Positions 1 through 64,000 of a stretch of DNA of 64,000 bases are shown here, one piece after another. The stretch is from assembly GCF_000014005.1 (NCBI RefSeq), contig NC_008009.1, forward strand, positions 3,348,001-3,412,000, read 5' to 3'. Position 1 is the first letter of the stretch. The number at the start of each line of letters is the position of its first letter. The notes beneath the pieces were generated by a model. It was not told the DNA's origin, did not search any database, and saw only the letters and a list, made by a program, of their open reading frames with translations. The position numbers and the translations under genes are program-made. Origin of the DNA: Candidatus Koribacter versatilis Ellin345 (GTDB lineage Bacteria; Acidobacteriota; Terriglobia; Terriglobales; Acidobacteriaceae).

Positions 1-765
1 CACCTGGGCGTGGCCGCGCTGAATATTGGCTACGGCGGCGAGACCGATGGCGGTATCTATCACTCCATCTACGACGATTTCTACTGGTATACGCACTTCG
101 GCGATCCGAGCTTCCAGTACGGACGTGCGTTGTCGCAGACCGGTGGAACGCTGGTGATGCGGATGGCGGATGCGGATGTGCTTCCCTTCCAGTTCACAAA
201 TGCCGCCGAGACCGTTGGCAGGTTCGTGAATGAATTGAAGAAGCAGCTGAAGGAGAAGCAGGACGAAATCGCCGAATTGAACACAGAGATTGATGAAGGT
301 ATGTTCACGGCGACGGCGGACCCGACCAAGAAATTTGTGCCTCCGCCGAAGGAGCAGGTGCCTCCGTTCTTGAACTTCGCGCCGCTGGATAACGCGGTGG
401 TGACCTTCAAGAAGAGCGCCGAACGTTACGACAAGGCAATGAAGGCGCTCGTCAAGGCCGGCTTGCCGACTGGCGACAAAACAGCCGAGCTGAACAAGTT
501 GCTCATCCAGAGCGAGCGTGCGTACACAAATGCACAGGGGCTTGCGGAGCGGCCGTGGTTCAAGCACATGATCTATGCACCGGGCGCTTACACCGGCTAC
601 GGCGTCAAGACGATTCCAACCGTGCATGAGCCGATGGACGCGAAGAAGTGGGCGCAGGCAGATGCCGGCGTACCAGCAGCAGCCAAGGCAATTGAGGACG
701 AAGCCAAGCTGGTGGACTCCGCGGCGGAAGCGGTGGAGAAGTTGGCGGGCGAGGCTGGAAAGTAG
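1..765 (+). CDS. M28 family (PSMA/transferrin-receptor-like) carboxypeptidase, C-terminal part
   Basis: The reading frame is open from base 1, so the gene begins outside the window; 254 residues remain. They contain the YHSIYDD motif that carries the last zinc-ligand histidine of M28B glutamate carboxypeptidases, followed by an alpha-helical region corresponding to the transferrin-receptor-like dimerisation domain (WFKH near the end matches the paralogue at 4354-6492). The remaining metal ligands lie upstream of the window. By family it should be a secreted or periplasmic zinc exopeptidase. A strong intrinsic terminator at 787-809 closes the transcription unit. It is a paralogue of the complete gene 3.6 kb downstream, but its helical tail is longer and Lys/Glu-rich. 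Confidence 0.85.
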   Translation, partial: HLGVAALNIGYGGETDGGIYHSIYDDFYWYTHFGDPSFQYGRALSQTGGTLVMRMADADVLPFQFTNAAETVGRFVNELKKQLKEKQDEIAELNTEIDEGMFTATADPTKKFVPPPKEQVPPFLNFAPLDNAVVTFKKSAERYDKAMKALVKAGLPTGDKTAELNKLLIQSERAYTNAQGLAERPWFKHMIYAPGAYTGYGVKTIPTVHEPMDAKKWAQADAGVPAAAKAIEDEAKLVDSAAEAVEKLAGEAGK

Positions 766-786
766 AAACTCACACAGTAAAAATAA

Positions 787-809
787 GGGGCCGTATTGGC
801 CCCTTTTTT
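787..809 (+). terminator. Intrinsic terminator after the first M28 gene
   Basis: Perfect 6-bp stem GGGGCC/GGCCCC with a 5-base loop (GTATT), followed directly by six T residues. It lies 22 bases after the stop codon of the peptidase fragment and before the S15 gene. Confidence 0.85.
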
Positions 810-825
810 GTTGCTCCGTTACAAT
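796..825 (+). promoter_or_regulatory. Candidate sigma-70-type promoter for the S15 hydrolase
   Basis: TTGGCC at 796-801 and TACAAT at 820-825 are separated by 18 bases, and the start codon lies about 50 bases downstream. The -35 box sits inside the preceding terminator stem. This is pattern matching only, with an imperfect -35. Confidence 0.3.
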
Positions 826-876
826 CGTCGGCCTAAGTGGGTTAGCGCTCTTCTTCATTGGGGAAACATCTTGAGA

Positions 877-2793
877 ATGTATGAACTGCTTTTGAAGCGG
901 GTGCTGCTCGGCATCCTGGCGATTGTGTGGGTCACGGCAGCGGTCGCGCAGGATGATGACGACGCGAACAGCAAATTCGATGTCAAAGCCCATTACACGA
1001 AGTACGAATACCGGATCCCGATGCGTGATGGAGTACGCCTCTTTACCGCGGTGTACGTGCCGAAGGACCAAGCGAAGCCTTATCCATTCATGATGGAGCG
1101 GACGCCGTACACGGTGGGACCGTATGGCTCAGACAACTATCCCAAGAATGTAGGGCCGGCGCAGGAGTTTGCGGAGGCGGGTTACATCTTTGTTTACCAG
1201 GATGTGCGCGGGCGGTGGATGTCGGAGGGCAAGTGGGAGGAGATGACGCCCCACATCGACCATCCCAACGGCCCCAAAGACGTGGACGAGAGTACGGACA
1301 CCTACGACACCGTAGAGTGGCTGCTGAAGCACGTGCCGAATAACAACGGAAAAGTTGGTATTTGGGGCATTTCGTATCCGGGATTCTATGCGTCGGCGAG
1401 CATCATTGATTCGCATCCGGCGATCAAGGCGGCGAGTCCGCAGGCACCGGTAACCGATCTCTACATGGGCGACGACGCGTACCACAACGGCGCGTTCATG
1501 CTGGCGGCGAACTTCGGCTTCTATACCAGTTTCAAGCAGGAAAAAGCGCCGCTGTTGCCACCCAAGAATGGGCAGGACTTCGATTTTGGCACGGAAGACG
1601 GATACGAGTACTACCTGAAACTGGGAGCGCTGGCGAATTCATTCAAGGTAATTACCGATGAGTTCAATCCGCTGTGGCGCGACCAGGTGGTGAACACCAC
1701 GTATGACGACTACTGGAAGAAGCGCAACATTGCGGCCCATCTGCACAACATCCACTGCGCAGTGTTGAACGTCGGCGGTTGGTTTGATGCCGAGGACGTG
1801 GAAGGGCCGATGAAGACCTTCCGAACCATCGCCAAGAATGATCCCGATACGGTGAACATCCTGGTGGAAGGGCCATGGGCGCACTTTACCTGGTCGGTAG
1901 TGAATGGGAACAAGATGGGCCGCGTGGTGTGGGGCTCGGACACGGCAAAGTACTTCCGCGCCAAGATCGAATTCCGATTTTTCGAGTACTACCTGAAGGG
2001 CGAGGGCGACGGGAAGTTCCCGAAAGCCTATGCGTTCGAAACCGGAACCAATGTTTGGCGTCAGTATTCGAGCTGGCCTCCGGCGGGCGTACAAGCGAAG
2101 ACCCTGTATTTCCGCGAGGGCGGCAAGCTTTCCTTCGAGGCACCGAATACGCAGGGCTTCGATGAATATGTGAGCGATCCGAACCGGCCCGTGCCGTTCG
2201 TGGGTTACACGACGAACGATGTTCCGCAGGAGTACATGGTGAGCGACCAACGCTTCGCTTCGAAGCGAACCGATGTTCTGACCTACCAGACCGATCCCTT
2301 GGAAGAGGATGTGACGATCGCGGGGCCGATTGCGCCTAAGCTGTTCGTCTCGACGACGGGAACGGATTCGGATTTCGACGTAAAGCTGATTGATGTTTAT
2401 CCAAGCGATTATCCGGATCCCGAAGAAAAGTCGGAGAAGTTCGACGATGTAAAGTTGCCGACAGAGCCGATGACGGGCTATCAGCAATTGCTGCGCGGCG
2501 AGCCGTTCCGCGGAAAGTTCCGGCACAGTTTCGAAAAGCCAGAACCGTTCACGCCGGGCAAAACGGAGACCATCGAGTTCACCATGCCTGACGTGCACCA
2601 CACGTTCCGGCGCGGACACCGCATCATGGTGCAGATTCAGAGCTCGTGGTTCCCGCTCACGGACCGCAACCCGCAGACGTTCACCGATATTCCGACGGCG
2701 AAGGCGGAACAGTTTGTGAAGGCAACGGAGAGGGTGTATCGGCAGAACGGCGCGGCTAGCGGAGTCGGCGTAATGGTGCTGCCGGCTAAATGA
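877..2793 (+). CDS. Secreted CocE/NonD (S15 family) alpha/beta hydrolase
   Basis: A 638-residue serine hydrolase of the X-Pro dipeptidyl-peptidase/cocaine esterase/alpha-amino-acid-ester-hydrolase family. The ATG at 877 is preferred over the GTG/ATG options at 796 and after because those lie inside the terminator, and because it begins a clear signal peptide (basic LLLKR, a hydrophobic core, cut near AVAQ). The nucleophile is in GISYPG (Ser166). The expected Asp (GWFDAED, about D304) and His (GPWAH, about H336) are present. The C-terminal third is the beta-rich jelly-roll domain of this family. Substrate is not predictable: it could be a peptidase or an ester hydrolase of peptide or amino-acid esters. 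Likely periplasmic, beside another exopeptidase, which suggests peptide scavenging. Confidence 0.88.
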   Translation: MYELLLKRVLLGILAIVWVTAAVAQDDDDANSKFDVKAHYTKYEYRIPMRDGVRLFTAVYVPKDQAKPYPFMMERTPYTVGPYGSDNYPKNVGPAQEFAEAGYIFVYQDVRGRWMSEGKWEEMTPHIDHPNGPKDVDESTDTYDTVEWLLKHVPNNNGKVGIWGISYPGFYASASIIDSHPAIKAASPQAPVTDLYMGDDAYHNGAFMLAANFGFYTSFKQEKAPLLPPKNGQDFDFGTEDGYEYYLKLGALANSFKVITDEFNPLWRDQVVNTTYDDYWKKRNIAAHLHNIHCAVLNVGGWFDAEDVEGPMKTFRTIAKNDPDTVNILVEGPWAHFTWSVVNGNKMGRVVWGSDTAKYFRAKIEFRFFEYYLKGEGDGKFPKAYAFETGTNVWRQYSSWPPAGVQAKTLYFREGGKLSFEAPNTQGFDEYVSDPNRPVPFVGYTTNDVPQEYMVSDQRFASKRTDVLTYQTDPLEEDVTIAGPIAPKLFVSTTGTDSDFDVKLIDVYPSDYPDPEEKSEKFDDVKLPTEPMTGYQQLLRGEPFRGKFRHSFEKPEPFTPGKTETIEFTMPDVHHTFRRGHRIMVQIQSSWFPLTDRNPQTFTDIPTAKAEQFVKATERVYRQNGAASGVGVMVLPAK

Positions 2794-2876
2794 CAGCAGA
2801 TCCTTCGCTTCGCTCAGAATGACAGGAGGGGGCGATGGTGGGATGAGCAGTGTCGTCGGCTGGCCGCGAGAATCTC

Positions 2877-3563
2877 ATGCCGGAATCGATTCTGAGAACC
2901 GAAGAACTGGGGTACAGCGTTGGCGACAAGGTGATCGTCGACGCTGTATCGCTCACGGTCGCGCAAGGCGAGGTGCTTTGCGTGCTCGGGCCGAGCGGCT
3001 CGGGCAAGAGTTCGTTTCTGCGTTTGCTGAACCGGTTGGCTGAACCGACGAGTGGCATGGTGTATCTCGAGGGGAAGGATTATCGCGAGCTCGCGCCGCG
3101 GGAGTTGCGACGACGCGTGGGGATGATTACGCAGCAGGCGTTTCTCTTCCCTGGCAGAGTTGCAGAGAATGTGCGATTTGGACCCAGGCAACGTGGGCAG
3201 GAGATAACGGACGACGCTGTCGAAGAATGTCTGCGGGGCGTGGGACTTAGCGGATATGGTTCGCGACAAGGTTCTACGCTCTCTGGCGGCGAGGCGCAGC
3301 GCGTGTCGATCGCGCGCGCATTAGCCAATGAACCTGTGGTGTTGCTGGCGGATGAACCGACTTCAGCGCTGGATGATTTCTCGAAAAGCGGAATTGAGGC
3401 GTTGCTGCGCGAGATTGTGAAGGCGCGCCAATTGACGTGCGTGATGGTGACGCATGACGTAGCGCAGGCGCGGCGTATGGCGGACCGTGTCGCGTTGTTT
3501 CGCGGTGGACGAGTAGTGGGCTTGGGAACCTTGGCGGAGGTGTTGGATGAACCTGCATCTTGA
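2877..3563 (+). CDS. fetA: ABC transporter ATP-binding protein, FetA (YbbL) type
   Basis: A 228-residue single-nucleotide-binding-domain ATPase: Walker A GPSGSGKSS near residues 38-46, ABC signature LSGGEAQR, and Walker B LLADEPTSALD. ATG at 2877 is chosen; an in-frame GTG at 2850 is possible. The gene overlaps by 17 bases the next one, which encodes a FetB/UPF0014 membrane protein, and this pairing defines the FetAB system, linked in E. coli to iron export and peroxide resistance. Substrate here is inferred from the pairing only. The upstream gap carries a degenerate copy of a short interspersed repeat (around 2799-2825). Confidence 0.85.
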   Translation: MPESILRTEELGYSVGDKVIVDAVSLTVAQGEVLCVLGPSGSGKSSFLRLLNRLAEPTSGMVYLEGKDYRELAPRELRRRVGMITQQAFLFPGRVAENVRFGPRQRGQEITDDAVEECLRGVGLSGYGSRQGSTLSGGEAQRVSIARALANEPVVLLADEPTSALDDFSKSGIEALLREIVKARQLTCVMVTHDVAQARRMADRVALFRGGRVVGLGTLAEVLDEPAS

Positions 3564-4335
3564 GCACCAGACGATCGTCGGATTAACACAGGCAGCAATT
3601 GCTGCAATCGCGGCGTTTGCGGTCGTCCTGGCGGCGAAGACGCGAAAGATCAGCCTCGAGAAAGACACATCCATCGCGCTGATACGCGGGCTGGTGCAGA
3701 TCGTCGCCGTGGGGTCGGTGTTGGTTTTCCTACTGCGCGGGCCGCGTTGGACGAGCGGCTTGATGCTGGCAGCGATGATCGTGGCCGCCGGAAATATCTC
3801 CGCGAAACGCGCTAAGCAGATGCCCGGCGCATTCGCGGTTTCGACGTGGGCCATCGCGTGCGGAGCAGGATCAGTAATTGCTGTAATGACTGCGCTGCGG
3901 GTGATTGATACGTCGATCACTTCGCTGATTCCCGTCGGAAGCATGTTGATTGCGAATGCGATGAATACCAATGGGCTGGCGCTCAATCGCTTCCGGAGCG
4001 ATGTGTTGTCGCACGTTGGGCAGATCGAGACCGCGCTGGCGTTGGGTGCGGATCCGAAGGACAGCGTTGCGCCGTACGTGCAGGAGTCGTCAGAGGCGAG
4101 CCTTATTCCGGCAATTGATTCCATGCGGTCACTTGGGATTGTCTGGATTCCGGGGCTGATGGCGGGTATGTTGCTGTCGGGCGCGAAGCCGCTGTATGCG
4201 TCGATTTACCAGTTTGTAGTGCTGGCAATGATTTTTGCAGCGTCGGGAATTACGTCGCTGGTGAGTATGACGCTGATACGGGCGAAGATTTTTTCGACGG
4301 CGGAGCAGTTGGTGCTGCGCCAAACTGAGAAATAG
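3547..4335 (+). CDS. fetB: UPF0014/FetB-family ABC transporter permease
   Basis: A 262-residue inner-membrane protein with about seven hydrophobic segments and the family hallmarks NISAKRA, GSMLIANAMN and the GIVWIPGLMAGMLLSG stretch near residues 195-215. It overlaps fetA, so the two are probably translationally coupled. By homology with E. coli YbbM/FetB it forms the membrane part of a putative metal (iron) exporter. Length matches the family, and nothing looks damaged. Confidence 0.88.
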   Translation: MNLHLEHQTIVGLTQAAIAAIAAFAVVLAAKTRKISLEKDTSIALIRGLVQIVAVGSVLVFLLRGPRWTSGLMLAAMIVAAGNISAKRAKQMPGAFAVSTWAIACGAGSVIAVMTALRVIDTSITSLIPVGSMLIANAMNTNGLALNRFRSDVLSHVGQIETALALGADPKDSVAPYVQESSEASLIPAIDSMRSLGIVWIPGLMAGMLLSGAKPLYASIYQFVVLAMIFAASGITSLVSMTLIRAKIFSTAEQLVLRQTEK

Positions 4336-4353
4336 ATCTCATCCTGAGGGACC

Positions 4354-6492
4354 ATGCACGTTAGAACGATTGCTTCCCTGCTGTTGATTGCGAACCTGGC
4401 GGTTGCTCAGAGTGCTTCCACGCCGCAGTTGCTGGGCTTTACCGCGGAACACACTAAGGCAGAACTCGAGTACGAGAAGGTGTTCAAGTCTGCGATTTCT
4501 CCGGAGCAGGAGAAGGGGTTCCATCGCGAATTCACGCGGCATCCGCATCCGGCGGGAACGGTTCGCGACAAGGAAGTGGCGGACTACATCGCCAAGACCT
4601 GGAAGGATCAAGGCCTGGAAGATGTGGTGATCCGGCAGTATGACGTGCTGGGGTCGCTGCCGAAGGAAGTGGTCGTCGAGATGACGGCGCCGAAGCCGTA
4701 CAAGGCGGGTTTGCGCGAGGCCGCGTATGACGCCGATCCGGACACGAAGAACCCAGAGGTGCGCACCGCATGGACGAGCATGTCCGCGAGCGGCGAGGTG
4801 ACTGCGCCGATTGTGTACGCGCACAGCGGCAATCCTGGCGATTACGAAGTGCTGAAGAAAAACGGCATCGACGTGAAGGGCAAGATCGTCCTCGTGCGGT
4901 ACTCGAATCCGTACAGCTATCGCGGCTTCAAGGCGCTGACGGCGCAGCGCATGGGCGCAGCGGGAATGCTGGTGTATTCCGATCCGGCGGAAGATGGCTA
5001 CAAGAAAGGCAAAGTGTTTCCTGACGGACCATGGGGGCCGGAAACGCACATCCAGCGCGGCGCGATTACTTATGACTTCATTGTGCCGGGCGATCCGCTG
5101 ACGCCGGGATGGGCGTCGGTGCCGGGAGCGAAGCGAATCGAAAAAAGTGAAGCGCAGTCGCTGCCGAAGATCATGGCGGTGCCGATGTCGTGGCACGATG
5201 TGAAGCCGCTGCTGGAGAACATGGGCGGCCCTCTGGCGCCGAAGGACTGGCAAGGCGGGCTGCCGATCAAGTACACCCTGGGCGGCGTGGGGCAGGTGCA
5301 CCTGAAGGTGCAAATGGATGACAGTGTCGCTCCGTATTACGTGGTGGAGGCGCGGATCAAGGGCTCGGAGCATCCTGAGGAGTGGGTGGTGCTCGGCAAT
5401 CATCATGACGCGTGGGAGTTTGGCGGCGTGGACCCGAGCAGCGGCACTGCGTCGATGATGGAGATGACGCGCTCGCTCGGCGCACTTTTGCAAAAGGGAC
5501 AGCGCCCGAAACGAACTCTCGTTTTCTGCTCGTGGGATGGCGAAGAGGTTGGGCTGACGGGATCAACCGAGTGGGGCGAGCAGTTTGAGAAAGAGCTGAA
5601 GGAAAAAGCGGTCGCGTACCTAAACGTAGACGAGGCGACGTCGGGCAGAGATTTTCATGGCAGCGCCGTGGCTTCGCTCATCCCCGAAATGCTCGAGCTA
5701 AGCGACTCGGTGAAGGATCCGGCAAGTGGCACTTCTCTGCGCGAAGCATGGCGCAAGACGGTGGCGCGTGAGAAGAAGGAAGCGAAGGAAATCGCGCCGA
5801 GGACCGATGCCGACATCGTGGATGTGCGCATTGGCAGCGGCTCCGACCACACCGTGTTTCTGAATCACGATGGCGTGCCGGTGGTGGAGTTGCAATTCGA
5901 CGGCCCGTACGGTGTGTATCACTCGATGTACGACGATTTCTACTGGATCAACCATTTCGGCGACCCGGGATACCGATACCACACGGTGATGTCGCAACTG
6001 TGGGGGACGCTGGCGCTGCGGCTCGCGGATGCCGACATCCTGCCCTTTGATTTTGGCGCGTACGCGGGCAAGGTGCGCGAGTTTGTGAAGGAAGAGCAGG
6101 AGAAGCCGGACGCCGACAAGAACCTCAATGTCGCGCCGCTCCTGAAAGCTCTTGATGAATTTGAGACCGAAGGCCAGCTGCTGGGCTCGGCGGCGAAGAA
6201 GAAGTTGGCGTCCGGCAAACTCGATGCCGAACAGGTGCAGGAAGTGAATCGCGCAATCATGCAGGTGGAGCGGAACTGGCTAAATCCGGACGGCATCCCC
6301 GGGCGACCGTGGTTCAAGCACACGCTGTACGCAGCACGATATACCTATGCGCATCTTGAGTTGCCGGGGCTGACCGAAGCCGTTGAAGCAAAGGACTGGG
6401 CGACGGCGAAGCAGCAGGCGGCGATCCTGGAGCGCGCAGTGAGGAACAACACGCAACTGCTGCACGAGGCGCGGGCGAGGATTTGGTATTAA
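4354..6492 (+). CDS. Secreted M28 (PSMA/glutamate carboxypeptidase II-like) zinc peptidase
   Basis: Complete 712-residue protein with an N-terminal signal peptide (cleavage near AVAQS). A PA-domain insertion covers roughly residues 150-290. The di-zinc M28 ligands are all visible: H350 in GNHHDAW, D360 in GGVDPSSG, E397/E398 in WDGEEVG, D426 in LNVDEA and H523 in YHSMYDD. A transferrin-receptor-like helical dimerisation domain follows. By family it is a periplasmic carboxypeptidase cutting C-terminal acidic or other residues from peptides. It is paralogous to the fragment at 1-765. Its TAA stop shares the TTAA tetranucleotide with the stop of the convergent downstream gene. Confidence 0.92.
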   Translation: MHVRTIASLLLIANLAVAQSASTPQLLGFTAEHTKAELEYEKVFKSAISPEQEKGFHREFTRHPHPAGTVRDKEVADYIAKTWKDQGLEDVVIRQYDVLGSLPKEVVVEMTAPKPYKAGLREAAYDADPDTKNPEVRTAWTSMSASGEVTAPIVYAHSGNPGDYEVLKKNGIDVKGKIVLVRYSNPYSYRGFKALTAQRMGAAGMLVYSDPAEDGYKKGKVFPDGPWGPETHIQRGAITYDFIVPGDPLTPGWASVPGAKRIEKSEAQSLPKIMAVPMSWHDVKPLLENMGGPLAPKDWQGGLPIKYTLGGVGQVHLKVQMDDSVAPYYVVEARIKGSEHPEEWVVLGNHHDAWEFGGVDPSSGTASMMEMTRSLGALLQKGQRPKRTLVFCSWDGEEVGLTGSTEWGEQFEKELKEKAVAYLNVDEATSGRDFHGSAVASLIPEMLELSDSVKDPASGTSLREAWRKTVAREKKEAKEIAPRTDADIVDVRIGSGSDHTVFLNHDGVPVVELQFDGPYGVYHSMYDDFYWINHFGDPGYRYHTVMSQLWGTLALRLADADILPFDFGAYAGKVREFVKEEQEKPDADKNLNVAPLLKALDEFETEGQLLGSAAKKKLASGKLDAEQVQEVNRAIMQVERNWLNPDGIPGRPWFKHTLYAARYTYAHLELPGLTEAVEAKDWATAKQQAAILERAVRNNTQLLHEARARIWY

Positions 6493-7628
6493 GCTTCGGC
6501 GTGATTGCTGTATTCGGCGGTGTGCGTGTCATCCACGCTCGCAAAGGGGAGCTTGTGGATGGACCCGCGAATTTCGCTGAGAGTGAGTCCCATCGCGTAA
6601 CCCTTCAGGATTGATTTCTTCATTCCCGGAACTTTCAGCATGGCGAAGCCGGCGTTGAGGTGTCCGTAGAATTTGCCGATGGCGCGCTCGCAGAACTCGA
6701 GATCATCGCGGACGTCGGCGAGTGCTTGCGCGTAGGACACGTGCGGTGCTTCGGAGTTTTGCAGCAGCGCACTGGCGGCTGCCTGACCGCTCTTGATCGC
6801 GTTGTAGATGCCTTCGCCGCTGAGCGGATCGGTCATGCCGGCGGCATCGCCCACCAGGAATATGCGTTTGTGCTTGGGCTCGTAACGCATGCCGCCGATG
6901 CCGAGGTAGTGCCCGACGAAGTGCGAATACTCATCACTGCCGAACTTTCGCTTCAGGTAGTTCGCGAGCAGGTCGCGTGAGAGTTTCACGACTTCGGCGC
7001 TTTCCGTGCAGAGGCCGACGTTGAGATGATCGCCCTTGTGGAAGGACCACGCATAACCGCGCGGAACCACGCCGAAATCGATCTCCATGGCCTTCGCATT
7101 TTTGTGGACCGGAGCGTGGGCCTCGACGGCGATAGCGCGTCGGAACCAGGGTTGTGCGCCGAGCAGGAGACGAACTTTGCTGTTCGCACCGTCAGCCCCA
7201 AGAAGGTACTCGGCATGGAATTCGCCGTCGCGCGTGCGCAAGACGACGTGATCGGGAAACTCTTCTACGCCGGTAATCTCGCTGATCTTCTGAAAGCGCG
7301 CACCGGCTTCGAGCGTCTGGCGCAGGCAGAAATCGTCGAACTCGGCGCGCACGGTCATGAAGCAGATGGGATGTTTGCCGCGGAGTTCGATGGGCTCAGC
7401 CAGATTGTTGGTCACCTGCAGGCCCTTGGCGACGATGCGCACGACCGGAGTTACGCTGTAGCGCAGCGCTTTGAGTGTTTTGACCGTCAGGCCGCCGCCG
7501 CACGGCTTTACGCGCGGAAACTCACTGCGATCGAGCAGCAGGACAGAGTGGCCAGCCTTGGCCAGGTCATACGCCGCCGCTGTGCCGGATGGACCAGCAC
7601 CAACGATGATGAAACTTTGGTGACCCAC
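6489..7628 (-). CDS. Geranylgeranyl-reductase-family FAD-dependent oxidoreductase
   Basis: A 379-residue flavoprotein of the p-hydroxybenzoate-hydroxylase fold. The N-terminal Rossmann motif GAGPSGTAAAYDLAKAG is at residues 9-25. The family motif PCGGGL follows near 43, GADGANSKVR lies mid-protein and the FAD-binding GDAAGMTDPLSGEGI is near residue 260. Start is GTG at 7628, nine bases after the esterase stop. Family members reduce isoprenoid chains (chlorophyll phytol, archaeal lipids, menaquinone side chains). Without chlorophyll genes nearby, a quinone or polyprenyl substrate is plausible but unproven. It is the last gene of a minus-strand run starting near 12632. Confidence 0.85.
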   Translation of the reverse strand: MGHQSFIIVGAGPSGTAAAYDLAKAGHSVLLLDRSEFPRVKPCGGGLTVKTLKALRYSVTPVVRIVAKGLQVTNNLAEPIELRGKHPICFMTVRAEFDDFCLRQTLEAGARFQKISEITGVEEFPDHVVLRTRDGEFHAEYLLGADGANSKVRLLLGAQPWFRRAIAVEAHAPVHKNAKAMEIDFGVVPRGYAWSFHKGDHLNVGLCTESAEVVKLSRDLLANYLKRKFGSDEYSHFVGHYLGIGGMRYEPKHKRIFLVGDAAGMTDPLSGEGIYNAIKSGQAAASALLQNSEAPHVSYAQALADVRDDLEFCERAIGKFYGHLNAGFAMLKVPGMKKSILKGYAMGLTLSEIRGSIHKLPFASVDDTHTAEYSNHAEA

Positions 7629-7637
7629 ACTAAGATT

Positions 7638-8597
7638 CTACTTCGAGGACGCTGCTCCTGTCGCAGCCGGATGTTTGGCGAACTCGCGCGAGTGGAACTC
7701 CATGACTTCCCCGATGTGGGTGAGGAAATATTGCAGCGAGTGTTCTCCGGGATAGAGCCTGAACGTGTGCGGAATTTTGGCCGCAGTGAGTTGCTTGTCG
7801 AGCGCGGCGGCACCTTCATCAAAGCCGTAGCCATCCTGCTGGCCGCAGTTGAAGTAGATGGCGAGGCGAGAGATTCCTGCGGCGTTTTGCTTGGCAAGCT
7901 CGAACGGATCATTCGCACGCCAGTGTGCGGCGTCGATCGGAGATCCGAAAACGCTGCCGAGAAGACGCGCGCGCGGAGCGCCGGATTGCATTCCCTGATC
8001 GAGGATCTTGGGAGAATCGCTGAAAAGAGCGGCGCTTTCTGCACTCACCGCCGAGAACTTTTGCGGGTTGGCGAAGGCGAAGCGGAACGCACCGTAGCCG
8101 CCCATAGAGATGCCGCTGATGGCGCGTCCGCTGCGGTCAGTGCGGGCGCGGTATTTGTGCTCGATGAACGGGATGAATTCATCGAGGAAGAAGTCACTGT
8201 AACGCGTTTTGCCATCGGCCGAGTTGATATAGAACGTGGCCCATCCGGCAGGCGTAGCGATGAGGAAATCACCAATCTTGTTTTGTGCGCGCAGGTCGCT
8301 GATCAGGTTCCACGCGCCCATGTTCACGAGGCTCTGCTGGTTGTCGCCGAGGCCGTGGAGAAAATAGAGGACGGGGAACTTGGTCGTCTTCGCGGAATCG
8401 TACGACTGCGGGATCAGGACGCAGTAGGGAACGTCGCGATGGAGAAGCTTGCTCGGCATCGAAGCGCAGTCGATGCGGGATTGAGCAGGCGCGATGATCG
8501 TTGCGCAAACGAAAAAGAACAGAACAACGCATTTTCGGAGCAGATAGGGGTCCTTCGACTGCGCGGCTGCGCCGCTCCGCTCAGGATGACAGGGCAT
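7638..8597 (-). CDS. Secreted alpha/beta-hydrolase-fold esterase (esterase D/PHB-depolymerase-like)
   Basis: About 319 residues. The catalytic serine lies in GISMGG, and the GEHS motif near the C terminus probably carries the catalytic histidine. The fold matches tributyrin or acetyl-xylan type esterases (YFLHGLGDN early in the domain). A hydrophobic stretch (VVLFFFVCATIIAPAQ) looks like a signal peptide. The start is uncertain: ATG at 8597 (or TTG at 8603) puts some 20 residues before that hydrophobic core, and these are encoded by a short interspersed repeat (8551-8592). The native start may be a non-ATG codon just inside. It lies nine bases downstream of the permease gene and nine upstream of the flavoprotein. 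Confidence 0.8.
   Translation of the reverse strand: MPCHPERSGAAAQSKDPYLLRKCVVLFFFVCATIIAPAQSRIDCASMPSKLLHRDVPYCVLIPQSYDSAKTTKFPVLYFLHGLGDNQQSLVNMGAWNLISDLRAQNKIGDFLIATPAGWATFYINSADGKTRYSDFFLDEFIPFIEHKYRARTDRSGRAISGISMGGYGAFRFAFANPQKFSAVSAESAALFSDSPKILDQGMQSGAPRARLLGSVFGSPIDAAHWRANDPFELAKQNAAGISRLAIYFNCGQQDGYGFDEGAAALDKQLTAAKIPHTFRLYPGEHSLQYFLTHIGEVMEFHSREFAKHPAATGAASSK
8551..8592. repeat. Short interspersed palindromic element (TCCTTCG...AGGATGACA type)
   Basis: Begins TCCTTCGACTGCGC, has a GC-rich inverted centre (GCGGCTGCGCCGC), and ends CGCTCAGGATGACAG. Related degenerate pieces lie at 2799-2825 (TCCTTCGCTTCGCTCAGAATGACAG) and 4338-4351 (CTCATCCTGAGGGA). Read on the minus strand it gives HPERS...AQSKDP, a peptide often seen as an artefact at protein N termini in acidobacterial annotations (from memory). 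Here it runs into the 5' end of the esterase frame. Confidence 0.6.
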
Positions 8598-8606
8598 CTT
8601 CAAATT

Positions 8607-9968
8607 TTACTCATAGCGCAGCGTCTGTACGGGATCGAGCTTGGCGGCACGTCCTGCGGGATACAGACCGGCCAGCAAACTGATGCCAACCGAGATTGCC
8701 ATCGCGAACAGCACCAGCCACCATGACACCACCCACAACTGCTCCGGAGGAAGTTCCTGACGCCGGAGGTAGAAATTCGTACCAATATTTATGACGGCCC
8801 CGATCAGCCAGCCGAGCGTGACGCCGAGAATGCCGCCGAGCACGCCCATCGCTCCAGCTTCCGTAAAGAAGAGCAACTTGACGTCGGCATCACTGGCGCC
8901 GATAGCCTTCATGATTCCGATTTCGCGGCGCCGCTCAAGGATGGCCATCACTAACGTATTTACGATGCCGATAGAAGCAACGGTAAGCGCAAGGCTGCCA
9001 AAGATTGCCAGGAACATATCCAGCACTCTGAAGAACTGCGTCACACTCTTGCTCGCATCAAGAATCGAGAACGTGGAGAAACCGAGTTTCTTCACGCCGT
9101 CTTCCACCTGCTGCACATATTTCGGATTCTCTACGCGAACACTCACCGTGAGGTACGTGGGCTGGGAGTTGAAGCCGCGCATGGTATCGCGCATATCGCC
9201 AATTTGCATAACGTGCAGGCCTTGCGCGAGTTTCAACGGAACGAAAACCCGGGCGCGGGCGGCGGCGCGCATGGAGTCGGGATCGGAATCGGCGACGCCA
9301 ACGATTTTTAAATGCTGTTCGCGCTGAAACACAGAGTACGAGCTGTCGGTACCTTGCGCACCAGGCGTGTTCACACGCTCGGCGTAACGTAAAACGAGTT
9401 CCTTGCCGAGCAAAGGCTTGGCCAGGTCCGCGGTTTGTATCTGGTCTTCGCGATCGGTCTTACCAAGGATTTCAGCGGCAAAATTCTTCTGCACGATCGC
9501 TTCCGCGGCAGTCTCGCTACTGAAGAAGTTTCCTTGCATGCCATCGAAGGCGTCTCCTCCCTTCGCGGAAAACGGCATTCCGGCCACCATCCCCATATGC
9601 GGCTTGTCGTCGAAGCGAACCTCGGTCACAAAGCGGATATCGGGATATGCTTCGATCACGTGCGGCAACTTTTCAAGCTCCTGGCGCGCAGTCTCATCGA
9701 GCAACCGGCTCTCGGCAGCGTTCGGACCGGAGCGTTCTTCCTGGCGGTTCATGCCACGCCAATCGCGACGCGAACTGACGATGACAGTATCGAACAATCC
9801 AGACTTCGCGAGTCGCCGCGAGGCGAGCTTCTGCAACCCGACGCCGAGCGAGAGCATGGCAACGAGCGACGCCACACCGACCGAGATACCAATCGTAGTT
9901 AAGGAGTTGCGCAACACCGATTCGCGGAGGTTACGGGCGGCGAGATCAACGATGTCGTAAGTCTTCAT
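8607..9968 (-). CDS. MacB/FtsX-type ABC transporter permease
   Basis: A 453-residue permease with one N-terminal membrane segment (about residues 20-42), a large periplasmic MacB_PCD domain (about 45-320) and three C-terminal membrane segments with the FtsX signature (VNTLVMAILERRREIGIMKAIGAS). The start codon at 9968 overlaps the stop of the ATPase gene (ATGA). Such pairs act as mechanotransmission ABC systems for efflux or lipoprotein and peptide handling. No adaptor gene lies next to it on this strand, so the partner is unknown. Confidence 0.88.
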   Translation of the reverse strand: MKTYDIVDLAARNLRESVLRNSLTTIGISVGVASLVAMLSLGVGLQKLASRRLAKSGLFDTVIVSSRRDWRGMNRQEERSGPNAAESRLLDETARQELEKLPHVIEAYPDIRFVTEVRFDDKPHMGMVAGMPFSAKGGDAFDGMQGNFFSSETAAEAIVQKNFAAEILGKTDREDQIQTADLAKPLLGKELVLRYAERVNTPGAQGTDSSYSVFQREQHLKIVGVADSDPDSMRAAARARVFVPLKLAQGLHVMQIGDMRDTMRGFNSQPTYLTVSVRVENPKYVQQVEDGVKKLGFSTFSILDASKSVTQFFRVLDMFLAIFGSLALTVASIGIVNTLVMAILERRREIGIMKAIGASDADVKLLFFTEAGAMGVLGGILGVTLGWLIGAVINIGTNFYLRRQELPPEQLWVVSWWLVLFAMAISVGISLLAGLYPAGRAAKLDPVQTLRYE

Positions 9969-10711
9969 GCCCGCACCTCACGCGTGGGAATGTTCGGTTC
10001 GTCGCCAACCAGTTTGCCGTCGGCAAGGAAGATGAGGCGGCGCGCATAGCGCTCGGCCAAGGTGCGTTCGTGGGTCACCATCAAAACTGTCATGCCGAGA
10101 GTGCGATTGAATGTGTCGATCAAATGCATGATGCCGCTGCCGGTCTTGCTGTCGAGATTGCCGGTGGGCTCGTCGGCGAGGAGAAGCTTAGGTTGATTCA
10201 CCAGTGCGCGCGCCAGCGCGACACGCTGCTGCTCTCCGCCAGAAAGTTGCGTAGGCTTGTGATCGATACGCGCAGCAAGGCCCACGCGTTCAATGGCTTC
10301 GCGGCTGACCTTGGCGCGCTGCGGGCGTTCCATCTCGGCGAAGCGCAGCGGCAACTCGACGTTTTCCTGCACCGTCATGCTGGGAATCAGATTGAACGAT
10401 TGAAAAACCATGCCAACAGTGCGCAGACGATAGTGCGCGAGTTCCAAGCGCGAGAGCTTGGCAAGATCACTTCCCTGCACCACGATGCTGCCCCCGCTCG
10501 GGCGATCCAGGCCTGCAATCAGGTTCAGAAGCGACGATTTGCCGGAGCCTGAGCTCCCAAGGAGCGCGACGAAATCTCCGGTCGCGATCTGGAGTGAAAC
10601 GCCGTCCACTGCGCGAATAGTGGCGTCGCCCATCTGGTAGTGGCGGGTGACGTTTTCGGCGCGAATGCTAAGGGTTGAGGCCGGGGCTGCGATGTCGTTG
10701 ATGGATGCCAT
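9965..10711 (-). CDS. MacB/LolD-type ABC transporter ATP-binding protein
   Basis: A 248-residue ATPase with Walker A GSSGSGKSS (about 52-60), signature LSGGEQQR and Walker B LLADEPTGNLD, the typical sequence set of the MacB/LolD/FtsE group. It is translationally coupled to the FtsX-like permease through an ATGA overlap and follows the ABC exporter gene by 64 bases on the same strand. Confidence 0.9.
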   Translation of the reverse strand: MASINDIAAPASTLSIRAENVTRHYQMGDATIRAVDGVSLQIATGDFVALLGSSGSGKSSLLNLIAGLDRPSGGSIVVQGSDLAKLSRLELAHYRLRTVGMVFQSFNLIPSMTVQENVELPLRFAEMERPQRAKVSREAIERVGLAARIDHKPTQLSGGEQQRVALARALVNQPKLLLADEPTGNLDSKTGSGIMHLIDTFNRTLGMTVLMVTHERTLAERYARRLIFLADGKLVGDEPNIPTREVRA

Positions 10712-10775
10712 CTGTGGTCTATGTTATCCCTACGTCGCGACGGGTCTGCTGGTTCCGCCACCTGACAGTTCTTTA

Positions 10776-12632
10776 CTAGTTGTTTCGGGAACTCACGGCT
10801 GGACCAGCGTCGATCGGATCGGGAATTGTGTCGCCTTCGCCGGGCGCAAGGAACAAGTTCGATTCGAGCCCATGCTGCTTGGTGTAGAGCTCGTAGTAAC
10901 GGCCACGGAGTGCATAAAGCTGTTCGTGAGTGCCGCGCTCGACAATCTCGCCGTGCTCCATCACGAGAATCTGGTCGGCGCGTCGGATCGTGGACAAGCG
11001 GTGCGCGATGACGAAGGTCGTGCGACCTTGCATCAGGTACGAGAGGCCGTGCTGGATGAGCGCTTCGGACTCGGAATCGAGACTCGATGTAGCTTCGTCG
11101 AGAATGAGGATGCTGGGCTGCGCGAGGATGGCGCGGGCAATTGAGATGCGCTGGCGCTGGCCGCCGGAGAGTTTCACGCCCCGTTCACCGACGATAGTGT
11201 CATATTTCTCTTCGAACTTTTCCGCGAATTCGTCGACACGAGCGATGTGGCAGGCGCTCATGATTTCCTCTTCCGTGGCTTGCGGACGTGAGAACGAGAC
11301 ATTCTCGCGGATAGTGCCATCAAAGAGGAACGATTCCTGAAGCACCACACCGAGCTTGATGCGATAGGAGTCGAGGCGTACGGTGCTGAGGTCAATGCCG
11401 TCCACCAGGACCCGGCCGGAAGTCGGGACGTAAAACGCGGAAATGAGGCCGATCGTAGTCGACTTACCTGAGCCGGACGAACCGACCAGGGCCGTCACCA
11501 TGCCGCGCTCAGAACGAAACGAAACGTCATGCAGGACTTCGGTTTTGCCGTCGTAGCTGAAGTGCACGCCCTCGAACTCCACCGTGCCTTTAATCTCGCC
11601 GAGGGTCGCAGTACGTCGCGGGTCTTCGTCCTCAGGACGCTCGCGCAAGATTTCCATGGTGCGATCGAGTCCGGCAATAGCCTCGGTGAGCTGCGTGCCG
11701 ATGGCGACAACCTGAATCACTGGCGCTACCAGGAATCCAAGGAAGAGGATGTAGCGGACAAAGTCGCCTTCCGTCATCGTGCCGGCGATCATCTCGCGCG
11801 TGCCGAAATACAGGACGATGCTGCCGACCACACCGAGCAGTACCGCGGCTGAAAAGCTCATGACGGACGTCGCGGTCAAGGTACTGATGACGTTGTCGAG
11901 CAAACGCTTTACGCCTTTGGAGAACACACTCTCTTCGCGGGCCTCGGCATGGTATCCCTTCACCACGCGCACACCGCCGAGCGATTCGGCCAGGCGGCCG
12001 GTGACCTCGGCGTTGATTTTGCCGCGTTCGCGCATAATCGGGCGGATGGTCCTGAATGCGCGTGAGAGCACGAATCCGAACACCACAAGAAAACCAAAGG
12101 CAATACTAGTCATCACGGCGCTGGTCTTGAGCAAAACGACGAGTGCGATGATCGCGGTGAGCACACCGCCGAAGAACTCGACCAATCCGGTGCCAAGCAG
12201 GTTTCGTACACCCTCGACATCGGACATGATGCGCGAAACCAAAGCGCCGGTTTTGTTGGCGTCGTGGAACTGGACGGAGAGGCGTCCGATGTGCGACTGG
12301 ACGCGCATGCGCATCTCAGAGATGAGCCGTTGCGCAGCTTTGGATAGAAGCTGGGTAAGCGCGTAAGAGGTTCCCGCTTGGATGGCGGTGGCGCAGAGCA
12401 CCGCCAGAACGATGGTTCGAAGCAACGCCAAATGATGTTGGTGAACAACCTGATCGATCACGAAGCGGGAGGAATATGGAAGAACGAGGCCTGCCACGCG
12501 GTTAATGACGATCAGGACGAGGCCGACCAGAAGCAGCGCGCGCCGCGGACGAACCAACTCCCACAGAAGTGGCGCAACGTTACGAAACTGCTCTTTAGTG
12601 TCTTTCTTTTTCTTTTCCGGAACCGGAGACAT
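10776..12632 (-). CDS. ABC exporter, fused membrane and ATPase domains (MsbA-like)
   Basis: A 618-residue half-transporter: six-helix type I exporter domain (about residues 35-325), then the ATPase domain with Walker A GSSGSGKSTT, signature LSGGQRQR and Walker B ILILDEATSSLD. It would work as a homodimer in the inner membrane, exporting a lipid, drug or peptide; substrate cannot be read from sequence. The N terminus is Lys-rich (PEKKKKDTK). It heads the minus-strand run and is divergent from the RND operon across a 304-bp gap. Confidence 0.88.
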   Translation of the reverse strand: MSPVPEKKKKDTKEQFRNVAPLLWELVRPRRALLLVGLVLIVINRVAGLVLPYSSRFVIDQVVHQHHLALLRTIVLAVLCATAIQAGTSYALTQLLSKAAQRLISEMRMRVQSHIGRLSVQFHDANKTGALVSRIMSDVEGVRNLLGTGLVEFFGGVLTAIIALVVLLKTSAVMTSIAFGFLVVFGFVLSRAFRTIRPIMRERGKINAEVTGRLAESLGGVRVVKGYHAEAREESVFSKGVKRLLDNVISTLTATSVMSFSAAVLLGVVGSIVLYFGTREMIAGTMTEGDFVRYILFLGFLVAPVIQVVAIGTQLTEAIAGLDRTMEILRERPEDEDPRRTATLGEIKGTVEFEGVHFSYDGKTEVLHDVSFRSERGMVTALVGSSGSGKSTTIGLISAFYVPTSGRVLVDGIDLSTVRLDSYRIKLGVVLQESFLFDGTIRENVSFSRPQATEEEIMSACHIARVDEFAEKFEEKYDTIVGERGVKLSGGQRQRISIARAILAQPSILILDEATSSLDSESEALIQHGLSYLMQGRTTFVIAHRLSTIRRADQILVMEHGEIVERGTHEQLYALRGRYYELYTKQHGLESNLFLAPGEGDTIPDPIDAGPAVSSRNN

Positions 12633-12936
12633 TCGCGGTTTAGATTACAGGGAGAATGGCAACGGTGCATTATTCGGAATTGGGACAAAATAACCCCGGA
12701 AATTCAGCTAAATTTCAGGCTGAGACGTTGGTGGTGATGTCGGCATACAATTCTTTGCCAATTTCCACCCTATCCGCCTAGTCAGCACCCAATCTAAGTC
12801 ACTAGAATGTAGAGTTTACGGGACCTGTGTGACTCTTCCCTTTTTAGGGTTCGACGCTCCGAGGCGGAGTGGGTTGGATCCGGAGCCCCAAGTTCGACTA
12901 CGGCAATGAAAATCATCCGCTTGAGAATCCCTACAA
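12633..12936. other. Divergent intergenic region between ABC exporter and RND operon
   Basis: A 304-base gap without a convincing ORF. It must hold the promoters of both divergent efflux units. It contains an imperfect 18-bp palindrome (12699-12716) and a small hairpin CTCCG-AGG-CGGAG at 12857-12869. No clear sigma-70 pair was found. Confidence 0.6.
12699..12716. promoter_or_regulatory. Candidate operator palindrome
   Basis: GAAATTCAG/CTAAATTTC is an 18-bp inverted repeat with a single mismatched pair, more AT-rich than its surroundings, in the gap between two divergent efflux systems. Its size fits a dimeric repressor site, but no regulator gene is adjacent. Confidence 0.35.
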
Positions 12937-14238
12937 ATGCCTGAACGTCTAGTCACACCTGAAACTTCTACCAGCGCACAAGCCGCACCTCCAGAACACT
13001 CCCATCGCGGACGCTGGCTGATTTTTGTCGGAATTTTGTTAGTGGTCGCTTTGTTGGCGTATTACTTCCATGAGAGAGGTTCCGCGCAGCCAACTACGCA
13101 AGGCCGCGGTGGCCGTGGCGGCGCGGGTGACCGTCCGGTGCCGGCAACTGTCGCGCAGGCGCAACAAGGCGACATGGGCGTGTTCGTGGAGGCGTTAGGC
13201 ACCGTCACTCCCGTGCAGACGATCACAGTTACGAGCCGGGTGCAGGGACAGATCATGGCCGTGCACTATCGCGAAGGTCAAATGGTCCGCAAGGGCGAGC
13301 CGCTGATTGACATTGACCCTCTTCCATACCAGGCAGTGTTGACGCAAGCCGAAGGTCAGTTGGCGCGTGACAAAGCGCTTTTAGAAGGCGCGCAGATCAA
13401 CGTAAAGCGCTACCAGGCGGCGTTGGCCCGCAATGCCATCGCGCAACAGACGGTCTCCGATCAGGAACAGCTGGTTCGGCAGTACGAAGGCGCGGTGAAG
13501 GTCGACGAAGGACTGGTGCAGGCGGCGCAGGTAAACCTGTCGTACTGCCACATTGTGTCGCCGATTGATGGCCGCGTGGGCTTGCGACTGGTGGATACCG
13601 GCAACATCGTGCAGGCCAACAGCACGACTGCACTTGTGGTTGTCACTCAACTGACGCCGATCACCGTGATCTTCAGCGTGGCGGAAGACTACCTACCGCA
13701 GATCCAGGCGCAGACGAAGAACGGCAACAAACTGGCTGTGGATGCGCTCGACCGCACGCAGGAAACAGAGATCGCGCACGGCACGCTTGCCAGTCTCGAT
13801 AACCAGATCGATTTGACGACCGGTACGCTCAAACTGCGCGCGGAATTCGCGAACAAAGACGGCTCGCTTTTCCCGAACCAATTTGTAAACGCAAAGCTGC
13901 TGATCAATACGCTCCACAGCACCACGCTGATCCCGAACCAATCCATCCAACAGAGCTCGCAAGGTCCGTTTGTGTATGTGGTGGGCAGCGATACCGTGGC
14001 GAAGGTCCGGCAGATCAAGACGGCTGCGACGGACGGGACGAATACATCCGTCACGGGCGTACAGCCGGGTGAATCCGTAGTGACGGCGGGCTTTGACAAG
14101 TTGCAAGACGGAAGCAAAGTCGCCACCGGGCAGCAGGGTGGATCCGGAGGTCAAGGCAACAATCCGAACCCCGGCTCCGGCAAGAACGGACGCCAAGGTG
14201 CGCCGGATGGCCAAAACGGCGGAAAGCCGGCGAAATGA
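12937..14238 (+). CDS. RND efflux membrane-fusion (adaptor) protein, MdtA-like
   Basis: A 433-residue periplasmic adaptor. One membrane anchor lies at about residues 28-44, then the split lipoyl-like domain (VTSRVQGQI...VREGQ-like motif), a helical hairpin (about 130-190) rich in Ala/Gln, and beta-barrel and membrane-proximal domains. The last 40 residues are a Gly/Asn/Gln-rich low-complexity tail. It starts the operon; its TGA overlaps the ATG of the first permease (ATGA). It should link the inner-membrane pump to the outer-membrane channel encoded at the end of the operon. Confidence 0.9.
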
Positions 14239-17200
14239 GTCCTTCACGGCCATTTATTCTGCGGCCGGTCGCGACATCGTTGCTGATGGCCGCGATCCTG
14301 CTCGCCGGCATGGTGGCGTACTTCCAGCTCCCAGTGTCGGCACTGCCGCAGGTGGATTACCCAACGATCCAGGTCATCACGTTCTATCCGGGCGCGAGTC
14401 CGGACGTGACCGCTTCGGCCGTGACGGCGCCCTTGGAACGCCAGTTTGGCGAAGTACCCGGATTGCAGCAGATGACGTCGACGAGCTCGTCGGGCGCATC
14501 GGTCATCGTGTTGCAGTTCGAACTGAACCTGAACATTGATGTGGCCGAGCAGGAAGTGCAGGCGGGCATCAATGCGGCGCAGTCGTACTTGCCTACCGAT
14601 TTGCCGACGCCGCCGATTTACAGCAAAACCAACCCAGCCGACGCTCCCATCCTTACTCTTGCGCTGACCTCAAAGACGGTTCCGCTGACGCAAGTCGAAG
14701 ACCTTGCTGACACGCGACTGGCGCAGAAGATTGCGCAACTTCCCGGTGTTGGATTGGTCTCGATCAGCGGCGGACAAAAGCCGGCGGTGCGCATCCAGGT
14801 CAACCCAACCCAACTTTCGTCGTACGGATTGAACCTCGAAGATGTGCGCACTGCGATCCAGAACACGAGCCTCGACCAGGCGAAGGGATCGTTCGACGGC
14901 CCACACCAGAATTTCCAGATCCAGGCCAATGATCAACTGCTGAGCAGCGCCGATTTCAAAAACATCGTTGTCGCCTATCGCAATAATTCGCCAGTCTTCA
15001 TGAAGGACGTCGCGAACGTCGTCGACGGCGCCGAAAACGAAAAACAAGCTGCGTGGATCAACACGACTCCCGCGGTGATCATGAACATTCAGCGGCAGCC
15101 TGGGGCGAACATCATCCAGGTGGTGGACCGCATTACCCGTCTGCTGCCGCAATTGAAGACGAACCTCCCGGCATCCGTGGACGTTTCGGTGGTCACCGAC
15201 CGCACCACAACAATTCGCGCTTCGGTAAAGGACGTTGAATTCGAACTGATGCTCACCGTCGGGCTCGTCGTGATGGTGATCTTCCTGTTCCTGCGCAGCG
15301 TCTCGGCAACGATCATCCCCAGCGTCGCGGTGCCACTTTCATTGATCGGCACGTTCGGCATCATGTACCTATGTGGGTACAGTCTGAACAACCTCACGCT
15401 CATGGCGCTGACGATCTCCACTGGCTTCGTGGTGGACGACGCCATCGTGATGATCGAGAACATCTCGCGCTTCATTGAAGAAGGCGATCCTCCGCTCCAG
15501 GCCGCGCTGAAGGGCGCTGAGCAAATCGGCTTCACCATCGTTTCGCTGACAATTTCGCTGATCGCGGTGCTCATCCCACTGCTCTTCATGGGCGACATCG
15601 TAGGCCGACTCTTCCGAGAGTTCGCCATCACGCTGAGCGTCACGATCCTCGTTTCTGCGGTGGTGTCATTAACGCTGACCCCGATGATGTCGGCGCGTTT
15701 GTTGAAGCACACGCCGGAGTCGAAGCGAAGCAACTTCTATCGCTGGTCCGAAAATGCATTCGAAAAGACGATTGCGTTTTACGGCCGCACGCTAACCTGG
15801 GTGCTGAAGCACCAGACCGTGACACTGCTGGTCGCTGTGCTCACGCTGATTTTCACCGTCGTTCTTTTCATCATCGTGCCCAAGGGCTTCTTCCCGATAC
15901 AAGACACTGGCGTGATCCAGGGCATATCCGAAGCGGCGCAAAGCACCTCGTTCGATGCCATGCAACGCCACCAGCAAGACCTGGCGAAGGTGATTCTCGA
16001 CGATCCGGCGGTTGAAAGCCTCTCTTCGTTCATCGGTGTAGACGGCACCAATATGACGATGAACAGCGGGCGCATTCAGATCAATTTGAAGCCGCTGGAA
16101 GAACGTCACATCCGTGCGACCGAAGTTATTCGCAGACTGCAAACAAAGCTGCAGGACGTGCAGGGGGTGACGCTCTACATGCAACCGGTGCAGGACCTCA
16201 CGGTGGAAGATCGCGTGAGCCGCACCCAGTATCAATACACGCTGGAAGAGCCCGACCAAACCGATCTGAACAAATGGACGGCCCAACTGGTTGACAAGAT
16301 GAAGCAGTTGCCGCAGATCCGCGACGTGGCAACCGACCAGCAAACCGAAGGCATGGCGGCAAACCTGGTCATTGATCGCGTGACCGCATCGCGGCTTGGC
16401 ATTTCTCCGCAGATGATCGACTCGACGTTGTATGACGCCTTCGGCCAACGACTGGTCACTACGTTGTACACGCAGTTGAACCAGTACCACGTGGTGCTGG
16501 AAACCTTGCCGGAGTTCCAGAAAAATCCGAATAATCTGCACGATATCTACGTGCGCAGCGGCGCAGCCAGCAGCAATAGCAGCAGCGGTAGTAGCAGCCA
16601 GACGAACAACAATGGGCTCCTCATCGTGAGCGGCACGGCATCGAGCCAGGCTGGTGGCGGTGCCGGAAATACCAGCAGCGCGGGATCGAGTACGCCGAGC
16701 ACATTCGCCGGTACGCCCGGTGGCAATGCCGTCCCGCTCAGTGCGTTTACACACTTCGAGCAGCAGCACGCGCCGCTCTCCATCAACCACCAGGGACAGT
16801 TCCCCGTGGTGACGATCTCGTTCAATCTCGCACCGGGCTATTCGCTCGGTGACGCGACCAAGGCAATCAACCAGGCCCAAAAAGACCTGAACATGCCGCT
16901 CAGCGTTCAGGCGGCATTCCAGGGCACAGCGGCTTCCTTCCAGTCATCGCTGGCCAACGAACCGATCCTGATCCTGGCGGCTCTGATCGTCGTTTACATC
17001 GTGCTGGGCGTGTTGTACGAGAGCTATATCCACCCGATCACGATTCTCTCCACCCTGCCTTCCGCCGGTGTAGGCGCATTCCTGGCGCTGCTTATCTGCG
17101 GACAGGAGTTCGATGTCGTCGCGCTCATTGGCATCATCCTGTTGATCGGCATCGTGAAGAAAAACGGAATCATGATGGTGGACTTCGCGCTGGAAGCCGA

Positions 17201-17513
17201 GCGCGAGCATGGCAAGAACTCGGAAGAAGCGATTTACCAGGCAGCTCTCCTGCGTTTCCGCCCAATCATGATGACGACCATGGCGGCCTTGCTCGGCGGA
17301 TTGCCACTGGCGCTTGGCAGCGGCATCGGCTCCGAATTGCGCCGACCACTTGGCATTTCGATGGTCGGCGGTCTCTTGCTGAGCCAGGTGCTCACTCTCT
17401 ACACCACGCCCGTCATCTACATTTACTTCGATCGTCTTGGACAGCGAATGCTCGGCCGCCGAGTCTCGGACCGCGGTCCAACCGGCGAATTCGCGCCGTC
17501 GCCGGGAGATTAG
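14235..17513 (+). CDS. RND multidrug efflux permease (HAE1/MdtB-like) with a low-complexity insert
   Basis: A 1092-residue, 12-helix proton-driven pump. The RPVATSLLM start, the TM4 proton-relay pair in [12 protein letters not shown] (about residue 400) and the repeat-half TM motif [14 protein letters not shown] are all present. Compared with the second permease it carries an extra stretch of roughly 55 residues (about residues 775-830, bases 16556-16735) made almost only of Ser, Gly, Asn, Thr and Ala. This lies in the porter/docking region just before [10 protein letters not shown]. The rest is collinear with its paralogue. It probably forms a heterotrimer with the next protein, as in MdtBC. 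Confidence 0.92.
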
Positions 17514-17516
17514 CTG

Positions 17517-20500
17517 ATGAATATCTCCCGCCCGTTCATTTATCGTCCGGTAGCCACCACGCTGATCACCATCGCGATCGCGTTGGCGGGTGCGGTGGCC
17601 TTCGGCTTTTTACCGATCTCACCGTTGCCGCAAGTGGACTTCCCGACGATCAACGTACGCGCGGGTCTGCCGGGAGCAAGCCCCGAGATCATGGCGTCGT
17701 CGGTCGCGACGCCGCTCGAGCGCCAACTCGGGCACATCGCCAGTGTCACCGAGATGACGTCTTCGAGCAGCCTGGGATCGACCACGATCACGTTGCAATT
17801 CGACTTGAACCGCGACATCAACGGTGCGGCGCGCGACGTACAAGCCGCGATCAACGCGGCGAGAAGTTACCTCCCCGCGAACCTGCCATCGAACCCGACC
17901 TACAACAAGTCGAACCCCGGTGACGCGCCGATCGTCATTCTCGCCATGACGTCGAAGACGTACACCCGCGGCCAGATGTATGACATGGCGTCGAACATCC
18001 TGGCACAGCGCATCTCGCAAATCAGCGGTGTTGGGGAAGTGGACGTCGGCGGTAGCTCGCGACCTTCGGTGCGAGTGGAATTGAATCCGTCGCAGTTGGA
18101 CCACTATGGCATCGCCATCTCGCAAGTTGCGAACATGCTGCGCGCGCAAAACGCGAACCTCGCCAAAGGACAGCTCTCCAATGGCGAAACCACCGCCGAC
18201 ATTCTCGCCAATGACCAGATGCTGCTGGCGATGCAGTACAAGCCACTGGTCGTCGGCTACCGCAATGGTTCTGCGATTACATTGTCGGACGTCGCCGATG
18301 TTACGGATTCGGTCCAGGACCTCCGGCAAGCGGGCTACGTCAACGGCAAACCCGGTATTTTGCTCATCGTCCGCCGGCAACCAGGCGCGAACATCATTGC
18401 CACCGTGGACGCGATCAAGGATACGATCCCTGAACTGCAAGCCTCGATTCCGACCGGCATGAATCTGCAGGTGGTGCTCGACCGAACCACCACCATCCGG
18501 CAGTCGGTGCATGACGTCGAGCGGACGCTGATCATTTCGATCATGCTCGTCATTGTTGTCGTCTTCGTTTTCCTGCGAGATGTGCGCGCGACGTTCATTC
18601 CGAGTGTGGTTGTACCGGTATCGCTTATCGGCACCTTCGGAATCATGTACCTGTGCGGATTCAGCATCGACAATCTTTCGCTGATGGCGCTGACGATTTC
18701 GACCGGCTTCGTAGTGGACGATGCCATCGTGGTGATCGAGAACATCACGCGCTACATTGAAGAAGGCATGGCGCCGATGCAAGCGGCGCTGCGCGGCGCA
18801 AGCGAGATCGGCTTCACGGTCATGTCGATCAGCATCTCGCTGGTCGCCGTGTTCATTCCTATCCTGATGATGGGCGGCATCGTGGGGCGGCTCTTCCGCG
18901 AGTTTGCGGTGACGCTCTCCGCTGCAATTGTCGTTTCTATGGTGGTGTCGCTCACCGCCACGCCAATGATGTGCTCGCGGCTGCTCAAACATCGCGACGA
19001 GCAGAAGCATGGAAAGATCTACCTCTGGAGCGAAAATCTTTTCAAAGGAATGGCGAGCATCTACGAGCGCAGCTTGCGATGGGTGCTGGACGCTCCCGCA
19101 TTCGTGCTCGCAATTTTGATCCTCACGGTCGCCGTGAACATCTACCTGCTGATCATTGTGCCCAAGGGCTTCTTCCCGCAGCAGGACAATGGAACGATCT
19201 TCGGTGGAGCGCAGGGCGCGCAGGACATCTCGTTCCAGTCGATGTCGAAGATCATGCTCGAGTTCGTGGATCGCATCAAATCTGATCCGGCGGTTGATAA
19301 CGTAATGGCGTTTACCGGTGGAAGCAACACCAACGGCGGATTCATCTTCCTCGGGCTGAAGCCATTAAAAGAACGCAAGCTGAGCGCGACCGAGATCGTG
19401 AACCGATTGCGGCCGAAGTTGCTATCGTTGCCCGGTGCCAGCGCGTTCGTCCAGGCCGGACAGGACCTTCGCATTGGCGGTCGCGGCAGCAACGCGCAAT
19501 ATCAGTACACCTTACAGGCCGACAACGTCGCCGACCTCGTGAAATGGGGACCGATTCTCGCCAAGGAGATGAAATCCCTGCATGGCTTCGCGGACATCAA
19601 TAGCGACCAGCAAAATTCGGGATTACAAGCGATGCTGGTCTACGACCGGCCGACGGCGTCGCGCCTCGGCATAACCCCGCAAATGATCGATCAGGAACTC
19701 TATCAATCGTTCGGTCAGGCGCCAGTCTCGACCATGTACCGATCGCTGAACCAGTATTACGTGGTGATGGAAGTAGCGCCCGCCTATTGGCAAACGCCGG
19801 AAGCGCTTAAGAATGTTTATGTGCATCCTGCCAACGGAAAGCCAGTACCGCTGAGCGCAATTGCGCATCTTGCGTACAACACCGCAGCTCTCCAGGTGAA
19901 CCACCAGGGGCAGTACCCTTCGGTGACCATTTCCTTCAACCTGGCGCCGGGCGTAGCTCTCAGCGATGCGTCCGGACGCCTGCTGCAGTTGGAGCAAAGC
20001 CTCGGAATGCCGCCGACGATTCACGGCATGTTCTCAGGAACGCTCCAGGCGTTTCAGGATTCTCTCTCGTCAGAGCCGATTTTGATCATTACCGCCGTGT
20101 TAGCGGTATTCATTGTGCTGGGCATCCTTTACGAGAGCCTGATCCACCCCGTCACCATTCTGTCTACCATTCCATCGGCGGGCGTAGGTGCGGTGTTGGC
20201 GCTGATGATCTTTAAGGCTTCGCTCGACGTCATCGGCATTATAGGAATGATCCTGCTGATTGGCATCGTGAAGAAGAACGCCATCCTGATGATTGACTTT
20301 GCGCTCGCCGCCGAACGCGAAGAGGGTATGAATTCCAGGGATGCCATCTTCCGCGCCTGTATGTTGCGCTTCCGCCCAATCCTTATGACCACCATGGCCG
20401 CCATGCTCGGCGCGATGCCGTTGGCCCTGGGAACAGGCGCTGGATCCGAATTACGTCGACCGCTGGGCATCACGATCGTTGGCGGACTCATCTTCAGCCA

Positions 20501-20615
20501 AATGCTGACGCTCTACACCACTCCGGTCGTTTATCTCTACATGGAACGCTTTCGCCTATGGGTAATTCGCATACGCCAAGGCAGCACGGTTACGCCGCGC
20601 GAGAGCGAATCATGA
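17517..20615 (+). CDS. RND multidrug efflux permease (HAE1/MdtC-like)
   Basis: A 1032-residue RND pump beginning MNISRPFIYRPVATTL, with [12 protein letters not shown] in TM4 and GIVKKNAILMIDFA in the second half. It begins three bases after the first permease stops and overlaps the outer-membrane gene (ATGA at 20612-20615). Two different permeases in one operon with one adaptor and one channel is the MdtABC plan. It lacks the low-complexity insert of its neighbour. Confidence 0.92.
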   Translation: MNISRPFIYRPVATTLITIAIALAGAVAFGFLPISPLPQVDFPTINVRAGLPGASPEIMASSVATPLERQLGHIASVTEMTSSSSLGSTTITLQFDLNRDINGAARDVQAAINAARSYLPANLPSNPTYNKSNPGDAPIVILAMTSKTYTRGQMYDMASNILAQRISQISGVGEVDVGGSSRPSVRVELNPSQLDHYGIAISQVANMLRAQNANLAKGQLSNGETTADILANDQMLLAMQYKPLVVGYRNGSAITLSDVADVTDSVQDLRQAGYVNGKPGILLIVRRQPGANIIATVDAIKDTIPELQASIPTGMNLQVVLDRTTTIRQSVHDVERTLIISIMLVIVVVFVFLRDVRATFIPSVVVPVSLIGTFGIMYLCGFSIDNLSLMALTISTGFVVDDAIVVIENITRYIEEGMAPMQAALRGASEIGFTVMSISISLVAVFIPILMMGGIVGRLFREFAVTLSAAIVVSMVVSLTATPMMCSRLLKHRDEQKHGKIYLWSENLFKGMASIYERSLRWVLDAPAFVLAILILTVAVNIYLLIIVPKGFFPQQDNGTIFGGAQGAQDISFQSMSKIMLEFVDRIKSDPAVDNVMAFTGGSNTNGGFIFLGLKPLKERKLSATEIVNRLRPKLLSLPGASAFVQAGQDLRIGGRGSNAQYQYTLQADNVADLVKWGPILAKEMKSLHGFADINSDQQNSGLQAMLVYDRPTASRLGITPQMIDQELYQSFGQAPVSTMYRSLNQYYVVMEVAPAYWQTPEALKNVYVHPANGKPVPLSAIAHLAYNTAALQVNHQGQYPSVTISFNLAPGVALSDASGRLLQLEQSLGMPPTIHGMFSGTLQAFQDSLSSEPILIITAVLAVFIVLGILYESLIHPVTILSTIPSAGVGAVLALMIFKASLDVIGIIGMILLIGIVKKNAILMIDFALAAEREEGMNSRDAIFRACMLRFRPILMTTMAAMLGAMPLALGTGAGSELRRPLGITIVGGLIFSQMLTLYTTPVVYLYMERFRLWVIRIRQGSTVTPRESES

Positions 20616-22192
20616 ACGTTAGGAACGGAATGAATTTCAAGTTTCGAAAGATTGCAACTACGCTGCCGCTGCTGGCCATGGCCTGCCTGTCGGCGTGCGT
20701 AGTGGGACCGAAGTATCACAAGCCGGCCGTGGACGCTCCGCCGTCTTACAAAGAAGCCACACCATCAGCGCAAAGCGCACAGCCGGCTCCGGGTGCACCT
20801 GCTCCGACGTGGCAACCCGCCAGCCCCAACGACGCGATGCTCAAGGGCAAGTGGTGGGAAATTTATAACGACGCCGACTTGAATAAGCTCGAAGAAGAAG
20901 TCAACGTCTCGAACCAAAGCGTCAAGGCTGCGGAGGCAAGCTTTCTCGGAGCACGTGCACTGGTAAAACAAGCGCGAGCAGCGTACTTCCCTACAATCGG
21001 CGTCTCGCCGAGCATCACCGCAACCCGTCAGCTTTCGGTTGATAGCAACGGTAAGGTGACCGGCGGTACCGGCACGGATTTCGATTTCCCCGCCAACGCA
21101 GCCTGGGTCCCGGATATTTGGGGCAAAGTTCGTAACCAGGTTCGCGCGCAAGCTTCCGCGGCACAGATGAGCGCAGCGGATTTAGAGAACATCCGCCTCT
21201 CCCTCCAGGTCGAAGTCGCCAACAACTACTTCCAGTTGCGTTCGCAAGATGCCTTGAAAGATCTGCTCGACGCAACGGTCAAGGCGTATCAGGAATCTGT
21301 CGACTTGACGCAAGCGCTGTACGAGACGGGTATCGACTCGCAGGAATCAGTGCTGCAAGCCGAGACGCAGTTAGCCACCGCTCAGGCGCAAGACACGAAC
21401 GTTGGCATCCTGCGCGCGCAGTATGAACATGCCATCGCGATGCTGATCGGCAAACCAGCTTCACAGTTTTCCCTGGCACATCTGCCGCTGAGTTCTGAGC
21501 CTCCGTCAATTCCCATCGGAGTTCCCTCGAACCTGCTCGAGCGGCGGCCTGACATTGCCTCCGCGGAACGCAGCATGGAGCAGTCGAATGCGTTGATCGG
21601 GGTGGCAGTCGCAGCGTATTACCCGAACGTCACCCTCAGCGGCACATTTGGCTTCCGCAATACGTCAATCGCCGATTGGTTCACCTGGCCGAGCCACTAT
21701 TGGTCTGTTGGTCCGCAGTTGGCGCAGACAATTTTTGAAGGCGGCCTGCGCAAGGCCACAGTTGTCCAGGCCCAGGCGCAATACGATCAGTCGGTCGCCA
21801 ACTATCGTCAAACCGTGCTCACCGCTTTTCAGCAGGTGGAAGACAATCTCGCAGCGCTGCGGATTCTCTCGCAGGAAGTGCAGCAGCAAGCGGCGGCAGT
21901 GGACTTCGCGCAGAAGAACCTGAACCTGGCGATCGATCGCTACAAGCTGGGCATCGATCCGTACCTGAACGTGCTCACGGCGCAGACGACGCTGTTCTCC
22001 AATCAGCAGGGCCTGGTGCAACTCAAGCTGCAGCAGATGAACGCCAGTGCGCAGCTGATTGAGGCGCTCGGCGGAGGTTGGGACACTTCTCTGCTACCGT
22101 CGAAGAAGGACGTGCAATCGCTCGGTCCGGTGCAAACCAACCCGGCACCACCCAGCCAATCTGGGCAAAACCAGACGCCCCCGACACGCTAA
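20612..22192 (+). CDS. Outer-membrane efflux lipoprotein (NodT/OprM/TolC family)
   Basis: A 526-residue channel protein. The ATG at 20612 overlaps the preceding stop and places a lipobox LSAC with Cys29 at the end of a hydrophobic signal, followed by VVGPKYHKP, a typical N terminus of the family. An upstream in-frame ATG at 20558 lies inside the previous gene and is rejected. Two OEP repeats follow (about 75-270 and 280-480). The C terminus is a Pro/Gln/Ser-rich tail. It completes the tripartite pump. Confidence 0.92.
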   Translation: MNVRNGMNFKFRKIATTLPLLAMACLSACVVGPKYHKPAVDAPPSYKEATPSAQSAQPAPGAPAPTWQPASPNDAMLKGKWWEIYNDADLNKLEEEVNVSNQSVKAAEASFLGARALVKQARAAYFPTIGVSPSITATRQLSVDSNGKVTGGTGTDFDFPANAAWVPDIWGKVRNQVRAQASAAQMSAADLENIRLSLQVEVANNYFQLRSQDALKDLLDATVKAYQESVDLTQALYETGIDSQESVLQAETQLATAQAQDTNVGILRAQYEHAIAMLIGKPASQFSLAHLPLSSEPPSIPIGVPSNLLERRPDIASAERSMEQSNALIGVAVAAYYPNVTLSGTFGFRNTSIADWFTWPSHYWSVGPQLAQTIFEGGLRKATVVQAQAQYDQSVANYRQTVLTAFQQVEDNLAALRILSQEVQQQAAAVDFAQKNLNLAIDRYKLGIDPYLNVLTAQTTLFSNQQGLVQLKLQQMNASAQLIEALGGGWDTSLLPSKKDVQSLGPVQTNPAPPSQSGQNQTPPTR

Positions 22193-22371
22193 ATCATCGG
22201 AAAACCCGTCAAAGTTCGGGTAGAATGCTTCACACGGTCCGTCGCGAAAAACCAGCTTGGGCGCTCTGCCGCTTCCTTGCAACAGTGCTTTAACAGCCCG
22301 CCGGTAAACTGTTGTAATTCGTGGATTTAGGACAAACTCGAACAAAACTTTTCTAAGTGAGAGACGTTGAC

Positions 22372-23718
22372 ATGAAGTCGCAGCTCGGCACGTTAGCCAC
22401 GGAATTGAAACGCAAAATCGAAGCTCGGGAAGCCCGCATCGGCATTGTCGGCATGGGATACGTTGGATTGCCGCTTGCCCTGTTGTTTAGCGAAGAGAAG
22501 TTTCGCGTAACCGGGTTCGACATTGATAACCGGAAGGTCGAGGCACTGAACGCCGGCGGGTCGTATATCGTGCGGATTCCGGGCACCGAAATCCAGGGCG
22601 CCCAGAAGAGCGGATTCTCTGCCACCGCCGATTACGGCAAGATCTCCGAGATGGACGCGGTGATCATCTGTGTGCCGACGCCGCTCAACGAGTTCCACGA
22701 GCCGGACCTCAGCTACATCACGCAAACCGTGGATGCGATCGCACCTCGCCTGCGCGAAGGGCAGATCGTCATCCTGGAGAGCACGACCTATCCCGGCACG
22801 ACCGAAGAGGTTGTGGTGCCACTGCTCGAAAAGGGCAACGCCAAGGGATTGAAGGTTGCGCGCGCCGAGGACGAAGGCGACTTCTTTGTTGCCTTCTCTC
22901 CGGAGCGCGAAGATCCGGGCAACGACACCGTGGCGCGTCGTGACATTCCCAAGGTTGTCGGCGGCGTTGGCAAGCTTGCGTCTGAAATCGCGGCAGCCGT
23001 GTATGGCACGATTTTCAACCGCACGGTACCGGTCTCATCGCCAGCGGCAGCGGAAATGACCAAGCTGCTGGAAAACATCTATCGCTGCGTGAACATCGCG
23101 CTGGTCAACGAGTTGAAGCAGCTCTGCCACCGCATGGACATTGATATTTTCGAGGTCATCGACGCAGCGAAGACCAAGCCCTTCGGCTTCCAGGCGTTCT
23201 ATCCGGGGCCAGGTTTGGGCGGTCACTGCATTCCGATCGATCCGTTCTATCTCTCGTGGAAAGCGAAGCAGTTCGACTTCCGCACCAAGTTCATCGAACT
23301 CGCCGGCGAAGTCAACATTGCAATGCCGTATTACGTGATTGATAAGACCGTCGAGGCGCTGAACCAGCACAAGAAGTCGCTGAACGGTTCGAAGGTCCTC
23401 GTGCTTGGACTTGCGTACAAGAAGGACATTGACGACCTGCGCGAGTCACCCTCGTTGACGATCATCGAGCTGCTGCGCAAGGGCGGGGCCGAAGTTTTCT
23501 ACAACGATCCGTTCTTCGCGAAGGTCGGACACGGGCGCCATTACGACCTGAACATGACGAACACACCGCTGGAAAATCTTGGACAGTACGACGCGGTGCT
23601 GATCGTGACCGACCACTCGGATTACGACTACCAGCGCATCGTGAAAGAGTCGAAGCTGGTGGTGGATTCGCGCAACGCGACAAAGGGGATCACGTCGGAA
23701 AAGATCGTTCGCTGCTAA
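22372..23718 (+). CDS. Nucleotide-sugar dehydrogenase (UDP-GlcNAc/UDP-ManNAc 6-dehydrogenase-like, WbpA/WecC family)
   Basis: A 448-residue NAD-dependent enzyme that oxidises C6 of a UDP-sugar to the uronic acid. The Rossmann motif GIVGMGYVGLPLA is near residue 23. The catalytic cysteine lies in GLGGHCIPIDPF (about C286), and the C-terminal UDP-binding domain contains VLVLGLAYKKDIDDLRESP. ATG at 22372 is favoured over GTG at 22357. Sequence type matches WbpA rather than UDP-glucose dehydrogenase. It stands alone but lies 3.4 kb from the sugar locus and likely supplies a uronate precursor for a surface polysaccharide. Confidence 0.88.
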   Translation: MKSQLGTLATELKRKIEAREARIGIVGMGYVGLPLALLFSEEKFRVTGFDIDNRKVEALNAGGSYIVRIPGTEIQGAQKSGFSATADYGKISEMDAVIICVPTPLNEFHEPDLSYITQTVDAIAPRLREGQIVILESTTYPGTTEEVVVPLLEKGNAKGLKVARAEDEGDFFVAFSPEREDPGNDTVARRDIPKVVGGVGKLASEIAAAVYGTIFNRTVPVSSPAAAEMTKLLENIYRCVNIALVNELKQLCHRMDIDIFEVIDAAKTKPFGFQAFYPGPGLGGHCIPIDPFYLSWKAKQFDFRTKFIELAGEVNIAMPYYVIDKTVEALNQHKKSLNGSKVLVLGLAYKKDIDDLRESPSLTIIELLRKGGAEVFYNDPFFAKVGHGRHYDLNMTNTPLENLGQYDAVLIVTDHSDYDYQRIVKESKLVVDSRNATKGITSEKIVRC

Positions 23719-24018
23719 TTTCGTGGAATTGCAATCCGGAGAAACTAGGAAGAAAACGGGAGAACTTACGGTAAAACCCGAAGTTAGATACTCGTTAACA
23801 TAGGCTTCTAACCGCATGTTTATTGGTGGGTTACAGGATCGTACCCTTTTCGTGGTAACGGTCCGGCCCCCGCGTTTTTTTCCCAGAACCGCGACGAATG
23901 GCGTCCCGAGCGCGAGGATTTTTCTAAATCGCGAGGTTTGCCGCAAAGGTGGTATAGGGAAATTGAAAGATTTTGTTTACTTCTGAGTACATAGGTCGGA
24001 AATACGACTGAAAACACG
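23719..24018. other. Gene-free region downstream of the sugar dehydrogenase
   Basis: About 300 bases between the dehydrogenase stop and the next terminator, with no credible ORF in any frame. GTCG-GAAATA-CGAC (24,0xx side, just before the terminator) forms a small hairpin. It is either a long 3' UTR or contains a short transcript; no known riboswitch motif was recognised. Confidence 0.5.
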
Positions 24019-24054
24019 AATGGCCAGCCTCGAATGGGCTGGCCATTTTCTTTG
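24019..24054. terminator. Bidirectional intrinsic terminator
   Basis: An 11-bp perfect stem AATGGCCAGCC/GGCTGGCCATT with a 7-base loop, followed by TTTTCTTT on the plus strand and preceded by AAAACACG, which gives a short T run on the minus strand. It sits seven bases beyond the stop of the minus-strand gene at 24062, so it ends the ergothioneine operon and any plus-strand readthrough. Confidence 0.8.
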
Positions 24055-24061
24055 CAAAGTC

Positions 24062-24565
24062 CTAGAGAATCCAGAGGCGTGGGCGGTCTGCCGCCACAGA
24101 CTGAGTGCGCTTTACTTCCGGGAGGATCACCAGGCGCACATCTTCGTCGATGGAGTGCAGGACCCAGTTCTCGCCTTGCAGCGATGCTTTGAACGAGCCG
24201 CGGCGCACCTGAGCGGTCTGGCCGAAACGATAGGCGACTGCGTACACGACGCTGGCGATGCCGTCCTCGCAGAGCTTGGCAGACAGGCTCACCAGGCGCG
24301 ATACCGGGCGATTGATCTCACCACGACCGACTTTTGACGCCAGCATCTGCGCCTTGCTGAAGACCATCAGTTCCGATGAGGACTGGATAAAGAAGCGGCC
24401 CTGGAAGTCGTCCGCGAGAAGATCAGCGGCGTTTACCGGATATGCCCTGCGCGGTGCTACGCCTACCACGCTGTAGAAGTCGATCAGCAAATCTTCCATC
24501 TGCGAACGAAGATCGTTGCTCGATTTTGGTTTGGCAACCGGGGAAACTGTTATGAATGTCGCCAT
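24062..24565 (-). CDS. Hypothetical protein downstream of egtD, possibly NTF2-like
   Basis: A 167-residue soluble protein with no signal peptide. The start at 24565 (MATFITVSPVAK) is chosen because the longer frame to 24673 would run into egtD. The order of elements (an N-terminal helix with IDFYSVVG, central VSRLVSLSAKLCEDG, and a final pair of strands GSFKASLQGENWVLHSIDEDVRLV) resembles the SnoaL/NTF2-like cone fold, but no catalytic motif is evident and I do not recognise the family. It lies 64 bases after egtD on the same strand and before a strong terminator, so it may be the third gene of the ergothioneine operon. Confidence 0.65.
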   Translation of the reverse strand: MATFITVSPVAKPKSSNDLRSQMEDLLIDFYSVVGVAPRRAYPVNAADLLADDFQGRFFIQSSSELMVFSKAQMLASKVGRGEINRPVSRLVSLSAKLCEDGIASVVYAVAYRFGQTAQVRRGSFKASLQGENWVLHSIDEDVRLVILPEVKRTQSVAADRPRLWIL

Positions 24566-24629
24566 ACGAAGCTCCTGCTCACTTTGATTAGAACCCTGGG
24601 AGCAGGAAAAGTTTCGGAAAGTCGCTGAA

Positions 24630-25586
24630 TTATGCGCGCAGAAGGTGGACGGTGAACCACTCTTTGGTATCACTCCACGTGCGTTCTACGGACAAGCCGC
24701 CGTTTTCAGCGATCGCGTGGACCATCGGCATCGTGAACTTGTAGCTGTTCTCGGTGTGGATGGTTTCACCCTTGCGAAACTCAATATCGAGATCGAGCGC
24801 GCCCAGCGACACACTTTGACGGCGCAAGCTTTCGAGATGCATCTCGATGCGAGACAATTCGTCGTTCCACACAATGCGATGAGCGAACTGATCCACATCG
24901 AAGTCGGCGTTGAGCTCGCGATTGAGTCGCACCAGCACGTTCTTGTTGAACTCAGCGGTAACGCCTTCGGAGTCGTCGTAAGCAGGAATGAGAACGTCGG
25001 GGGATTTGCGCATGTCGGTGCCGAGCAGGAGAGCGTCGCCCTGGTTCATGGAAGAACGAACCTGCTTGAGGAACAAGCCGGCTTCGAGCGGCTCAAAGTT
25101 GCCGATGCTCGATCCGATGAACAGGAAGAGCTTGCGCCCTGCGATCCGCCGGAACTGCGGCATGCCCTGGGTGAAGTCGAGAACCTTGGGAACGACCTGC
25201 AATTTCGGCAGCAACTGTTGCATGCGCACGCCGCATGCATCGAGTGCGGAGGCAGAGACGTCCACCGGGTAGTAGGTGATCGGCTCACCGGCCTTCATCA
25301 GCGCGTCGAGCAAGAGTACGGTCTTCGAGGCGCTGCCGGCGCCGAGTTCGACCGCCGCGGTGCACGCTGCAGCCTGCGCGACGATGTCGGCGGCGTTGTC
25401 GCGGAAAATCTTCCGTTCGGTTGCGGTGGGATAGTACTCCTGCAGTTCGGTTATCTGATCGAAAAGCTCGGAGCCGCGCGCGTCGTAAAACAGTTTTGGC
25501 GAAAGCGTCTTTGGATTACGCGTGAGGCCGCTCATAACGTCGTCGGCAATCGGCGAGAGCTTGGGCTCCTGGAGTCTAACGTGCAT
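24630..25586 (-). CDS. egtD: L-histidine N-alpha-methyltransferase EgtD
   Basis: A 318-residue SAM-dependent enzyme that trimethylates histidine to hercynine, the first step of ergothioneine synthesis. The family signatures are clear: FYDARGSELFDQITELQEYYPTATE near residues 33-55, the SAM site VELGAGSASKT near 79, and LFIGSSIGNFEP mid-protein. The C terminus is ETNSYKF-like (HTENSYKF), as in characterised EgtD. Its start overlaps the end of egtB by 11 bases, so the two are translationally coupled. Confidence 0.93.
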   Translation of the reverse strand: MHVRLQEPKLSPIADDVMSGLTRNPKTLSPKLFYDARGSELFDQITELQEYYPTATERKIFRDNAADIVAQAAACTAAVELGAGSASKTVLLLDALMKAGEPITYYPVDVSASALDACGVRMQQLLPKLQVVPKVLDFTQGMPQFRRIAGRKLFLFIGSSIGNFEPLEAGLFLKQVRSSMNQGDALLLGTDMRKSPDVLIPAYDDSEGVTAEFNKNVLVRLNRELNADFDVDQFAHRIVWNDELSRIEMHLESLRRQSVSLGALDLDIEFRKGETIHTENSYKFTMPMVHAIAENGGLSVERTWSDTKEWFTVHLLRA

Positions 25587-26847
25587 TGGCCGCTAACCTG
25601 ATTCCCATGAATTGCCACCGAGCCTGTGGCGGGAAGAAATTGCGATAGCTGGCCCGAATGTGAGACTGCGGCGTGGCGCACGAGCCTCCACGCAACACGA
25701 ACTGATTGCACATGAACTTGCCGTTGTACTCGCCGACCAGGCCCGCTGCCGGCTGAAATCCCGGATAGCCAACATATGGGCTGGCGGTCCACTCCCAAAC
25801 GTCGCCGTAGAACTGTGGCGCATCCGCGGATGGCGCAACGGTTGGATGAAATCGTCCGGACTCAGCGAAGTTGCCGCGTATCGGCTGAGATGCCGCAGCG
25901 TGTTCCCACTCGGCTTCGAGCGGCAGCCGCGCATTGGCCCAGTGTGCGTAAGCATCGGCCTCGTAGAAGCTGACGTGGCAAACCGGCTCATCGAGATTTA
26001 CCGGCTTCGTTCCAGCGGCGGTGAAGACACGCCACTGCTGTCCGTCGCGATCCCAGTAAAACGGCGCTTCCCATCCCTGCGCATTGACGGTGTCCCAACC
26101 ATCGGAGAGCCACAACTCAGGCCGGTGGTAACCACCATCCTGCATAAATGCTAAGTACTCGCGATTGGTGACCAGCCGATTCGCCAACTTGTATGGCTGC
26201 AAAAGAACGCGATGCCGAGGCTCTTCGTTGTCGAAGGAGAAGCCGGAGCCGGTATGCCCGATCTCGACTTCCCCACCGTCGAATGCCGACCAGGTGAGCG
26301 GAGGAGCAGAACGACTTTCTTCGTCTGACGATTCAACGAACGCGGGCTGCAAGGGCTGGGTCCAGAAGGCGTGCTTGATGTCGGTGACGATCAGTTCCTG
26401 GTGCTGCTGTTCGTGATTGAGGCCGAGGACGATTAGAGTTCTCGCGCTCTCCGGCAGATCCGAATCGATCAGCCGCTCCATTGCGGCGTTCACGTGGACC
26501 CGATACGCGAGCACGCGATCGAGCGTGGGACGCGAAAATGTGCCGCGCATCCCGCGCACCGGATGCTTTCCGACGCCTTTGTAATAGGAATTAAAGACCG
26601 CCCGAAAAGCCGGGTCGTAGGCTTTGTAGCTGGGCTGGAACTCAGCAAGCAGGAAAGTCTCGAAAAACCACGTGGTGTGGGCGAGGTGCCACTTTGCCGG
26701 GCTTGCGTCCGGCATGGACTGGACCATCAGGTCCTCTGGCGCGAGATGGGCGACCAGTCGCTCGCTGAAAGAGCGCACGGACGAGAACTGTTTTGCCAGG
26801 GCCTTGCTGTCTGGCCCTGTCTGGATCGCCGACATTCGTTCGCTCAT
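25576..26847 (-). CDS. egtB: Hercynine oxygenase EgtB (iron-dependent sulfoxide synthase), type-II-like
   Basis: A 423-residue two-domain enzyme: DinB-like four-helix domain (about 15-170) and formylglycine-generating-enzyme-like C-lectin domain (about 185-423). It couples hercynine to a thiol with O2 to form the sulfoxide precursor of ergothioneine. The iron-binding histidines are visible in WHLAH (H54/H57) and HEQQHQE (H145, H149). The pair Y88-Y89 in NSYYKG lines up, from memory, with the two active-site tyrosines of the cysteine-using EgtB of Chloracidobacterium thermophilum. No egtA or egtC homologue is nearby, in keeping with direct use of cysteine. EgtE is also absent locally. Confidence 0.92.
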   Translation of the reverse strand: MSERMSAIQTGPDSKALAKQFSSVRSFSERLVAHLAPEDLMVQSMPDASPAKWHLAHTTWFFETFLLAEFQPSYKAYDPAFRAVFNSYYKGVGKHPVRGMRGTFSRPTLDRVLAYRVHVNAAMERLIDSDLPESARTLIVLGLNHEQQHQELIVTDIKHAFWTQPLQPAFVESSDEESRSAPPLTWSAFDGGEVEIGHTGSGFSFDNEEPRHRVLLQPYKLANRLVTNREYLAFMQDGGYHRPELWLSDGWDTVNAQGWEAPFYWDRDGQQWRVFTAAGTKPVNLDEPVCHVSFYEADAYAHWANARLPLEAEWEHAAASQPIRGNFAESGRFHPTVAPSADAPQFYGDVWEWTASPYVGYPGFQPAAGLVGEYNGKFMCNQFVLRGGSCATPQSHIRASYRNFFPPQARWQFMGIRLAANAR

Positions 26848-27116
26848 AGCCTGCTCTTAATAAGATGCGGTTTTTGCTCGAAAGACCCAGCAGAAAAACG
26901 TATTGGCTCGCTATGGGATGGCCGCGCGTTGTATGTCGGTTCAAAACTTTCGCCCAACCAATACCAAAGCGTCGAATTCGGATGGGTCTCACGGATAACA
27001 CCTTCGTCCGCCACCTAAGTTGCTGTGTCTATTGCGCTTCATTTACGCTGGTGTTATCAAGTAGAGTTTCAGCGCGAGTGGATTTGCGGTTCGGGGCTCG
27101 CCTCCGGGGAGAGCGA

Positions 27117-27893
27117 ATGAAAGTGGTTGTGCTTTGCGGCGGACTTGGCACGCGGTTGCGCGAGGAAACCGAGTTTCGCCCCAAGCCGATGGTGGAGATC
27201 GGCGGCCGTCCGATCCTGTGGCACATTATGAAGGGCTATGCCGCTTCGGGCTTCCGAGAGTTTGTACTCTGCCTGGGTTACAAGGGATCGGCGATCAAAG
27301 AGTACTTCCTGAACTACGAGGCGATGAACAACGACTTCACGATCAACCTCGGGCGCCACTCCAAACTTGAGTTCATGAACGGCCACGCCGAGCAGGATTT
27401 CCAGGTGACGCTGGCCGACACCGGGCTGAACACGATGACCGGTGGCCGGGTGAAGCGGATCCAGAAGTACATCACCGACGACACCTTCATGATGACTTAT
27501 GGCGACGGTGTCGCGGACGTGAACATTCCCAAGCTGCTGGAGTTCCATAAATCGCACGGCAAGCTCGCGACGGTGACCGCGGTCACCCCGAATTCGCGCT
27601 TTGGCATTGTGGACATGAGCAGCGAAGGCAAAGTGATGAAGTTCATCGAGAAGCCGCGTACCGATGGGCGGGCCAATGCCGGGTTCTTCGTCCTGAACCG
27701 CAAGGTCTTCGACTACATCTCCGGCGACGATTGCACCTTCGAGCGCGAACCGATGGAACGTCTGGCTGCCGACGGCCAGTTGATGGCGTACAAGCACGAC
27801 GGCTTCTTCTACGCCATGGACACCTATCGCGAATACGAGTTCCTGAACGACCTGTGGGCCAAAGGGCAGGCGCCGTGGAAGGTTTGGCAATGA
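27117..27893 (+). CDS. rfbF: Glucose-1-phosphate cytidylyltransferase
   Basis: A 258-residue nucleotidyltransferase making CDP-glucose from CTP and glucose-1-phosphate. The start at 27117 (MKVVVLCGG) is preceded by GGGGAGAG; the longer open frame from 26865 has no family similarity. Diagnostic features: [17 protein letters not shown] at residues 8-24, [13 protein letters not shown], and ALN-type [15 protein letters not shown], all standard for RfbF/DdhA. It is the first gene of the glycan operon and overlaps rfbG by four bases. Confidence 0.95.
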
Positions 27894-28864
27894 CAAACAC
27901 TTTCTGGCGCGATCGCTCGGTCTTGGTTACGGGCGCCACCGGCCTTCTCGGCGGATGGCTCACGCGACACCTGCTCGAGCAAGGTGCTTCAGTCACGGCG
28001 CTGGTGCGCGATTCCGTGCCGCAGTCGGAGTTTGAACGCTGCCTGATGCGCCAGCGCGTGAACGTGGTGCAGGGAGATTTGAGCAAGCCACAGTTGCTGG
28101 AGCGGGTGCTTGGCGAATACGAGGTCGAGACCGTTTTCCATCTCGCGGCACAGACGATTGTTGGGATCGCGAACCGCAATCCGGTCTCGACGTTTGAGAG
28201 CAATATTCGCGGGACGTGGAATTTGCTGGAAGCGTGTCGTCGTTCGCCGAACGTCAGCGCGATTGTGCTGGCGTCGTCCGACAAAGCCTATGGCGATCAG
28301 ACGGTACTTCCGTACACCGAAGATATGCCACTGCAAGGCCGCCATCCCTACGACGTAAGCAAGTCGTGCGCCGACCTTATTGCGCAGTCGTACGCGCATA
28401 CGTTTCGTGTGCCGGTGGCGATAACGCGTTGCGGGAATTTTTATGGTGGTGGGGACCTCAACTGGAACCGCGTGGTCCCGGGCACGATTCGTTCCGTATT
28501 TCGTGGAGAGCGTCCGATTATTCGCAGCGATGGAAAGTTTGTGCGCGACTACTTCTATATAGAGGATGGCGCGGCGGCTTACATGCTGCTTGCCGAGCGA
28601 CTCACGGTCGATAAAAAGTTGATTGGCTCGGCGTTTAATTTTTCGAACGAAGCGCAAATCAACGTACTCGACCTGGTGAACACGATCCTTCAGAAGATGA
28701 ACTCGAACCTGAAACCGGAGATCCAGAACCAGGCGAATAACGAGATCCGGCACCAATTCCTGAGCGCCGAACGCGCGCGCAAGCAGCTCAACTGGCGGGC
28801 GCAGTACACGCTTGACGAAGGCCTGGAGCGCACGATCGCCTGGTACAAAGAGGTATTGCAGTAG
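27890..28864 (+). CDS. rfbG: CDP-glucose 4,6-dehydratase
   Basis: A 324-residue short-chain dehydratase producing CDP-4-keto-6-deoxyglucose. NAD-binding motif [11 protein letters not shown] lies at residues 11-21, and the active-site YDVSK supplies the Tyr-x3-Lys pair. The ATG at 27890 overlaps the rfbF stop (ATGA), which fixes the start; the longer frame from 27731 is inside rfbF. Together with rfbF and rfbH it gives the standard route to CDP-3,6-dideoxyhexoses. Confidence 0.94.
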
Positions 28865-30213
28865 TGTCCCGCGCCGACGAACTCCGCCAGAAAATACGCG
28901 CGTTGACCGCCGACTATTACGGCGAGGCTTTCGCCGCGAAGCCGTTTGTTCCCGGCGAAACTCCGGTGCAGGTTGCTGGCCGCGTGTTCGATGCGGAGGA
29001 GATGGAATCGCTCGTGGATTCCGCGCTCGACTTCTGGCTCACCACCGGGCGCTTCGCCGAACAGTTCGAACGCGAGTTTGCCAAGTTCATGAGTGTGCGC
29101 ACGGCGACATTGGTGAACTCGGGTTCCTCTGCAAATCTTGTCGCAGTGTCGGCGCTAACTTCCGAGCGGCTGGGAGATCGTCGTCTCAAGGCTTGCGATG
29201 AGGTCATTACCGTCGCCGCCGGATTCCCGACGACCGTTAATCCGATCATCCAGGCCGGGCTGGTGCCAGTGTTCGTTGACATTCAACTCGGCACCTACAA
29301 TATCGACCCTTCGCAACTCGAAGCGGCACGATCCGACAAAACGCGCGCGGTGATGATCGCGCACACGCTGGGCAATCCTTTCGATCTCGATGCGGTGACG
29401 GCGTTCGTCAAGAAGTACGACTTATGGTTGATTGAAGACTGCTGTGATGCCGTGGGATCTACCTATCGCAGACAGCGCGTGGGGAGCTTTGGCGATCTCG
29501 CAACGACGAGCTTTTATCCGGCGCACCACATCACAATGGGCGAAGGCGGAGCGGTGCTGGCTGAGAAGCCGCTGCTCAAGACGCTGATTGAGTCCTTCCG
29601 CGACTGGGGCCGCGATTGCTGGTGCGCACCGGGTGACGCCAACACCTGCGGCAAACGCTTCGACTGGCAATTGGGCGAACTGCCCCACGGCTACGACCAC
29701 AAATACACGTATTCGCACATTGGCTACAACCTGAAGGCGACCGATCTGCAAGCTGCAGTGGGTGTCGCGCAGTTGAAGAAGCTGCCTGGGTTCATCGAAG
29801 CGCGAAAGAAAAACTTTGCTGCGTTGCACAGCGGATTGGCCGATATGCAGGAAGTCTTCGCGCTGCCCGAAGCGACGGCTCATTCCGATCCCGCGTGGTT
29901 TGGATTTCCGATCCTGCTCCGCGAAGATGCGCCCTTCGAACGCAAAGAACTGATCAACTATCTTGATGAGAAGAAGATCGGGACGCGATTATTATTCGGA
30001 GGAAATCTTACGCGGCAGCCGGCTTATAAAGATGTTCCCTATCGCAAAGTCGGCTCGCTTGCCAACAGCGACATCGTGATGAATCGGCTGTTCTGGATCG
30101 GTGTTTTCCCTGGGCTGACTCCGGCGATGCTCGAGTACATGATCGAAACTCTTCACGCTGCGCCGGCTGCGATCGCCGCCAAGAAAACTTCCGCTACGCT
30201 TCCGGTGCGATAG
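28864..30213 (+). CDS. rfbH: CDP-4-keto-6-deoxyglucose 3-dehydrase (E1, RfbH/DdhC)
   Basis: A 449-residue PMP-dependent iron-sulfur enzyme removing the C3 hydroxyl. The usual PLP lysine is replaced by histidine in [12 protein letters not shown] (H221), as in authentic E1. The [2Fe-2S] cysteines are present: C193/C194 in EDCCDAV and C252, C254, C262 in CWC-x7-C. This matches the Yersinia E1 spacing (from memory C193, C251, C253, C261). Start is GTG at 28864, sharing one base with the rfbG stop. E1 needs a reductase partner (E3, RfbI/DdhD), which is not in the window. Confidence 0.95.
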
Positions 30214-31253
30214 TGATGGCGAACCCGCTCGCCGACGATCTGGATCACATCCTCGAACACACCGAGGGCTTGTGGGAAGAGCTCCGAGGGAACCGGATTT
30301 TCCTTACCGGCGGCACCGGCTTCTTTGGCTGCTGGCTGCTGGAAAGCTTTCTCTGGGCAAATGAACGGCTGCATCTCGGAGCCGCCGCCACTGTGCTCAC
30401 GCGCGATCCGGCGTCCTTCCGCGCGAAAGCGGCGCATCTCGCGGAGAATCGGGCGGTCACGCTGCCTGGCGGCGATGTACGCAGCTTCGCTTATCCCGAC
30501 GGCGGATTCTCGCATGTGATCCATGCGGCGACGGATTCGGCCATCGTGCCTAGCGCTACGGAGATCACAAGTACGATCGTCGAAGGCACCGAGCATGTTC
30601 TCGCCTTTGCTGACCATGCGAATTGCGGGAAGTTTCTCTTCACCAGTTCCGGCGCAGTCTATGGAATGCAGCCGCCGGAGATGAGCCACATGTGCGAGGA
30701 CTCCGGCGGGTGGCCCGCTCCGCTGCATCCGAGTACGCCTTACGGTGAAGCCAAGCGGGTTGCCGAAGCGAAGTGTCAGGCGGCGCAGGCGGCGGATTTC
30801 GAGACGAAGATTGCACGGTGCTTCGCGTTTGTCGGGCCATACATGAATCTCAACGTGCACTTCGCGATCGGCAACTTCCTTCGCGACCAGATGCGCGGGG
30901 GGCCGATCATCGTGAAGGGCGACGGCAGGGCCGTGCGCTCGTATCTCTATGCTTCCGACCTTGCGATATGGCTGTGGACGATATTGTTTCGAGGGCCGTC
31001 GGGGCGAGCCTACAACGTGGGTTCGGAGGATGCGATCAGCATTGGTGAACTGGCACGGTTTATCGGATCGCATGTGGATCCGGCTGTGGACGTGAGGATC
31101 GATGGATCTCCGAGTTCTGCGTCTGGTCCACGATACGTGCCCTCGACGGAGAGGGCTCGCGGCGAACTGGCGTTGGAACAGTGGGTGGGTCTTGAAGAAG
31201 CGGTGCGCAAAACGCGTAGGTGGTTCGTTCTAACCCAACCGGAAGGGACGTAG
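30213..31253 (+). CDS. NAD-dependent sugar epimerase/dehydratase or ketoreductase (extended SDR)
   Basis: A 346-residue extended short-chain dehydrogenase with LTGGTGFFGCWLLE (about residue 30), SSGAVYG and the active-site YGEAK. An N-terminal 25-residue extension precedes the Rossmann fold. GTG at 30213 or ATG at 30216 starts it, overlapping the rfbH stop. By position it could be the 4-ketoreductase or epimerase that finishes a CDP-3,6-dideoxyhexose (as RfbS/RfbJ/AscF do). The overall sequence is closer to the generic NAD-dependent epimerase family, so the reaction is not assigned. Confidence 0.82.
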   Translation: MMANPLADDLDHILEHTEGLWEELRGNRIFLTGGTGFFGCWLLESFLWANERLHLGAAATVLTRDPASFRAKAAHLAENRAVTLPGGDVRSFAYPDGGFSHVIHAATDSAIVPSATEITSTIVEGTEHVLAFADHANCGKFLFTSSGAVYGMQPPEMSHMCEDSGGWPAPLHPSTPYGEAKRVAEAKCQAAQAADFETKIARCFAFVGPYMNLNVHFAIGNFLRDQMRGGPIIVKGDGRAVRSYLYASDLAIWLWTILFRGPSGRAYNVGSEDAISIGELARFIGSHVDPAVDVRIDGSPSSASGPRYVPSTERARGELALEQWVGLEEAVRKTRRWFVLTQPEGT

Positions 31254-31369
31254 CAGCAGTTACTTCGGATTCCCCGAACGTGGTACGAAGATGAGTTCTA
31301 ACGCCCGCTTTTTCGATGCTTCCCGTTACAATCTTTAGGCACACGCTCCGAAAGAGAGGACCCCCAGCC

Positions 31370-32272
31370 ATGGCGGCGAACAACGGCCAGCAGCAGCATC
31401 CCGCAGTGCGTATCGGATCGAAGATGGTGGGCAAGGACCAGCCCTGCTACGTGATCGCCGAGATCGGGATTAATCACAACGGCGACATGGATATCGCAAA
31501 GCGACTGATTAGCGTAGCCGTCGGCGCGGGTTGCGATGCCGTCAAGTTCCAGAAGCGCACCATCGATGTGGTTTACACCGCGGCGGAACTGGCGAAGCCT
31601 CGGGAAAATCCGTTCGGCGCGACGAATGGCGACCTGAAGCGCGGGCTGGAATTCGGGCTGGAAGAATTCAAGGAGATCGATCGCTATTGTCGCGAAGTGC
31701 GGATGCCATGGTTCGCGTCGGCATGGGATGAGGCTTCTGTCGATTTCATCGCGCAGTTCGATGTGCCCTGCTTCAAGATCGCTTCCGCTTCGCTTACTGA
31801 TGACAATCTTCTGCGCCACACGCGGGCGACGGGCAAGCCCGTTATGCTCTCGACGGGCATGAGTACGGTTGAGCAGATCGATCATGCGGTGGATGTGCTG
31901 GGAAAAGATAACCTCATCCTTTTGCAGGCTTGCAGCACCTATCCGGCTTATTACGAAGAACTGAACTTGAAGGCGATCCACACGCTGATGGATCGCTACG
32001 GCGTTCCGGTTGGATACTCCGGCCATGAGACCGGGCTTCCGGCGAGCATCGCCGCGGCTGCGATGGGCGCTTGCGTTCTGGAGCGGCACATCACGCTCGA
32101 TCGCGCCATGTGGGGCTCGGACCAGGCGGCGTCGCTGGAGCCGAATGGAATTACACAACTGGTGCGATATCTGCGCATCGTTGAGAAGTCCATGGGAGAT
32201 GGCGTGAAGCGCGTTTTGGAGCGCGAACAGCCGGTCATCCAGAAACTGCGCCGCGTTGGAGGCGGGCAGTGA
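31370..32272 (+). CDS. NeuB-family (sialic/KDN-type) PEP-dependent sugar synthase lacking the SAF domain
   Basis: A 300-residue TIM-barrel enzyme that should condense phosphoenolpyruvate with a sugar. Start is ATG at 31370 with AAAGAGAGGA upstream. Family hallmarks: IAEIGINHNGDM (about residue 28), KFQKRT, STGMSTVEQI, and the two metal-binding histidines in YSGHETG and LERHIT. The usual GPDHxxSLEP becomes GSDQAASLEP. The protein ends soon after GDGVKR, so the ~60-residue C-terminal antifreeze-like (SAF) domain of NeuB, SpsE and LegI is missing. It overlaps the phosphatase gene by GTGA. No NeuA is present locally. Confidence 0.88.
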   Translation: MAANNGQQQHPAVRIGSKMVGKDQPCYVIAEIGINHNGDMDIAKRLISVAVGAGCDAVKFQKRTIDVVYTAAELAKPRENPFGATNGDLKRGLEFGLEEFKEIDRYCREVRMPWFASAWDEASVDFIAQFDVPCFKIASASLTDDNLLRHTRATGKPVMLSTGMSTVEQIDHAVDVLGKDNLILLQACSTYPAYYEELNLKAIHTLMDRYGVPVGYSGHETGLPASIAAAAMGACVLERHITLDRAMWGSDQAASLEPNGITQLVRYLRIVEKSMGDGVKRVLEREQPVIQKLRRVGGGQ

Positions 32273-32748
32273 TCGAGATCAAGGCCATCGCCATGGACGT
32301 GGATGGTGTTCTGACCGATGGGGGCGTCTGGTGGGGGCCGAACGGCGAGGAGTGGAAACGATTCTGCTTCGCCGACATCATGGGGCTCTCGCTTGCTCAT
32401 AAAGCAGGCATGAAGCTGGCGCTGATTTCTGGTGAAGACAGTCCCCTGGTGGATCGCATGGCCGCGAAGTTCGCCGGGACTGCGGTCTTCAAACCGTGTA
32501 AAGACAAGCGCACCGCGCTGGAACAATTCATTCAGAGCAATGGCCTGGCGCCGACGAACGTGTGTTTTATCGGCGATGACATCAACGATCTCGGCGCACT
32601 CGAAATCGCCGGCTTGCCTTGCGCACCGGCCGATGCACGACCGGCAGTGCTGGCGAAATGCCGGCTCGTCGCAAATGCACGCGGTGGGAACGGTGCGGTA
32701 CGCGAAATTATTGATCGAATTTTGGCAGCACAATCTGCGGGCGGATAA
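32269..32748 (+). CDS. KdsC-like HAD phosphatase
   Basis: A 159-residue C0-type HAD phosphatase with DVDGVLTDGGVWW at residues 9-21, LISGEDSP, KDKRTALEQF and GDDINDLGALEIAG. Length and motifs match KDO-8-phosphate phosphatase (KdsC) and KDN-9-phosphate phosphatases. The GTG start overlaps the NeuB-like stop, so the natural substrate is probably the phosphorylated product of that synthase, not KDO-8-P. This mirrors the KDN-9-P synthase/phosphatase pair of Bacteroides thetaiotaomicron. Confidence 0.88.
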   Translation: MIEIKAIAMDVDGVLTDGGVWWGPNGEEWKRFCFADIMGLSLAHKAGMKLALISGEDSPLVDRMAAKFAGTAVFKPCKDKRTALEQFIQSNGLAPTNVCFIGDDINDLGALEIAGLPCAPADARPAVLAKCRLVANARGGNGAVREIIDRILAAQSAGG

Positions 32749-32776
32749 TTCGCCCATGCACTCTTAGGAACGTCCT

Positions 32777-34558
32777 TTGTCCCAGCCATACGTAAGCGAA
32801 ACCCGCAACATTGCAAGCTATGCCGTAGATCTGGTGGCCGCACTCGGCTCCGACACGGTCTTCAGCCTCACTGGCGGCATGGCCATGTTCATGAACCGCG
32901 CCGTTGCCACCCATAAACGCCTGAAGCCGGTGTACTGCCAGCACGAGCAAGCTTGCGTCGCTGCGGCTGAGGGCTACACCAAGGCCGCGGACTTTCGTCG
33001 CGCTGGCTTTGCCCTGATCACAGCTGGCCCTGGCGTCTCGAACTCTGTGACCTCCCTGCTTTCTGCCTACGGCGACTCTGCGCCGGTGATCGTTCTGGCC
33101 GGACAGATCAAAACCGACGACATTGATCGCTTCGGCACCCGCGCGCACGGAATTCAGGAAGTGCCCTCGCAGGCATTGATCACCCCATGTGTGAAGAAGT
33201 TCGCTCGCGTGGATCCGCTGAACTATCGAAAGCAACTCGTAGAAACGCTGGCGGAAGCATTCGCAGGACGCCCCGGCCCGGTCTTCATCGAGATTCCGCT
33301 GGATGTGCAAGGTGCACCGATCGAATACAGTGTCGAGACAATCGTCGCTGATCAAGCCGAGATAGAAAAACGAATTATCGCTTCGCGCGACGCACAACAG
33401 AGTCTGGCGCGAATCTCTGATGCACTCGGCGAACTTCTCAAGGCCAAGCGTCCGCTGCTCTATGTTGGAAATGGCTGCCGCATCGCGGGAGTAGAAGAAG
33501 CCGCCCGCACGCTGATTTCCCGCTACGATCTGCCCGCGGTTTTCTCCTGGCTCTCGTTCGATATCCTGGCCAGTCAAGATAAACACTGGTTTGGCTGCCC
33601 GGGCGGACTTGCGCCGATCTATTCCAACGAAGTGCTGGCGCGCGCCGACGTAATTCTCTTTCTCGGAGCGCGGCTTGATCTCGGCACTACCGCTTTCCAA
33701 CGCCACGCTTTTGGGGACCAGGCCCGGCGCCTGTTCATCGACATAGATCCCGCCGAGTTGGCGAAGTTCGCAGGTTTCCCGAATACCAAGTGCATCGAAG
33801 CGGATCTGCATGCACTCCCAATCGCCGTCGAACAACACGCGACGACGAACAGCGCAGCCGGAGAAGGCTGGCTGCAATGGTGCATCGCTCGCAGAGACCA
33901 ATATCTTCCTGAAGAACGCGAGCGCCTGCAGTCCACGGAAATGACGGTGTTCGGCGTCGCTGAGCTTCTCTCGCGATGGTCTGACGGCAAAGTGTTCGTA
34001 CCCGCCAGTTCCGGCTACGCGGAAGAAACTTTCTCGCGGTTCTTCGCGCCGGGTCAAGGCACGCGGTTCTTCAACGGGGCGTCGCTTGGATCTATGGGTT
34101 TGGGATTGGCACACTCCATCGGCGCTTCGTTCGGCTCGCCGCGACGCGTGATCGGACTCGAAGCCGATGGCGGCCTGATGCTCAACGTCCAAGAACTCGC
34201 GACGTTGTCTCACTACGCTCCGAAGGGCCACGTTCTCTTCGTGTTGAACAACGGCGGCTATGAATCCATTCGCGCTTCGCAGAGCCGCTATTTTGGCGCG
34301 GTGAGTGGCGTTGATGGCGAAACGGGGCTGTTCATTCCTGACCTCGCGAAGATCGCCGAAGCCTTCCAACTCCGCTATTTGCGCGTAGATTCCCTCGCTG
34401 CACTCGACGAGTTGCTTCCGAAGCTCGACCCGAATGATCCGCCCATACTGGTTGACCTCTGCGTTGCGCGCTTCGAAAATCGTGGGCCTTCGGTAAAGAC
34501 CAAGATCGGCGAGGACGGGAAGCCCTACACCACGCCGTTAGCGGAGCTATCGTGGTAA
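32777..34558 (+). CDS. Thiamine-diphosphate enzyme, acetolactate-synthase-like, in sugar operon
   Basis: A 593-residue three-domain ThDP enzyme. The cofactor-activating glutamate lies in CQHEQACVAAAEG (about residue 57), TAGPGVSNSVT follows, and the C-terminal pyrophosphate/metal motif is EADGGLMLNVQEL...NNGGYES. Start is TTG at 32777 with AGGAA six bases upstream. Real acetolactate synthase would sit with ilvN/ilvC; here it lies 28 bases after the phosphatase in a CDP-dideoxysugar operon. A known precedent is YerE, which adds a two-carbon unit from pyruvate to a CDP-3,6-dideoxy-4-ketosugar (yersiniose). Other ketosugar or inositol-type C-C chemistry is possible. Confidence 0.85.
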   Translation: MSQPYVSETRNIASYAVDLVAALGSDTVFSLTGGMAMFMNRAVATHKRLKPVYCQHEQACVAAAEGYTKAADFRRAGFALITAGPGVSNSVTSLLSAYGDSAPVIVLAGQIKTDDIDRFGTRAHGIQEVPSQALITPCVKKFARVDPLNYRKQLVETLAEAFAGRPGPVFIEIPLDVQGAPIEYSVETIVADQAEIEKRIIASRDAQQSLARISDALGELLKAKRPLLYVGNGCRIAGVEEAARTLISRYDLPAVFSWLSFDILASQDKHWFGCPGGLAPIYSNEVLARADVILFLGARLDLGTTAFQRHAFGDQARRLFIDIDPAELAKFAGFPNTKCIEADLHALPIAVEQHATTNSAAGEGWLQWCIARRDQYLPEERERLQSTEMTVFGVAELLSRWSDGKVFVPASSGYAEETFSRFFAPGQGTRFFNGASLGSMGLGLAHSIGASFGSPRRVIGLEADGGLMLNVQELATLSHYAPKGHVLFVLNNGGYESIRASQSRYFGAVSGVDGETGLFIPDLAKIAEAFQLRYLRVDSLAALDELLPKLDPNDPPILVDLCVARFENRGPSVKTKIGEDGKPYTTPLAELSW

Positions 34559-34599
34559 GCATGAAATCATCGCGCAGTGGACGGCAGGAGTAGCACAGG

Positions 34600-35538
34600 A
34601 TGCTCGGCACATCGATGCAGTGGTTGAAAACCCGCCTGGTGAAGCGCGGACCCGATAGCAAGCTGGTTCAAACCGCGCTCCGTACCCATGCACGCAAACA
34701 CGGATACCAGGTCGCATTTGCCGATGGGACGATCGAGATTAGTAAGCAGGCCCGCACGCTGATCGTGAGCAAGTCTACTTTCGTCCAGGTACCGATCCTG
34801 CTGGAATGCTTCGATCTCTTTTTCGATTGCGTGGAAGGGCGATCGGAAAACGGCTCCCTAGTTCTCGACTTCTCTAAGCCAGCCAAGCATCGTTACCGCA
34901 AAGACGGCGCCGAGTTCTACTTCCCTTCTCTCCCCGAAGAAGACGTGATGGGCGCGTATACCGAAGGCTACACGCCGCAACCCGGTGATGTTGTTTGGGA
35001 CGCCGGTGCACACGCGGGCGCGACCTCGTATTACCTGGCGAAAATGGTTGGCCCGACCGGCAAGGTCTATGGCTTCGAGCCTGACGCCAATAACTACAGC
35101 TATCTTCTGAAGAACATCGAATTGCACAGCGCGCAGAACATCATTCCGGTGAAGAAAGCGTTGTCCGGAACCACGGGAACAGCGCGCTTCTGCATGGACG
35201 GCACGATGTGCGCCGGCATTACCGACTACCTCGTCTATTCCGAGGAAGCGAAGTTTGAGACGGTTCCTACCATCACCTTCGCCGACGCGTGCGCCGAGCT
35301 AGGTTCGGTCCCGCGCTACGTGAAAATGGACATTGAAGGCGCAGAAGTAGCGACGATCGAGAGCGCGCGTGGGTTTCTGAAGGAACATCCAATTCATTTC
35401 GCGATTGAGAGCTATCACCGCGTGGATGGCGAGTTCACCTACAAACCGCTGGAACGTATTTTCGCCGAGATCGGATATCGCGTTTGGTCGAGCGACAAGT
35501 TCGGGCAGATGTTCACCTGGGCCGCTCCCAAAGAATAA
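34600..35538 (+). CDS. FkbM-family methyltransferase
   Basis: A 312-residue SAM-dependent methyltransferase. SAM motif VVWDAGAHAGATSYYLAK (about 130-147) is followed by GFEPDANNYSYLLKNI and the FkbM signature KMDIEGAEVATIESA near residue 245. ATG at 34600 is preceded by GCAGGAG. It is the last gene of the plus-strand glycan operon and probably O-methylates a sugar. Its TAA directly abuts the stop of the convergent gene, which also encodes an FkbM protein. Confidence 0.85.
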   Translation: MLGTSMQWLKTRLVKRGPDSKLVQTALRTHARKHGYQVAFADGTIEISKQARTLIVSKSTFVQVPILLECFDLFFDCVEGRSENGSLVLDFSKPAKHRYRKDGAEFYFPSLPEEDVMGAYTEGYTPQPGDVVWDAGAHAGATSYYLAKMVGPTGKVYGFEPDANNYSYLLKNIELHSAQNIIPVKKALSGTTGTARFCMDGTMCAGITDYLVYSEEAKFETVPTITFADACAELGSVPRYVKMDIEGAEVATIESARGFLKEHPIHFAIESYHRVDGEFTYKPLERIFAEIGYRVWSSDKFGQMFTWAAPKE

Positions 35539-36765
35539 TTACGGCAGGCTGCGCGACGGCGGAACCGCGTACAGCACCAGGTCCCAACCTTCCAAAAGAT
35601 GCGGTCGCAAGTAGAGTTTGTACTCCGGATCCAACTCGTGGATGTAGAGCGGCAGCACCCAGATGTCGTCCTGCCGATGATAAGCGGACATTGCAAGAAT
35701 CGGTTTGTTCCGGCGGATGGACTGCGCCGCGCCGCGCAGCGTCGGCAACTCGAATCCCTCGACGTCGAGCTTAAGGTAGCTCACGGGCGCATCGCCCAAG
35801 ACGGAATCCAAGGTCACGCACTCCACCTCGAGATCGCCCGCGCCCACGCTGGAAGCCACTCCCGCACCAGTCATCATCCGCACGCGCACGTTCGTCTCTC
35901 CGGTCGCAGCGTTATAGCAGCGAATCCTTGGCCGCACTTCGTCCGGTAAGGTCGCCACGCGAGCCATCAGTTTGTCGCAATTCGCCGGGTCCGGTTCAAA
36001 CAGCCAGGCGCTTGAGATGCGATTGCGCGACTCGGCAAGAAACTGGGCGAGCGTGTCGCCATCGTATGCTCCGCAATCGACGAAGTCCTCGTGATCGGTG
36101 ATGGAGAAGAGCTCTTCGCGGAAATAGATCGGCACTACCGGGTCTGGCAGAGATTCGGAATCGCCGAAGAGCCGCCAGCGTAGTTGCGCGACAAACTCGC
36201 GTCGCGATAGATCATCCGCCATCAACCCGAACGCCTTGCGAATGGCGCCGGCCTGCTCGTGCGCACGATGAGGCAAATCCAGCGCGTAGCGCGGAAGCAG
36301 GTGTTCCGCGTACTTCCAGAAGAGTGGAAGGAATGGCACAACGGTCTTGCAGCCTTGCGATTGCAGATGCGCGATGCGCGCCGCCGTCTTCTCAGTACCC
36401 TCGCCTCGCCACACGGTGACGACAAACACTGCGGTCGAACCGTATCGCCGAATGCCTTCGGCAGGGCTCAGGACCGGAACGCCCTCGACCCGCTGCCCCC
36501 AAAGTGCGGCGTTGTTGTCGATGAAGCAGATCGGCTCGATACCGGCATTTCGCAGCCCAGAGGCGGTATAGCGGCCATGTCCACCGGCGCCAAAGAGCAG
36601 GAGATCGGTGCGGTCCTTGCCCGCCAATTCGTCGAACGACGTGGCTTCCCGCAGCTTTGCACCAGCTACGCCTTCGGCGAGCAGACGCTCTAATTCTTCC
36701 CCAGGATCGCGCATTTCTTCGGTCAAAAGAGCCTCAGGGCTACCAGCAGGTTCGGCCGCCATCAA
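35539..36765 (-). CDS. FkbM-family methyltransferase fused to an N-terminal nucleotide-binding domain
   Basis: A 408-residue protein. Residues about 50-165 form a Rossmann-like unit (LLFGAGGHGRYTASGL, ICFIDNNAALWG) like the N-terminal domain of PglD-type sugar acetyltransferases or NAD/CoA-binding modules. Residues about 215-400 are an FkbM methyltransferase (FVDCGAYDGDTLAQF, LFEPDPANCDKL, KLDVEGFELPTLRGA). The start overlaps the SDR gene by 26 bases. Probable role: methylation of a glycan sugar, with the N-terminal domain binding a nucleotide sugar or giving oligomerisation; that part is inference. Confidence 0.83.
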   Translation of the reverse strand: MMAAEPAGSPEALLTEEMRDPGEELERLLAEGVAGAKLREATSFDELAGKDRTDLLLFGAGGHGRYTASGLRNAGIEPICFIDNNAALWGQRVEGVPVLSPAEGIRRYGSTAVFVVTVWRGEGTEKTAARIAHLQSQGCKTVVPFLPLFWKYAEHLLPRYALDLPHRAHEQAGAIRKAFGLMADDLSRREFVAQLRWRLFGDSESLPDPVVPIYFREELFSITDHEDFVDCGAYDGDTLAQFLAESRNRISSAWLFEPDPANCDKLMARVATLPDEVRPRIRCYNAATGETNVRVRMMTGAGVASSVGAGDLEVECVTLDSVLGDAPVSYLKLDVEGFELPTLRGAAQSIRRNKPILAMSAYHRQDDIWVLPLYIHELDPEYKLYLRPHLLEGWDLVLYAVPPSRSLP

Positions 36766-37561
36766 CGACCAGATTCGCGCCCGTCATGTATGAAGAGGCA
36801 TCGGAGCAAAGGAACAGAATCGCCCCGCGATATTCATCCACGTTGGCCATGCGCCCCATCGGAATGAGATTCGTCAGTCGCTCGACGAAGTCTTCCGGCT
36901 GATTATTGGCAACGCCGCCTGGCGAAATCGCATTTACGCGCACGTGTTTGTCCGCCCAATAAGTCGCGAGATAGCGCGTCAGTCCAATCAACGCCGACTT
37001 CACCACCGAGTACGTAATCGGCTTCACCGGTTGCATGTGTTCGGCGGTGCCCGGTTGGCGATAGATGCGCTGGTCGGGACCGATGATCGCAAGGTCGGAC
37101 GCCACGTTCAGGATCACGCCACCCCCCGACTTCGCCATGTGGGTACCGAATGTCTTGCAGCACAGAAATGCCCCGGTGACGCCGACAGCGATATCTGCCT
37201 CCCACTGGGCAAGCGGAAAATTCTCGAGACGCGAGAAGTTGACCTCGGCGCTGGCCTCCACGCGCGGATTGTTAGCAGCGTTGTTGATCAAGATGTCGAC
37301 GCGGCCGAAACGCGCCAACACTGTGTCCAACAACTGCGATACCTTCTCGGGCTGGGTGATGTCGCAAGCGAACCCAGCGGCCGGAACGCCAAACTGCTGG
37401 CCGATCTCCGCGGCCTTCGCTTCCGCCCGCGCCGCATCAATGTCCACCAGCACCGGAGTGCCTCCCGCGCTTGCAATTGCCGACGCGTGTTGAAAGCCAA
37501 GCAGACCGGCGCCACCCGTAATCACGGCCACTCGCCCGCTGAGATTAAATGGATCGTTCAC
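36740..37561 (-). CDS. SDR-family oxidoreductase, PtmA-like
   Basis: A 273-residue classical short-chain dehydrogenase. The cofactor motif TGGAGLLGFQHA is at residues 16-27, NNAA mid-protein, catalytic Ser in SDL/VASD region and the YSVVKSAL Tyr-x3-Lys pair near residue 185. TGGAGLLG in place of the usual TGxxxGIG resembles flagellin-modification PtmA proteins of nonulosonate loci (from memory). It lies nine bases after the Gfo/Idh gene and overlaps the fused FkbM gene. Likely oxidises or reduces a sugar in the same pathway. Confidence 0.85.
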   Translation of the reverse strand: MNDPFNLSGRVAVITGGAGLLGFQHASAIASAGGTPVLVDIDAARAEAKAAEIGQQFGVPAAGFACDITQPEKVSQLLDTVLARFGRVDILINNAANNPRVEASAEVNFSRLENFPLAQWEADIAVGVTGAFLCCKTFGTHMAKSGGGVILNVASDLAIIGPDQRIYRQPGTAEHMQPVKPITYSVVKSALIGLTRYLATYWADKHVRVNAISPGGVANNQPEDFVERLTNLIPMGRMANVDEYRGAILFLCSDASSYMTGANLVVDGGRTCW

Positions 37562-37570
37562 CGTTGTGCC

Positions 37571-38608
37571 TCACGAAAGTTCGACAATCTTTTGCGTCTG
37601 GATCGACTGCTTCACAGCGAGTGCGAGCTTTAAGCTCCACACTCCATCGTGCAAATCCGTTACAGGTTGCTTGCGCGATTTTACGCAATCGAGGAAGTGT
37701 CGCATCTCGGAAATAAAAAGCTGGTTCCGATCAAAGCCTTCCCATTGCGCGCGCTCCACGAGTTCGCCTTTCGTGTCGTAACGCGATACTGAGAGCGTCG
37801 GGAAATCGAGCACTGCTTTCCCTTGATCGCCGATCACTTCGCAATTTCGGCTCGGCGGACGCTGCAGGTAATCCTGGTGAAGCTGGACCGCGAGCGGACG
37901 ACCGTCAACACTGCATTCCATCAGAGTGCTCGCAACATCTTCGACGTCCACTTCCAAGTTGCTGAAGTGCCCACCAACCGCGTAGATGCGCTTGGCTTTT
38001 CCAAACAGTGCGGACAAATAATCGAACTCGTGAATCTGCGAAAGCACTACGCCACCGCCGAGATCGGCGCGCGCAGCGTATCCCTGGCGGTAGTCCTCGT
38101 ACTTGTGCCATCCGGGCAGATACTCTCCGACCGTGGCTCGCACCGCGAGGAGATTCCCCAGCAGTTTCTGCTGAACGACTTCTTGCACGCGTAAGAAGCA
38201 CGGGTGGAACCGGAGTTGGTAGCCGACCATCACGACCAACCCGCGCTGTTGCACCTCGGCTAGCAGTCCGTCGACGCCATCCATGGTGTGTGAGAGCGGC
38301 TTCTCGATGAACAAGTCACAGCCTACACGCGCGCACTCCAGGGCAATCGGGATATGCAAGCTGCTGGGATTGGCGATGACCGCGATGTTCGGCTTCTCCG
38401 CTAATGCCTGCGTGAGATCGCCAAACACACGCACGCCGTACTCTTGCTCGACGTTGCGATCATTGTCCAACTGCAACGTTGGCGTCACCACGGCAGTATC
38501 GCGCCGGACGCGGTAGGCCAAAACCTCCGCCTTGTCTCCGAGGATCGTGCGCAGATTGCGCAGGTGGCGCTGCCCTACCCCGCCGAGGCCGACCATCAGG
38601 ACCTTCAC
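37571..38608 (-). CDS. Gfo/Idh/MocA-family sugar dehydrogenase
   Basis: A 345-residue NAD(P)-dependent oxidoreductase. GTG at 38608 overlaps the upstream stop (GTGA), which settles the start; the frame extends to 38674 only as a shadow. The Rossmann motif VGLGGVGQRHLRNL lies at residues 6-19, EKPLSH carries the conserved catalytic-region lysine near residue 105, and the GGG-type substrate domain follows. Members act on sugars, inositols and UDP-sugars. Coupled on both sides to a TIM-barrel isomerase and an SDR, so the three enzymes most likely act on one keto-sugar or inositol-like substrate. Confidence 0.87.
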   Translation of the reverse strand: MKVLMVGLGGVGQRHLRNLRTILGDKAEVLAYRVRRDTAVVTPTLQLDNDRNVEQEYGVRVFGDLTQALAEKPNIAVIANPSSLHIPIALECARVGCDLFIEKPLSHTMDGVDGLLAEVQQRGLVVMVGYQLRFHPCFLRVQEVVQQKLLGNLLAVRATVGEYLPGWHKYEDYRQGYAARADLGGGVVLSQIHEFDYLSALFGKAKRIYAVGGHFSNLEVDVEDVASTLMECSVDGRPLAVQLHQDYLQRPPSRNCEVIGDQGKAVLDFPTLSVSRYDTKGELVERAQWEGFDRNQLFISEMRHFLDCVKSRKQPVTDLHDGVWSLKLALAVKQSIQTQKIVELS

Positions 38609-39453
38609 GCGGCCTCCCCGGAACCAATCGTATTCAGATACTTCCGAACGAAGGCGACATTGCTCTTCGTCCATTCGACTTCATTGTCCGGCTCGCCACG
38701 CGCAACTTGCAGGGTGAAGTCGCCGGCGTATCGAACCCGTTCCAGTTCGCGGAAGAGCGTGGGAAAGTCCGCGTCCCCGGTACCCAGGGGAACGGTGGAT
38801 CCACCTTTTACGCGGTCCTTGATGTGGACACTTCCGACGCGGTCGCCGTAAGCACCGAATTCGTCGGCGGGATTGTAGCCAAGCGAGGAGCTGTTGCCTG
38901 AGTCGTAATTCGCTTTCAGAAGCGGGTGCGGTAGCTCATCCAACAGGCGCTTGAAGTCGGCCGGGCCCAGCGAGGTCTCGAGGTGCAACTCGAGTCCGGT
39001 CTCTTCTGCATACGGAAGAGCTGAGCGCATGGCGTTCACTACGTCTCGAAAGTCGTCATCGGTTTTGATGGCGGAGATATCTACGAACGGGATTACCACG
39101 CGAAGAACGCCGACTTTACGACCATTCTTCAGAATCTGTTGCAATTGCGCCAATCGTTCGGCGCGCTCCTGTGCCGTGCAACGGACGAATGGGAAGTCCA
39201 TGAAGTAGTCGGCGCAGATGGCACGGATTGCGACGCCGGTTGAGTCCATCAAGCGCTGGAGATGTTCGATGCCCTTTTCGGCGCGCAGCGGGTTGACGTC
39301 GTCGCCATAGTGGTCGACGATCCATTCGATGTAGTCGATCGGGACGGCCGCGGCGTTGGCGAATTCATCTGCCCAGCGCGCGCGCGGAAAACTCTGGAAC
39401 CGGCCCGGTTCCGGTGGCACTAGTCGTCCCTGCATGATGCCCAGCTTCGACAA
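38605..39453 (-). CDS. Xylose-isomerase-like TIM-barrel sugar isomerase/epimerase
   Basis: A 282-residue protein of the AP-endonuclease-2/sugar phosphate isomerase superfamily, starting MSKLGIMQGRL, a start also seen in isomerases of surface-glycan loci (from memory). Metal ligands visible are Glu in ELHLET, Asp in NYDSGNS and His in SVHIKDR. The fourth ligand, usually Glu near the C-terminal strand, appears as Gln in FTLQVARG, so metal binding may be altered. It is the first gene of the minus-strand sugar operon. Confidence 0.82.
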   Translation of the reverse strand: MSKLGIMQGRLVPPEPGRFQSFPRARWADEFANAAAVPIDYIEWIVDHYGDDVNPLRAEKGIEHLQRLMDSTGVAIRAICADYFMDFPFVRCTAQERAERLAQLQQILKNGRKVGVLRVVIPFVDISAIKTDDDFRDVVNAMRSALPYAEETGLELHLETSLGPADFKRLLDELPHPLLKANYDSGNSSSLGYNPADEFGAYGDRVGSVHIKDRVKGGSTVPLGTGDADFPTLFRELERVRYAGDFTLQVARGEPDNEVEWTKSNVAFVRKYLNTIGSGEAA

Positions 39454-39544
39454 GAATGGACCTCGCGTCCTTCGAAAAGCGCTTGGGGTAAAGACTTTTG
39501 CGCGTTGCTATTATCATAGCGGAGTCGCCAGCGCGCTCGAACCG

Positions 39545-39572
39545 TTGATTCGCGGGCGCTGCTGCTTACAAT
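39545..39572 (+). promoter_or_regulatory. Candidate promoter for the GT2 gene
   Basis: TTGATT at 39545-39550 and TACAAT at 39567-39572 are separated by 16 bases. The ATG lies only 11 bases after the -10 box, so the mRNA would have almost no leader. A real promoter is plausible but unproven. Confidence 0.35.
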
Positions 39573-39583
39573 AAGCCGAGCCT

Positions 39584-40582
39584 ATGAAATCCATCTCCGT
39601 CATGACGCCTTGCTACAACGAAGAAGGCAACGTGCAGGAAGTGTACCAGCGAGTGCGGGCCGCGATTGCGGGCCTCGGGCCGGGATACATTTACGAGCAC
39701 GTGTTCATTGACAATGCGTCGCGCGACAACACATGGGCGGAGCTTCGCAAACTGGCGGCAGCCGACAAGAACGTCAAAATTATTCGCAATACGAGGAATT
39801 TCGGTCACATTCGCTCGCCCATGCACGCATTCCATCAGTGCAGCGGCGATTGCGTGATCGGGCTCGTTGCCGATCTGCAGGACCCGCCGGAGATGATTCC
39901 GCAAATGGTGGCCAAGTGGGAGGAGGGCTTCCCCGTCGTTGTGTGCGTGAAAACCGGCAGCGACGAGCACGGCCTCATGTATTGGATCCGGACGAAGTAC
40001 TATCGGCTCGTGAACCGCCTCTCTGGCGTGGAGACTTACGAGAACTTCACGGGCTTTGGGCTCTACGACCGCAGAGTCGTGGATGCAATTAAGAGTATGC
40101 GCGATCCCTATCCGTATTTCCGCGGGCTCGTGGCGGAAATCGGATACCCGCACTACTCGATCGAGTTTCACCAGCCGCTGCGGCGGCGGGGCATCACCAA
40201 GAACAACTTCTACAGCCTCTACGACAATGCCATGCTCGGCATCACGAACCTGTCGAAGGTGCCGCTGCGACTGGTGAGTTTTGCAGGCTTCTTAGGGGCG
40301 TTGCTTAGCGTGTGCCTTGGCTTTGCATATCTCATCTACAAGCTGGTTTTCTGGAAGAACTTCTCCGTCGGAATTGCGCCGCTGGTGATCGGTATGTTCT
40401 TTCTGGCATCAATCCAGCTGGTATCGCTGGGAATCATCGGCGAGTACATTGGGCAAATCCATACCCAGATTCAAGATCGCCCGTTTGTTTTTGAGCAGGA
40501 ACGCGTGAACTTCGAGTATCCGCCCGGAGAACCGCTCATATCGGCGCTAACGGAGATTGCGAACGAGGAACGGAAGGCGTGA
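39584..40582 (+). CDS. GT2 glycosyltransferase with C-terminal membrane anchor (GtrB/DPM-like)
   Basis: A 332-residue family-2 glycosyltransferase. SVMTPCYNEEGNV opens the GT-A domain, DNASRDNTW and LVADLQDPPEM give the DxD-type metal site, and two transmembrane helices follow (about 230-260 and 268-295). This is the layout of GtrB/DPMS enzymes that load a sugar onto undecaprenyl or dolichyl phosphate. It is coupled (GTGA) to a flippase-like membrane protein. Confidence 0.9.
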   Translation: MKSISVMTPCYNEEGNVQEVYQRVRAAIAGLGPGYIYEHVFIDNASRDNTWAELRKLAAADKNVKIIRNTRNFGHIRSPMHAFHQCSGDCVIGLVADLQDPPEMIPQMVAKWEEGFPVVVCVKTGSDEHGLMYWIRTKYYRLVNRLSGVETYENFTGFGLYDRRVVDAIKSMRDPYPYFRGLVAEIGYPHYSIEFHQPLRRRGITKNNFYSLYDNAMLGITNLSKVPLRLVSFAGFLGALLSVCLGFAYLIYKLVFWKNFSVGIAPLVIGMFFLASIQLVSLGIIGEYIGQIHTQIQDRPFVFEQERVNFEYPPGEPLISALTEIANEERKA

Positions 40583-41598
40583 CCGCCGCCTCGGACGTAG
40601 AGCTATTCCCCGATCGAAATACTTCTTCCACACGCTCTCGTATCATCCTGGTTGCGGCCATCGCACTGGCGGCACTTCTTCTTTACCTATCGCTGCGAAA
40701 GCTGGACTGGCGTGAGGTCTGGCGAGCGATCGCTGCGTGCCGGCTTCCTCTGCTCGGAGTAACGCTCGTCATTTCGTTTGGGGCGTATTTTCTGCGCGGG
40801 CTTCGCTGGCGGGTGCTGCTCAATACGCAGGCAAAGCTTCCGGTGCTGCGGGTCTTCTGGGCAAATACTGCCGGCTATCTGGGAAATAACGTGCTCCCAG
40901 CGCGCGCCGGAGAACTCATTCGCACCGCGATGGTCAGCTCGCAGTCAGGGCTCAGCAAAACGTTTGTGTTGACCACCGCACTCGCGGAACGGCTGATGGA
41001 TGCCATTGTGCTCATCATCGCCGGCACGGTGGTCTTGCATGTTGTGCCGAACAAGCCGGACTGGCTCGACCGCGTTTCCACGCCGCTGTTGTTCGTTGCC
41101 ACTGTGGCGGGCTTGGCGCTGCTGCTGATGCCGCTCTTTGAACAAACCGCCAGGAAATTGGCCGCGAAGCTTCCGTTCTCCGAGAAGCTAAGGCAACGGC
41201 TGGCGGGAATGATCGAGCACATCGCTGACGGCGTTCGCTCGTTCCACGACCCAGTGAGCTTTCTTCAATTCGCACTGCTTACATTTGGCATCTGGTCGCT
41301 CGATGCCTACGCCACCGTCATTCTCGCCAAAGCGATGGGGCTCCAGATGTCGATCCTGGTCGCGCTTTTGTTGATCGTCGGACTGGCGATGGGGAGCGCG
41401 CTTCCCTCCACTCCGGGATATATCGGCATCTACCAATTCGTTGCGGTAACGGTGCTCACGCCGTTTCACTTCACCCGCGAGCAGGCCATCGCATTCATCC
41501 TGATCGCGCAGGCGAATGGACTCGTCGTCACGGCCATTCTGGGCAGCATTGGATTGTTGCAGTATCGCCGGATGGGAAAGCCCAGACTAAATAGCTAG
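40579..41598 (+). CDS. LPG-synthase-type integral membrane protein (YbhN/AglD2 family), putative lipid flippase
   Basis: A 339-residue protein with about eight membrane helices, the family motifs YFLRGLRW and NNVLPARAGELIR (about residues 95-108), and SALPSTPGYIGIYQF near residue 275. GTG start at 40579 overlaps the glycosyltransferase stop. Proteins of this family are linked to lipid translocation or lysyl-lipid flipping. Next to a polyprenyl-phosphate glycosyltransferase it may move the lipid-linked sugar, by inference. Its TAG shares CTAG with the convergent gene's stop. Confidence 0.85.
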   Translation: MTAASDVELFPDRNTSSTRSRIILVAAIALAALLLYLSLRKLDWREVWRAIAACRLPLLGVTLVISFGAYFLRGLRWRVLLNTQAKLPVLRVFWANTAGYLGNNVLPARAGELIRTAMVSSQSGLSKTFVLTTALAERLMDAIVLIIAGTVVLHVVPNKPDWLDRVSTPLLFVATVAGLALLLMPLFEQTARKLAAKLPFSEKLRQRLAGMIEHIADGVRSFHDPVSFLQFALLTFGIWSLDAYATVILAKAMGLQMSILVALLLIVGLAMGSALPSTPGYIGIYQFVAVTVLTPFHFTREQAIAFILIAQANGLVVTAILGSIGLLQYRRMGKPRLNS

Positions 41599-43703
41599 CG
41601 CTCCGCGGCGAATCTGCGTTCGATCTCCTCGCGCCGGTTGCCGCAGGCGAAAGCGCGAAATACCGGAGTCGACACCACGGGCCGCTCCGTCCAGACCCAG
41701 CTCTTGCGCAATGCCCACATGCGATCGGTTCGCTGTGCGATCAGGACGTCGATTTTCAGGTCCTTGCACACCGCGTCAGCGTCGTCAAACTTGACCGAGG
41801 TTCTTGATCCGAACAAAGCCACGATTTTGCTCTGGTAGGGGAGGCACTCGAACGGATCGCCACCAAAGCCGGTGCCGCAGGCCCCGACCCCGGCAACCGT
41901 CTGGTGCCATGAGTACAGCAAGCTCGGCACGTACGCGGGGTTTACCGGGTTGTACTGAACGATTGCGTCCTTTGGCAGGCGCGAGTTGAGTTTCTCGAAC
42001 CCGGAGCGAATGTAGTAGAGCTGCCAGCCAATCGCGTCGGGCTCAGGAAGCCAGGGCGCTTCGTCGGTGTAACTGGTTTGATCGTTGAGGTAGATGAAGG
42101 TGCGCAGGACCGTCAACTGGTACGCGGTTCCCAGCACGCCGAACGCAAGGAATGTCTGCGCCAGCAGGGTCCAACGAGTGCGATAGCTGCCTCCGGCGGC
42201 AGTCCATCGGAAGACGATAGGTACTGCCCACAAGATCAGTACGAATTGTCCCAGCAGCAATGCGCGATAACCGAGGTCATTGTTGCCGGTCGTGGACATC
42301 ATGAAGCTGCCCACCAGCGCACTGCTGCCGAGCATCGTGACGCAGGCCCATTCCCACTTCTCCAGCGGCCGCTCGCGGCGAAACATCTTCCATCCCTTGG
42401 CAATAGCAACCAATGCGAAGAATCCAAGCTCCAGGAAGTAATACACGGGAAGCATCGCAGCCAGAAACAGGTTCTCGAGCCAGAGCGAATGAATGTGGGC
42501 ATCGCCCCATTGCTGAATGGAAGCAAGCGCGCGCACGTAAAAGGCCGCGAAACCAACGCCAAGCCCGGGCTGCCGGAGATCGTGCAGATAGCCGAGCGAG
42601 ACGATCACCGTCACCAAGCCCGTCCCCAGGAACATGAGGAACTCGCCTAAGAGGTGCGAACGCAGCAGGATAATCGCCCAGATGATGAGAAAGAGACCAA
42701 CCGTGAACGTCACATACACGGAGAGGCCGGCGGCGCTGGCGAACGCCAGTCCCGCGATGATGGCGGCCTTCACTCGCTGGGAGCGCGGCGCGTCCTCAGG
42801 CACATCCCACAACACCAGAAATCCCGCGAGCAACGCGACCAATGCCGCGATGTGGTGAGGCACCCAGATCATTGAGTCGAACCACGATGTAACTTGTGCC
42901 CAATCCCACCACTCCATGTCGGGAAGGATCGTGTGTTCGCTCAGGAAAATGCGCAGGGTTGGGATCAGATCGAGTCCGGTGACCGCGAGCAACGCAATTC
43001 CGATCACCGACTTGCGTCCTACTTGGGAGCGCTCTCCGCAAAAGTGCTTGAGGTAAAGCGGAATGAGAGCCGCAATCCCGAACCCTCCCCACGCAATGCT
43101 CGCGAGCGTTGCGATGCGCGGACTGAAGCCGCACAGCTTCGCCGGAAGCGCGCAGACCACGTACCAGTAGTAGTAGTAGCGCATCGCGATCGCGTGCCCT
43201 GGGAAGAACATCGGGTTCGCCGGGGGCACACCGGTTCGCAGCGCAGCGTCGGTAACGGCAGTTCGGAGCGACAGGTCAAACGTGGCTGCGGTCGGGTAGA
43301 TCCTGGTTCCCAATTGCACATCTACAACGGACACCAACACGAGCACGATCCAAATACCGCAGAGCCACAGCGCGACCTTGGTACTTCGCGATGGAGGGGT
43401 GAGTCCGGTGTGTTGCAGTTCGCGAGCGATTATCACGGCAGCAAGCGCAAAGCTGGCGAGGCAGATCGCGAGGGCCGTGGACAGCGACGAGAAGCGCGCA
43501 ATCAACGTCGCGGAGATGGGCGTGATGGCAAACGAGAGCGCAAGACTCGCAGCTATGCGTTCCGGCCAACGTGCAGTGCGAAATCCGAAGATATTGCAGA
43601 AGTGTCCGACGCAGAATCCCGGCGCGAGAAGGAAAGGAGCAAAAGCAACAATGGCCGCGGAACATCCGAGCAGGTCGCGAACCGTGAACTGGCCTATGTG
43701 CAA
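41595..43703 (-). CDS. Large polytopic membrane protein, possibly GT-C-type
   Basis: A 702-residue protein with more than ten hydrophobic segments covering about residues 10-520 and a soluble C-terminal portion (about 540-702). A loop near residues 160-185 reads VPPANPMFFPG...RYYYYWY. That resembles the proline/YYY loop of DUF2298 and other GT-C-like membrane proteins, which use polyprenyl-linked sugars. No known catalytic residue can be assigned. Its location beside GT2 and flippase genes supports a role in glycan assembly. Family identity is uncertain. Confidence 0.75.
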   Translation of the reverse strand: MHIGQFTVRDLLGCSAAIVAFAPFLLAPGFCVGHFCNIFGFRTARWPERIAASLALSFAITPISATLIARFSSLSTALAICLASFALAAVIIARELQHTGLTPPSRSTKVALWLCGIWIVLVLVSVVDVQLGTRIYPTAATFDLSLRTAVTDAALRTGVPPANPMFFPGHAIAMRYYYYWYVVCALPAKLCGFSPRIATLASIAWGGFGIAALIPLYLKHFCGERSQVGRKSVIGIALLAVTGLDLIPTLRIFLSEHTILPDMEWWDWAQVTSWFDSMIWVPHHIAALVALLAGFLVLWDVPEDAPRSQRVKAAIIAGLAFASAAGLSVYVTFTVGLFLIIWAIILLRSHLLGEFLMFLGTGLVTVIVSLGYLHDLRQPGLGVGFAAFYVRALASIQQWGDAHIHSLWLENLFLAAMLPVYYFLELGFFALVAIAKGWKMFRRERPLEKWEWACVTMLGSSALVGSFMMSTTGNNDLGYRALLLGQFVLILWAVPIVFRWTAAGGSYRTRWTLLAQTFLAFGVLGTAYQLTVLRTFIYLNDQTSYTDEAPWLPEPDAIGWQLYYIRSGFEKLNSRLPKDAIVQYNPVNPAYVPSLLYSWHQTVAGVGACGTGFGGDPFECLPYQSKIVALFGSRTSVKFDDADAVCKDLKIDVLIAQRTDRMWALRKSWVWTERPVVSTPVFRAFACGNRREEIERRFAAER

Positions 43704-43812
43704 TCGGCGTCCTCTGAAAGAAGTATGATTTCCGCCCTCAATGTACTACAGGAGGCGCGCGGAAGCGCACAGGAACTGGAACGGAAAAACCAAAACAAAA
43801 AAGGAGATGCGC

Positions 43813-44769
43813 CTAGCGCACAAGAAGTTCGAGGGTCTCGCGAAAGCCCGCTTGCGCGAGCGGTAACGATCCGATCATTGCGGTGGCAGCCACAACAGCC
43901 ACACACGCAAAGGCGAGCTTGCCGAGAATGTTCCCGCGGAGAATTGGCCGTGCAAGCACGAGGCGCTCCACCCGGCGTTCCAACGTTGCGGTATGGGCAG
44001 GGTCGACGAGTGCCGAGTACAACATGCCCGCCGCCGTGGCCGATTGCCGCGCTAGCGCTACCACAGCGGAAGCGAGGTTCAGAGCGTCGCCGGGAACGTC
44101 GAGCACAGCGTCGTCAGCGGCGTATTCGATGAGTTCAGAGAGCTTCTCATCCGATCCCGAGCGCGACAAGATGCGCGGGGTAAGGGCGACGATCAGCCGA
44201 GCGATATTGTGGTTCTGTTTGCAGTGCGCGTTCTCATGGCGCAAGACTGCGCGCAGTTCGCGCGGCGAGAGCAAGCGGCGCACCAGGCTCGAAACGAAAA
44301 TCTGCTTCTTCACCAATCCTGCGGCGACCACAAACGCCTGCTCGGAACCGACTTCGACGAGCGGCACACCACCAAACGATTCCTTCACCACGCTGGAGGC
44401 CATCCAACGCTGGGTGCGCACCCGGGTGCGCCACATCATCGACACCACATTACAGAGCGGCGCAACCAAAGCGTAAAGACCGACAAGAGCGAGTGCGACA
44501 AGGACCGCACCCGGCATCTCGTGGGTGCCGATCGGCTCGCCGTGGAAGTATCCGGGGACCGCTGAAAACGCGGTCAATAGAAATGCCAGCACTGCGGGGA
44601 ATGCGTACACAACAACATGCGCTACGACGCCATCCTGTGGGCGAAACCGCTCGATGCTTCGCAGCACGGGCTTGCGCACCAGCCAAAGAAACGCTTCGGC
44701 AATTGCGAGCACCGCGCTAAACGACGCGAGCGTGTACAGCACTAGGATGAGGACGTAGCTGTCGCTCAC
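43813..44769 (-). CDS. M56-family (BlaR1/MecR1-like) membrane metalloprotease
   Basis: A 318-residue protein with about four membrane helices and a cytoplasmic zinc site HENAH in VLRHENAHCKQNHN (about residue 187), the M56 form of HExxH. The C-terminal sensor domain of BlaR1 is absent: after the last helix only about 20 residues remain. Its start overlaps the BlaI-like repressor gene (ATGA). Known pairs work by proteolysis of the repressor after a cell-wall or other signal; here the signal is unknown. Confidence 0.88.
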   Translation of the reverse strand: MSDSYVLILVLYTLASFSAVLAIAEAFLWLVRKPVLRSIERFRPQDGVVAHVVVYAFPAVLAFLLTAFSAVPGYFHGEPIGTHEMPGAVLVALALVGLYALVAPLCNVVSMMWRTRVRTQRWMASSVVKESFGGVPLVEVGSEQAFVVAAGLVKKQIFVSSLVRRLLSPRELRAVLRHENAHCKQNHNIARLIVALTPRILSRSGSDEKLSELIEYAADDAVLDVPGDALNLASAVVALARQSATAAGMLYSALVDPAHTATLERRVERLVLARPILRGNILGKLAFACVAVVAATAMIGSLPLAQAGFRETLELLVR

Positions 44770-45239
44770 TCCCCGTCCTCCCGTTGCAACTGCTTCCGCT
44801 TCTCGCGGATCTCGGCTTCGAGCTTGGAGAGAATGGCAGCGTCCTTCGAATCCACGCTCTCGATCAGGAAGGAGAGCAGGTACCGCTTGGAATGCAGCGG
44901 ATCTATCGAAATACCGTTGACGAGGTCGCGCGCAATGCCGCGCTGCACCTCCTGCTTCGAGCAGGCCGCATTGTAGACAAACGCCCGGCCCTTCTTGTGG
45001 CGGCCGAGCAGGCCTTTGCGATAGAGGCGATCCAGGGTCGTCATAATCGTGGTGTACGCGAGCTGCCGGTCAATATGCGCAATCACATCGTTGACGGTGA
45101 CTTCATTCTGGGACCAAACTTGCTCTAGCACAGCACACTCGAGTTCGCCGAGGGAATGCTGCCTGCCGGTTTTTTCGTTGGTGAACAATCTGCCGATTAA
45201 GGACTGAAACACGCGGAGCTCCTCGAAAGTAGCCAACAT
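44766..45239 (-). CDS. BlaI/MecI-family transcriptional repressor
   Basis: A 157-residue winged-helix regulator. The DNA-binding half (about 25-100) contains LGELECAVLEQVW, VTVNDVIAHI and YTTIMTTLDRLYRKGLL, the family pattern; the C-terminal half forms the dimerisation helices. It is paired with the M56 protease. The inverted repeat GTAG-N8-CTAC at 45229-45244 covers its own start codon and may be an autoregulatory site. The Tat-exported amidase is transcribed divergently. Confidence 0.9.
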   Translation of the reverse strand: MLATFEELRVFQSLIGRLFTNEKTGRQHSLGELECAVLEQVWSQNEVTVNDVIAHIDRQLAYTTIMTTLDRLYRKGLLGRHKKGRAFVYNAACSKQEVQRGIARDLVNGISIDPLHSKRYLLSFLIESVDSKDAAILSKLEAEIREKRKQLQREDGE

Positions 45240-45244
45240 TCTAC
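45229..45244. promoter_or_regulatory. Possible BlaI-type operator
   Basis: GTAG-CCAACATT-CTAC, an inverted repeat over the blaI-like start codon. BlaI/MecI sites are TACA/TGTA inverted repeats, so this is only loosely similar. Position supports autoregulation, sequence support is weak. Confidence 0.25.
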
Positions 45245-45341
45245 ACGCGAATTCGGCACTTGGGTGCTAGAGATTTGTGGCCGAATTGCCCTCGAAAAGG
45301 TTCAGTTTAGAATGGTGCACCCTGAATTCCCCAGGAGTTCC

Positions 45342-47132
45342 ATGTCCAAATCTCGCCGCGACTTCCTAACGCAAACTTCGCTCGCCGTCATCGGCGCTGC
45401 CGTTGCCTCGTCCGCACAACAACCGACGGAACCGACACCCGGGGCGCCACCGGCATTTGGGACGGCGCCGCCGGTGGGGCCGGAGGTCTCGGCGGAGACG
45501 TTCGCTCAGGCCGAGAAGCTGGTGCAGGTGCAGATGTCGGCGGAACAACGCGCCCAGGCCGCAAGCAACTGGCGGATGTCGATGGCCGCGATGTACGAGC
45601 GTCGCGTGGGCCCGAAGAGGACAGCGCTGGAAGACACGCTACCGCCGGCGACGCACTGGAACCCGATGATCGCGGGCGTGCAGCCGGGGCCGACGCGCGA
45701 TGTGTTCGTGCGGAGCCAAGCCGACCCCGGGCCGCTTCCGACGAGCGACGAAGAGATTGCATTCGCGCCGGTAACGAAGCTATCGAGGTGGATCGAGCAG
45801 CGGAAGCTGACTTCCGAGCGCCTGACCAGGCTCTACCTCTCGCGACTGGAGAAGTTCACTCCCAAGCTTAAGTGCGTGATCACACTGACCACAGACTTGG
45901 CAATGAAGCAGGCGCAAGCCGCGGACAAGGAGATCGCGGCGGGCAAGTATCGCGGGCCACTGCACGGCATTCCGTGGGGCGCGAAAGATCTGCTCGACAC
46001 GGCGCACATCCGCACAACGTACGGCGCCGAGCCGTTCCGCAACCGTGTTCCCAGTGCAGACGCGACCGTGGTGAAGCGGCTGCATGACGCCGGAGCAGTG
46101 CTGGTGGCCAAGCTCAGCCTCGGCGCGCTGGCTCTCAACGACGTTTGGTTTGGTGGGCAGACGGTGAATCCGTGGCTGCCGGAGGAAGGGGCTTCGGGAT
46201 CGAGTGCGGGGCCGGGTGCGGCGACGGCGGCGGGACTGGTCGGCTTTGCCATTGGGAGCGAAACCGGAGGCAGCATCGTGGCGCCGTCGATGCGCTGCGG
46301 CGTTACGGGATTGCGTCCGACTTACGGCCGTGTGGCGCGTACCGGTGCGATGACGCTCTGCTGGTCGCTCGACAAGCTTGGGCCGATGACGCGCAGCGTA
46401 GAAGATGCGGTGCTGGTGCTGCAAACCATCAGCGGGCCGGATGCGGAGGATGTGGCCAGCGTGCCGAGTCATCTTGATTTCGACGCAGGTGCCGCTGTCA
46501 CTGGGCTGAAGGTCGGTTACTTCCCTGCATGGATGAAGGAAGCTCCGGCGACCGACGTGGATCGCGCTGCACTCGAAACCGTGAAGAAGCTTGGCATGGC
46601 GGCAGTCGAAGTATCGCTTCCCGATTGGAATTACGACTGTCTCGACACCATTCTCTTTGCCGAGAGCGCCGCGGCCTTCGAAGAACTGACCCTCAGCGGC
46701 GCCGTAGATGCGCTCAAAATGCAGACGCCGGATTCCTGGCCGAATACTTTCCGGCAGTCGCGATTCTTGTCTGCCGTGGATTTCGTACAAGCCGACCGCA
46801 TGCGGCGGAAGGTCGCGATGGAGATGGCCCGCGTGATGTCCGAGGTGGATTTGCTGCTGGTGCCTTCCCTGCGCGACGAGATGCTCACGCTCACCAACTT
46901 CACCGGACATCCCTCGCTCACATTGCGAGCGGGATTTGTGGAAGTCGGCGAAGCGCGCAGCGACTGGGCGCCGGACCCGAAGCATCCGTTGCCGAAGTTC
47001 AATCCGCCGCGACGGGTGCCGCATGGGGTGACCTTAATCGGCCGGCTGTTCGATGAAGGGACGCTGGGGAGAGTCGGGATCGCGATGGAGAAGGCATTTG
47101 GGGTGGAGGAGAGGCCTAACGGGTACGCGTAG
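45342..47132 (+). CDS. Tat-exported amidase (amidase-signature/GatA family)
   Basis: A 596-residue amidohydrolase. ATG at 45342 has AGGAG upstream and starts a twin-arginine signal (SKSRRDFL), cut near ASSAQ. A Pro/Gly/Ala-rich linker follows. The catalytic triad Ser-cisSer-Lys is visible: Lys215 in GIPWGAKDLLD, and the serines in GASGSSAGPGAATA and GSETGGSIVAPS. It acts in the periplasm on an amide substrate that cannot be predicted. It is divergent from the BlaI/M56 pair and might be under its control. Confidence 0.9.
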   Translation: MSKSRRDFLTQTSLAVIGAAVASSAQQPTEPTPGAPPAFGTAPPVGPEVSAETFAQAEKLVQVQMSAEQRAQAASNWRMSMAAMYERRVGPKRTALEDTLPPATHWNPMIAGVQPGPTRDVFVRSQADPGPLPTSDEEIAFAPVTKLSRWIEQRKLTSERLTRLYLSRLEKFTPKLKCVITLTTDLAMKQAQAADKEIAAGKYRGPLHGIPWGAKDLLDTAHIRTTYGAEPFRNRVPSADATVVKRLHDAGAVLVAKLSLGALALNDVWFGGQTVNPWLPEEGASGSSAGPGAATAAGLVGFAIGSETGGSIVAPSMRCGVTGLRPTYGRVARTGAMTLCWSLDKLGPMTRSVEDAVLVLQTISGPDAEDVASVPSHLDFDAGAAVTGLKVGYFPAWMKEAPATDVDRAALETVKKLGMAAVEVSLPDWNYDCLDTILFAESAAAFEELTLSGAVDALKMQTPDSWPNTFRQSRFLSAVDFVQADRMRRKVAMEMARVMSEVDLLLVPSLRDEMLTLTNFTGHPSLTLRAGFVEVGEARSDWAPDPKHPLPKFNPPRRVPHGVTLIGRLFDEGTLGRVGIAMEKAFGVEERPNGYA

Positions 47133-47470
47133 CGGGGGGTACCCCCCTCCCCCTGAATTTTGTTTTCAACAACTTACATTGTGGAAAACTTGTAAAAATT
47201 TGAGCCGCAAGGGGTTACGGGCAAAAATTTGAAAACAAAGGAGTTGCGACCTCGAAAGGCGGGCAACGCTAGCTCCACTCCGCATCGGTGTGCGGGTTCT
47301 CCGGTCGCCATGACATGGGACTTTGTCGAATTTCAAAGATCAGGGGAATTGTTGGGAATGCCCCACGTAGGCAGAGTACGCAGGCGATTACAAATGCGTC
47401 GGTGATGGTGGGCACAGGTGCGCGTGAGATGGGTCACAACGGGATAGGGTCGTAAGGCGAGACGCCAGCA

Positions 47471-47484
47471 GGGGCTGAAGCCCC
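47471..47484. repeat. TGAA-loop hairpin 1
   Basis: GGGGC-TGAA-GCCCC, a perfect 5-bp stem. It shares the TGAA loop with two further hairpins nearby. Confidence 0.65.
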
Positions 47485-47506
47485 GATGTTTTGCGGCCCT
47501 TGGTTC

Positions 47507-47526
47507 GGCAGCGCTGAAGCGCTGCC
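47507..47526. repeat. TGAA-loop hairpin 2
   Basis: GGCAGCGC-TGAA-GCGCTGCC, a perfect 8-bp stem. Its last bases merge into the first minisatellite unit. Confidence 0.7.
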
Positions 47527-47658
47527 CTGATACAAAACGGAAAGTGCCCTGATACAAAACGGAAAGTGCTCTGATACAAAACGGAAAGTGCCCTGATACA
47601 AAAACGGAAAGTGCCCTGATACAAAAACGGAAAGTGCCGTGATACAAAAACGGAAAGT
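47524..47658. repeat. Minisatellite, six direct copies of a 22-23-bp unit
   Basis: Units start at 47524, 47546, 47568, 47590, 47613 and 47636. Consensus GCCCTGATACAAAACGGAA plus AGT. The first three have four A residues after TAC (22 bp), the last three have five (23 bp). Copies differ otherwise at only two bases (GCTC in unit 3, GCCG in unit 6). No spacers, so not CRISPR. Confidence 0.95.
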
Positions 47659-47699
47659 GCAGGCGTTAAGGGGCGACGCGCTTTCTCGGTCCTATGGTC

Positions 47700-47717
47700 G
47701 CGGCGCTGAAGTGCCGC
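47700..47717. repeat. TGAA-loop hairpin 3
   Basis: GCGGCGC-TGAA-GTGCCGC, a 7-bp stem with one G-T pair, 27 bases beyond the secA stop. It may also serve as the end of the secA transcript, although there is no T run. Confidence 0.6.
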
Positions 47718-47744
47718 ATTACCCGACTGCGCGCCGCGATCCGC

Positions 47745-50726
<2,982 letters not shown>

Positions 50727-50976
50727 AACTCTGTCCTTTGTCTGGGAACGGCGCGCAACCGGCTGAAAATGCGGGGCGCGGCTCGGTTCCGGCGGGCCTT
50801 ATCCTGCCTTCAAATGGCCTTGTAAACCATTGCAAAGGCGAGACGGATGCCATTGAAAGCCTAACACATCCTAACCCTTAGATGCGGGTTGCTGGATGAC
50901 CGACGCACCCCTGGTCGGCAAGCTTGCCGGAAACAATCCAACGCCGAATTCGGGGGAGATTCAGTAGAGTGTTGGG

Positions 50977-51672
50977 ATGGCAAAAAGTTGTCGCGTGGCT
51001 TTGCTTGGGGACTACAACGCCGCCGTTACGGCACACCAGGCGATCCCGGAAGCGCTGCGGCTGGCCGGGCAGGATTTGGGCGTCCAGGTTGAGTGGATTT
51101 GGCTGCATACGTCGGTGCTGCGCGATCCGGAGAAGCAGTTCGCGGACTTCAGCGGTGTGTGGTGCGTGCCGGCAAGTCCGTACGCGAATACCGAGGGCGT
51201 GCTGGAGGCGATTCGCTATGCGCGGGAGCAGAGGGTGCCGTTTCTCGGGACCTGCGGCGGGTTTCAACATGCCGTGTTGGAGTTTGCACGGAATGTGCTG
51301 GGAATCGCCGACGCAGAGCACGCAGAGAACAATCCCGGCGCAGGAACGGCGGTGATCACGCCTCTGGCTTGCTCGCTGGTGGAACAGAGTGAGGAGATCA
51401 CGCTAGGCGAACACGGCATTCTGCGCGAGGCGTATGGGAAAGAGAAAATCAGTGAGGGCTATCGCTGCAGCTACGGCGTGAATCCCGAGTTCCAGCAGAG
51501 GTTGTTTTCCGGAGCGCTGAAACCGGCAGCTTGGGGCGCGAGTGGCGAAATTCGAGGAGCAGAGTTGGATGGCCATCCGTTCTTTGTGGGAACGCTCTTT
51601 CAATCCGAGCGCCGGGCGCTGAAGGGCGAAGCGCCACCGCTGGCGATTGCGTTCCTGGATGCGATGAATTAG
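50977..51672 (+). CDS. Orphan class-I glutamine-amidotransferase-like protein (CTP synthase C-terminal-region-related)
   Basis: A 231-residue stand-alone GATase fold. The nucleophile elbow GTCGGFQHAVLE (Cys about 89) is conserved. The position of the usual catalytic FHPE reads LFQSE (near residue 211), so histidine is replaced by glutamine and glutaminase activity by the normal triad is doubtful. This matches proteins annotated as CTP synthase C-terminal region-related, some of which are selenoproteins; here the nucleophile is an ordinary TGC codon. No synthetase partner is adjacent. Function unknown. Confidence 0.8.
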   Translation: MAKSCRVALLGDYNAAVTAHQAIPEALRLAGQDLGVQVEWIWLHTSVLRDPEKQFADFSGVWCVPASPYANTEGVLEAIRYAREQRVPFLGTCGGFQHAVLEFARNVLGIADAEHAENNPGAGTAVITPLACSLVEQSEEITLGEHGILREAYGKEKISEGYRCSYGVNPEFQQRLFSGALKPAAWGASGEIRGAELDGHPFFVGTLFQSERRALKGEAPPLAIAFLDAMN

Positions 51673-51700
51673 AAAAGCTCCCCGACTGAGGGGAGCTTTC
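51673..51700. terminator. Bidirectional terminator hairpin
   Basis: AAAGCTCCCC-GACTGA-GGGGAGCTTT, a perfect 10-bp stem with terminal A/T tracts, located between two convergent genes. The U tract is short (TTT). Confidence 0.75.
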
Positions 51701-51715
51701 CGTCGAACTTGTAAA

Positions 51716-52309
51716 TTACGCGGCGCGGCCACGACGGGAACGAGAGCCGGCGGAACGCGAACCCTTGCGAGTTTCGGCCGTTTCGTCACCTTCGTTCTCC
51801 ATCTCCTCGCCCTCTTCCTCTTCCATGCCGAGGTTCTGCGGCTTCAGCTTCTTGCTGAAGGCTTCCATCTTCTTCAGCGTCTGCTGTTCTTCTTTCAAGC
51901 TCTGGTTGAGCAACTTTGAAGCCTTCTTGTGGCCCATGAGGTCGGCCAGGCGGATGACCGACTGGTATGCCTGGATCTCATAGCTCTCCACCTTCGCGGC
52001 GGCCACGGTATTGAAGATGTCGATAAGGTCCTCTGCCGGATCTTCTTCTTCCATGAAGCCGTCATGCTCTTTGAGAAGGCCGCGAATGCCGTCGCATTCC
52101 ACTTCTTCGGCTTCTTCACCAATGGATTCGAAACACTGGCGCAGGCGCTCTACCTGCTTTTCAGTCTGGGCCTGGTGGCTCTGGAAAGCCTTCTGAAGAT
52201 CGGGTCGCGAGGACTCCTCGGCCTGTTTTCCGAGGGCCTCGACGAGTTGCTGCTCGGCATCGAGCAGGTCTTGCAGTTCATGGATAAACATCTCGTGTGC
52301 GGTCTGCAT
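51716..52309 (-). CDS. DUF892 ferritin-like protein (YciE/YciF family)
   Basis: A 197-residue four-helix-bundle protein: MFIHELQDLLDAEQQLVEAL at the start, with the paired Glu/His metal-site region (EVECDGIRGLLKEH; SYEIQAYQSVIRLA) typical of the family. Residues about 165-197 are an added acidic segment (EEEEGEEMENEGDE) followed by an Arg/Ser-rich basic tail, which might bind nucleic acid. Start ATG has GGAGG upstream. YciE/F proteins are stress-induced, and their function is poorly known. Confidence 0.88.
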   Translation of the reverse strand: MQTAHEMFIHELQDLLDAEQQLVEALGKQAEESSRPDLQKAFQSHQAQTEKQVERLRQCFESIGEEAEEVECDGIRGLLKEHDGFMEEEDPAEDLIDIFNTVAAAKVESYEIQAYQSVIRLADLMGHKKASKLLNQSLKEEQQTLKKMEAFSKKLKPQNLGMEEEEGEEMENEGDETAETRKGSRSAGSRSRRGRAA

Positions 52310-52407
52310 ACGTTGCCTCCGATAGGTTTGGGTTCAGGAAATTACTGTGTCGTGGGCTTTCCGACGGATAAGATGAATTTGCTTTTCCCAAGGATTGCTG
52401 ACCCGTA

Positions 52408-55164
52408 ATGTTCTACGCCCGCTTCATCGAGACGGTAGAAAGCTGGCCGGACGCCATTGCGCTCGAGATGCAGCGCGCACCGACTGCCGCCGATCCTACC
52501 CCGGCGGTCGAGAGCTACACTTACACACAATTGAGGGCCATCGCGGAGTCGGTGGGAGCGTGGATTGCGAGCCGCGGCATCTCTGGCGGGGCGCGCTGCG
52601 CATTCCTGGCCGCGAATTCCCCGCTCTGGACCGCGACTTACATCGGGGTGGTCTCCTCCGGGAACACCGCTGTTCCGCTCGACACCGCCTATAAACCGGA
52701 GCAGCTTCGCAAGCTGCTGCTCGACTGCGGCGCCGTGCTGCTGTTCGTGGACGATCGCAATCTCGACCACGCGCGGGCGGCGATAGAAGGTCTGAAGATT
52801 GAACTGGCAATGATCTCGGGCGCTGCCGTTGCGCCAGAGTTGCCGAACCTCGACCAGATGATCGGGCGCGGATCGCAGGGATTTCAGCCGATTATCGCGG
52901 CGGCCGAAGATACGATTTGCATCCTGTACACCTCGGGCACGACCAGCGATCCCAAGGGCGTGATGCTGACGCATGGCAACCTCGTCGCGGAAATGGACGG
53001 CGCGCTGGGCATCATTGACGTGGACCATCGCGACGCTTTGCTGGGTGTGCTGCCTCTCTTCCATGCACTGGCACAGATGGCGAATTTGCTGATCCCCCTG
53101 GCGATCGGGGCCCGCGTGGTGTATCTCGACTCGCTGAATACATCGGAGCTGCTGCGAGCACTGCGCGAGCGGAAGATCACGATCTTCTGTTGCGTACCGC
53201 AGTTCTTCTACTTGATCCACGAACGCGTGCAGAAGCAGGTGGCGGAAAAAGGCAAGCTCACCCAGAACATATTCAAGCTGATGATGGGGACTTCGCGAGT
53301 CGCGCGACGGTTCGGGTTGAATCCCGGGAAGATTTTCTTCGGCAAAGTGCACGAGCTGCTTGGGAAGCAGATGCGCTACCTCATTACCGGCGGCTCGCGT
53401 TTCGATCTCACGATTGGCCGCGATCTGCACGCCATGGGTTTCAACATCCTGCAGGCATATGGGCTGACGGAGACCAGTGGCGGCGCTTGCGTTACTCCGC
53501 CGAAGCACAACGTGATCGGATCTATCGGAAAGCCGTTTGTGGGCGCTGAGATTGAGATTCATGATCCGAAACCTGACGAAAACGGCCGCCCGGTGGGAGA
53601 ACTGAAAATCCGCGGTGGCATGGTGATGAAGGGCTACTACAACCGGCCCGACGCCACGGCTGCCGTGCTGCGCGATGGCTGGTTCTACTCCGGCGATCTC
53701 GGCTACAAGGACACGCAGGGAAACCTGTACATATCCGGTCGCGCGAAGGAAATCATCGTTCTCAGTTCCGGCAAGAACATCTATCCGGAGGAGATCGAAG
53801 CGCACTACTTGAAGTCGCCGTTCATCAAGGAACTCTGCGTGATGGGTCTGGAAAGCAAGCCCGGCGAGCCGATGGGCGAGCGGTTGCACGCGGCCGTAGT
53901 GCCAAACTTCGACGTCCTCAAGGAGAAGAAGATCGTCAACGTGCGCGAAGTGATCCGCTTCGATATCGAAAGCCTCTCCGCACAACAGCCGAGTACCAAG
54001 CGCATTCTGAGCTACGACATTTGGCAGGAAGATCTTCCTCGCACCACCACGCGGAAGCTGAAGCGATTCGAAATCGAGAAGCGCACCCGAGAGATGCACG
54101 CACGCGGCGAGCAGCAGCAGGACGCGCCGGTGGTGCGGGAAATCACCGCCGAAGAACGCGAGTGGCTGGACCGTCCTGAAGTACAGCAAGCGCTGGCCAT
54201 TATCCGGACCCACGCTACCAAGGCCAAAGCAGAGTTGCAACCTAGCGACAACCTGGAACTCGACCTCGGGCTCGATTCCATGGAACGGGTGGAGATGCTG
54301 GTCGAAATCGAGCAGGCGCTCGGCGCGGATGTTCCCGACTCCGTCAGCGGCGAGATTTACTCCGTCCGCGAACTGGTAGACGCGGTGCTCGCTCATCGCG
54401 GTACTGGCGGACGGAAACAGATTGGATGGGACGCGATCTTCGCGGAGCCAGTTACGAATCCGGAAGTTCTCGCCGTCGCCAACGAGCGGCCGATCGCGGC
54501 ACGTTTCTGGTATGCAATTGGCCGGGTGGCGAACCTTGCCTCGCGCGATCTCTTCCACTTGAAGATCACCGGCTTAGAAAAGCTGCCGAAGTCGGGACCG
54601 TTCATCATCTCGCCGAACCATCAGAGTTTTCTCGATGCGCCGGTGCTGATGGCGAACATGCGCTGGTCGCTATTCCGCAATTTGTTTTTCGTCGGTACCA
54701 GCGAAATTTGGGGCGATGGCCTTGCTCGGAAACTAGCCTCGACGATGCGACTGATTCCCATCGATCCCGACGCCAATCTCGTTCCAGCCATGCAGGCGGC
54801 GGCGTTCGGTCTTAAGGCCGGGCGCACCCTGGTTCTCTATCCCGAAGGCGAGCGCAGCATTGATGGCCCGCCGAAGACCTTCAAAAAGGGCGCGGCCATC
54901 CTCGCAGCGCACCTCCAAGTGCCCATCTATCCCATCGCGATCGAAGGCTTTCACGAGGCGTGGCCGCGTGGGAAGGGCTTCCAGAAGTTCGCGAGGCTAC
55001 AGGTCGCGGTGTGCGATCCGGTCGTCCCACCTCCCGGGCCGCCGACGCCCGAGACCTACGAACGTCTTACGGCGGAATTACGCGAGAAGATCGTTCGCGA
55101 GTGGGAGCGCATGAGCGGACGGAAAGATCCGCGCGCCCAGCAAAGCCCTGTAAATGTTGGGTAG
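52408..55164 (+). CDS. Three-domain fusion: acyl-AMP ligase, acyl carrier, PlsC acyltransferase
   Basis: A 918-residue protein. Residues about 1-560 are an adenylate-forming acyl ligase (YTSGTTSDPKGVMLTHGN near 172-190; YSGDLGYKD near 430). Residues about 590-665 are a carrier domain with the phosphopantetheine serine in LGLDSMERVE (Ser624). Residues about 690-905 are a PlsC acyltransferase with NHQSFLD (N737-D743) and YPEGERS. The expected cycle is fatty-acid activation, loading onto its own carrier, and transfer to a lysophospholipid. E. coli Aas has ligase and acyltransferase in the opposite order and no built-in carrier. Membrane-associated by inference. Confidence 0.9.
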   Translation: MFYARFIETVESWPDAIALEMQRAPTAADPTPAVESYTYTQLRAIAESVGAWIASRGISGGARCAFLAANSPLWTATYIGVVSSGNTAVPLDTAYKPEQLRKLLLDCGAVLLFVDDRNLDHARAAIEGLKIELAMISGAAVAPELPNLDQMIGRGSQGFQPIIAAAEDTICILYTSGTTSDPKGVMLTHGNLVAEMDGALGIIDVDHRDALLGVLPLFHALAQMANLLIPLAIGARVVYLDSLNTSELLRALRERKITIFCCVPQFFYLIHERVQKQVAEKGKLTQNIFKLMMGTSRVARRFGLNPGKIFFGKVHELLGKQMRYLITGGSRFDLTIGRDLHAMGFNILQAYGLTETSGGACVTPPKHNVIGSIGKPFVGAEIEIHDPKPDENGRPVGELKIRGGMVMKGYYNRPDATAAVLRDGWFYSGDLGYKDTQGNLYISGRAKEIIVLSSGKNIYPEEIEAHYLKSPFIKELCVMGLESKPGEPMGERLHAAVVPNFDVLKEKKIVNVREVIRFDIESLSAQQPSTKRILSYDIWQEDLPRTTTRKLKRFEIEKRTREMHARGEQQQDAPVVREITAEEREWLDRPEVQQALAIIRTHATKAKAELQPSDNLELDLGLDSMERVEMLVEIEQALGADVPDSVSGEIYSVRELVDAVLAHRGTGGRKQIGWDAIFAEPVTNPEVLAVANERPIAARFWYAIGRVANLASRDLFHLKITGLEKLPKSGPFIISPNHQSFLDAPVLMANMRWSLFRNLFFVGTSEIWGDGLARKLASTMRLIPIDPDANLVPAMQAAAFGLKAGRTLVLYPEGERSIDGPPKTFKKGAAILAAHLQVPIYPIAIEGFHEAWPRGKGFQKFARLQVAVCDPVVPPPGPPTPETYERLTAELREKIVREWERMSGRKDPRAQQSPVNVG

Positions 55165-55166
55165 AA

Positions 55167-55865
55167 CTACCAGACGTTGGAGCGCACTGCCGGAATCGAA
55201 CGCCGAGTGTTCCGGGTGCCGTCGAGCCAGCGCTGCATTTGCGTGGTTACATCTTCCGAGAGGTTGAGGAACTCGATCCCGGTTTGGCCGCGCTCGTCGG
55301 TCCACGCGATGCGGCCCTTGCAGTTGATGCCGATTTTTGTGTCGGGCAAGTTGAAGCGAATCATCACGCGGCGGTTCAGTTCCAGCTTGCCGGTCCACTG
55401 CACCAGCATGCCGCGCATACTGAGATCGAGCATCCGGACGGCAACTTCTTTCGCATCCACGCTGATGAGCGCGGTGCTGCGCATTTGCGAGCGTTCCGAA
55501 AGACGCCGTTCACGATGGATGAGAGTACGAGCGGCGCGCAAGGTGCGCTTCGCCATGTCCCAGTTCACCGGTTTTGGGATGGTGAAATTTGCCAGGGACC
55601 CAAGATTGCGAGAGTTCTGAAAATCCGCAATCGCAAACACGATCGCGCGCGCGTTGGCGTGGCTTTCACGGACTTGCTTGATTAATGCGAGGCCCGAATC
55701 ATCACAACAATCCACCAGCACAGCATCGAACCGGTCGTACAGGCGCTTCCCTGCGCGGTCGAGATCAATACACGGTTCGTTTTGGATTCCGAGCACGCGC
55801 AAGGCGGCCGTAAACTTCTCGATTAGCTCGGAGTCGTGCGAATACATAAGAGAACGGACAGACAT
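55167..55865 (-). CDS. PilZ-domain protein with receiver-like N-terminal domain
   Basis: A 232-residue protein. Residues about 5-100 have a response-regulator-like fold (MYSHDSELIEKFTAAL, DAVLVDCCDDSGLALIKQVRE), but the usual acidic pocket and phospho-Asp are not clearly kept. Residues about 115-225 are PilZ-like with DLSMRGMLVQW, corresponding to the D/NxSxxG c-di-GMP motif; an RxxxR-type motif is loosely present upstream. It probably senses c-di-GMP or acts as a degenerate PilZ regulator. It ends the minus-strand chain and its stop nearly touches the stop of the acyl-ligase fusion. Confidence 0.8.
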   Translation of the reverse strand: MSVRSLMYSHDSELIEKFTAALRVLGIQNEPCIDLDRAGKRLYDRFDAVLVDCCDDSGLALIKQVRESHANARAIVFAIADFQNSRNLGSLANFTIPKPVNWDMAKRTLRAARTLIHRERRLSERSQMRSTALISVDAKEVAVRMLDLSMRGMLVQWTGKLELNRRVMIRFNLPDTKIGINCKGRIAWTDERGQTGIEFLNLSEDVTTQMQRWLDGTRNTRRSIPAVRSNVW

Positions 55866-55923
55866 TTCCGTGCATAGTACCTACTCTGGATTCCCGACGC
55901 AACACTTCTGTGGTAACCAAGCG

Positions 55924-56826
55924 TTACTTGGCGCGCGGATGGGTTTTGTCGTAGACCTCGAGCACGTGGCGAGTTGAAAGTTGCGTGTAACGCTGGGTCG
56001 TCGCGAGCCGCTCGTGGCCGAGCAACTCCTGGATTGCCCTCAGATCGGCGCCCTCTTCGAGGAGGTGCGTGCCGAAGGCGTGGCGCAAGGTGTGAGGATG
56101 AACGTCGGCTGGAAGTCCGCGCGCCACGGCGATTTTTTTCACGATGCGTCCCACGCTGCGTGAGGTCAGCCGCTGGACGTCGCGCAGGTTGATCAGCAGG
56201 GCGTTCGTGGATTTATGTCGCTCGGCGAGTATGTCCTGTCGTTTCTTCAGATAGACCTTGGCGGCGACTGCGGCGGCGTCGCCGAATGGGACGAAGCGCT
56301 CCTTCTTGCCCTTGCCTCGGATGAGAATCGCTTCGTTTGACCAGCGGATGTCGTCGAGATTAATGCCGGTGAGCTCCGAGTTGCGAATTCCACAGCCATA
56401 TAGCAGTTCGAAAATCAGCGCATCGCGCTCGGGAAAGCTTGCGGCCTCCGGCATCTCGGCGTCCATGACCGTGTTCAGCTCTTCCATGGTCGGCACACGA
56501 GGCAGTTTTTTAGGGAGCTTTGGCGTAGCTACCAGCGCCGCCGGGTTCTGCTCCACGAATCCCTCTCGCGCCAGCCACTTATATAAAGACCTTAGCGCCG
56601 CCAGTGCCCGCGCTACAGAGGGCTTGCTCAGGCCTTTGTCGTAGAGATGCGACAGGAAGCCGCGAATCCGGACGTGGTCAATGTCGTCCCACTTCGCTGG
56701 ACCGAGGAAAGCTGAGAATTCTTCCAGGTCGGTGGTGTAGGCCTTGATCGTGTGCACCGACGAGTTCTTCTCTTTCAACGAGCGAAGAAATTGGGCGACT
56801 CCCTTTTCCACCTGCGAGACGCTCAT
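55924..56826 (-). CDS. xerC: Tyrosine recombinase XerC
   Basis: A 300-residue site-specific recombinase: SAM-like N-terminal domain, then catalytic residues Arg in [11 protein letters not shown], Lys in [21 protein letters not shown] (His-x2-Arg), [11 protein letters not shown] and the nucleophile Tyr in RYTQLS. The C terminus [14 protein letters not shown] is XerC-like. It starts within the stop of xerD (ATGA). Expected to resolve chromosome dimers at dif with XerD. Confidence 0.9.
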
Positions 56827-57764
56827 TGCGATCCTCCGGCGTTGCGACGCTTCGATCGCGGATGGAAGGTGCGATGCACCTGCTTGAGACGATCGAGCGC
56901 GAGGTGGGTATAGATCTGCGTGGTGGAGATGTCGGCATGTCCGAGGATGGTTTGCACCGTGCGGAGGTCGGCGCCGTTTTCCACCATGTGGGTGGCGCAG
57001 CTATGCCGCAGCATGTGTGGGCTAGCGTGGCGGCCCGACGCCTGCGAAGCGGCTGAAACCATTTGCCAGACCCGCTGCCGCGACAGTTTGCGGCAGCCTT
57101 TGCCCACGAACAGGATTGGGGAGGTCTTCCCCGCGCACAAAACTTCGCGACCGCTTTCGAGATAGCTCTTCACCGCCACCAGCGCGCTCTGGCCGAGCGG
57201 AACGATGCGTTCTTTGTCACCCTTGCCGCGAACCATCATGTATCCGAGATCGAGCTTCGCGTCTTCCATGCGAACACCGATCATCTCCGAGACGCGTAAC
57301 GCCCCAGCATAGAAGACTTCGAGCATGGCGCGATCGCGCAACGCCAACGCCTGCGACTCTTTCGTGTCCAGCACACGCGGCGGGCCTTGCAGGGTTTGCA
57401 GTACTTCGTCCGCCGACAGCGATTTCGGTAACACCTTCCATTGCCGCGGCGACTCGATGTTCAACGTAGGATCGTGCTCGATGCGGCGATCGAGCAACAG
57501 ATATTTATAGAACTGGCGCGACGATGAGAGCTTTCGCGCCACGGTGCGACCGTCGAGTTGATTGCTGAAAAGCGAATCCAGAAAATCGCGGACGTCCTGG
57601 CGTTTTGCCGCATCGAGCGACCGTTTGCGCTTGGCCAGGAACTCGGCGAACTGCTGCATGTCCTTGGAATAGGCGCTGACGCTGAGGCGGGAGAGGCCCT
57701 TCTCAACTCTTAAATAGTCGAGGAAGTCGCGCAGCAGGCGGTCGTTTTTCTCAGCGACACTCAC
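56823..57764 (-). CDS. xerD: Tyrosine recombinase XerD
   Basis: A 313-residue recombinase with Arg in [12 protein letters not shown], Lys in [41 protein letters not shown] and nucleophile Tyr, ending [15 protein letters not shown], the XerD pattern. It lies 50 bases after the DUF72 gene and overlaps xerC. Having the two recombinases directly coupled is not the usual enterobacterial arrangement. Confidence 0.9.
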
Positions 57765-57814
57765 GGTTTCAAGTATCCGCCGGGGCGAACTGTCTGGGAA
57801 TTTCCAGTTAGGTT

Positions 57815-58570
57815 CTACTTGAGCACGCGTTGGAGCAGGTCCATCGCGTCAAGTGGGCTCTGCGGGCGTTCATCGTGTTTAAAGAACGCGAAGACCGTTT
57901 CGACTTTCGCGCGCGAAGCTTTCACTCGCTCGGCAAGCTTCTTGATGGCGTCCGGCGAATACTCGGGCATGCGAAAGCGGTAGTACGCGAACGAGGTGGT
58001 AAGAACCTCCGGGGTGGCGAGGTCCTCAGTTTCCGCGATGCAGAGTGCCGCGTTGTGGTCCGCGAGCGCCTTGTAGATTTCATCCGTCAACCACGTTTCG
58101 TGCCGGAACTCAAAGGCCGATTTCATCCACTTCGGCAGCGAGGCGAGGAACTCACGCAGCATCGCAACGTCGGCCTTGAGGTTTGGTGGCAATTGAAACA
58201 GCACTGCGCCAAATCGGCCGGCGTTGAATAGCGGTTCCATGCCGGTAGCAAGGTTCCGCACCGGCTCTTCGCACTGCTTCAATCGGCGGATGTGCGTGAT
58301 GAATTGGTGCGCCTTACAAACGAAGAGAAAGGATTCCGGAGTTTCCGCGATCCATTTCAGCGCCGTCTTCTCGCTCAGCCGATTGCGAAACGTGAAGTTC
58401 ACCTCGCAGGCGGTGAGACGCGAGGCGTAGTACGGAAGAAACTTTGCTTTCGGCAGGCTTTCCGGAAAGAACGTCGGCTGCCAGATGTCGTAAGTCCAAC
58501 CGGAGGTGCCGACGTAATAGCCGTTGGGCTGCGGCGGAGCGTCAAACGTCCACTCTTTCTTTGGACTCAT
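57815..58570 (-). CDS. DUF72-family protein
   Basis: A 251-residue TIM-barrel-like protein. Typical motifs: YYVGTSGWTYDIW near the N terminus, LPYYASRLTACEVNFTFRN, and FEFRHETWL mid-protein, followed by YRFRMPEYS. The biochemical role of the family is unknown. The start overlaps the stop of the LigD-like gene (ATGA). Located among DNA-processing genes, which could be chance or indicate a nucleic-acid link. Confidence 0.88.
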   Translation of the reverse strand: MSPKKEWTFDAPPQPNGYYVGTSGWTYDIWQPTFFPESLPKAKFLPYYASRLTACEVNFTFRNRLSEKTALKWIAETPESFLFVCKAHQFITHIRRLKQCEEPVRNLATGMEPLFNAGRFGAVLFQLPPNLKADVAMLREFLASLPKWMKSAFEFRHETWLTDEIYKALADHNAALCIAETEDLATPEVLTTSFAYYRFRMPEYSPDAIKKLAERVKASRAKVETVFAFFKHDERPQSPLDAMDLLQRVLK

Positions 58571-59601
58571 GCAGTCTGGCTCTTCTTCGTCACTCGTTTC
58601 GCTGGCGACTTCTTCGCTGCAGTCCGCCGCGGCTTCGGCTGCGAAGTCTGCGGTGCACCTGGTTCTGCCGACAACGCTTCGAGTCGCTCGATTGGAGGCA
58701 GCTTCTGTTTCAGCTTCAACACTGGCTCAAAGAGATCGCCCTTCTTCGACACCCGCTCCAGGACCTGGTCCGAAGTAAATACCAGCAGCTTCGCATCTTT
58801 CTTCTTGAGGCAGCTCTCGACTTCGTCCCAGCTCACCGGCGTGGAAACCGTGGGCTGATCTTTGGCGCGCAGCGAGTACACGCAAATGGTCGTCTTGTGG
58901 TCGTCGTTCTGGCTCCAATCGACGAGGACTTTCCCGGTACGCAGCGACTTTTTCATGTCGGAAACTACGACGCTCGGATGTTGGCGTTCGAGCAGGCGTG
59001 CGAGTTCGTGGGCAAAAGGCTTCGTCTGGTCGTAGGTGACTGCGGTATTCAGCGGCACGTAGATTTGCAATCCCTTCGAGCCGGAAGTCTTCGCGCAGCT
59101 TTCGAGGCCCAGGCTCTTGAAGATTTCGCGAACCCACAATCCCACCTGGCAGCAGAGCACGATGTCGGCGGGCGGGCCGGGATCGAGGTCGAAGACGATG
59201 AACGTCGGCCGCATGATTTCTTTGCCGAGCGAGAGCGAAGGATGAAGCTCCAGATCGGCTAGATTCGCGGCCCACACGAGCGTCGCCAAGTCCTGTGCCA
59301 GGCAGTAGTTCATGGTCTTGTTGTTGCCCTCGCTCCACACGGGCGTGGTCTGCACCCAGTCGGGCCGGTGCTCGGGACAATTTTTCTCGTAGAAAAACAT
59401 CCCGTTCACGCCGTTGGGATAACGCTTCATGGTGAGCGGGCGTCCCTTCAGGTGCGGCAAGAGCACCGGCGCGATACGCGCGTAATAATCAATGACCTGT
59501 CCCTTGGTGAACCCCGCCGCCGGGTAGAGAACTTTGTCCAGGTTCGACAACGTGAGTTGCCGGCCTTCGATTTCCACGGTTTGTTCGCTGCGCTTAGCCA
59601 T
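58567..59601 (-). CDS. LigD-type primase-polymerase domain protein (stand-alone)
   Basis: A 344-residue archaeo-eukaryotic-primase-like polymerase of the LigD POL family. LSNLDKVLYPAAG lies near residue 18, and the metal site is FVIFDLDPGP (about residue 155); the region TSGSKGLQIYVPL carries the conserved His/Ser-type pocket of the family. ATG at 59601 is chosen because upstream residues are not conserved. The ligase and nuclease domains of full LigD and a Ku gene are absent here. A basic Lys/Arg/Pro-rich tail (about 315-344) may bind DNA. Likely repair polymerase for end joining or gap filling. Confidence 0.87.
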   Translation of the reverse strand: MAKRSEQTVEIEGRQLTLSNLDKVLYPAAGFTKGQVIDYYARIAPVLLPHLKGRPLTMKRYPNGVNGMFFYEKNCPEHRPDWVQTTPVWSEGNNKTMNYCLAQDLATLVWAANLADLELHPSLSLGKEIMRPTFIVFDLDPGPPADIVLCCQVGLWVREIFKSLGLESCAKTSGSKGLQIYVPLNTAVTYDQTKPFAHELARLLERQHPSVVVSDMKKSLRTGKVLVDWSQNDDHKTTICVYSLRAKDQPTVSTPVSWDEVESCLKKKDAKLLVFTSDQVLERVSKKGDLFEPVLKLKQKLPPIERLEALSAEPGAPQTSQPKPRRTAAKKSPAKRVTKKSQTA

Positions 59602-59718
59602 TGCACTTATTTGGATGCACAGCATTTTAAGCTGACTCAGCCCAAGCAGCCACCGTCCTGCGCTTTTTCTTACTTCTGCAACAACGAACTGCGGCTCACC
59701 TGCCATCCAAGTATTGCC

Positions 59719-60540
59719 GTGGCTTGCGACAACAAACCGCTACCGATCAGTTCCTCCGCGCCGCCGGAGTTCCCTCCCGAGCAGGAGTCGCTGTTCCGCG
59801 AGGTGCTGACGCTCATGAACGAGCGCGGAATTCCCTACGCGGTTTCCGGCGCATTCGCACTTCGCGAACACACCGGCATTTGTCGCAACACGAAGGACCT
59901 CGATCTGTTCCTGCCGCCGCAAGACGTTCCCCTGGCGTTGGACCAATTGCGCAAAGAGGGCTTTGAAACTGAAGTCCCGGACCCGGTGTGGCTGGCGAAA
60001 GCGCACCGCGACGACTTCTTCGTGGATCTCATCACCGGCATGAGCAACGGCATTGTGACTGTTGACAACAGCTGGATCGCGAACGCGACGCCGTCGCAGA
60101 TCCTCGGCATCCCGGTAAAAGTCCTCGCCGCGGAAGAACTCCTCGTCTCGAAGATCTTCATCGCCTTCCGCGAGCGTTTTGACGGCGCCGACATCGTGCA
60201 TCTTATTTATGGCACGCGCGGCCGGTTGAAGTGGAACCGCGTTTTAGAGCTGGTTGGCGAAAACTGGCAGCTCTTACTCTGGGCCCTGGTGCTGTTCAAC
60301 TACGTTTATCCGCAGGAAGCGAGCGCCGTTCCCGAGGACGTGTGGGATAGCCTGCTGCATCGCTTCCACGAGAATTTGACAACGCCGAACACGATGGCCA
60401 ACTTCCGCGGCAGCCTGCTCGATGAGCGCATGTTCGCGATTGATGTAAACGAATGGGGCCTCGACAACCTGCTGGAAGAGAGCCGTCGGCGGCGCGAACC
60501 GAAGATTCCCGAGGATGCTGCCAGCAAGCCCGCAGCCTAG
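59719..60540 (+). CDS. Nucleotidyltransferase-fold protein (AbiEii/DUF6036-like)
   Basis: A 273-residue protein. YAVSGAFALREH followed by KDLDLFL is the G-S ... DxD core of the pol-beta nucleotidyltransferase fold. LAAEELLVSKIFIAFRERFDGADIVHL resembles the KxxA/DxxDL region of AbiEii-type and related proteins. Start GTG at 59719 is chosen because upstream sequence is antisense to the polymerase gene. It is divergent from the polymerase and 20 bases upstream of a metallophosphoesterase. Substrate unknown: could modify tRNA or protein, or be a housekeeping enzyme. Confidence 0.75.
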   Translation: MACDNKPLPISSSAPPEFPPEQESLFREVLTLMNERGIPYAVSGAFALREHTGICRNTKDLDLFLPPQDVPLALDQLRKEGFETEVPDPVWLAKAHRDDFFVDLITGMSNGIVTVDNSWIANATPSQILGIPVKVLAAEELLVSKIFIAFRERFDGADIVHLIYGTRGRLKWNRVLELVGENWQLLLWALVLFNYVYPQEASAVPEDVWDSLLHRFHENLTTPNTMANFRGSLLDERMFAIDVNEWGLDNLLEESRRRREPKIPEDAASKPAA

Positions 60541-60560
60541 ACCTTACATCCAACTAGACA

Positions 60561-61268
60561 ATGAGAATCGCTGCCCTCGCAGACATTCATTTCACCCCGC
60601 AAAGCTACGACCGCATTCGCGAGCAGATGAACCGCGTGCGCGAGGAGGCGGACATCCTCGTGCTCGCCGGCGATCTTACAAACTTTGGCAAGCCCGAAGA
60701 GATCGAGTCCATGCTCAACAGCCTGGTGCGGATCCGCATTCCGATCGTTGCGGTGCTTGGCAATCACGACTACGAGAGCGGCAAATCCGAGCAGTTGATG
60801 AAGATGCTGGTGCAGGAGGGCGTAAAGCTTCTCGACGGCACCGGCTATGAACGCGATGGCGTAGGATTCGCCGGCACCAAGGGCTTCCCCGGCGGCTTTG
60901 GCCGCGGCGCGCTGACGGCATTTGGCGAGCCCGAAGTGAAAGCCTTCGTGCAGGCAGCAATTGATGAATCCCTGAAGCTCGAACGCGCTCTCTCACAACT
61001 GCGCACACCGAAGCGTATCGTCGTGATTCACTATGCGCCGATTGGCGGCACGGTGCAGGGCGAACCAACCGAAATCTACCCGTACCTCGGCAGCTCACGA
61101 CTGATGGAAGTCATCGACCGTCATGGCGCCGACCTCGTGTTGCACGGTCACGCGCACCACGGCGCAGCCGACGGGAAAACTACCGCTGGCTGTCCGGTAC
61201 ACAACGTCGCGTTGCCGATTCTGCAGGCGATGACGCCGCCGCGCGCGTACCGTATCTTCGACGTTTAG
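60561..61268 (+). CDS. Calcineurin-like metallophosphoesterase
   Basis: A 235-residue enzyme with the full metal-site set: LADIHF (residues 6-11), LAGDLTNFG, LGNHDYE, VIHYAP and LHGHAHHG. Such enzymes hydrolyse phosphodiesters or phosphomonoesters of nucleotides, nucleic acids or proteins. It follows the nucleotidyltransferase by 20 bases and is very likely co-transcribed with it. Length fits small single-domain members such as YfcE or Rv0805-like proteins. Substrate not assigned. Confidence 0.9.
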   Translation: MRIAALADIHFTPQSYDRIREQMNRVREEADILVLAGDLTNFGKPEEIESMLNSLVRIRIPIVAVLGNHDYESGKSEQLMKMLVQEGVKLLDGTGYERDGVGFAGTKGFPGGFGRGALTAFGEPEVKAFVQAAIDESLKLERALSQLRTPKRIVVIHYAPIGGTVQGEPTEIYPYLGSSRLMEVIDRHGADLVLHGHAHHGAADGKTTAGCPVHNVALPILQAMTPPRAYRIFDV

Positions 61269-61382
61269 TCGCGCAACTTTTTGGACACGAACCCAACCGA
61301 TTAACCTGCACCAAAGTCACTACTACGCCGTGTCCAAACGCACAATGTACTCTGCTTTTGCTCTGTACCGATTCTCGCGCCC

Positions 61383-62681
61383 TTGCATTTGGCGGAGATC
61401 AAGAACAAATTTCGTAAGCTGTTCACGACCTTCGAGGCGCTCAGCGACCTCGGGCCGGCGCTCACGGCAGAACGCGATTTCGCGCAAACTGCCGACGAAC
61501 TTTTGCGCCTGCTCATGGACGCCATCGGCGCTCGCGAAAGCGCGCTCTTCCGCTTTTGCGATAAGCCCGCTGTGCTCACCTCGGTCGCATCTCGCGGCTT
61601 CCTTTCCTTCCCAAGTCCGGCAGTCATTCCGTTGCTTCCCTCACACGTACACGCGCTGACCACGGCGCGCGGGCCACAACTTCTTGCAGCGGAATCTCGA
61701 CGTACGCTACTCAGTTCGAACGGCAACTTCCCGCCAGATTTGATTCAACTGGCTGCGCCTTTGCGCGTCGGGCAGAAGCTCGTCGGAATGCTGGCATTCG
61801 GCCAACCTGATGAATCGCATTACGGCGAAGAAGAAGTGCATGGCCTGGCGATGTTCGCGCACTATGTCGCGCTCGCCGTCCAGAACAGCGGACTGACCGA
61901 GTCACTCTCCAATCGTGTTGCGGAGAACCTGAAACTCATGGCTTCGGTGCATTCGTTCTACGACAACGCGCTCGAGGCCTTCGCCGTCGCGATTGACGCC
62001 AAGCACATCAATATCCGCGGACACTCGATTCGTGTCGGCCGCTATGCTGCCTTCATCGGCGAAGCCATGGGCATGGGAGCTTCGGAAGCTTCCGCCCTGC
62101 GCGCTTCCGGCTATCTGCACGATATCGGCAAGGTCGCGGTGGACCGTCGTCTGTTCGGCAAGCCCAGCGCGTTGAACGAAGCTGAGTTCAAAGAAATGGC
62201 CGATCACACCATCGTCGGCAGCGAGATCGTCTCCGGCGTGCAGTTCCCATGGCCGCAGGTGGGCGAAGTCGTTCGATCGCATCACGAGCGTCTTGACGGA
62301 TCCGGCTATCCCGACCATCTGCGCGGCGACGAACTTGCAAAACATGTGCGCATCATGGGCTTGGCCGATGCATTCGATGCCATGACCAGCGAGCGTCCGT
62401 ACCGGCAGCCGCTCTCCATCGGCGAAGCGTTGACCGAAGTGGTGAAAATGTCGCCCACGCACTTTGATCCCGAGACGGTGCAGGCGCTGCTGGTGCAGGT
62501 CCGGCGCGATGCAGTTGCTTCGTGCAGTCCAAAGCTCAGCGCCGCCTGGATAAAATCGCAGCCGGACAAGCCCAAGTTCCTCGACGACCGCGTGATGTGC
62601 GCCATTGCCCCACCGGACGTGGACCAGTTGGCCGCCGTCCTGCACCACAAGACAACGCGCAACCGGGTTTACTCAAACTAG
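61383..62681 (+). CDS. GAF-like/HD-GYP domain protein (putative c-di-GMP phosphodiesterase)
   Basis: A 432-residue protein. Residues about 15-185 form a GAF-like sensor region. Residues about 205-390 are an HD-GYP domain: HSIRVGRYAA, YLHDIGKVAV, the HxxxxSEI-type HTIVGSEIV, HHERLDGSGYP and RIMGLADAFDAMTS are all present. It should degrade c-di-GMP. No ATG or GTG lies in the frame upstream of the domain, so TTG at 61383 is the only candidate start and the N terminus is less sure. Together with the PilZ protein it indicates c-di-GMP signalling. Confidence 0.85.
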   Translation: MHLAEIKNKFRKLFTTFEALSDLGPALTAERDFAQTADELLRLLMDAIGARESALFRFCDKPAVLTSVASRGFLSFPSPAVIPLLPSHVHALTTARGPQLLAAESRRTLLSSNGNFPPDLIQLAAPLRVGQKLVGMLAFGQPDESHYGEEEVHGLAMFAHYVALAVQNSGLTESLSNRVAENLKLMASVHSFYDNALEAFAVAIDAKHINIRGHSIRVGRYAAFIGEAMGMGASEASALRASGYLHDIGKVAVDRRLFGKPSALNEAEFKEMADHTIVGSEIVSGVQFPWPQVGEVVRSHHERLDGSGYPDHLRGDELAKHVRIMGLADAFDAMTSERPYRQPLSIGEALTEVVKMSPTHFDPETVQALLVQVRRDAVASCSPKLSAAWIKSQPDKPKFLDDRVMCAIAPPDVDQLAAVLHHKTTRNRVYSN

Positions 62682-62762
62682 CGCCACCTTTCGGCCATCG
62701 CGCAACTTTCCTTTCCCAATGGGTTCATAATTCCCAGACACATCTCCGTCCGGGATGGAACG

Positions 62763-64000
62763 ATGCCCTTTCAACGCGTAGTAACCGCAGCGGCCCTCAT
62801 CTCGACGCTCACCCTCGGCGCAACGATTTTGTCCGCGTCCAAAAAGAAAACCACAGCGCCTCAACTCGACGACACCAAGCAGGTCGTGCACGCGCTCAAC
62901 CGGTTAACCTTCGGTCCGCGACCGGGCGATGTGGATCGGGTGAAAGCAATCGGTCTCAACAAGTGGATCGATGAGCAACTGCATCCTGACAAGATTGACG
63001 ACAGCGCGCTCCAGGCGCGGCTCTCGAACTTCCGCACGCTGACGATGAACGCACGCGAGATGGCCGAGAAGTTCCCGCCGAACCAGGTGGTGAAGCAAGT
63101 GTCGGAAGGCAAGATGAGCGTGCCCCATAATCCCGACGAGAAGATCGTCTATCTCGCGGCGCTCGATCGTTACGACCTGAAGAAGGAAAACAAGGCAAAC
63201 GGAACCAAGAAGAAGGCCGACGATGCGGACGCCACCGACCAGGCCGATCTTCCCGATGATCAAATAAACGATGCTGAGCGCCAACGCCGCCGCTCGGCGC
63301 GGATCCACGGCGAGCAGATCGCCACCCAGATTGCGAGCGTCGCTCCCGACAAGCGCATTGAGGCTCTCCTGCGCCTTCCCGATCAAGACCGCCGCGACCT
63401 GCTGCGCATCAACGACGAAACGCGCCAGCAACTCATCAGCGGCATGAACCCTGCGGATCGCGAAGCTGTGCTCGCCATGCGGAACCCGCAAGGCTTGGTG
63501 GAAGACGAACTCAAGGATTCAAAGCTGCTGCGCGCCATCTACAGCGATCGCCAACTCGAAGAGGTAATGACCGACTTCTGGTTCAACCACTTCAACATCT
63601 TCCTCAACAAGGGACCGGATCGTTATTTCGTGACGGAGTACGAGCGCGATGTGATTCGTCGCCATGCGCTCGGGAAATTCAAAGATCTTCTGAACGCCAC
63701 CGCCCATAGCCCGGCGATGATGTTCTATCTCGACAACGCCGAGAGCGTCGGCCCGAACTCTCCGGCTGCGCTGGGCATGCCCGACAGCCTTCGCCGCCCG
63801 ATGTACCGCGGCTATGGTCAACCGCCGCAGCAGCATTCCGCCAAGAAAAAGCAGAACGGCTTGAACGAGAACTACGCGCGCGAGTTGATGGAACTGCACA
63901 CGCTCGGCGTGAATGGCGGCTACTCGCAGAAAGATGTCACGGAAGTCGCGAAGGTCTTCACCGGCTGGACGATTGAAGAACCGCGCAAAGGCGGCGGCTT
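62763..64000 (+). CDS. DUF1800-family secreted protein, 5' part
   Basis: The frame is open from ATG at 62763 to the window end (412 codons), so the gene is truncated. An N-terminal signal peptide (VVTAAALISTLTLGATILSAS) is followed by HALNRLTFGPRPGD (about residue 46) and later DFWFNHFNIF and NYARELMELHTLGV, the signature of DUF1800. A Lys/Asp-rich low-complexity stretch at about 140-165 is inserted. DUF1800 genes are usually followed by a DUF1501 gene, which would lie outside the window. Function unknown; secreted or periplasmic. Confidence 0.9.
   Translation, partial: MPFQRVVTAAALISTLTLGATILSASKKKTTAPQLDDTKQVVHALNRLTFGPRPGDVDRVKAIGLNKWIDEQLHPDKIDDSALQARLSNFRTLTMNAREMAEKFPPNQVVKQVSEGKMSVPHNPDEKIVYLAALDRYDLKKENKANGTKKKADDADATDQADLPDDQINDAERQRRRSARIHGEQIATQIASVAPDKRIEALLRLPDQDRRDLLRINDETRQQLISGMNPADREAVLAMRNPQGLVEDELKDSKLLRAIYSDRQLEEVMTDFWFNHFNIFLNKGPDRYFVTEYERDVIRRHALGKFKDLLNATAHSPAMMFYLDNAESVGPNSPAALGMPDSLRRPMYRGYGQPPQQHSAKKKQNGLNENYARELMELHTLGVNGGYSQKDVTEVAKVFTGWTIEEPRKGGG

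Follow-up and report, generated by a model that had tools for sequence, protein, structure and literature searches.

The window, by which we mean the whole 64,000-nucleotide stretch analysed here, lies in a genome represented by a single contig of 5,650,368 bases. It holds the following genes:

27117..27893, plus strand: RfbF, glucose-1-phosphate cytidylyltransferase (TIGR02623, 347.7 bits, cut-off 300.25)
27890..28864, plus strand: RfbG-like CDP-glucose 4,6-dehydratase (best model TIGR02622, 229 bits, below the cut-off of 278.45)
28864..30213, plus strand: RfbH, CDP-4-dehydro-6-deoxyglucose 3-dehydrase type (NF011936, 741 bits, cut-off 423)
30213..31253, plus strand: SDRa, NAD-dependent epimerase/reductase-like protein (PF01370)
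31370..32272, plus strand: SAF-less NeuB-family synthase, 300 aa (PF03102; model pLDDT 92.3)
32269..32748, plus strand: KdsC-family HAD phosphatase (TIGR01670, 115.6 bits, cut-off 106.95), overlapping the synthase gene by GTGA
32777..34558, plus strand: ThDP-dependent enzyme, YerE-like, candidate carboligase (TPP_enzyme N, M and C domains; ThDP motif ADGG)
34600..35538, plus strand: FkbM-type methyltransferase (PF05050, TIGR01444)
35539..36765, minus strand: FkbM methyltransferase with a PglD-like N-terminal part (PF05050, PF17836; PglD_N at 21.9 bits, below the cut-off of 23.4)
36740..37561, minus strand: SDRb, short-chain dehydrogenase (PF13561)
37571..38674, minus strand: GFO/IDH/MocA oxidoreductase, here GFO (PF01408)
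38605..39453, minus strand: xylose-isomerase-like TIM barrel (PF01261)
39584..40582, plus strand: family 2 glycosyltransferase (PF00535)

The start given for RfbF is inferred: its open reading frame opens at 26865, and the TIGR02623 match runs from residue 85 of this longer frame. The RfbG-like gene overlaps RfbF by ATGA. RfbH-type enzymes need a reductase. SDRa is a candidate reductase for the 4-keto group or for a branch.

The reading frame of the synthase spans 31316-32272, and its better start is the ATG at 31370, behind the good ribosome-binding sequence AGAGAGGA. Residue numbers below are counted from the opening of the frame at 31316, not from this ATG. The resulting protein of 300 residues has the length given in an earlier, sequence-only reading of this DNA. 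That reading also described the synthase as devoid of the SAF domain, and PF03102 (266.1 bits, cut-off 22.1, model positions 1-241 of 241) is indeed its sole Pfam match at E ≤ 0.001. A hidden frameshift or a SAF domain encoded downstream was considered and rejected, because the KdsC gene begins inside the last codons of the synthase gene and the tails of its close relatives are short. The protein scores below the equivalog models for N-acetylneuraminate synthase (TIGR03569, 262.2 versus a cut-off of 399.65) and pseudaminic acid synthase (TIGR03586, 198.7 versus 340.25). The two remaining PF03102 matches genome-wide are weak (44 and 34 bits), and it is therefore the only strong NeuB match of the genome. 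Structure prediction gave a confident model, with a fold that matches first 6ncs and then PseI and NeuB. Synthases 72-77% identical to this one adjoin KdsC and ThDP genes in five related genomes, so the arrangement is not a chance one.

Assignment of the overlapping gene to the KdsC family, proposed earlier, is borne out by its score above the TIGR01670 cut-off. PDB matches of the phosphatase are KdsC chains, with 3e81, which we take to be the phosphatase of Bacteroides thetaiotaomicron, at rank 3. A second KdsC-family match above cut-off lies elsewhere in the genome, at 4453865 (118.4 bits), which makes it less likely that the phosphatase of the operon is the genome's Kdo phosphatase.

The closest solved relative of the ThDP enzyme is 8rph, by sequence (200.6 bits; next match 148.7). 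In a fold search with the predicted model (pLDDT 75.7) JanthE takes ranks 1-6 (E = 8.2e-40), with acetohydroxyacid synthase close behind (1.2e-36). PMC12188165 identifies the 8rph entry as JanthE, which is YerE-like and carries the motif CDG; the window enzyme has ADG. Hence, the window enzyme has a YerE-like protein as its nearest solved relative and CDP-3,6-dideoxyhexose genes upstream, and we class it as YerE-like. It is nonetheless an outlier: it shares just 29-36% identity with the 21 enzymes it was compared with, 16 of which are 50-56% identical to the enzyme of L040, a locus on a Chloroflexi contig. For the L040 enzyme, too, the first PDB match is 8rph (436.7 bits), and the window genome holds no better match to it elsewhere. 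The ThDP motif, ADG in the window enzyme, reads GDG in 14 of 22 rows and fits no pattern in 7. The window enzyme may have moved to another donor, and since it diverges most from the set, this donor could be plain pyruvate.

Relatives of the synthase were drawn from three kinds of source. Among 120 related genomes, 36 had a match at E ≤ 1e-20, in many cases a SAF-bearing one; one scan of genome contigs yielded 29 loci; and four phylum samples were searched at E ≤ 1e-75. In the sample of the window's own phylum, 8 of 396 genomes had a match. For the phyla of L040, L038 and L042 the counts were 31/301, 21/345 and 14/288, some of these matches bearing SAF. L153 and L176 were omitted as repeats of L040 and L042, and the fragments L064 and L065 were not used; L085 and L086 are near-copies, and L091 and L092 come from one genome. 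A tree was built from 115 rows, and a single branch of it (support 100/99.9) sets 94 SAF-less rows apart. Adjoining this clade are 8 SAF-bearing intermediates, with L058 further out. The tail that follows the H.T motif has 57-77 residues in the clade versus 112-147 in SAF-bearing rows, the shorter tails of L054, L070 and L185 belonging to cut or incomplete sequences. L161 (tail of 77 residues, cut at 75) was relabelled as SAF-less. L058 and L074 have no tail and yet fall outside the clade; they are omitted from counts of 94 and included in counts of 96 SAF-less rows, 59 NeuA loci and 16 loci with neither neighbour.

Conservation within the clade is strict. K77, Q79, K154, S157, Y209, H237, E256 and H258 are invariant in 94/94 rows, and D269 in all 93 rows with a letter at that position. 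K77, Q79, K154, H237, H258 and D269 align with Lys53, Gln55, Lys129, His215, His236 and Asp247 of Neisseria meningitidis NeuB, which we take to be its ligands for phosphoenolpyruvate (PEP) and metal. The pair K80-R81 is present in 94/94 clade rows, in 8/8 intermediates and in none of the 26 other SAF-bearing homologues. Conversely, at the position of N. meningitidis NeuB Glu134, a residue with an acceptor role, an acidic residue is found in 0/94 clade rows, compared with E or D in 26/26 SAF-bearing homologues and D in 7/8 intermediates. The Lys-Arg pair of the SAF-less synthases lies near the acceptor site. On this tree, the pair arose before SAF was lost, because it is also fixed in the SAF-bearing intermediates, and loss of the acidic residue accompanies SAF loss. 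Our synthase resembles NeuB and PseI in its barrel and its PEP and metal residues, and differs from them in the missing SAF domain, in scores under both equivalog cut-offs and in the non-acidic Glu134 position. The top PDB match by both sequence and fold, 6ncs, is a Leptospira borgpetersenii synthetase whose 290-residue chain is likewise too short for SAF. It is a distant relative (~30% identical) that differs in having GID for GSD, EKH for ERH, D at the Glu134 position and no Lys-Arg pair after KFQ.

The GSDQ motif reported earlier is present, from residue 267. Whether GSDQ and SAF loss together define a subfamily had been put forward as a point to check. SAF loss with GSD[QH] does coincide with one clade, but GSDQ on its own is not diagnostic and we rejected it as a unique marker: S is found in 83 of 93 clade members and Q in 86, the other 7 having H for Q. 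Similar motifs, GHE and GSD, occur in the Neu5Ac-9-phosphate synthase of vertebrates.

No NeuA is encoded in the 64-kb window, as had been noted before. Extending the search to the whole genome returned three PF02348 matches, namely one KdsB (TIGR00466, 199.9 bits, cut-off 155.2) and two weak matches (28.5 and 24.3 bits), and so no NeuA at the sensitivity of this profile. All 21 genomes of clade members with a nearby ThDP gene were searched in the same way, some of them incomplete (including G052, 70%, and G249, 67%). Eighteen, some of the incomplete ones among them, have no PF02348 match between 40 and 120 bits and, judged by score, hold at most one match in the KdsB range plus weak ones. In the L040 genome there is no PF02348 match at all. 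The three others have an extra or unclear match: G1149 (88 bits) and G1010 (64.5 bits), where it falls within the NeuA score range and lies elsewhere in the genome, and G1308, where a match of 97 bits is the sole one. A same-genus relative of the window, L066, encodes a phosphatase fused to a cytidylyltransferase-like domain (L066:10389-11507, minus strand). When compared with L056, this domain is missing the ARGGSKG.PGKN motif, and it scores 38 bits with our NeuA profile; it looks like the relic of a lost CMP-synthetase.

Across the clade, NeuA and the ThDP gene take each other's place. Neighbours were classed by the genes within 9 kb of the synthase, using a NeuA profile built from 12 sequences (45-bit cut) and a ThDP profile built from 11 (300-bit cut). 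Among the 94 clade loci, 58 have NeuA only, 21 have the ThDP gene only, none has both and 15 have neither. For the 96 SAF-less rows, which are related and not independent, Fisher's test of this exclusion gives p = 1.6e-11. L170, with NeuA beside the synthase and a ThDP gene 9.2 kb off, is the sole locus with both at unlimited distance. The ThDP label changes 6 times on the tree, by gain or loss, and 5 of these changes are forced by well-supported branches. In 5 independent pairs, NeuA moves opposite to the ThDP gene in 3.3 on average and the same way in 0.0, while RfbH moves with the ThDP gene in 2.8 and never opposite; the direction is consistent, but 5 pairs are too few for a sign test to reach 0.05.

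The ThDP loci have further features in common. In 21/21 the ThDP gene is on the same strand as the synthase gene and 1.3-3.2 kb from it (mid to mid), with KdsC preceding the ThDP gene in 16 and lying behind it in L158, L167, L184, L186 and L187. Within 9 kb, 12/21 have RfbH, 14/21 have SDRa and 12/21 have the second FkbM type (homologues of the window gene at 35539..36765), each of which is found at 0/59 NeuA loci. RfbH lies near the synthase in the window lineage and also in L158, L167 and L186, which occupy separate positions on the tree. Several of the 9 ThDP loci with no RfbH within 9 kb end at a contig edge, although the flanks of L067 and L184 reach 7 kb or more in both directions. One other SAF-less locus, L037, has both RfbH and SDRa; its contig stops ~1 kb past the synthase gene. 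The remaining genes occur with both types of synthase locus: SDRb at 4/21 ThDP and 31/59 NeuA loci, GFO at 6/21 and 26/59, and the isomerase-like gene at 4/21 and 5/59. These three may help to determine the form of either the acceptor or the acid. The L040 contig carries on one strand (1189-15127) RfbF, RfbG, RfbH, SDRa, the synthase, KdsC, the ThDP enzyme, the isomerase-like gene, GFO, SDRb and FkbM. In the same phylum, 23 loci (L123-L145) have a single reading frame for NeuA and KdsC beside the synthase gene in 23/23, with SDRb in 22, GFO detected in 19 and a ThDP gene in none; this layout probably represents one CMP-ulosonate pathway.

What is the acceptor of the synthase? The synthase gene has KdsC within 9 kb at 21/21 ThDP loci, 42/59 NeuA loci, 5/16 other SAF-less loci and 6/8 SAF-bearing intermediates. 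BLAST with the window KdsC found none beside 23 SAF-bearing loci (L014-L036), for which the flank was ~1.5 kb or less. KdsC shares one reading frame with NeuA at 31 loci and with GmhA at 5, one of them a ThDP locus. The GmhA fusions occur in both orders (KdsC-GmhA in L041, L047 and L061; GmhA-KdsC in L165 and L167), which suggests separate fusion events and an acceptor made by GmhA. In all, GmhA lies within ~1 kb, or in the same frame as KdsC, in L039, L041, L047, L052, L061, L066, L165, L167 and L171, and further away in L040, L179 and L181. The GmhA of the same-genus relative L066 adjoins the synthase gene and exceeds the D-sedoheptulose 7-phosphate isomerase model (212.2, cut-off 209.45). 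No GmhA lies near the window synthase; the genome's two SIS_2 matches lie at 4476577 and 3087429. Since KdsC is linked or fused with GmhA or NeuA beside the synthase gene, these arrangements suggest that the acceptor is an aldose phosphate, which, going by the GmhA fusions, may be a heptose 7-phosphate.

A phosphorylated acceptor had also been proposed from the sequence alone, by analogy with the Kdn-9-phosphate route of B. thetaiotaomicron, and the linkage to a phosphatase fits. That route consists of a synthase and a HAD phosphatase, and the Kdn-9-phosphate synthases of B. thetaiotaomicron and Prymnesium parvum use mannose 6-phosphate (PMC6200933), which by analogy is a possible alternative acceptor here. 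The pairing of a NeuB-family synthase with a KdsC-like HAD phosphatase is common to both systems, as would be the phosphorylated acceptor. Plain Kdn, however, is not established as the product. The window phosphatase scores 110.7 with the curated Kdn-9-phosphate phosphatase model (NF058599), below its cut-off of 180, the GmhA fusions hint at a heptose phosphate, and the B. thetaiotaomicron route (BT1714, Kdn-9-phosphate phosphatase, CMP-Kdn synthetase) includes a CMP-synthetase, where KdsB is the sole one found in the window genome.

Activation of the product was left unexplained by the sequence-only reading. The gap is real, but the YerE-like ThDP enzyme and the CDP-3,6-dideoxyhexose genes now offer a specific explanation. 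The unit that YerE adds to CDP-3,6-dideoxy-4-keto-glucose comes from pyruvate, and ErwE attaches a keto acid carrying a hydroxyl group to CDP-4-keto-3,6-dideoxyglucose (PMC12247030). This last sugar is the expected product of the window's RfbF, RfbG and RfbH. ErwE does not use pyruvate and favours chains longer than C4, for example 4-hydroxy-2-oxobutanoate to -hexanoate; MMAR_2332 has a similar preference for 4-hydroxy-2-oxo acids, and ropiose and aurantose are assumed to form likewise (PMC12247030). The available text of this review makes no mention of NeuB or nonulosonic acids, and none of the literature matches listed links YerE with a nonulosonic acid. Ketoreduction after YerE was described as uncharacterised as of 2016 (PMC4753412).

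We propose, with somewhat better than even confidence, that the SAF-less synthase and KdsC together produce the acyl donor used by the YerE-like ThDP enzyme, and that no CMP-synthetase is needed. The synthase would condense phosphoenolpyruvate with a phosphorylated aldose (a hexose 6-phosphate or, going by the GmhA fusions, a heptose 7-phosphate), and KdsC would strip the phosphate to leave a free 3-deoxy-2-ulosonic acid that skips coupling to CMP. RfbF, RfbG and RfbH, encoded upstream, would supply the acceptor CDP-4-keto-3,6-dideoxyglucose. The ThDP enzyme would then decarboxylate the ulosonic acid and move the acyl chain onto C4 of this acceptor, and SDRa may reduce the new branch ketone. 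The ThDP enzyme is a plausible user of the ulosonic acid because ErwE-type enzymes prefer 4-hydroxy-2-oxo acids, and a 3-deoxy-2-ulosonic acid is chemically such an acid. Such a route would yield a sugar with a long branch, destined for a surface glycan and already activated with CDP through its hexose part, so that NeuA would be unnecessary. Every reaction, acceptor and product in this scheme we infer from gene content.

The main rival to a donor-making branch is co-location of two separate products. The ThDP enzyme would use pyruvate to make a yersiniose-type sugar, and the synthase and KdsC would independently make an ulosonic acid whose activation, if it occurs at all, falls to an unrecognised enzyme. 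Classical YerE uses pyruvate (PMC12247030), the window enzyme is the outlier of its set, and both modules could merely be neighbours in one glycan locus. Against this, the ThDP gene lies close to the synthase gene, on the same strand, in 21/21 ThDP loci, NeuA is within 9 kb in 0/21 of them, and RfbH and SDRa are found at 0/59 NeuA loci, the one other SAF-less locus that has them being L037, near its contig end. We consider two products unlikely, although less so than the remaining explanations.

Alternatively, the genome's KdsB could accept a substrate other than its usual one and couple CMP to an ordinary Kdn-like or other nonulosonic acid. The presence of a KdsB and the precedent of a synthase with a HAD phosphatase in the B. 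thetaiotaomicron Kdn route (PMC6200933) are consistent with this. KdsB cannot be the general answer, however, because L040 has the same operon in a genome with no PF02348 match, and NeuA-bearing relatives keep a dedicated gene, in 31 loci in one reading frame with KdsC. We regard this explanation as improbable. Slightly more improbable still is that the ThDP enzyme does no more than convert the ulosonate into a 2-deoxy aldehyde sugar by decarboxylation, or uses it with some other keto acceptor, unrelated to the CDP-hexose. The 9 of 21 ThDP loci with no RfbH within 9 kb speak for such a function, whereas recurrence of RfbH near the synthase in the window lineage and at three separate tree positions argues against it.

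If the synthase and KdsC do make the donor, NeuA and the ThDP enzyme represent two alternative fates of one kind of precursor. This would account for where the long keto-acid donors thought to be used by some YerE-like enzymes come from, and would explain NeuB homologues that are not accompanied by a CMP-synthetase. It would also define a clade of SAF-less synthases (94 loci here) that could easily be annotated as sialic acid synthesis, and the combination of SAF-less synthase, KdsC, ThDP enzyme and RfbFGH, with no NeuA, would be a gene signature that predicts large branched sugars. A broader proposal, to which we give slightly less than even weight, is that this is a widespread pathway, assembled more than once, in which ulosonic acids serve as ThDP acyl donors for CDP-linked branched sugars of ~14-15 carbons. 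A nine-carbon acid would give 6 + 8 = 14 carbons, and a GmhA-made heptose phosphate would give a ten-carbon acid and a 15-carbon sugar. Aurantose of Spirochaeta aurantia has 14 carbons.

Two further features of the window were observed on either side of these genes. On the minus strand at 24630-26847, a gene for an EgtD-type histidine methyltransferase (TIGR03438, 361.7, cut-off 290.9) overlaps a 423-aa reading frame that by eye resembles EgtB; the two may form an ergothioneine pair next to the sugar operon. At 43813-45239, also on the minus strand, a CopY/BlaI-like repressor (below cut-off) adjoins a 318-aa reading frame with no NCBIfam match at 1e-8. In L066, the same-genus relative, members of both these latter families also lie close to the cluster.
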